The position numbers were made by a program, and so were the translations under genes. This document shows, piece after piece, positions 1 through 23,820 of a stretch of DNA of 23,820 nucleotides. Each line of letters starts with the position of its first letter. Positions within the stretch are counted from its first letter, which is position 1. The DNA is from a virus. A model generated the notes under the pieces. That model was not told where the DNA came from. It saw nothing but the letters and a program-made list of their open reading frames with translations, and made no database searches. Location: the IMG/VR virus record IMGVR_UViG_3300025280_000170, positions 1-23,820 of that record. The stretch is one strand, 5' to 3'.

Positions 1-124
1 CATGAGAACAATAGTATTAATCCAGATACCGGATACCCTGAATTTGAGGGTATGAATTATGATGAACTATGGCGGATGCAGATACAGGGTATCCGGTATC
101 TGGATTAATACTATTGTTCTCATG
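1..124. repeat. 40-bp perfect inverted repeat at the left edge (fold-back)
   Basis: Bases 1-40 are the exact reverse complement of 85-124, separated by 44 unmatched bases. The window begins on the first base of the repeat. Read forward, bases 1-39 encode the same residues (HENNSINPDTGYP) as the adjacent minus-strand gene, then run on in frame as EFEGMNYDELWRMQ. So 1-84 looks like the true continuation of that gene joined in inverted orientation. This is what a contig-end fold-back or amplification chimera gives. A real 40-bp hairpin in the genome is possible but less likely. Confidence 0.85.
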
Positions 125-418
125 TCCTACAGTAAATCTATCCATATCCATTTCAAAAGCATCAAAAGCATCCTCTAATACTCTTGCAATCTCAGGATCT
201 TCCATCATAGCCACAGGAATTATAAGCTCACCCGGAGTAAGGTGTCCCATGACGATATCTCCACCACGGCCTTCCGTAGCTAACTCACCCATATCTTCTT
301 CAATAGGCATACCGCCCATATCCATCATAGCAGCATCAGCCGCTGGAGGGGGCATCATACCCGCTTCTGGACCTGCTGCCTGCTTGGCTTTAAGATTTTC
401 ATACATTGCATCAGGCAT
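17..418 (-). CDS. Phage virion-module protein with GGD-LTPGE motif, 3' end corrupted
   Basis: The product is rich in Met, Ala and Pro at its N-terminus, followed by GRGGDIVMGHLTPGELIIP and an acidic helix. Segments of the type GGD...LTPGE are frequent in virion-associated proteins of T7-like marine phages, often near the portal or internal virion genes. The ATG at 418 has a good ribosome-binding site (AAGGGG) and overlaps the preceding stop by 8 nt. The last authentic residues are about GHENNSINPDTGYP (to base 85). The following 22 residues are read through the inverted segment and are probably artefactual. The forward strand of 1-84 suggests the true continuation is EFEGMNYDELWRMQ. I infer a structural or assembly role from position only; the exact function is unknown. 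Confidence 0.75.
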   Translation of the reverse strand: MPDAMYENLKAKQAAGPEAGMMPPPAADAAMMDMGGMPIEEDMGELATEGRGGDIVMGHLTPGELIIPVAMMEDPEIARVLEDAFDAFEMDMDRFTVGHENNSINPDTGYPVSASAIVHHNSYPQIQGIRYLD

Positions 419-605
419 AGTATTCCCCTTTCTGTTGTTGTGAATATATGTGTCGTAGCTTAGCTACTACATCACGCTGACCACCACGAAAAGCCCAATC
501 TTCTTGAGATATATCTGGACTATATTCAAGTGGAGGGTACAGTTTTTCCAGAATCTTTACTAGATGTTCGTCTAGTACTGGTAGTTTGTCTTTCTGGTTT
601 TTCAT
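411..605 (-). CDS. Small hypothetical protein, 64 aa
   Basis: A 64-residue soluble protein (MKNQKDKLPVLDEH...) with several Trp, Phe and Tyr residues and a predicted helical C-terminus. I cannot assign a family. The ATG at 605 has an AGAAGGG site about 6 nt upstream. The stop overlaps the start of the next gene by 8 nt, which supports translation of this frame. Its first 80 nt overlap the 3' end of the 526-717 gene in another frame. Small proteins in this position, just before the virion genes, are common in T7-like phages. Confidence 0.7.
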   Translation of the reverse strand: MKNQKDKLPVLDEHLVKILEKLYPPLEYSPDISQEDWAFRGGQRDVVAKLRHIYSQQQKGEYYA

Positions 606-717
606 TCGTACCCTTCTCTAATTCTGTAATTCTCTTATCCAATGATTGTAACATTTGAACAGCTTGTAATTGGTTAAGCTGTCCATTAATCATTAATTGT
701 CTATACGGATCTAACAT
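526..717 (-). CDS. Small coiled-coil hypothetical protein, 63 aa
   Basis: The N-terminal two-thirds (MLDPYRQLMINGQLNQLQAVQ...) is an amphipathic helix with coiled-coil spacing. The C-terminal third is a disordered Ser/Thr/Lys/Arg tail. The ATG at 717 lies 2 nt after the ribonucleotide reductase stop codon, and the last codons of that gene supply a GGAGG site 7 nt upstream, so translation is probably coupled. Its disordered tail is exactly the part that overlaps the following gene, suggesting the tail is the less constrained frame. Function unknown. Confidence 0.65.
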   Translation of the reverse strand: MLDPYRQLMINGQLNQLQAVQMLQSLDKRITELEKGTNEKPERQTTSTRRTSSKDSGKTVPST

Positions 718-719
718 TC

Positions 720-2621
720 TTACGCCTCCACTAAATCTACTACTTCACAAGATCCACCAGTACACGCTAATGTTTGTGATCCTTTGGTGGTATCTTCAAC
801 TTCATAAGAACTAAGCTTAGAGAAATCTACCAACGGCATTTTATCAGACATCATTTTATATCTAACCTCATCAACCGTTTCGAATGGAGCTTGTTCATAA
901 ATATGATCGACTTTAGGTAAGAAAGAAATACCCTGAATGTCATCAAAGTTCTCCCATACCCAAGCACCGACAGATAGAAACTCATCATCAGAATAATTTA
1001 CAGTGATGGATGGATTATGATCACACCAATGATTCTTATAGACTCGCCATAACTCTAGATGTTCCAATGCCGTAACCTCATCTGCTGTTTTCCCATACTT
1101 AGGTGCTTGCATGGGGAACGAGAATACCGCAGTACTGTTTGGATTTAATACACAGTCTTCTGAGGGTACTCCCGAATCATTCAGAAAGAAGTACAATGGA
1201 TCTTTCTTATCAATACGTACTCTACGAATATAATACCTAGAATATCTAGGGTGGATACCTGATGCTGTGTTACTAAGACATGATACAGTCCCACTAGGTT
1301 TTACGCAGGTTATTGCAGCCGAAGGATTGATATTTATTTCCTTGGCCCAACTTGTATTAGTTCGTCTTGCAAATTCTCGCCAACGATTCAGACGACCCGA
1401 TAATTTATTAAGTCCATCTTTACCCCACATCAACGGGTTGTCATAAATTCCAGTAAAGGAAACACCTAGTAATCTCTCATCTCTAACATTCTCTTCCCAA
1501 TCATTAGAAAGGTAGGGGAAGTAAGTAAAGGAAGATTGAATAGTACCAAGTATGGTAGCAGCCTCAATCTTCCTTTTGATATCAGAGATCTTATCATCAG
1601 GTCGTATAATAATCTCAGTTAAATTACAGAACTGCTTAGGTCTTAGTAAGATCTCAGCACATGGGTTTACCCCATAGTCAATAGCTGAGTCTCGTCCTAA
1701 CCATTCGCATTGTTCTTGTGCGCCCATGCGATTAAAGATACCACGTTCACCAGAATGGGAGTCATATAAATCTCTCCACTCAGTCATGAACTCGGTTAAC
1801 GATGGCCGTCCATTGTAGACCGCTGAGTTATTAGCAAGAGAACGATGGCCGGAACCTTCCCACCATGCACCACTCTTGCACTTACCCATCTCACGATCAG
1901 TTAAATCAGATAGGGAAATCATTGCAGATCTACGTACACCACCAACAATAATCGACTTAGCAATAACGCAGCAAATATCATGGCACTCCAAGGAAGTAAG
2001 CTTACGTCCTTGGGCATTCTCAAATACCTTAACAACATACTTAAAGACAGCTTCCAAAGGCTCAGGACCAGAGGCTCTACCACCAAAGGTATGTAGTCTA
2101 CTACCAGCGGATCTAATTTGTGTGAGATCCCAAGTTGGATGGACACCCTTTAACCATAGGTTTTCGAGTAGTTCGAGGCAGGCATTAGCCCAACCCTCTT
2201 TGGAATCTTCGACAGTAACCTTAACGCCCTTGACCCTCATAATATCTGAAGGAACTTTAGGCAGCTTACTTACAACCTTCGACTCGACCGAGTAGCCCAC
2301 TCCAGTTCCATTCATTAGAATATACATAAGCTCACTAAAGGCTCTAGGGGTGTCGATCTCTAGATAAGAACAATTATAGATACAAGTATTATCTCTGTCC
2401 GCAGCCTCACCAGCGGTCATCAAAGCTCTCATACTTGGCATGATCTCGTGTTTTAAGATCATATCCTTAATGTACGGGGCTTTATCCAGTAAGATAGGGA
2501 ACTTATCCGTAATCCAATCCCAATATCTAGTAACAGTTTCTTCCCAAGTTTCTCTTCGTCGAACACCATCAAGCCAACGAGCATATCTCGATACGGCAAT
2601 GAAATTTCTGAAGGTATCCAT
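720..2621 (-). CDS. nrdJ: Class II (adenosylcobalamin-dependent) ribonucleoside-triphosphate reductase
   Basis: Reduces ribonucleoside triphosphates to dNTPs using a B12-derived thiyl radical, supplying precursors for phage DNA. It is 633 aa, shorter than the roughly 740-aa Lactobacillus monomeric enzyme. Visible catalytic features: Cys84 in CIYNCSY and Cys332 in FCNLTE (the reducible pair), the NPCAEILL active-site loop at 319-326 with radical Cys321 and Glu323, the KPSGTVS nucleotide-site motif, and the C-terminal CTGGSC pair (Cys620, Cys625) that exchanges electrons with a reductant. The start shares one base with the dUTPase stop (TAATG), so the two are translationally coupled. B12-dependent reductases are common in aquatic phages. 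The enzyme needs no oxygen but depends on host cobalamin. Confidence 0.96.
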   Translation of the reverse strand: MDTFRNFIAVSRYARWLDGVRRRETWEETVTRYWDWITDKFPILLDKAPYIKDMILKHEIMPSMRALMTAGEAADRDNTCIYNCSYLEIDTPRAFSELMYILMNGTGVGYSVESKVVSKLPKVPSDIMRVKGVKVTVEDSKEGWANACLELLENLWLKGVHPTWDLTQIRSAGSRLHTFGGRASGPEPLEAVFKYVVKVFENAQGRKLTSLECHDICCVIAKSIIVGGVRRSAMISLSDLTDREMGKCKSGAWWEGSGHRSLANNSAVYNGRPSLTEFMTEWRDLYDSHSGERGIFNRMGAQEQCEWLGRDSAIDYGVNPCAEILLRPKQFCNLTEIIIRPDDKISDIKRKIEAATILGTIQSSFTYFPYLSNDWEENVRDERLLGVSFTGIYDNPLMWGKDGLNKLSGRLNRWREFARRTNTSWAKEININPSAAITCVKPSGTVSCLSNTASGIHPRYSRYYIRRVRIDKKDPLYFFLNDSGVPSEDCVLNPNSTAVFSFPMQAPKYGKTADEVTALEHLELWRVYKNHWCDHNPSITVNYSDDEFLSVGAWVWENFDDIQGISFLPKVDHIYEQAPFETVDEVRYKMMSDKMPLVDFSKLSSYEVEDTTKGSQTLACTGGSCEVVDLVEA

Positions 2622-3088
2622 TAGTCAACCCCCGTACTTCCGAATCCTCCAGATCCTCTCTCGGTATCTGCTAAATCACAGACATCCACAAGCTGAACTT
2701 TAGCATAAGGCACAAGAATAAGCTGTGCTATTCTCATACCGGAAGTTATTTCGAATGGTTCTGACCCTGAATTTCTTATTACAATAATTACATCGCCTCT
2801 ATAGTCACTGTCAATGACTCCAATTCCATTGGCTAGATGGATTCCCTCTTGGCTCAAACCTGAGCGAGAGGCGATTAAGCCGAAGTATCCCGGTGGAATA
2901 CCTATTGATAATCCTGCTGATATATGAACACACTCACCGGGCTTAATTGTCTTACTACCTTTTATCCCTGCTCTCAGATCTAGCCCGGCTGAACCCTCAG
3001 TAGCATGAGAGGGAGTCGGTAGATAGGAAAGGGAAGGCATAAAGTCAACATGCAAAGGTGGCGGTTCAGTCATTGAATTACTACTCAT
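2621..3088 (-). CDS. dut: dUTPase (deoxyuridine 5'-triphosphate nucleotidohydrolase)
   Basis: Hydrolyses dUTP to dUMP and pyrophosphate, which keeps uracil out of phage DNA and feeds dTMP synthesis. At 155 aa it is the normal length for the homotrimeric family. All five motifs are visible: AGLDLRA, ASRSGLS, the catalytic-Asp segment GVIDSDYRGD, the IAQLILVP segment, and the C-terminal GSGGFGSTG that closes over the active site. A strong AAGGAG site precedes the ATG at 3088. A promoter-like motif (3105-3136) lies just upstream. It is the first gene of a dut-nrdJ unit. Confidence 0.96.
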   Translation of the reverse strand: MSSNSMTEPPPLHVDFMPSLSYLPTPSHATEGSAGLDLRAGIKGSKTIKPGECVHISAGLSIGIPPGYFGLIASRSGLSQEGIHLANGIGVIDSDYRGDVIIVIRNSGSEPFEITSGMRIAQLILVPYAKVQLVDVCDLADTERGSGGFGSTGVD

Positions 3089-3104
3089 GATTTCTCCTTC
3101 TGGA

Positions 3105-3136
3105 TATACTATTATACCCGGTTATTCGGCATACCT
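3105..3136 (-). promoter_or_regulatory. Promoter-like motif, family B, upstream of dut-nrdJ
   Basis: This 32-base segment matches the one upstream of RNAP1 (15205-15236) at 28 positions. The minus-strand core is ATAACCGGGTATA followed by ATAGTATA. Both copies lie in short untranslated gaps directly before a gene, as phage promoters do. The GGG after ATAACC could be the initiation site, as at T7 promoters. The TATAAT within it also resembles a host -10 box, but I see no convincing -35 box. This copy overlaps the last five codons of the exonuclease gene. Confidence 0.6.
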
Positions 3137-3847
3137 GTCTGGAAGGCTCCAGAGGGTGATTTCTTTAGTTTCTTTATTATATTCACCATCTCGTAGGATA
3201 CGAAGAGATCTAGCCTGTGCTAAAAATGAATCCATGTTATGACCATCTTCTTCATATGCCCACCAAATTTCCCACCACCAATCTTCATCATCAAACGGTA
3301 GGATATTCTTTTCGAAAAAGCTCTTACCTTTTCTAAACAACCCCGGTATATTATCGGTCCCATCTCCAGATATTAACTGACAAGCAAAGAATTTATCTGC
3401 TTCATAGTCAGAAACCAGAGTAGGTTCTGGTTCCTTATCAGGATTCCAATGCCATCCCGGTACTCCTCTAAGATCTTTATCTATAGTAACAGCAATAGCC
3501 TTACCAGAAGATGCCCCAATTCCCATGAGATCATCTGCCTCAATAGTAGGGACCATACGAACATCACCTAAAGTATCTAATATTTCTTTCGAGTATTCAA
3601 GACACTCGGGTACTGGTTTATCGTTTCGGTTAAACTTATACGAAGGTAAACACTTCCTTCTAAAGTTTGTTTCTCTATCGCAAGACCTAGCCAAAATAAC
3701 ATTATCAACACCCTCCGGTGTCCAATTAATAATATCTTGCTTTAATCTTGATTCCAGTTCATCAATACCCTCAACGTCAGCCCAAAAGGATGCACGATAT
3801 ATAAGAATATCACTATCTAAAATTGCAATGCTAGGTTTCTTCATCAT
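3122..3847 (-). CDS. T7 gp6-like 5'-3' exonuclease (FEN/PIN-like)
   Basis: A flap/5'-exonuclease-type nuclease that removes primers and degrades host DNA during T7-like replication. The 241 residues show the family's acidic metal ligands in order: DSDILIYRA (Asp11, Asp13), a basic RRKCLPSYKFNR segment (about 64-74), EADDLMG (Glu103, Asp105, Asp106), TIDKDL (Asp123, Asp125) and SGDGTDNIPG (Asp162, Asp165, helix-hairpin-helix region). It starts with two consecutive ATGs. The second (3844) sits at better distance from GAGG, so the protein may be one residue shorter. It overlaps the kinase gene upstream by 17 nt. The position after polymerase matches T7 gene order. Confidence 0.9.
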   Translation of the reverse strand: MMKKPSIAILDSDILIYRASFWADVEGIDELESRLKQDIINWTPEGVDNVILARSCDRETNFRRKCLPSYKFNRNDKPVPECLEYSKEILDTLGDVRMVPTIEADDLMGIGASSGKAIAVTIDKDLRGVPGWHWNPDKEPEPTLVSDYEADKFFACQLISGDGTDNIPGLFRKGKSFFEKNILPFDDEDWWWEIWWAYEEDGHNMDSFLAQARSLRILRDGEYNKETKEITLWSLPDRYAE

Positions 3848-4547
3848 CGTCCTCTAATTTATCAAACAAGTCCATCATCTTTTCCCAAATATCATCTTGA
3901 GATTCTATAATCTCTAACCATGTTTCATCGTCTTCATCATCAGAAGGATGTGGTTCCATGCCACACCAAATAGGTAATGCTTTCTTTACTCTTTGAGTCA
4001 ACGCATCTAAAGTATCATTATTGTATACCAACCAATCAAATAATTCAGCATAATCTGATTCTTCATCTGTTTCAATTATATTAGCAAGATACTCTGATTC
4101 ATCCTTACGCCAATCTGCATCATCATTAGGTAACTTGCGATCACTAGCCATCAGGAATAATTGTACTGCGTCATGGTGTTTACCATATGCAACTTCATTT
4201 AAATATCTACAATCATCCACAATAACTAAAGTTTCCCAATATTTATTACCCACTTTTAAGAGCTTAATCTCTTCAGCCATTACTTCTAATAAGTCATGGT
4301 GAAATCGTTTCACCCAATGATCCTTATCTTCTAATCTTTTTTCTCTTCCAACCTGTTGACAATATTCTCTATACTTCTCAGGCTGTTCTTCTTTTCCATA
4401 ACCCAAAGACTTTGCTTCTCGTTTTAAAGCACCTGCAAAAGACATAAGCTTTGGTCGTAGACCGCTGTTAAAAGCAAACTCGGCTATATGCTTAGCCAAA
4501 GTAGTCTTTCCAACGCCAGCCTTTCCTCCTATTAAAATTAGGTGCAT
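3831..4547 (-). CDS. P-loop kinase, deoxynucleoside monophosphate kinase-like
   Basis: A 238-aa NTPase beginning MHLILIGGKAGVGKTT, a textbook Walker A loop near the N-terminus. TLVIVDDCRYLNE further on serves as the Walker B and DxRY-type segment found in phage and adenylovirus-type (d)NMP kinases. This would phosphorylate (d)NMPs released from host DNA, fitting the neighbouring dUTPase and reductase. The C-terminus is strongly acidic. I chose the ATG at 4547 because AAGGAG lies 8 nt upstream; the longer frame to 4583 has no site. It overlaps the upstream gene by 56 nt. The fold is clear; substrate specificity is inferred. Confidence 0.78.
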   Translation of the reverse strand: MHLILIGGKAGVGKTTLAKHIAEFAFNSGLRPKLMSFAGALKREAKSLGYGKEEQPEKYREYCQQVGREKRLEDKDHWVKRFHHDLLEVMAEEIKLLKVGNKYWETLVIVDDCRYLNEVAYGKHHDAVQLFLMASDRKLPNDDADWRKDESEYLANIIETDEESDYAELFDWLVYNNDTLDALTQRVKKALPIWCGMEPHPSDDEDDETWLEIIESQDDIWEKMMDLFDKLEDDDEET

Positions 4548-5028
4548 TTTGTATCTCCTTGTATAAGTTTGCGGGTATCGCAAAATTACCCACAGGTAAT
4601 CCTATGTCTTGTAATATGTGACACACCGCAGTTGTACAAGTTTTTGTTTTTCTTACAAATAAAAATCTGGTAATGAAATACCATAAACTTAATCGCCATC
4701 TTGTTCCAACGTAAGATGGAAATAAAAACTTATCAATCTTGCTAACATCAAACTCAAACTCTCCCAATTCAATCATGATATCCGCCTTACCAAAGTAACT
4801 GTAAACAGCATCTGTAGGATAAAAGGCGGCTTGTCTATTCTCAGTACACAATAAAGTGAGATCTAAACCCTTACAATAAATTCTAATATCACAATGAGTA
4901 TAGGGTATACTAGAGAAAAACTTGAATATCCATTGTCCAATATTCAATTCTTTCTCTTTAAGTTCTTTTGGTCTTAAAGCTGGATTAGTCCAATGAAAGA
5001 AACCAACAGAAACATGGAATCTATTCAT
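4492..5028 (-). CDS. Hypothetical protein, possible NlpC/P60- or papain-like thiol hydrolase fold
   Basis: A 178-aa protein. Two features suggest a permuted papain/NlpC-P60 arrangement: PYTHCDIRIYC, with a His at the start of a strand, and TKTCTTAVCHILQDIGLP, with a Cys at the start of a helix. In the permuted family the catalytic His precedes the Cys in just this way. A hydrophobic aromatic segment (LSLWYFITRFLFV) separates them and could be membrane-associated. The C-terminus is basic. The start overlaps the upstream stop by 8 nt (ATGAATAG), and no strong ribosome-binding site is seen, so translation is probably coupled. Function unknown; the peptidase reading is tentative. Confidence 0.6.
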   Translation of the reverse strand: MNRFHVSVGFFHWTNPALRPKELKEKELNIGQWIFKFFSSIPYTHCDIRIYCKGLDLTLLCTENRQAAFYPTDAVYSYFGKADIMIELGEFEFDVSKIDKFLFPSYVGTRWRLSLWYFITRFLFVRKTKTCTTAVCHILQDIGLPVGNFAIPANLYKEIQNAPNFNRRKGWRWKDYFG

Positions 5029-5374
5029 AGAAAATTGACAAGCCTAGTGCAACAGCCAAAGCATGTTCCATTCTAGCCCCTAAGCTTTCCTCCCAGCCTT
5101 TTAACATATAGATACTATGGACCTCAAACAATGCTTCTACATCCCGTTTCAAGGCTTCTTTTAATTCTTCTTTAGTCATATCTTTAGATGGATCTATCCC
5201 GTAAATTCTATCCATTTCTGCTGGATTAACAGGATCCCAAACCATCTTTCTAATTAAACGCTTCTCTGCTCTATCAAAAGCCTCATGATTGAGGTTCTTC
5301 CGTCCTCGCATTGGACCAGCTATATAAACTTTAATTTTACTGTACTCTTTATGTGGTATATCTATTAATGACAT
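5021..5374 (-). CDS. DUF4406 protein, nucleoside 2-deoxyribosyltransferase-like
   Basis: About 117 aa. The opening KVYIAGPMRG, a PVNPAEMD segment and the closing YMLKGWEESLGARMEHALA are the hallmarks of DUF4406. That family shares the fold of nucleoside 2-deoxyribosyltransferases and is common in phages beside nucleotide-metabolism genes. It may act in nucleoside salvage or base exchange, but no activity can be claimed from sequence alone. The frame opens at a TTG (5383); the first ATG at 5374 is preferred, with GAAGGA about 10 nt upstream. It overlaps the polymerase stop by 10 nt. Confidence 0.82.
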   Translation of the reverse strand: MSLIDIPHKEYSKIKVYIAGPMRGRKNLNHEAFDRAEKRLIRKMVWDPVNPAEMDRIYGIDPSKDMTKEELKEALKRDVEALFEVHSIYMLKGWEESLGARMEHALAVALGLSIFYE

Positions 5375-7077
5375 TCTGCCCAATTCCTTCCAACAATATA
5401 ATTACCATCTAATTCAATTTTACAATCGAGTCGCTCTCCTGCTTCTCTTATACTATCACACCCCATCTTACCTATATTATCTGCTACATCTTTCTTAGCC
5501 TCAAGTTGCCATTCATCATGTACAGTAGCTATAAATCTAGCTGCACCCTCCAAACCTGCTCGCTTAATCTTCCTGTCTAATATACATTGAGCAAGTTTCA
5601 TTATAATAGCTCCGTCACCCTGTAGCTGGACATTGAGTGCAGCATGTACCGAACGACATGGAACTTCGCGGCCATCTAGCAACTGTATTGTACCAGATTT
5701 ACTCACCTGAAACTTACAATTCTGAATTACTTTCTTTAAAGCTGGCAACTTTTGCAGGAATTGTGCCTTAAGATTCTTTCCGACCGCAGCGGTTTGTCCC
5801 ACGATCTTTCCAATCTTAGCATCACCAGCCCCATATATAAAACCATAGAAGAAAGTTTTTGCCGCATTTCTGGAGGGCAATCCAGCAAGCCTCTGATTCT
5901 CATCATGAATATCCTTTTCTATAATAATTTTTCCGTAGTTACCACGATCATAAGGATACATTCTACTAGCTAACATTCTAGCTTCCAATCCCTGTGCATC
6001 AATACCAACTTGAACCCAACCATCTTTAGGTATGAACAAAGCTCTTGCTCGTTTATCGCTACTTACTTGTTGGAGATTAGGTTGGCTTGCGGTCATGCGA
6101 CCTGTCACAGTACCTTGTGGATTAATAGAACCATGTATACGACCATCTCTTGAATTAGATGCACGAGTAACCCAATCAGTTACCTGCCCCATTAGCTTAA
6201 TAATGTTAAAGTATTCAACCAGTTTCTTAGCCTCAGGATATTTTAACTTCTTGAGTACAGCCTCATCTACCTTCGGGTTTCCCTTTTCGGTTTGAGGTGC
6301 TTTCCATCCATACTTTTCCTTCAGTCTCTCAGCTATTTGCTTTCTAGAGCCGGGGTTGAAGATAGTTATCTTATCCTTTAATCTCTTACCAGTCTTATCT
6401 GAGAATCGTGTTTGAACAACAGGAGGAAAGATGTCTTTTAGGTCTTCTCGTATATCCTCTGATCTCTTCTCTAGCTTGGTTAACAACTCCTTACCCTTTG
6501 GTAAGTCAAAGTTAAAACCATTAGCCGTTTGATTAGCGATGATCTCAGTAATGATATGTTCAAACCTAACAATCTTTATGTTAGCCTTAATAAAATCTAA
6601 TTGATACTTATAGATCTTATGATTGAGGGACACATCCCCTCGACAATAGCCTATCATTTTCTCGTTGAATGCTGCCCACCCACCATCATATTCTAACTTA
6701 GGGTAGTTAAGATATGTTCCCCAACAATCTAGTGAGTTACCCGTTAGAGGGTGTTGAGATTTATCTGGAAACATTAACTTACTAATAATAAGAGTGTCTA
6801 ATGCTCTTGTCAAAGAACTTAGGATAGGTCCGTAGATACGCTCCAATAGAGGAATGTCATACATCAGAATGTTATGACCTATAATAACATCAGCATTCCT
6901 TAGCTCCTCTACCCCCTCTTCTATCTCACAAGGTCCATATTCTTTATACTCACCAGTGTCTAGGTTCTTCGTTACCATACAGTATACGGTATCCGCTTCT
7001 TTAAACACCTGACCTTTAGAGTTCAATACAACTTCTGTTAAACCATTTGCTTCAATATCAAATACGATCCGGTTCAT
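5365..7077 (-). CDS. T7-like family A DNA polymerase with 3'-5' exonuclease
   Basis: The replicative polymerase, 570 aa against 704 in T7. Proofreading motifs: Exo I FDIEANGL (Asp7, Glu9), Exo II GHNILMYDIPLL (Asp74), Exo III YCRGDVSL (Tyr144, Asp148). Polymerase motifs: A GIDAQGLEARML (Asp360), B RNAAKTFFYGFIYG (Lys407, Tyr411, Tyr415), C TVHDEWQ (His520-Glu522). Tyr411 aligns with E. coli Pol I position 762 and T7 Tyr526, the T7-type state. Between DIFPPV and FNPGSRKQI there are only about 20 residues, where T7 carries its roughly 76-residue thioredoxin-binding insertion. The ATG has AGGAG 6 nt upstream and follows the previous stop closely. Confidence 0.97.
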   Translation of the reverse strand: MNRIVFDIEANGLTEVVLNSKGQVFKEADTVYCMVTKNLDTGEYKEYGPCEIEEGVEELRNADVIIGHNILMYDIPLLERIYGPILSSLTRALDTLIISKLMFPDKSQHPLTGNSLDCWGTYLNYPKLEYDGGWAAFNEKMIGYCRGDVSLNHKIYKYQLDFIKANIKIVRFEHIITEIIANQTANGFNFDLPKGKELLTKLEKRSEDIREDLKDIFPPVVQTRFSDKTGKRLKDKITIFNPGSRKQIAERLKEKYGWKAPQTEKGNPKVDEAVLKKLKYPEAKKLVEYFNIIKLMGQVTDWVTRASNSRDGRIHGSINPQGTVTGRMTASQPNLQQVSSDKRARALFIPKDGWVQVGIDAQGLEARMLASRMYPYDRGNYGKIIIEKDIHDENQRLAGLPSRNAAKTFFYGFIYGAGDAKIGKIVGQTAAVGKNLKAQFLQKLPALKKVIQNCKFQVSKSGTIQLLDGREVPCRSVHAALNVQLQGDGAIIMKLAQCILDRKIKRAGLEGAARFIATVHDEWQLEAKKDVADNIGKMGCDSIREAGERLDCKIELDGNYIVGRNWAECH

Positions 7078-7086
7078 AAGGATCTC

Positions 7087-7398
7087 CTAAAAGTAACGCC
7101 AGCTTCCTTTTCGTTCCCATTCATGAGGGGACTCAGCTTCATTTCCCATAAACCTAACATGAGAATAACTTCGTCCATCACTATGTAATACATAAATATA
7201 GTGGTGATTATCATGCTCGTATGAGATTTTAATCTTATCTAAAGACCTGTCTACATTGACTGGTACTTTAAAAGAATCTTCCCCGATTGCCATAGAGATT
7301 TGATGATCCCCGTCAGGTAATATAGTAACATCCTGTGTTAGATTAACCGTACTCTCATGGTCTATCAGTTCCATCTTAGGTGTTTGTTCTTCAGCCAT
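7087..7398 (-). CDS. Hypothetical protein, 103 aa
   Basis: A small, probably beta-rich acidic protein (MAEEQTPKMELIDHES...). A His- and Tyr-rich stretch (HDNHHYIYVLHSDGRSYSHV) could bind a metal or nucleic acid, but I recognise no family. The ATG at 7398 overlaps the primase-helicase stop by 8 nt (ATGGCTGA) and has a GGGGA site. It sits between helicase and polymerase, where T7 has small accessory genes. A role at the replisome is an inference from position only. Confidence 0.7.
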   Translation of the reverse strand: MAEEQTPKMELIDHESTVNLTQDVTILPDGDHQISMAIGEDSFKVPVNVDRSLDKIKISYEHDNHHYIYVLHSDGRSYSHVRFMGNEAESPHEWERKGSWRYF

Positions 7399-9136
7399 TG
7401 TTATCCCCTGCTTCTATTGGTTGAAATAAAGTTTGGCCGGTATCATCAATAGCATGATCAATCTCTTCCAAACGACCAGTCTTTCTATCGTAAAAGAGTG
7501 TACTAGCAATACCAGCACGGCCAGTAAGTCTATTCTTTAGTACCCGAACTATGGTAGTATTGGCTATGTTCTCATCAGGGTTCTGACGATCTCTTTCCAA
7601 ACCAACAACAACATTAGGTACAGAAGCTAGGCTTCCTGAGCCTCGTAAATCCTGCAAGGTAATACGATCACCCTCTTCATAAGCTTTATTAGTCTTACGT
7701 AACTGAGACACAACATCAATGCGTACTCCAGTACGAGAAACCAACGACCTCAGTTCCTTCATGATGTTATCAATCAAGAGTCGCTCTGAGTTACCACCAT
7801 CGAAATCAGTGGCAGCATTCATTAAACCAGTAGCAGCAGCCGTGATATGATCTAACACAATGACATCAACCTTAAGGGATACAGCCATGTATTCCATGCG
7901 AGCGCATAGATTCTTCAGTGCATTATTACCAAGATGATCATAGATGTAGAAGGATGTTTCATTAAGCTTACTTCTTGCTTCAGCATACTCCTCATCCGAA
8001 AGCTCATCAATAATATCCATATGAATTGGCGGCTTTCCCATCTTATCCCTAAGTTCGTTCATAAGCCTAACAGCCTTAATAGCACGAACAGGTTTATTAA
8101 TCATTAGAGAAATCATATCATCCATAGTTTCCTGTGGTGCTTCCTCTAACATAATAGCACCAACACTACGGTCTTCCTCAAGATGATGGTGCATAACTTC
8201 TCTTAAGATTGTAGACTTACCAGAGCCAGTACCTGAAGCCCACAGTGTAACCTCTCCTGATCTTTGACCAATGAGAAACTCTGTCAGCCTAGTGAATGGG
8301 AAGGGATATACCCTAGTCTTTGAGAAATCAGATTGATCTGCTATCTTAGAAACATGAATGATCTCATCGGGAGAATAGCTCTGTGCTTCCCAAAGAGCGG
8401 ATACTAACTCACTACCTTGTCCATTAACAAGACACTCATTAGCATCCTTGCCGGGAATACTAGCAATCTTACACTTACCCGGAGGCAGAAGTTCCGCAAC
8501 CTCATTCATAGCCTTTTGTCCAGCTTCATCCTGATCAAACGCCAAGACTATTTCTTGATAGGAAACTAACCACTCAAGATTATCTTTCACAGCCTTACCT
8601 GCTCCAGCCGCACCATTAGGTAATGACACAACAGGCCATCGTCCTCCTAGTGCTTGGTTACAAGTCATACAATCATACTCACCCTCAGTAATGATGACTC
8701 TCTTGCCACCGTTTCTCCAAAGATGTTGGCCCCACATGGTTGGCTTATAACTATTACCAATCCACCTAAAGGATTTATTAGCTCCACGTACATGCTGAGC
8801 TATCATGATCCCATCATTAAAGAAGGGAGCAATCTCTTTTCTTTGCCCGTTAACCTCGGCTACTTGGTAGCCATACTTTTTAGCAATCTCCGCTGTAATT
8901 CCACGGGACTTGAGGGCAATACAATCACCCTGAATAAAATTAGCGGACGTTCCTTCAATTACATTTGTCATCTTTGTGGTATTATCTCCCTTTACGTAGA
9001 AGCCACAACTAAAGCAATAACTGTGACCATCATCATAGACAGCTAAGTTATCACTGGAAGTATCTAGCCCCTTTACTGCACATTGGGGGCATCTGTCTCG
9101 GTTAACCACCGTTCCTTTGTCTTCATAATCTTTCAT
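7391..9136 (-). CDS. T7 gp4-like primase-helicase
   Basis: A bifunctional replication protein of 581 aa (T7 gp4 is 566). The N-terminal zinc-binding domain has CPQC (Cys16, Cys19) and CFSC (Cys41, Cys44). The TOPRIM primase core shows IITEGEYDC (Glu151) and AFDQDEAGQ (Asp201, Asp203). The C-terminal DnaB/RecA-like helicase has Walker A WASGTGSGKST (about 299-309), Walker B VDVIVLDHI, a SQLRK segment and a DLRGSGSLAS segment. It unwinds DNA at the fork and makes primers for the adjacent polymerase. GGAG lies 8 nt before the ATG. It overlaps both neighbours by a few nucleotides, as in a compact replication operon. Confidence 0.96.
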   Translation of the reverse strand: MKDYEDKGTVVNRDRCPQCAVKGLDTSSDNLAVYDDGHSYCFSCGFYVKGDNTTKMTNVIEGTSANFIQGDCIALKSRGITAEIAKKYGYQVAEVNGQRKEIAPFFNDGIMIAQHVRGANKSFRWIGNSYKPTMWGQHLWRNGGKRVIITEGEYDCMTCNQALGGRWPVVSLPNGAAGAGKAVKDNLEWLVSYQEIVLAFDQDEAGQKAMNEVAELLPPGKCKIASIPGKDANECLVNGQGSELVSALWEAQSYSPDEIIHVSKIADQSDFSKTRVYPFPFTRLTEFLIGQRSGEVTLWASGTGSGKSTILREVMHHHLEEDRSVGAIMLEEAPQETMDDMISLMINKPVRAIKAVRLMNELRDKMGKPPIHMDIIDELSDEEYAEARSKLNETSFYIYDHLGNNALKNLCARMEYMAVSLKVDVIVLDHITAAATGLMNAATDFDGGNSERLLIDNIMKELRSLVSRTGVRIDVVSQLRKTNKAYEEGDRITLQDLRGSGSLASVPNVVVGLERDRQNPDENIANTTIVRVLKNRLTGRAGIASTLFYDRKTGRLEEIDHAIDDTGQTLFQPIEAGDNNG

Positions 9137-9560
9137 CTCGTATCTCCGAATTAGTCTTCGATTTTTTCATAACCCTACCCACCCCAACAACATCATCAGT
9201 CTTCATAATAACAGCATCAATTTTATCGTGACCTAGTTCCTTTGCAATTAACACTCTATTGTTACCCTTCATTACTACCATAACCTCAGAAAGATTATCC
9301 CAATCCGGGGGATTCTCTTTTAAGATACCTTTAAGACCTCTGAAAAGACTATTAGAGATCATATGGTCAAGTCTTTCTTTAGAGAAAGGTACTATTAGTA
9401 TAGGATCTAGCATATAACCATCATTAGATATCTCTATTTTTAGTTTGTCATAGAAATCTTGTTGTTCAGGGGGTTCAACCATACATCTTAAGCCATCCAA
9501 CTCCACCTCAACTACTTCCATGTTTCCATACGACGTATACTGACTGCTTAGGGTTGTCAT
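9123..9560 (-). CDS. ParB/sulfiredoxin-like domain protein
   Basis: About 145 aa. The segments DGYMLDPILIVPF and VVMKGNNRVLIAKELGHDKIDAVIM match the ParB N-terminal fold, whose G-x-x-R-x-x-A-x-x-x-L-G core binds CTP or DNA in partition proteins and acts as a nuclease or regulator in phage versions. There is no C-terminal helix-turn-helix, so it is not a partition protein of the usual type. The start is ambiguous: ATG at 9560 follows the preceding stop by one base, while GTG at 9578 has AAGG at 7 nt and would add six residues. Role unknown. Confidence 0.65.
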   Translation of the reverse strand: MTTLSSQYTSYGNMEVVEVELDGLRCMVEPPEQQDFYDKLKIEISNDGYMLDPILIVPFSKERLDHMISNSLFRGLKGILKENPPDWDNLSEVMVVMKGNNRVLIAKELGHDKIDAVIMKTDDVVGVGRVMKKSKTNSEIRDERL

Positions 9561-9561
9561 A

Positions 9562-9786
9562 TTAGTTTCTAATTCCACTTATTACCTTAGCAATATTCTC
9601 AATATCCGCAATACTTTGATACGATAATACTTCCCCATCAGTATAGTCGAAATTTATATTTCCTTTAGGATCTAGAACAGCAACCTCAAACGTACCCTCA
9701 TTAGAATTTGTACCGGGTCCGCTGACAAGAGATAGTCCCCAACCATTCTTGAAATCCATACGATCACGAAACTTTTGTCTGTCCAT
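9562..9786 (-). CDS. Small hypothetical protein, 74 aa
   Basis: A 74-residue protein (MDRQKFRDRMDFKNGWGLSLVSG...) that reads like a small beta-rich domain. The motif NGWGLSLVSGPGT...FEVAVLD recurs in small T7-like phage proteins of unknown function, in my recollection. AGGAG lies 8 nt upstream of the ATG at 9786. It is the first gene downstream of the two-tRNA cluster and heads the replication block that continues to the exonuclease. Confidence 0.75.
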   Translation of the reverse strand: MDRQKFRDRMDFKNGWGLSLVSGPGTNSNEGTFEVAVLDPKGNINFDYTDGEVLSYQSIADIENIAKVISGIRN

Positions 9787-9801
9787 AGTATTTCTCCTAA
9801 A

Positions 9802-9874
9802 TGGGCCAGCCCGGATTCGAACCGGGGACCGAACGATTATGAGCCGTTTGCTCTGACCGCTGAGCTACTGGCCC
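9802..9874 (-). tRNA. tRNA with anticodon CAU, probably tRNA-Ile2 (AUA, lysidine type)
   Basis: A complete 73-nt cloverleaf: 7-bp acceptor GGGCCAG/CTGGCCC, anticodon stem AACGG/TCGTT with loop CTCATAA, T-arm CCCGG-TTCGAAT-CCGGG, discriminator A, no encoded CCA. A CAU anticodon could be Met or Ile2. The short D-loop (AGCGGTC) and C4-G69, C5-G68 pairs match E. coli tRNA-Ile2 and the known TilS determinants. Elongator Met has U-A and A-U pairs at those positions. If correct, host TilS would convert C34 to lysidine and the tRNA would read AUA. Confidence 0.92.
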
Positions 9875-9965
9875 GTAGAGGTCTCTTTACCCGGCCACGG
9901 CTTTCCTCATTGCCGACAGGAGGGTTAGGTAGCCTGCGCCATCCGGTGAAGGCCGGGGTATATAG
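9875..9965 (-). other. Structured 91-nt spacer between two tRNA genes
   Basis: No gene fits. On the minus strand CCCGGCC (about 9949-9955) can pair with GGCCGGG (about 9888-9894), enclosing a segment that contains a smaller GGC/GCC stem. The paired unit is about 68 nt, close to tRNA size, but no T-loop consensus or anticodon arm is visible. It could be a decayed tRNA or a processing spacer in a tRNA precursor. Confidence 0.4.
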
Positions 9966-10038
9966 TACCCTCGGTGGGATTCGAACCCACACTGTATGGA
10001 TTTTAAGTCCATTGCCTCTGCCGTTGGGCTACGAGGGC
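9966..10038 (-). tRNA. tRNA-Leu(UAA) with a short variable loop
   Basis: A 73-nt cloverleaf with acceptor GCCCTCG/CGAGGGT (first pair G-U), anticodon stem ATGGA/TCCAT, loop CTTAAAA (anticodon UAA), T-arm GTGGG-TTCGAAT-CCCAC and discriminator A, as leucyl-tRNA synthetase requires. CCA is not encoded. Bacterial leucine tRNAs normally carry a long variable arm; this one has only five bases (ACAGT). It would read UUA, and UUG by wobble. Confidence 0.9.
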
Positions 10039-10051
10039 AATGAGAAGACGA

Positions 10052-10088
10052 GGGTTGGCTTGCCATTATCACAGGACGAAGCCAACCC
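10052..10088 (-). terminator. 10-bp hairpin after the RusA gene
   Basis: GGGTTGGCTT (10052-10061) and AAGCCAACCC (10079-10088) are perfect complements around a 17-nt loop, 8 nt downstream of the RusA stop and 14 nt before the tRNA-Leu 5' end. There is no clean U-tract (TCGTCTTCTC follows). It may therefore be a weak terminator or a processing site that separates mRNA from tRNA. Confidence 0.5.
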
Positions 10089-10095
10089 CCATCCC

Positions 10096-10473
10096 CTACA
10101 ACTTATCAACTCCAATAAGGAAGTAGCCGGGTTCACCAGCTTCGGCCCATTGTTTAGTAATGTATAACTTATGAATTTGAGAATCATCAACCCAAAGTTT
10201 CTTATTCAGAACATCCAAGACAGCCTTAGCAAAATTATCTACGTCTGCCTTTGGATATTCTAGTTTAGTTTTCTTAGGTCGAGTAATAAACAACTCCAAG
10301 TCTACAATAATTGGACCTTCGATAAGCTCGAAATCCGTACCTAGAACTTCATACACTTCTTCTGCACACTCCGCCCTGAATTTCTTATATGGTCCAGTAA
10401 AGTATGCACCATACCTAGAAACACGGGGTCTACTGGCTGCTATGGGATTAATATTAAATCTCCACTCTGGCAC
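10096..10473 (-). CDS. RusA-family Holliday junction resolvase
   Basis: A 125-aa endodeoxyribonuclease that cleaves branched DNA and takes the place of T7 gp3 endonuclease I in this gene order. The family's catalytic Asp residues are in YPKADVDNFAKAVLDVLN (Asp77, Asp79) and LWVDDSQI (Asp96/Asp97). The N-terminal SRPRVSRYG...FTGPYKKFR segment is also typical. Length matches RusA (about 120 aa). The start is GTG at 10473, with AGGAG 7 nt upstream. It follows the ssDNA-binding protein gene by 13 nt. It probably resolves replication and recombination intermediates before packaging. Confidence 0.93.
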   Translation of the reverse strand: MPEWRFNINPIAASRPRVSRYGAYFTGPYKKFRAECAEEVYEVLGTDFELIEGPIIVDLELFITRPKKTKLEYPKADVDNFAKAVLDVLNKKLWVDDSQIHKLYITKQWAEAGEPGYFLIGVDKL

Positions 10474-10486
10474 AGCTAGACTCCTA

Positions 10487-11005
10487 TCAGAACGGGAGAT
10501 CCTCAGTATCTCCAGCGTCAGTGTTTACAATAGTTTCGGCCTTATGCTCAGAACCATCGAAACCATCTGTAGCTTCAAAGCCACCAGTAAAGTCTCGTTC
10601 TGCCTTCTCAATAATCTGAACACCATTAAGGAACATGCTCAGAGAATTATCACGCTCAATGACGACAGGAGTAAGCCTAAGCTTAACCCTATCACCACCA
10701 TAAGGAGTAGCCGTCGTAGGCTTTGCTGACGCATCAACGCACGGAAATGCATGGACTTCCTTTCTAACAAAGATCTTAGTCTTTGACTTGAGTGTACTAA
10801 TCCCATCATCCTCAGTTTTAAGACTATTAATTTTAGTGCATCCCAATTCCTTGGCGACATCATCCATGTACTGCATGGTTTCGTCATCAAGAATTACAGT
10901 GATGTTGTGATTAGCCGAGTCAAGACCAAACTTGCTATCCGGCTTGTGTAGGTGTGACCAACGAACCTCAAGATCCTCAGTCACAAAAGAATTACCGCGC
11001 TTCAT
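10487..11005 (-). CDS. T7 gp2.5-like single-stranded DNA-binding protein
   Basis: 172 aa with an OB-fold-like body and the family hallmark, an acidic tail ending in an aromatic residue (DAGDTEDLPF). In T7 gp2.5 the terminal Phe and acidic tail contact the polymerase and primase-helicase. The PTTATPYGGDRVKLRLTPVV segment resembles the conserved core of DUF2815/gp2.5 proteins. The ATG at 11005 has AAGGAG 9 nt upstream and lies inside the 3' end of the preceding gene. It sits before RusA, the same order as T7 gp2.5-gp3. Confidence 0.92.
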   Translation of the reverse strand: MKRGNSFVTEDLEVRWSHLHKPDSKFGLDSANHNITVILDDETMQYMDDVAKELGCTKINSLKTEDDGISTLKSKTKIFVRKEVHAFPCVDASAKPTTATPYGGDRVKLRLTPVVIERDNSLSMFLNGVQIIEKAERDFTGGFEATDGFDGSEHKAETIVNTDAGDTEDLPF

Positions 11006-11207
11006 CGTTAGCTTCTCCTTCTTCAGTAGCTTCCATTTTAGTACCTTCAGTTACAATATTAGTAATCGTCTGGTTAATTCCGTCTGCCAGTTCATTCAAC
11101 GCACGACTGATGTTACCAAGAAATGATAGCACAGCCTCCGTTTTAATTCCGGGCGGTAGTGACGGCCCCTGATCGGGGGTATCCTTTTTATCTTCATTCA
11201 TAACCAT
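10992..11207 (-). CDS. Small acidic hypothetical protein, 71 aa
   Basis: MVMNEDKKDTPDQG... has a disordered acidic head, a central amphipathic helix (VLSFLGNISRALNELADGINQTI) and an acidic tail. The ATG at 11207 is chosen because GGAGG lies 5 nt upstream; the frame extends to a TTG at 11222 without support. The stop overlaps the SSB start by 14 nt. No family recognised. Confidence 0.7.
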   Translation of the reverse strand: MVMNEDKKDTPDQGPSLPPGIKTEAVLSFLGNISRALNELADGINQTITNIVTEGTKMEATEEGEANDEAR

Positions 11208-11223
11208 TGTATCCTCCGACAAT

Positions 11224-11892
11224 TCAATTCTCCTTGTCTAAAACTTCTAAATACGGATGACCATCTATAACTACACCTACAGAAACAATCGGTTTCTTCA
11301 TATGATTTTTAGCGTAGTTCATAACAACATGCCCTGCATCTATTCCACACCCTACATTCATACCAAATATATGGTTTCCAACTGGTGTCTTCAACCATTG
11401 TATACCAGCAACACTATGGGTGTGACCCATAACCCAAGAATTTCCTGTAAGTTTTGCAGAATTAAATGCAGGGGCTATACCACTAGTTCCTGTACCATGA
11501 GAATAATTAACACCATCTATCTGTGTGGTATATTCCCACTTCCAATGTGGAGTACCCCATAACTCTCTATAGTTTTTAAGATATACAGTAGGGATACCGA
11601 CATCAGCATTCAATCTAATAACCCGCTCGTCATGATTTCCAATCATAACATCTGCCACAGGAAACAATCGTTTCCATCTTTTAATAGTCTCCACTATATT
11701 CCAATACTCATGCATCGCAGAATCAGACTCAGGGTGTTTCTTATGAAACGAGATAGCATGGTGGTCTACTATATCCCCAATGAACACTGTTTTGTTTGTC
11801 TTATATTTTCGTTTAATAAGCTTTACAAAATCAAAGTATTCAGGATGCTCAGCAGGTAGGTGGAGATCACCTATTACTAGAACTCTTGACAT
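11224..11892 (-). CDS. Calcineurin-like metallophosphoesterase
   Basis: 222 aa from ATG 11892, chosen because AAGGA lies upstream and the frame then begins directly at the first motif, MSRVLVIGDLHLP. All motifs of the dinuclear metallophosphoesterase fold are present: GDLH (Asp9, His11), GDIVDHH (Asp40), GNHDER (Asn86, His87), YSHG (His132) and GHTH (His157, His159). Substrates in this fold include nucleotides, cyclic nucleotides and phosphoproteins, and cannot be told apart here. Similar enzymes are common in marine T7-like phages. One possible role is hydrolysing a nucleotide signal or removing end phosphates, but this is unproven. Confidence 0.9.
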   Translation of the reverse strand: MSRVLVIGDLHLPAEHPEYFDFVKLIKRKYKTNKTVFIGDIVDHHAISFHKKHPESDSAMHEYWNIVETIKRWKRLFPVADVMIGNHDERVIRLNADVGIPTVYLKNYRELWGTPHWKWEYTTQIDGVNYSHGTGTSGIAPAFNSAKLTGNSWVMGHTHSVAGIQWLKTPVGNHIFGMNVGCGIDAGHVVMNYAKNHMKKPIVSVGVVIDGHPYLEVLDKEN

Positions 11893-12118
11893 CTTGTTTA
11901 TCCTTACAAAATCTATTTCTATAATCCTGCTGCCATTGTGTTGCAATGGGTGGCAGGTCAGCACGCTTCCGTGTACCGGGCTTAGGGTACGCTTTCACGA
12001 AGTCTCCATTAGCATCAACCTCATGAACCCATTCCTCATAATAAGCCTTGACTGGCTTATATACATCCAGCTTACCATTACGATGCTTCTGTTGAATTTT
12101 ATTAATCGGTTTCTTCAT
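11867..12118 (-). CDS. Small hypothetical protein, 83 aa
   Basis: A basic N-terminus (MKKPINKIQQKHRNGKLDVYK) leads to a Trp/Tyr-rich middle and a Pro/Lys/Arg segment (YPKPGTRKRADLPP). Start ATG 12118 has GGAGG about 9 nt upstream; the frame can be extended only to a TTG. It overlaps the metallophosphoesterase start by 26 nt. No family is recognised. The charge suggests nucleic-acid contact, an inference only. Confidence 0.65.
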   Translation of the reverse strand: MKKPINKIQQKHRNGKLDVYKPVKAYYEEWVHEVDANGDFVKAYPKPGTRKRADLPPIATQWQQDYRNRFCKDKQDVKSSSNR

Positions 12119-12248
12119 CGTCAAAATCCTCCGGGTCGTTTATTATAATATCTAAATCTAAGATAATGATCTCATCATTAGAGATTATGTAGTCTCCATC
12201 CTCAATCAGAATCAAAGTCGAACTCAAATCCGTCTTCGTCATCATCAT
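12102..12248 (-). CDS. Hidden small acidic protein, about 48 aa
   Basis: This frame fills the gap between two annotated genes. It opens with three consecutive ATGs (12248, 12245, 12242), preceded by GAGG about 9 nt upstream, and reads without a stop through a hydrophobic and acidic sequence (LILIEDGDYIISNDEIIILD...) to TAA at 12102. It overlaps the upstream gene by 47 nt and the downstream gene by 17 nt. The alternation of Ile/Leu with Asp/Glu suggests a small beta-sheet domain. Function unknown. Confidence 0.55.
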   Translation of the reverse strand: MMMTKTDLSSTLILIEDGDYIISNDEIIILDLDIIINDPEDFDDEETD

Positions 12249-12474
12249 CTAAACCATCCTCAGGAATAAAGACATTAATATGTAGCCCCTTAACTGGAGC
12301 TAGTTTCTGTACAAAGAAAGTGGCTGCAAGGTTTGTTAAGAATATACGGGACAATTCCTTGGATGGAAAGGTAAAGGTTATATCTTTATTTCCTCTACAA
12401 TTCCTCACCAAGTTAACCGTATAACTTATAGCTTCTTCCATCTCATGTTCACTGTCTATCAACCTCATCGTCAT
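12202..12474 (-). CDS. Small hypothetical protein with Asp/Glu-rich tail, 90 aa
   Basis: A mixed alpha-beta body (ITFTFPSKELSRIFLTNLA...) ends in a strongly acidic tail (LDDDDEDGFEFDFDSD), a form seen in DNA mimics and in partners of DNA-binding proteins. The ATG at 12474 has AAGGGGG 8 nt upstream; a second ATG is two codons in. It overlaps the preceding gene by 26 nt. No family recognised. Confidence 0.7.
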   Translation of the reverse strand: MTMRLIDSEHEMEEAISYTVNLVRNCRGNKDITFTFPSKELSRIFLTNLAATFFVQKLAPVKGLHINVFIPEDGLDDDDEDGFEFDFDSD

Positions 12475-12859
12475 GATTTTGCCCCCTTCTTAAAGTTGAC
12501 ATCTCAATAATAATCTCCCGGGGAATACTATGAACCGTTCCTGTCGTATCCTCCCCAACTGTATCCGTGAATGCTACATACTCCTCATTCTCAAATAAAA
12601 TATAACCTACATTTTTAATCTGAGGTAAAGGTTCTGTGGCATATGAATACGCTTCCTCTACTGTGACCCACTCAGGACCACCCTGAGAATGAGCGTCAAC
12701 CCAAATGATTTCCCTTATCTCAAGCAAAGAGGTAATCAGATCTGAGAACTCTTTCAATTTCGAATTGTCCTCTTTCGGGCAGCTCTGGCAATGACAATCC
12801 GAGTTGTTCTTCAACATCCTCCTTGAGTCTCTGTAGCTGGTCTTCCTTATGCATTTCAT
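12449..12859 (-). CDS. Hypothetical protein overlapping the RNAP1 3' end; start uncertain
   Basis: The C-terminal part (REIIWVDAHSQGGPEW to REIIIEM) is a coherent small domain of a kind I recall from T7-like phages, where it usually forms a protein of 60-80 aa. The frame stays open 140 nt into RNAP1, and the ATG at 12859 has an AAGGGAAG site. If used, it adds about 45 residues including HCQSC, which look less protein-like. A non-ATG start near 12727 (TTG) is the alternative. The stop overlaps the next gene by 26 nt. Function unknown. Confidence 0.6.
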   Translation of the reverse strand: MKCIRKTSYRDSRRMLKNNSDCHCQSCPKEDNSKLKEFSDLITSLLEIREIIWVDAHSQGGPEWVTVEEAYSYATEPLPQIKNVGYILFENEEYVAFTDTVGEDTTGTVHSIPREIIIEMSTLRRGQNHDDEVDRQ

Positions 12860-15179
12860 AAAATTCTTCCCTTATGAATGGTACTAATAAATCCATATCT
12901 GGAGCAGGACAACCATAGGAATCATGAACCATAGAGAACTGGTACATTCCATTCATTATAGCACGATACACTGTACAGAATAAATGACTGGCATCTAAAC
13001 TATGTATCCAGTTAGGTGATATAGCCTGCATAACTGCCTTGCGATCCACATCCGTCTGACTATGGGTAGCAAAGATTAATTCTTTTTTATTAAATAACTC
13101 AGCAAAGCTACGACGCTTCGTTGGTTTGAAGTAAGCATGGACCACACGGAATCCTGATGGTGTGGTATAAACAATGTGTTCATTAAGATTACTTGCTATC
13201 TCCCCAATCTTCCTAAGATATTCCTTACCCTTGTTAGGCATGACTAAAGATTCTTCTAACCCAGCTTTTATAGCTCGGGCTAGTTCAGTAATAGCTGCAT
13301 TCTGAGAATCCTTAGGCATCCAATCCAAGTGTCCCTCAGTTTTAAGATACCGCTGTATACCATAGAATGTAAGACCATATGGTTCACACATAGTACTACG
13401 CTTTGTAACTTTTCTTGGTATCTTATGTTTCCAATGAACGAGAAAATCATCATACAATGATACCTCTTCTTTAGTTTTATCGCAGAATACTGTAACCTTA
13501 TCGGCAATAAACTGATAGAGATCTTGAGGTAAATCATTAACATCTACGTTAGTCAGCTTGGCAATGACCTCATCTCTCATTATAGAGGACCAATGCTGAG
13601 AGCCATTGCACGCCCCATCAACCTGAACAGGAACCTGTGTTAAACCATCCTCCCTGAACAAATCAAATATTGCGGCAAGCCTTTGGAACGATGGGTTCTT
13701 TTTTGTTTTATCTGAAACCCACTCTTTATTTTCATAGGGATCATTATTGATAGCCCGTAACATCTCAATGTTATCATCAACCCATTTAACTCTGTCGGCA
13801 AACGAACCCTTATCCTCATCAAACAGGTTCGCTATATGTATCTTAAGCCACCTCACCCCACCTGTGGTTTGTTGTCTTGGTTCAGCAAACATAATTAAAC
13901 CGACATCTAAATCAGAACCCTGACAAGACAATAGCTCACAGGTAGAATACGCCCTACCCCTAAAATCTAGTGTGTAAGGCATGTACCAAAATTCATACTT
14001 TGATAATTCCTTGGCGAGATTTAGTCTAACAAGCAAACGACAACGGTGTTGCTCGGACTTAAACCAGTCACCCCAATGTTCTTCTCTTGCCACGCACCAC
14101 TTGGCCTGTTCTTCTTTAGATCCATCTTCAGGATAAGGTTCATTAAACATAAACACATCTAAAGAGAAAGCCGGAAGGTTTGCAAGACAAGTATTATTTT
14201 TAAAGAGATTCTCCATTACCCCCAAGACCTTTGGATTCACAGTCCACTCGGTCTGCATCATGGCATTTAAACCATCTAACACAAGCTGACTAGGTTGAGA
14301 GAAACTCTGAGGCTTTAAATAACCTTCTTCGTAATCTGAAAGATACCTCTGGACAACTTCCTTACGGGACCAGTGATTAAGATAACCACCACTGGCTTGT
14401 AAGGTGTGATCGACAGGAGGTACTATCATAGGTCGATACAATAAATTCTTAGACTCAAGTATTGCATGTTTATCATGGAGATCCCTAAGTATATCAGGTC
14501 GTAGGGTAATAAACAAACGCTTTCTCCACATCTTACCCCCACCATATCGTTGGGATAGCATTAGAAAAATACCAGAGGTTTCTGCAATACGAAGCATATG
14601 ATGTCCAAAGTCTTGTCTTCGTTTTAAGGATACGTTTTGTAGACAACCTACCTTAATAGAGAAGGCCCGGCATCTTTTAGTTGTCCAGTTCTTTATAAAC
14701 TTGGATTGCCTTTGCCAATCGTTTTTAAAATCTTCTTTAGATTGTTGATAAGCTATGATAGCAAAGGCTTCTTGGGAAATAATATTCGATAGTTTTTGTG
14801 CAGTAGGTAATGGATAGGCAGGGTTCATCAACCCTGAGAATTCCTTATCCCTGAACATGGCTGATCGTAACCATTCCCTAATGAAACATCTTAGGGTTAG
14901 GTCAGCCATCTTAGGCGCACCTAAAGCCAACAGTGGTATTAACCAAGTAGGTGTCTTATGGTTACTACATAATTTATCTATCCATTCTTGATAGAAAGGG
15001 GTGAGGTGGACTACCGTAGCATCAAGTAACTGTTGCTCCGGTAGCCCTTCATCTGGTGAACGCTCATAGTCTTTCCAGTAGCGAGCGATTCCACCCATTA
15101 TCATCTCCTCTTCCATGAGATTTTGAGTAGATATCCTCTCGCCTCTGTCTTGTTCTGAGAGTTTGTCCCATAATTGCAT
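12720..15179 (-). CDS. T7-like single-subunit DNA-dependent RNA polymerase (RNAP1)
   Basis: 819 aa (T7 is 883). It transcribes phage genes without host subunits. Visible core: YRPMIVPPVDHT (about 248-259), the DFRGRAYS strand (405-412) followed by CQGSDLD, motif A QVDGACNGSQHWS with catalytic Asp521, motif B TKRSTMCEPYG with Lys593 and Tyr601 (T7 Lys631, Tyr639), SPNWIHSLDASH, and motif C MVHDSYG with His752 and Asp753 (T7 His811, Asp812). The C-terminus DYLFA resembles the T7 FAFA end. AAGGAG precedes the ATG. A family B promoter-like motif lies 26 nt upstream, so the gene may be driven by a phage polymerase. Confidence 0.97.
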   Translation of the reverse strand: MQLWDKLSEQDRGERISTQNLMEEEMIMGGIARYWKDYERSPDEGLPEQQLLDATVVHLTPFYQEWIDKLCSNHKTPTWLIPLLALGAPKMADLTLRCFIREWLRSAMFRDKEFSGLMNPAYPLPTAQKLSNIISQEAFAIIAYQQSKEDFKNDWQRQSKFIKNWTTKRCRAFSIKVGCLQNVSLKRRQDFGHHMLRIAETSGIFLMLSQRYGGGKMWRKRLFITLRPDILRDLHDKHAILESKNLLYRPMIVPPVDHTLQASGGYLNHWSRKEVVQRYLSDYEEGYLKPQSFSQPSQLVLDGLNAMMQTEWTVNPKVLGVMENLFKNNTCLANLPAFSLDVFMFNEPYPEDGSKEEQAKWCVAREEHWGDWFKSEQHRCRLLVRLNLAKELSKYEFWYMPYTLDFRGRAYSTCELLSCQGSDLDVGLIMFAEPRQQTTGGVRWLKIHIANLFDEDKGSFADRVKWVDDNIEMLRAINNDPYENKEWVSDKTKKNPSFQRLAAIFDLFREDGLTQVPVQVDGACNGSQHWSSIMRDEVIAKLTNVDVNDLPQDLYQFIADKVTVFCDKTKEEVSLYDDFLVHWKHKIPRKVTKRSTMCEPYGLTFYGIQRYLKTEGHLDWMPKDSQNAAITELARAIKAGLEESLVMPNKGKEYLRKIGEIASNLNEHIVYTTPSGFRVVHAYFKPTKRRSFAELFNKKELIFATHSQTDVDRKAVMQAISPNWIHSLDASHLFCTVYRAIMNGMYQFSMVHDSYGCPAPDMDLLVPFIREEFYEMHKEDQLQRLKEDVEEQLGLSLPELPERGQFEIERVLRSDYLFA

Positions 15180-15204
15180 AAGGATCTCCTTTGTCAGTAA
15201 GTAG

Positions 15205-15236
15205 TATACTACTATACCCGGTTATAGGGAATACCT
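15205..15236 (-). promoter_or_regulatory. Promoter-like motif, family B, upstream of RNAP1
   Basis: It matches 28 of 32 bases with 3105-3136; the shared minus-strand core is ATAACCGGGTATA. It lies in a 99-nt untranslated gap directly before RNAP1. It overlaps a perfect palindrome GTAGTATACTAC (15201-15212) on its downstream side. The GGG after ATAACC is a possible initiation site. Confidence 0.6.
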
Positions 15237-15251
15237 AATACAATCATTAGG
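15234..15251 (-). terminator. Short hairpin between DUF932 gene and RNAP1
   Basis: CCTAAT and ATTAGG form a perfect 6-bp stem with a 6-nt loop, upstream of the family B motif and 28 nt past the DUF932 stop. It has no U-tract, so it may be a weak terminator or part of the promoter region. The rest of the 15180-15278 gap holds nothing else I can name. Confidence 0.3.
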
Positions 15252-15278
15252 ACCAGCCAAATGCCTCACCCCGTAATA

Positions 15279-16292
15279 TCAAATAGCAGCAAGAGCCTTG
15301 CGCATAACCTTCATCGAGTTACTAGCACCCTTGCCAAACAGGTTCCTATCAATTCTAGCAGCGGTAGCCATCTGACGACCACGCTTGGCCTTCCTGTGCT
15401 GGAGCCAGTTGGTCACAGCATTAGCAGCCATCCAAGGCGTAGGATTGGACCCAAGATCAGAACGCTCACTATCAAATGTCTGACTCCAAGAATTCAAGGT
15501 AGTCATAGCGTGCTTATAGGTATTATCCTCGGCCTCAGTCTGAGGATTGGGATTAACATCCTTCTCCTCAATCATCTGGTAGCAGTCAAGCCAGAACTTA
15601 GTGATACTGTCCTTGTCCCAATTAACGGAGGTCAACTGTTGTACATTCTCTCTAAAGAATTTACCAGTCTCACGAAAGTAAGACAATGCTTGCCTCGCTT
15701 GAGCCATCTTGTCTGCCATATCACCATTATGAGTAAACCTAAACATATTACGGCTACTCTGAGACAAAGCCATGTTCAAAGTGTTCTCACACACAATCCG
15801 AATACTAGTAGGCAACCCACTAAGAGCCAGTGTACCATCATGTCCATTACAGAGGCAAAGATACTGATCAACAGTATCATTGAATCCATCAGCCATGAAA
15901 GAATCGGCCCTAAGAAGGGTATAAATTCTAGCACCGTTCCTAAGGGAACCAAAAGATTCCACATGAGTATCATCACCAGCAAGACTATAAGCGAGTTCTG
16001 CCAGTTCTGCATTTTGTACTACCTTATACTCTTTACCAACCCAACCAAGCACATCGCCCGTATCAGATCGGACATTAGCCACTCGGTCACTGGTAGATCC
16101 CGATACATTTTCACCTTCATCATTACGATAAAAGTATTCAATATAGGTAGAAGGCTTAACTGTCCAGTCCAAACCTGCTTCAACCAAAGCTTCTCTAGGG
16201 GAGAGAATGGTATTAGTCACAGTACCAAGACCGTGCCATGCTTTCTTACCATAATATACAGCCGAATCATTTTCTGTCATTTCATGCGACAT
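15279..16292 (-). CDS. DUF932 phage/plasmid-like protein
   Basis: 337 aa. The N-terminal KKAWHGLGTVTNT, the DVLGWVGKEYKVVQNAEL core and the later RIVCENTLNMAL segment are signatures of DUF932 (TIGR03299, LGT-type phage/plasmid protein). The family is widespread on phages and plasmids and often lies near recombination or replication genes; its biochemical role is unknown. AGGA lies 6-7 nt before the ATG at 16292. The C-terminus is basic (RKAKRGRQMATAARIDR), consistent with nucleic-acid contact, an inference. It is the last gene of the middle operon before RNAP1. Confidence 0.9.
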   Translation of the reverse strand: MSHEMTENDSAVYYGKKAWHGLGTVTNTILSPREALVEAGLDWTVKPSTYIEYFYRNDEGENVSGSTSDRVANVRSDTGDVLGWVGKEYKVVQNAELAELAYSLAGDDTHVESFGSLRNGARIYTLLRADSFMADGFNDTVDQYLCLCNGHDGTLALSGLPTSIRIVCENTLNMALSQSSRNMFRFTHNGDMADKMAQARQALSYFRETGKFFRENVQQLTSVNWDKDSITKFWLDCYQMIEEKDVNPNPQTEAEDNTYKHAMTTLNSWSQTFDSERSDLGSNPTPWMAANAVTNWLQHRKAKRGRQMATAARIDRNLFGKGASNSMKVMRKALAAI

Positions 16293-16300
16293 ATTTTTTC

Positions 16301-16639
16301 CTATTCGTGTTCGATTTCATACTTTACAAACCACTTCTTAGCACCAAGATACTTGATACCACTAAGACTAGCGTGAATCGTTACATCATAGCCTCTATTA
16401 TCATCAATAAAGGCTTGAGTATAACGATTGAAATACAAAGGCAACCAATCCTCATTCTCAAGTAGATTCTTACCGCTAAGATCCACCTCAAACTCAACCT
16501 CTGGGTTCTCTAAAACGGGTTGCCAATTTACATCCCTTTCCTTACTACCCCAAAACTCATAGTGTCCGATACCCTGATCTTCTTCGGTCCACTCAAGTAA
16601 TCCTAGTACTGCCTCTTGAATGTCAAAGATTTCAGGCAT
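16301..16639 (-). CDS. Hypothetical protein, 112 aa
   Basis: A protein rich in Trp, Phe and Tyr (MPEIFDIQEAVLGLLEWTEED...), with a patch YEFWGSKERDVNWQP and a basic C-terminal strand. I recognise no family. ATG 16639 is chosen because GGAG lies 8 nt upstream; the longer frame to 16654 starts with TTG. It precedes DUF932 by 8 nt. Confidence 0.75.
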   Translation of the reverse strand: MPEIFDIQEAVLGLLEWTEEDQGIGHYEFWGSKERDVNWQPVLENPEVEFEVDLSGKNLLENEDWLPLYFNRYTQAFIDDNRGYDVTIHASLSGIKYLGAKKWFVKYEIEHE

Positions 16640-16814
16640 CTTGTCTCTCCTCAAAGGTACTCATCCATTCCGAAAGGAACCGAGTAGCATCCTTACTACC
16701 AATATCAAACTGTTCTTGGATGTAGTTTCCAGCACCAAACATATTAACTACGCCTAGTTCTCTAACGTGATCCAAAAACTGATTTACTTCATCCTGTGTG
16801 GGTAATTCATCCAT
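16632..16814 (-). CDS. Small hypothetical protein, 60 aa
   Basis: A short helical acidic protein (MDELPTQDEVNQFLDHVREL...). The ATG at 16814 has AGGA 8 nt upstream. It overlaps both neighbours by 8 nt, the spacing of translationally coupled genes. The helix-turn-helix-like spacing of GVVNMFGAGNYIQEQFDIGSKD is suggestive but not convincing. Function unknown. Confidence 0.7.
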   Translation of the reverse strand: MDELPTQDEVNQFLDHVRELGVVNMFGAGNYIQEQFDIGSKDATRFLSEWMSTFEERQDA

Positions 16815-17025
16815 TACTCATATCCTTTGGTAATTTTCTTGGTTCATATATACCTTGAAAGAACCTATCCAAATGTCTAACGGCCAACACAGCCTCACCC
16901 TTGTCAGAAAATATAGCCAACTCACGGGTGTAAGACGAATACTCAGGTTCAGATTCTACCATTGATTCATGGTAAAACCAAGAATCATTCTCGGTATTAT
17001 ATAAACCCCAACGTGGTTTAGTCAT
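16807..17025 (-). CDS. Small hypothetical protein, 72 aa
   Basis: Begins MTKPRWGLYNTENDSWFYHES and contains ELAIFSDKGEAVLAVRHLDRF, which reads like a compact beta-alpha domain. The frame can be extended to 17151, but the ATG at 17025 overlaps the previous stop by 8 nt (ATGACTAA) and has GGAAG upstream; the extension would duplicate the coding space of the previous gene. No family assigned. Confidence 0.75.
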   Translation of the reverse strand: MTKPRWGLYNTENDSWFYHESMVESEPEYSSYTRELAIFSDKGEAVLAVRHLDRFFQGIYEPRKLPKDMSNG

Positions 17026-17308
17026 CCAACTCTTCCATCTTCTTATTAAATTCTTCAATCGAAATGTTCCCAACGGCAAAGTCATAACGTAAGCCATACT
17101 CAGCAGCAGAGATATTCCTTGGTCTTTGGTCATCACCCTTACCAGACCCATGATCGGGTTTGTTCATGTTAAAGGGTGTCCAATTCTTACGCTTTGCTGC
17201 ATCAGCACTCTTGTCACCCGCAGCATAATCACGTTTTGCGGCTAGGTTTTTATTTAGTTGACGCTGTTGCGCCCTAGAGAATTTATATTCGCCTTCTTCT
17301 TCAGTCAT
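17018..17308 (-). CDS. Hypothetical basic protein, 96 aa
   Basis: A Lys/Arg-rich helical N-terminus (FSRAQQRQLNKNLAAKRDYAAGDKS) is followed by WTPFNMNKPDHG and an acidic amphipathic C-terminal helix. The ATG at 17308 has GGGAGG upstream and overlaps the previous gene by 8 nt. No family recognised; nucleic-acid binding is possible from composition. Confidence 0.72.
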   Translation of the reverse strand: MTEEEGEYKFSRAQQRQLNKNLAAKRDYAAGDKSADAAKRKNWTPFNMNKPDHGSGKGDDQRPRNISAAEYGLRYDFAVGNISIEEFNKKMEELDD

Positions 17309-17462
17309 TTAAATCCTCCCAACCCTTTGCCCATTGTTCTGCGGTTTTAGGGTCAAGTCCAGTGAGTTCACCGATTCTTTCCCAATCAGGTTCCTCACCT
17401 TTATACCAAGCAGCGGACGCAAGTTCCCAGCATTCATACGCAGTTTCTTTTACTCGTCCCAT
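17301..17462 (-). CDS. Small acidic Trp-rich protein, 53 aa
   Basis: It fills the gap between two genes and is too short for standard ORF cut-offs. MGRVKETAYECWELASAAWY... to WAKGWEDLND. Start ATG 17462 has AGGTGAG about 8 nt upstream and overlaps the previous stop by 13 nt; the stop overlaps the next start as ATGACTGA. Five Trp residues in 53 suggest a folded mini-domain. The segment EPDWERIGELTGLDPKTAEQW looks like a helix-turn-helix (IGELTGLDPKTAEQW), so a small DNA-binding protein is possible. Confidence 0.75.
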   Translation of the reverse strand: MGRVKETAYECWELASAAWYKGEEPDWERIGELTGLDPKTAEQWAKGWEDLND

Positions 17463-17698
17463 TTACTGATCTCACCTTCTAAATTCTTGATGGCATCGTC
17501 ACATACCTGAATAGCAGCCGATAGGGCTAGGTCCATCCTATCCATAACACCATTCATTTTACCATGATTTTGATCTAGTTGGTGCAACAAATCTTCAATT
17601 TTGTCTAAAGTTTTTTCGTCCATGTAATATTCCTCACATTGTATCTGACAATCGAAGTCGTCAAGGGGTACATCTATTCTACACCTATGAATTTTCAT
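17450..17698 (-). CDS. Small coiled-coil hypothetical protein, 82 aa
   Basis: Residues about 25-80 form a long amphipathic helix (MDEKTLDKIEDLLHQLDQ...). Three Cys lie near the N-terminus (CRIDV, CQIQCEE) and one in the helix. The ATG at 17698 has AGGA about 6 nt upstream. It is the first gene downstream of tRNA-Arg. Function unknown. Confidence 0.75.
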   Translation of the reverse strand: MKIHRCRIDVPLDDFDCQIQCEEYYMDEKTLDKIEDLLHQLDQNHGKMNGVMDRMDLALSAAIQVCDDAIKNLEGEISKWDE

Positions 17699-17712
17699 AA
17701 CATTCCTTTCAA

Positions 17713-17785
17713 CACGCCCGGCAGGATTCGAACCTGCGACCTACGGCTTAGAAGGCCGTTGCTCTATCCACTGAGCCACGGGCGC
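17713..17785 (-). tRNA. tRNA-Arg(UCU)
   Basis: A 73-nt cloverleaf with acceptor GCGCCCG/CGGGCGT, anticodon stem ACGGC/GCCGT, loop CTTCTAA (anticodon UCU), T-arm GCAGG-TTCGAAT-CCTGC and discriminator G; CCA is not encoded. It reads AGA and AGG, which are rare in many bacteria. It lies one base downstream of a small membrane-peptide gene. Confidence 0.96.
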
Positions 17786-17786
17786 A

Positions 17787-17903
17787 TCACCTGAAGATCA
17801 AGTAGATAACAGTACCAAGTAGCATTATATCAGCAAAGATAGACCAAGCGATATAGGTTTTGAAAGAAAACGAAAGTATCAACTTGGAATAATTCTTCTT
17901 CAT
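17787..17903 (-). CDS. Single-span membrane peptide, 38 aa
   Basis: MKKNYSKLILSFSFKTYI continues into a hydrophobic span (AWSIFADIMLLGTVIYLIF) ending in Arg. GGAGG lies 8 nt upstream of the ATG at 17903, the strongest ribosome-binding site in this part. The stop falls one base before the 5' end of tRNA-Arg. A basic N-terminus followed by one span suggests an inner-membrane peptide with N-in topology. Function unknown; nothing identifies it as a holin. Confidence 0.72.
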   Translation of the reverse strand: MKKNYSKLILSFSFKTYIAWSIFADIMLLGTVIYLIFR

Positions 17904-17924
17904 GGTCGGTTCCTCCTATATACC

Positions 17925-18726
17925 TAAGGGATACCAGAGTCAAGGTCGGTGGGTAAACTATTCCCACAAGCCATAGCCAAAGAGTCCACCACTAGTAAGT
18001 TGGTTTTTATTGGCCTCTAAAGCCTGACTGCTGCTCCGCATTGATCCATCCGCAGAGGGACTCTCTCGTTGCTTTACAACACCTTTGTCTCCTAGTGTAC
18101 CAAGACATATTCAGTCACAACTACGCATCGGTGGTTGCTATCCACATGTAGACGGATGCGTAACTCTGATATCCCTTGGATATATAGAAAAGGAACAGTA
18201 GAGGGAATCGAACCCTCCATTACCGGCTACCATGTTGCAACATGGACACCTTGCAAGTGTAATTTTCCTTGCCGGTAATCACAACCAGTGATCTGTATAG
18301 TAAATAAGCAGTTTATTTCAGACTCCTCATGCTCAGGAGAGTTTGATTCCAGCAATGATCATCCTCAAGATAGATTAGTCTTTGTCTCGCCTTGCAAGGC
18401 TCGTTAGCCAGCAATGTCCGACAAGCAGGGTATCTGTCGCTGGACATCAACAATGGCAATACCATTGTCATATAGTTTCCTCCCTACTAGGTGTAGTCCA
18501 GAGTTTGTCGGACCTACATCGCTAATAGGGAACGCTTTGGGCTTACATTCTATTTATACTCGCCCAAACGAGTGGTCTTATGACTCTTGGCGATTCAGCC
18601 TCACCTATGCCAACCAGCCCCATACCGCGCCCGTCATAGGATAGGTCAAGGATTCAATAAGAGAATAGTACATACAATCCTTGAGAAGTAACTAATCTCT
18701 GCGTTCGTAAGGGGGACAACGAACGC
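17925..18726 (-). ncRNA. Large structured non-coding RNA candidate (about 800 nt)
   Basis: No supported gene lies here on either strand, yet perfect helices are dense. Examples in plus coordinates: 18701-18707 with 18720-18726 (7 bp), 18646-18654 with 18676-18684 (9 bp), 18481-18486 with 18526-18531, 18450-18456 with 18462-18468 (7 bp), 18414-18419 with 18442-18447 enclosing 18419-18423 with 18435-18439, 18219-18227 with 18271-18279 (9 bp), a tRNA T-arm mimic at 18201-18217, and 18122-18129 with 18155-18162 (8 bp). Direction is inferred from neighbours and from the T-loop, which reads correctly only on the minus strand. Length, phage context and the tRNA neighbour recall the GOLLD and ROOL RNAs; I cannot confirm either. 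Ends are approximate. Confidence 0.65.
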
Positions 18727-18983
18727 TAAGCCGTTGCTTTTTGCTTACGCTTGAAGAACTTCAGGAGGGGGTTCCTCCCTTTGGTAGAACTAGGGCTATC
18801 ACATATGCACCCACGTTCATGTAATGCGTCGTAAGCACCGTTCAATTCGGCTTCATAAGCCCACTCTCCAGTACGCTTATAGCAAACCAAAAACCTCCCG
18901 TGTATCGGGTGTAATACCGACACTTGGTTATATCTAAACTCGACCGTGAACCCGGCCAGCGTGAATCTATCTAGTACATTCAT
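18726..18983 (-). CDS. Small hypothetical protein, 85 aa
   Basis: A beta-rich N-terminus (FTLAGFTVEFRYNQVSVLHPIHGRF) is followed by WAYEAELNGAYDALHE and a basic tail (LLKFFKRKQKATA). The ATG at 18983 shares one base with the preceding stop (TAATG), with TAGGA upstream. Its codons for SPSSTKG contain the third copy of the family A promoter-like repeat, so the DNA serves two purposes. No family recognised. Confidence 0.75.
   Translation of the reverse strand: MNVLDRFTLAGFTVEFRYNQVSVLHPIHGRFLVCYKRTGEWAYEAELNGAYDALHERGCICDSPSSTKGRNPLLKFFKRKQKATA
18777..18805 (-). promoter_or_regulatory. Promoter-like motif, family A, copy 3 (upstream of the ncRNA)
   Basis: The plus-strand bases CCCTTTGGTAGAACTAG then GGCTATCACATA match the tandem copies at 22475-22569 apart from a one-base insertion and a few changes. 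On the minus strand it reads GTGATAG, then CTAGTTCTACCAAAGGG. It is inside the 85-aa gene, about 50 nt before the ncRNA region. If GGG is +1, transcription would start at 18779. Confidence 0.55.
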
Positions 18984-19099
18984 TAGTTTTTCCTACCTGC
19001 TCTACGCAGGCCATACTTGTTTTTCTTGGATCTTCTAGGCTTGCCTTTCTTTTGCAGCCTAGATACATGCGTCCTCAATGCTTCGGTTACTCTAGACAT
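18983..19099 (-). CDS. Small basic protein, 38 aa
   Basis: MSRVTEALRTHVSRLQKKGKPRRSKK... has roughly 15 Lys/Arg in 38 residues, probably DNA- or RNA-binding. The ATG at 19099 overlaps the preceding stop by 8 nt (ATGTCTAG) and the stop shares one base with the next ATG (TAATG). Both junctions support it as a real gene, although it is too short for most gene finders. Function unknown. Confidence 0.75.
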   Translation of the reverse strand: MSRVTEALRTHVSRLQKKGKPRRSKKNKYGLRRAGRKN

Positions 19100-19406
19100 T
19101 AGGTTTATCTTTCTTAACTAACGCCTTCCTAACAGCATCAGTCAAAACATTGGCGTGTAATCGCATATACTTACGGTCCTTAGCGTTAGTATTCCTGCGA
19201 TCAAAGAAGGTTCGATCTATCAATCGGGTATAGATCCTCTTGTTTTTCCACATAATACTCACACTATAGTCTCTCTTACGATCAAAGAGAAATACCTCCC
19301 ACTCATAGGCATTTAAGGGGAGTCGCTTATATACCTTAAGCGTCAGACCCTCGTGGATAAGTATAAGAGTATCCTTGAGGAACTCACGATACGAAGCGTT
19401 CTTCAT
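19092..19406 (-). CDS. Hypothetical basic protein, 104 aa
   Basis: MKNASYREFLKDTLILIHEG then a beta-rich segment (TLKVYKRLPLNAYEWEVFLFDRKRDYSVSI) and a very basic C-terminal half. ATG 19406 is preferred because GAGG lies 6 nt upstream, formed by the RNAP2 stop region; a GTG at 19418 is the longer option. It begins right after RNAP2. Function unknown. Confidence 0.75.
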   Translation of the reverse strand: MKNASYREFLKDTLILIHEGLTLKVYKRLPLNAYEWEVFLFDRKRDYSVSIMWKNKRIYTRLIDRTFFDRRNTNAKDRKYMRLHANVLTDAVRKALVKKDKPNV

Positions 19407-19414
19407 AACACACC

Positions 19415-21541
19415 TCACATGAACATGAACTCAGATTCCAGAACGTCATCAATACACAAGTCACCGAACTCAGGCAACTCAACATCATACGTTTCAGCGA
19501 GAGCTACCAGTGGTGACTCCCTATACAGAGCCACGAACATAGCAGGAATTACACCGCGTACAGCGGGTACATCCTTAGGCAACATAGCAAGACAGTCATG
19601 TATACCAGCAATACTGATAACACCATGACCTGTAATCGCCTTCCAGATACACAGTTGTAAGTGACATCCATCCATTGAGTGAGTGAAGTTAGGAGGTCCA
19701 GCGGTGCAAGACTTCCGTACATTCAACTCATCGTCAAACTTGAAGAACTTCAAGGACGAACAAGAATCGTCATCGAAGCGTTTACTAGCCGTAAGCGTAC
19801 ACTCTACACGATTGTTCTTAAAGTTCTCAACCCTAAGACCAGCCGCAGTAGTCCACACCATAGGCTCACCATCTTCCGCAGCAGCCTTAACACATGCCTT
19901 GATAAAGTCCATGTAGTTAAGGATACTCGGGACCACAGTTAACAACGACTTGCGATACCGACTGGCAAGTTTCATAGCAACATCGAATTGTAACTCTACA
20001 TCAATGTCTAACTTACCGATGGGACTGTCAGGTGCAGCAACCACCATCCACTCCGGTTCATCTTCAGTACCTGCGTTATGCCAAGTCTTATCACCCATGA
20101 AATTCTTACCGATACGTAGTACTGTACCACCGTAAGGAATAATCATTACCGGGTCTTTGGCAACACTGGCGTTGTTAACTACATCATCCTCAGCGATAAA
20201 CATATCAACGTAATCGTGATCGTCCTCACCCGCAGACCAAGCACGACGGTTCTCCTCACAAATATCCTCTCGGAAGTTATGAGGCAACCCTGTGTCATTA
20301 GGCACAAGGTTAACACGCCATGCTCCATCGGCATCGAGTAGGGCAGCATTCGAGTGCTGGTTGTTAGACGAAGTTGCATCAAGCCTAACGGGTAGGTTCC
20401 AAGTGCCATCCTCAAGGGCTTCACTCAACGAATTACACGCTGCGAAGCACCGGAAAGTACCAGCACCCTTACCAAACCCATCCCACCAAGCATCCAGATG
20501 TTTCAAAGGATCTTTCGAGATAGCAACGAGTTGCTTCTCATTATCCTCAGTCCACTGAACACGATCTTCAAATCGCATCTTGTCCAGTTTCTTACCTTCT
20601 GCTATTGGCAGGCCAGAACACGCATTGGCAACCTGAACCCTTGCCCAGAACCAGTCACGCATCGTGGACAGTTGCTGCTTCTCATGAAACCTCAACACGC
20701 CTTGGCATAGGTCATTACCTTGCGGTGACAATACATCGCTAAGGTAGTACAACCTGCCTCGGTTATCCAGATACACAACCAGCCAGAATGGGATGCCAAG
20801 CATCTCAGACGCTACCTGTAGGCAAACGCTGTGCGAATACTTGTTGACCTCAGACTCATAAGGCAGCAAGGTATACTTGGCTACCTCAAGGGTCCACTCA
20901 TCAACTACCCAAGCCGTATTTTGTAGTGCGTTCATAGCAGCCACAATTTTCTGGCCCACAACATTCTGCCATGTACCATGACTAATGCCGTGGCGAAGGG
21001 CATCTGTAAGGTATCCACCCGGCTCCTCTATTGTATGAGGAACAGGAGGGACAATCATAGGCCGACGATTCATGCCGACCAGACCCCACAGATCATACTC
21101 GTCCAGCATACCAGTCAAGTACGAAGTAAGGCGAACGACTGTAGCATCCTCACGCTTGTTAGTCCACAGGCTAATCAGTCCAGCCTGTCGGCAAGCATGT
21201 AAGACGTTCCAAGCCAACGCCAAACGATCATCTCTGCTCATGTCAGAACATAGCCAAAGCAACCGCTGTGATATTTCATTCACAACAGGGTGTGCTTGAG
21301 CCGTGTTACCTGACTTGGAAACCTTGTCCATTGTCGCACATAAGGCTATGTGTGATACGTTTCGGGTTCCGAGATGTCGCACAATCCTGACCCACTTGGG
21401 CAAGCGTTGAAAGGATGACATCACAACCTCAAGGGCTTCCTCTAGATGGTCAACGATAGGGTTAGGATTATTACCTGACCCCACGATTTCCATTTCAAGG
21501 TCACGCTGACGGTCCAATGTAGCATCCAATACTCTAGTCAT
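19415..21541 (-). CDS. Second, divergent single-subunit RNA polymerase (RNAP2)
   Basis: 708 aa from ATG 21541, chosen because AGGAG lies 7 nt upstream. All landmarks of the T7 family are present but diverged (numbering from this ATG): RRPMIVPPVPHT (about 159-170), YLDNRGRLYYLS (257-268) followed by SPQGNDL, motif A VRLDATSSNNQHS with Asp388, motif B VAKDPVMIIPYGG with Lys462 and Tyr470, PPNFTHSMDGCH, and motif C GIHDCLAMLP with His648 and Asp649. The C-terminus EFMFM corresponds to T7 FAFA. Catalytic residues are intact, so it should be active. It is shorter at the N-terminus than RNAP1, where promoter contacts lie. Tandem family A motifs lie about 1 kb upstream. G+C looks higher than in RNAP1. 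Confidence 0.93.
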   Translation of the reverse strand: MTRVLDATLDRQRDLEMEIVGSGNNPNPIVDHLEEALEVVMSSFQRLPKWVRIVRHLGTRNVSHIALCATMDKVSKSGNTAQAHPVVNEISQRLLWLCSDMSRDDRLALAWNVLHACRQAGLISLWTNKREDATVVRLTSYLTGMLDEYDLWGLVGMNRRPMIVPPVPHTIEEPGGYLTDALRHGISHGTWQNVVGQKIVAAMNALQNTAWVVDEWTLEVAKYTLLPYESEVNKYSHSVCLQVASEMLGIPFWLVVYLDNRGRLYYLSDVLSPQGNDLCQGVLRFHEKQQLSTMRDWFWARVQVANACSGLPIAEGKKLDKMRFEDRVQWTEDNEKQLVAISKDPLKHLDAWWDGFGKGAGTFRCFAACNSLSEALEDGTWNLPVRLDATSSNNQHSNAALLDADGAWRVNLVPNDTGLPHNFREDICEENRRAWSAGEDDHDYVDMFIAEDDVVNNASVAKDPVMIIPYGGTVLRIGKNFMGDKTWHNAGTEDEPEWMVVAAPDSPIGKLDIDVELQFDVAMKLASRYRKSLLTVVPSILNYMDFIKACVKAAAEDGEPMVWTTAAGLRVENFKNNRVECTLTASKRFDDDSCSSLKFFKFDDELNVRKSCTAGPPNFTHSMDGCHLQLCIWKAITGHGVISIAGIHDCLAMLPKDVPAVRGVIPAMFVALYRESPLVALAETYDVELPEFGDLCIDDVLESEFMFM

Positions 21542-21615
21542 TGGCTTACTCCTCATATGTTTGAGGGTTTCATTAAGAGCCTTTTACTGACATGCTCAGG
21601 TCATGCACAGTGCTA
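21542..21615 (-). promoter_or_regulatory. RNAP2 leader with a six-codon mini-ORF
   Basis: The gap holds ATG-AAA-CCC-TCA-AAC-ATA-TGA (21570-21550), preceded by AAGG about 6 nt upstream, ending 8 nt before the RNAP2 start codon. Termination next to the RNAP2 ribosome-binding site could couple translation. This is speculative. Confidence 0.25.
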
Positions 21616-22410
21616 TCAGCCGAGGTCTGCTGTCATTACCGCAGACTTGTTAGTGTTACGACGCTTCGGACGATTGGACTTAGTGATTCCAGTCCGCTCA
21701 TCTACTTGCTCAAACCAGTTGCCGGGCTTGCCAATCTTGAATCCCTGTTCGGCCAGCCCTTCGTTCAGGCTATAGACGGCTTCCTTGTAGTCGTTACCAA
21801 TTCCACATGCTCCCGTAAGATCATGCTTCTTGGCCTTCTTCTTGTAGGTGCCGTCTTTCTTCTGAACCCCTGTACCAAGGATCTCTAGCATGATGCCGTC
21901 ATCGGTAAGCGTTTGACGAACCATCATACCTTTCAGGTACTCAGTCTTGGCCTGTATTGGGGAGACAGGCTCCACCTCAGGCTGCTGATTCCCAAGGATC
22001 TGCTGAACCAGTGTCTTGCTCCGCAACTTGCTTGAAGCACCAACACCAGCCAACCCCTTGAGTTGCTCACGAGGCATAGCCGTCAACGTCGCCTCCGTAA
22101 ACACGGGAGGTGCATCAACCGACTTCACCTTGCGAGTCTTCTTCGCCGCCTTTGGCTTGCCTGTCGGAACACCGCCAGCCTTTGCAGCAGCCAGTTCAGC
22201 CTCAAGTTGAGCAATACGCTCAGCGTTGCTGTCTTGGGCAGGCTGCTCATCGGTCAACGGATTTCCCTCATGGTCAAGGCCCAACTCCTCCAGCCGCTTG
22301 ATAGCGAACCGGCTACCGTTATTGTGACGGCGTACCAGTTCAGCCACAGCCTTAGGATTACCCTTGGCTACGAGTTCTTGTCCAGACAGTTGAATCATCT
22401 TCTTAGCCAT
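21616..22410 (-). CDS. Hypothetical basic/coiled-coil protein with possible SAP-like segment
   Basis: About 264 aa. It has an N-terminal basic helical region, a coiled coil (AERIAQLEAELAAAKA), a Lys/Ala/Pro-rich linker, a helix-loop-helix (LTAMPREQLKGLAGVGASSKLRSKTLVQQIL) that resembles SAP or HeH nucleic-acid-binding modules, and a C-terminal globular region ending in basic SNRPKRRNTNKS. ATG 22410 is preferred over the upstream 22434 because of AAGGA upstream. It sits between the tandem promoter-like repeats and RNAP2, so the two genes are probably co-transcribed and may act together. The SAP assignment is tentative. Confidence 0.72.
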   Translation of the reverse strand: MAKKMIQLSGQELVAKGNPKAVAELVRRHNNGSRFAIKRLEELGLDHEGNPLTDEQPAQDSNAERIAQLEAELAAAKAGGVPTGKPKAAKKTRKVKSVDAPPVFTEATLTAMPREQLKGLAGVGASSKLRSKTLVQQILGNQQPEVEPVSPIQAKTEYLKGMMVRQTLTDDGIMLEILGTGVQKKDGTYKKKAKKHDLTGACGIGNDYKEAVYSLNEGLAEQGFKIGKPGNWFEQVDERTGITKSNRPKRRNTNKSAVMTADLG

Positions 22411-22474
22411 TTTACGTATGTTCCTTATCGTCATGGCGTTTACATGGGTGGGTACACACAGCCCTGTGCCGTGG

Positions 22475-22511
22475 CCCCTTTGGTAGAACTAGACTATCAC
22501 GTACGTACATA
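22475..22511 (-). promoter_or_regulatory. Promoter-like repeat, family A, copy 1
   Basis: A 37-bp perfect direct repeat of 22533-22569, 58 bp apart, in an untranslated gap. The minus-strand core is CTAGTTCTACCAAAGGGG, preceded by TACGTACGTGATAGT. The CTACCAAA-GGGG arrangement resembles the CACTATA-GGG initiation end of T7 promoters. It is the nearer of the two copies to the 264-aa gene and RNAP2. Confidence 0.65.
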
Positions 22512-22532
22512 CATACGTGTGGTGTGTCCGGT

Positions 22533-22569
22533 CCCCTTTGGTAGAACTAGACTATCACGTACGTACATA
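22533..22569 (-). promoter_or_regulatory. Promoter-like repeat, family A, copy 2
   Basis: Identical to 22475-22511 over 37 bases. The whole 22435-22601 gap is also rich in TACGTA and GTAC alternation (TACGTACGT, CATACATACGTG), which gives many short palindromes. Tandem identical copies suggest strong or staged transcription of the downstream 264-aa gene and RNAP2, or binding sites for a regulator. Confidence 0.65.
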
Positions 22570-22601
22570 GGTATCTACCTACCTGTGTACGTATGTATAT
22601 A

Positions 22602-22904
22602 CTATTGGCGATTCCTTTTGTAATGTTCCCGAGCCTCTTTATGTTTATCCTCAAACTCCTCTAATACAGTAAACTCCTTACGTTGGAGGATTGTTTGTGC
22701 CGCTTCTCTACACTCAGGATCTTCAAGTATAAAGTGCCTGAGTTTGCATATGATTTTACTCAGGGTTTGCCTTACGGTTTCCTTCGTGTTGTGGTCGCCC
22801 GATTCAGGGTGAGGGTCAGCATTCAACTCATCGGCAATAGCCTGATGCGTCATACCCTCACGCATAGATACAGGGCGAGACATTGGGGCGAACTTCTTAC
22901 CCAT
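22602..22904 (-). CDS. Small sigma region-4-like helix-turn-helix protein
   Basis: 100 aa from ATG 22904, with AGGAGG 7 nt upstream. The segment MTHQAIADELN...TKETVRQTLSKIICKLR follows the pattern of sigma-70 region 4.2 (xEIAxxL...TRExVRQIExKALxKLR), including the VRQ and final KLR. Between the two helices lies an extra stretch (ADPHPESGDHN), longer than the normal turn. A Lys/Glu-rich C-terminal helix follows. It could redirect host RNA polymerase or act as a repressor early in infection. The homology is by eye and moderate. Confidence 0.65.
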   Translation of the reverse strand: MGKKFAPMSRPVSMREGMTHQAIADELNADPHPESGDHNTKETVRQTLSKIICKLRHFILEDPECREAAQTILQRKEFTVLEEFEDKHKEAREHYKRNRQ

Positions 22905-23115
22905 CGTTGCCTCCTGAGTCAAGTGCCTGCTTGAGTCCTGCTTCTACACCCAATTCAAATGCAATACAGGCTGGACCTATCCCACAAGATTCCAAGACAA
23001 GGCCCGGAGGACACAGTGCCAACCAACCTTGAAGCATTCTATCTTTCAATGCTTCTTGGAATAGGTCAGCCAAAAGCAAGGGACATAGATTGTCAGATTT
23101 CATTTGCTTGCCCAT
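22897..23115 (-). CDS. Small Cys-containing hypothetical protein, 72 aa
   Basis: MGKQMKSDNLCPLLLADLF... with three Cys in LALCPPG, LESCGIGPAC and one near the start, and a helical C-terminus (FELGVEAGLKQAL). ATG 23115 shares one base with the preceding stop (TAATG) and has AGGA 7 nt upstream. The stop overlaps the next start by 8 nt. No family recognised. Confidence 0.7.
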   Translation of the reverse strand: MGKQMKSDNLCPLLLADLFQEALKDRMLQGWLALCPPGLVLESCGIGPACIAFELGVEAGLKQALDSGGNDG

Positions 23116-23207
23116 TACAATTCCTTTACCTCCTGAAGTATCAACATCAAACAAAGAACAATAAACGATACACTAACGAAACACAATACCAATTCAATCA
23201 TGAACAC
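23115..23207 (-). CDS. Single-span membrane peptide, about 30 aa
   Basis: Read from the GTG at 23207 (AGGTAGG at 7 nt) or the ATG at 23201: MIELVLCFVSVSFIVLCLML then ILQEVKEL. It is almost entirely one hydrophobic helix with an acidic/basic C-terminus. Its stop overlaps the next ATG (TAATG). Tiny early-region membrane peptides are common in phages. Function unknown. Confidence 0.6.
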   Translation of the reverse strand: MFMIELVLCFVSVSFIVLCLMLILQEVKEL

Positions 23208-23226
23208 TCAATCACCTACCTTTGTA

Positions 23227-23240
23227 GCGGATTCCTCCGC
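23227..23240 (-). other. GGAA-capped 5-bp hairpin in untranslated gap
   Basis: On the minus strand GCGGA-GGAA-TCCGC forms a 5-bp stem with a GNRA-type tetraloop. It lies 20 nt before the 30-aa peptide start, in the 23208-23281 gap. It may stabilise or process the early mRNA; no U-tract follows. Confidence 0.4.
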
Positions 23241-23281
23241 AGAAAACGAAAGAGACTATATTTTTACATAACCTCCAGAAA

Positions 23282-23692
23282 CTAACGGGTTTCTTCATTA
23301 GCACCACCTCTCCATCCATATTGGAACAGTATATTACGAGTCATAGCAACCAACTCAGGATCTGGTTTATGCCTCCACCGCTTCTGCATCTCCCTAACCT
23401 CCCAATGAAAAAGCGAGGCGTAGTGTCGGTGGTTGTAATCCCTAGCATCATATCGTTCACATGCCTTACGAAAGCGATGCTTTTCTCTAATGCTGTAACG
23501 ATACCAGCGATTACCAAGACCTTTGAGGCGGCCAAAGGAATCGTAACGAAAGTCAGAGTTTATATTATCCCTGACATCCATACTGAACTCCCCGCAGTCC
23601 CAAAGGACAAGGTTAGTCCTGCGTTCTGGTAACAAACCAAGAATCCACAGTAACATCCTGTGAATCCAAGGCTTACGACGGTCAGTGTACAT
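23282..23692 (-). CDS. Hypothetical basic protein, 136 aa
   Basis: MYTDRRKPWIHRMLLWILGLLPERRTNL... starts with a short hydrophobic stretch (about residues 9-22) that could be membrane-associated. Then comes a Tyr/Arg/His-rich body (RWYRYSIREKHRFRKACERYDARDYNHRHY). ATG 23692 has AGGTAGG upstream; a GTG two codons earlier is the alternative. I recognise no family. Early T7-like genes of this size often target host functions. Confidence 0.72.
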   Translation of the reverse strand: MYTDRRKPWIHRMLLWILGLLPERRTNLVLWDCGEFSMDVRDNINSDFRYDSFGRLKGLGNRWYRYSIREKHRFRKACERYDARDYNHRHYASLFHWEVREMQKRWRHKPDPELVAMTRNILFQYGWRGGANEETR

Positions 23693-23722
23693 AGACACCT
23701 ACCTTTCTGCCTCAACTAGAGG

Positions 23723-23820
23723 CTAACATGAGCATCGTTTAGGGGAAGCCACATAGCAATGCCCATTGGGCAAAGTTTCCGAGACGATATACCCATCTTT
23801 ATAGGGTAACACAACCTGTG
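23723..23820 (-). CDS. Partial hypothetical protein running off the right edge
   Basis: An open frame enters from the edge and ends with TAG at 23723, reading QVVLPYKDGYIVSETLPNG and then HCYVASPKRCSC. The composition looks protein-like. A second frame over the same bases is also open, so the assignment is tentative. A 5-bp hairpin (GCCTC/GAGGC, 23709-23723) follows the stop. Confidence 0.4.
   Translation of the reverse strand, partial: QVVLPYKDGYIVSETLPNGHCYVASPKRCSC

Follow-up and report, generated by a model that had tools for sequence, protein, structure and literature searches.

The window, a 23,820-base stretch of an IMG/VR virus record, encodes two single-subunit RNA polymerases (ssRNAPs), RNAP1 and RNAP2, and carries two families of promoter-like motifs that covary with them. 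We put at roughly two in three the probability that both enzymes are catalytically competent and use separate promoters, RNAP1 reading motif B and RNAP2 reading motif A, with RNAP2 acting early and RNAP1 then taking over. T7 biology rests on a single phage polymerase and a single family of promoters. The finding is real and partly precedented, and it is more informative at the level of the clade than from a single genome.

Two polymerase genes in one phage genome

The main genes of the window lie on the minus strand and are read from right to left (Table 1). The first-pass annotation had claimed two complete ssRNAPs; both were confirmed by their open reading frames and by profile matches, with the strand corrected to minus. 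The Pfam profile RNA_pol (PF00940, cut-off 22 bits) matched RNAP1 with E = 3.5e-78 (263.8 bits) and RNAP2 with E = 2.1e-36 (126.2 bits), PHROG 414 (phrog_414) matched them at 1.2e-145 and 6e-96, respectively, and the T7 and mitochondrial RNAPs were the nearest PDB entries by sequence for both. The N-terminal part of RNAP2 is about 100 residues shorter than that of T7 RNAP; an alternative start at 21556 would give 713 aa. The divergence between the two proteins, already considered too great for a recent duplication in the first-pass annotation, is indeed large enough to reject a recent duplication of RNAP1.

Other metagenomes yielded three contigs, G001 (34.5 kb), G002 (40.5 kb) and G003 (15.4 kb), that are 99.7–100% identical to the window in nucleotide sequence over the shared length. 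Both polymerase genes are whole in G001 and G002, and G003 holds RNAP1 and the end of RNAP2. Because the same layout recurs at this identity in independent contigs, the two polymerases are not an assembly join, and the concern that two genomes had been fused into a chimera was rejected.

In the window and the matching contigs, the gene order runs from early genes through the 272-aa gene, RNAP2, a tRNA with small genes and a DUF932 gene to RNAP1, and continues with primase-helicase, DNA polymerase, nucleotide metabolism genes including ribonucleotide reductase (RNR), and the T7-type portal, scaffold, capsid and tail genes. A giant ORF adjoins the early region in G001. This order agrees with the earlier placement of RNAP2 in the early region, upstream of RNAP1.

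Three further observations concern this stretch. The DUF932 gene lies directly upstream of RNAP1; relatives have a gene of 330–343 aa near its position, and a blastp comparison gave no match between that gene and the DUF932 gene. The RNR gene gave weak matches to an RNR barrel domain and a B12-dependent (class II) insertion domain. The first bases of the window match neighbouring sequence, inverted, in two other contigs.

Table 1. Positions of genes, motifs and other elements in the window, and in contigs of relatives where a contig is named
Feature	Position	Strand	Description
Start of window	1-88		probable contig-end hairpin artefact
RNR gene	720-2621		ribonucleotide reductase
Motif B copy, ATAACCGGGTATAATAGTATA	3105..3125	minus	end of exonuclease gene, before RNR/late gene unit
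RNAP1	15179..12720	minus	ssRNAP, 819 aa, probable main (middle/late) polymerase
Motif B copy, ATAACCGGGTATAGTAGTATA	15205..15225	minus	candidate RNAP1 promoter, 46 bp upstream of RNAP1 ATG
DUF932 gene	15279-16292		phrog_1221
ORF-poor stretch	17790-18720		almost ORF-free; T-arm-like GGTTCGATTCCC
tmRNA 3' end match	18201-18217		sub-threshold
Pistol ribozyme	18512-18573	minus	self-cleaving, between RNAP2 and RNAP1
Motif A copy 3, GTGATAGCCCTAGTTCTACCAAAGGG	18777..18802	minus	downstream of RNAP2
RNAP2	21541..19415	minus	reduced ssRNAP, 708 aa from ATG with AGGAG just upstream
272-aa basic protein	21616..22434	minus	directly upstream of RNAP2, no Pfam match
Motif A copy 2	22475..22500	minus	tandem partner of copy 1, 58 bp further downstream
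Motif A copy 1, GTGATAGTCTAGTTCTACCAAAGGGG	22533..22558	minus	candidate RNAP2 promoter
Pistol ribozyme, G027	L254 1212-1273	minus	
manA matches	L256 3061-3269, L118 4955-5165, L126 18467-18677, L254 717-909 (-)		weak, downstream of short RNAP gene
Giant ORFs	L117:4312-19731 (G011); L274 + L273 at 8001-10700		5.1-5.3 thousand residues

Catalytic residues and predicted fold of RNAP2

Both enzymes keep D537, K631, Y639, H811, D812 and the DxRGR arginines, R425 included (T7 numbering throughout), and both end in a hydrophobic or aromatic C-terminus. The earlier description of intact motifs holds for the metal ligands, the catalytic motif B Lys/Tyr, the motif C His-Asp and the C-terminus, but it fails for four positions of RNAP2, where R627 is replaced by A, R632 by D, Y571 by R and G542 by N. 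In T7 RNAP, the triphosphate of the NTP is bound by R627 and K631 and the ribose by R632 (PMC9836923; PMC11617373). RNAP2 may be slow or altered because the equivalents of R627 and R632, both present in RNAP1, are missing. The loss of R627 is common to RNAP2 and its closest relative G027, which has T at this position, and the residue is kept in G006 and G022; R632 is variable too in accepted ssRNAPs such as SP6 and phiKMV. Judged from its sequence, RNAP2 is intact in its metal ligands and catalytic motif B Lys/Tyr, but not across the whole NTP pocket. Membership of an inactive lineage had been named as a possible objection; RNAP2 fell outside any recognised inactive lineage, although some NTP-binding residues are lost.

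Structure prediction, proposed earlier as a means of comparing the promoter-recognition loops, gave an AlphaFold2 model of RNAP2 (pLDDT 86.7, pTM 0.86) with a T7-like predicted fold. The best Foldseek match was the T7 elongation complex 8dh0 (E 5.8e-29), the TM-score to the T7 RNAP–promoter complex 1cez was 0.77, and beta-hairpins were predicted at the positions of the T7 intercalating hairpin and specificity loop.

RNAP2-type proteins with 12–60% identity to the window RNAP2 all keep D537, K631, Y639, H811, D812 and R425. Many have less than 20% overall identity, yet every lineage examined retains the catalytic Asp residues, the catalytic motif B Lys/Tyr and the motif C His, which argues for selection on RNAP2 catalysis. 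A dead paralogue is disfavoured because the catalytic residues are kept family-wide.

Motif A, a candidate promoter of RNAP2

Two promoter-like motif families had been noticed at first inspection, and motif A and motif B each recur on the coding strand, where all their clear copies lie. Copies are few, three of each motif, which counts against the separate-promoter reading. Two copies of motif A (core TTCTACCAAAGGG) stand in tandem ahead of the 272-aa gene and RNAP2, and the third follows RNAP2; no copy lies directly before RNAP1. For copy 3, G006 likewise has a copy, located within the orthologous gene. A tandem pair, spaced 54–64 bp apart and positioned at -909 to -1038 from RNAP2, was present in 4/4 genomes of the RNAP2 clade (window phage, G027, G006 and G022), and in each of the four it is preceded by an alternating pyrimidine-purine tract. 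The same search gave no tandem pair in 13 other regions (0/13), among them G029, G030 and G041, with little upstream sequence, and two RNAP1-only genomes. Exact 16-mers repeated within 100 bp numbered 22 in the window vs 0 in each of 20 shuffles. A simple scan for repeated motifs in Foturvirus and Tawavirus found none that were promoter-like.

A gene of similar size to the 272-aa gene lies directly upstream of RNAP2 in G027 (38% identity), G006 (28%) and G022 (no detectable identity). The gene is thus a position-conserved partner of RNAP2, and its product may bind DNA. N4 RNAPII (gp15/gp16) is a minimal enzyme of 673 aa with a reduced N-terminal domain, and needs the small cofactors gp1/gp2 (PMC4496689); by analogy with gp2, the 272-aa protein might be a cofactor of RNAP2, which is a guess.

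RNAP2 diverges much faster than RNAP1. Identities to the window RNAP2 and RNAP1 are 60% and 78% in G027, 41% and 69% in G006, and ~31–32% and 51% in G022, and some relatives' short RNAPs are hardly recognisable as RNAPs. Together with the loss of the R627, R632, Y571 and G542 equivalents, this would fit a polymerase-derived DNA-binding regulator, or an interferer with host transcription, that is catalytically dead or almost so, with motif A as its operator and not a promoter. We consider such a role for RNAP2 unlikely, given the retention of the catalytic residues in lineages so diverged, and given that the core of motif A ends in a purine run resembling a T7-type start site and that all its copies point along the genes.

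Motif B and covariation with the specificity loops

Motif B (ATAACCGGGTATARTAGTATA) has three copies in the known sequence of the phage, immediately past the giant gene, before RNAP1 and before the RNR/late unit, and it occupies the same three places in G006. The copy before RNAP1 is identical in G027, and its core is conserved in G006. The pre-RNR site is occupied by a different sequence in G013, G014, G019, G021 and G022. RNAP1-only relatives, including G014 and G019, carry another motif, GTTGGAGCTATAGATAT, after the giant gene and before the RNR unit, and additional copies of this class occur on the sense strand of G018 and G021. Because G014 and G019 keep such sites and have no RNAP2, the class of sites represented by motif B appears to belong to RNAP1. 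LUZ100 likewise has a phage promoter, phi1, directly before its own ssRNAP gene (PMC10134795), the position that motif B holds in the window; T7 and LUZ100 have one RNAP, whereas the window phage has two, with different promoter-like motifs.

The motifs were compared with the specificity loops in four genomes. Relative to the window, the RNAP1 loop was 98% identical in G027, 81% in G006 and 46% in G022, while motif B was identical at 21/21 positions in the first, at 19/21 in the second, and replaced by a GTTGGAGCTATAGATAT-type motif in the third, as it also is in the sisters of G022. The RNAP2 loop was 53%, 47% and 31% identical in the same order, and motif A matched at ~15/21, ~13/21 and ~7/21 positions, values that are approximate because the register between genomes was chosen by eye. 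Each motif thus appears to track the promoter-reading loop of its own enzyme, and this is the best evidence for the enzyme–promoter pairing that we infer.

The covariation also bears on a simple RNAP2 to RNAP1 cascade, the version nearest to the first-pass proposal, in which RNAP2 would read motif B, and motif A would be a host promoter, an origin iteron or a regulator site. The location of motif B directly before RNAP1 is what such a cascade would predict. We nevertheless regard it as improbable: a promoter-like motif persists at the other motif B sites in relatives that lack RNAP2, motif B is identical in the window and G027 though their RNAP2 loops are only 53% identical, compared with 98% for the RNAP1 loops, and the search for the tandem motif A detected it in no genome lacking this RNAP2 lineage.

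Spread of the second polymerase

RNAP1 retrieved a large uncultured clade of the T7 supergroup, with 220 confirmed IMG/VR stretches in one scan. In aligned clade members RNAP1 is 49–78% identical to that of the window, with all catalytic residues present. A second short RNAP occupies one shared syntenic position upstream of RNAP1 in G027, G006, G022, G009, G011, G029, G030, G033, G034, G036 and G060, and borderline similarity to a short RNAP was seen at the syntenic place in G047/G048/G056. It is absent from G014, G019, G055, G058, G065 and G066, whose sequences cover the giant gene and the complete early region. A survey of the clade, which had been suggested as a check, therefore found the second ssRNAP to be common but, being missing from these six members, not universal. 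The distribution is patchy, with RNAP2 present in G022 and missing in its near-sisters G014 and G019 (RNAP1 ~87% identical), as might be seen for a transient accessory or selfish gene of little importance whose promoters serve only itself; this is hardly credible, because many deeply diverged members share a short RNAP-like gene at this syntenic position, which argues for long retention.

Precedents and origin

The idea that dual ssRNAPs are unheard of is not supported. The genome of Alteromonas phage vB_AspP-H4/4, reported in 2017, lists two DNA-dependent RNA polymerases (PMC5658483), and two RNAP loci were found by a tblastn survey also in R8W, JSF7, phiV141 and ~20 Vibrio K-phages, in addition to the clade of the window phage itself. 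Literature searches on two or second RNAPs in Autographiviridae-type phages turned up none beyond the H4/4 announcement and N4-like phages.

Like the window phage, Foturvirus (H4/4, R8W), Tawavirus (JSF7, phiV141) and Vibrio K365–K466 have a short early RNAP (673–708 aa) and one of ~800 aa. However, the early RNAPs of these phages keep R627, which the window RNAP2 does not, and their large RNAP adjoins structural genes, whereas the window RNAP1 precedes primase-helicase and DNA polymerase. In the tree, the early RNAPs of Foturvirus/Tawavirus-type phages form one clade (100/100) and the late RNAPs another. A place for RNAP2 within the early clade was not supported by the tree, in which RNAP2 lies outside it; a single clade with these early RNAPs was not rejected (AU p = 0.096), and neither was a deep duplication of RNAP1 as the source of RNAP2 (AU p = 0.10). 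Phages with dual ssRNAPs were thus known, and what seems new here is an early enzyme that forms a separate, fast-changing lineage, with promoters that seemingly change along with it.

With T7 and the Autographiviridae the window phage shares the RNAP fold, the catalytic motifs and T7-type portal, head and tail proteins; its main genes lie on one strand, as in that family, and its matches to phrog_449, 267, 446 and 457 cover the head-tail adaptor, the capsid and the tail tube, all of T7 type. The usual member of the Autographiviridae has one RNAP and a genome of ~40 kb, whereas here there are two RNAPs, the contigs of relatives reach 54–68 kb and encode proteins of 3.5–5.3 kaa, and the nearest cultured terminase, portal and DNA polymerase are only ~31–40% identical. 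N4 (Schitoviridae) resembles the window phage in having more than one ssRNAP-type enzyme. However, N4 RNAPII is a heterodimer, whereas in RNAP2 a single unbroken chain carries every motif. The late genes of N4 are transcribed by host RNAP, whereas in the window phage the late unit is preceded by a phage motif.

Giant protein and RNA elements

In a comparison with the N4 virion RNAP, no RNAP match was found in the last 2060 aa of the window phage's giant protein, the only part in the sequence, nor in the full 3804-aa giant protein of G006. The giant proteins of the more distant relatives G009/G011 have ssRNAP-like catalytic motifs A and B, and in such relatives the giant protein is a possible third, N4-virion-like polymerase. 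A 900-aa RNAP-like piece gave a predicted structure with pLDDT 42 from three sequences. In the giant ORFs listed in Table 1, the ssRNAP-like catalytic motifs A (YFDGNFNGIHHKMAL) and B (RxLFKKPVMxxLYGA) are accompanied by an IHDS motif upstream and GRxY downstream, which might tentatively be read as a rearranged motif order (C-A-B, followed by GRxY), and phrog_414 matched with E = 1.2e-4.

Several RNA elements were also observed. The Pistol ribozyme of the window scored above the Rfam gathering score and follows motif A copy 3 at a distance of ~200 bases; it is also present in G027. In four relatives, manA RNA matches scored 26.8–44.1 bits (gathering score 55.2). The ORF-poor stretch with the T-arm-like sequence is possibly a divergent phage tmRNA.

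Proposed transcription circuit

The separate-promoter reading would operate as follows. Either host RNAP or a different starter probably makes the first RNAP2. Sigma-70 promoters of the host were considered as its source, and a sigma-70-like scan of the early region gave no excess of host promoters (11 vs 16 expected). RNAP2 would then amplify its own operon, from the 272-aa protein to RNAP2, using the tandem motif A, with one more motif A downstream, and its read-through along the same strand would help to switch on RNAP1. The coding strand showed no strong terminator between the two polymerase genes, so read-through from motif A could reach RNAP1. Because synteny and covariation assign motif B to RNAP1, this read-through, starting several kb upstream, would be the only way for RNAP2 to reach RNAP1. 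The cascade from RNAP2 to RNAP1 put forward in the first-pass annotation is accordingly supported in part; it is possible, more probably by read-through than by RNAP2 acting at the motif B before RNAP1, which would be RNAP1's own. RNAP1 would amplify itself from that motif together with the downstream replication genes and then take over, reading motif B also before the RNR/structural unit and where the early region starts.

A fuller version is more tentative, and we give it somewhat less than even odds: a self-amplifying early stage, consisting of RNAP2 with its tandem promoters, relays to the main RNAP; the two enzyme–promoter pairs are orthogonal, with the early pair diversifying faster; and a third ssRNAP-like domain resides in some giant, probably virion, proteins.

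Implications

Two purified proteins and two short templates would suffice to test directly who transcribes whom. If the proposed circuit is true, the transcription programme of this phage would be run almost wholly by phage polymerases, and natural orthogonal enzyme–promoter pairs would stand side by side in one genome. Such pairs would show how the promoter specificity of ssRNAPs evolves and would be candidates for orthogonal expression tools, and the fast divergence of RNAP2 with its catalytic residues kept reveals where the ssRNAP fold tolerates change.
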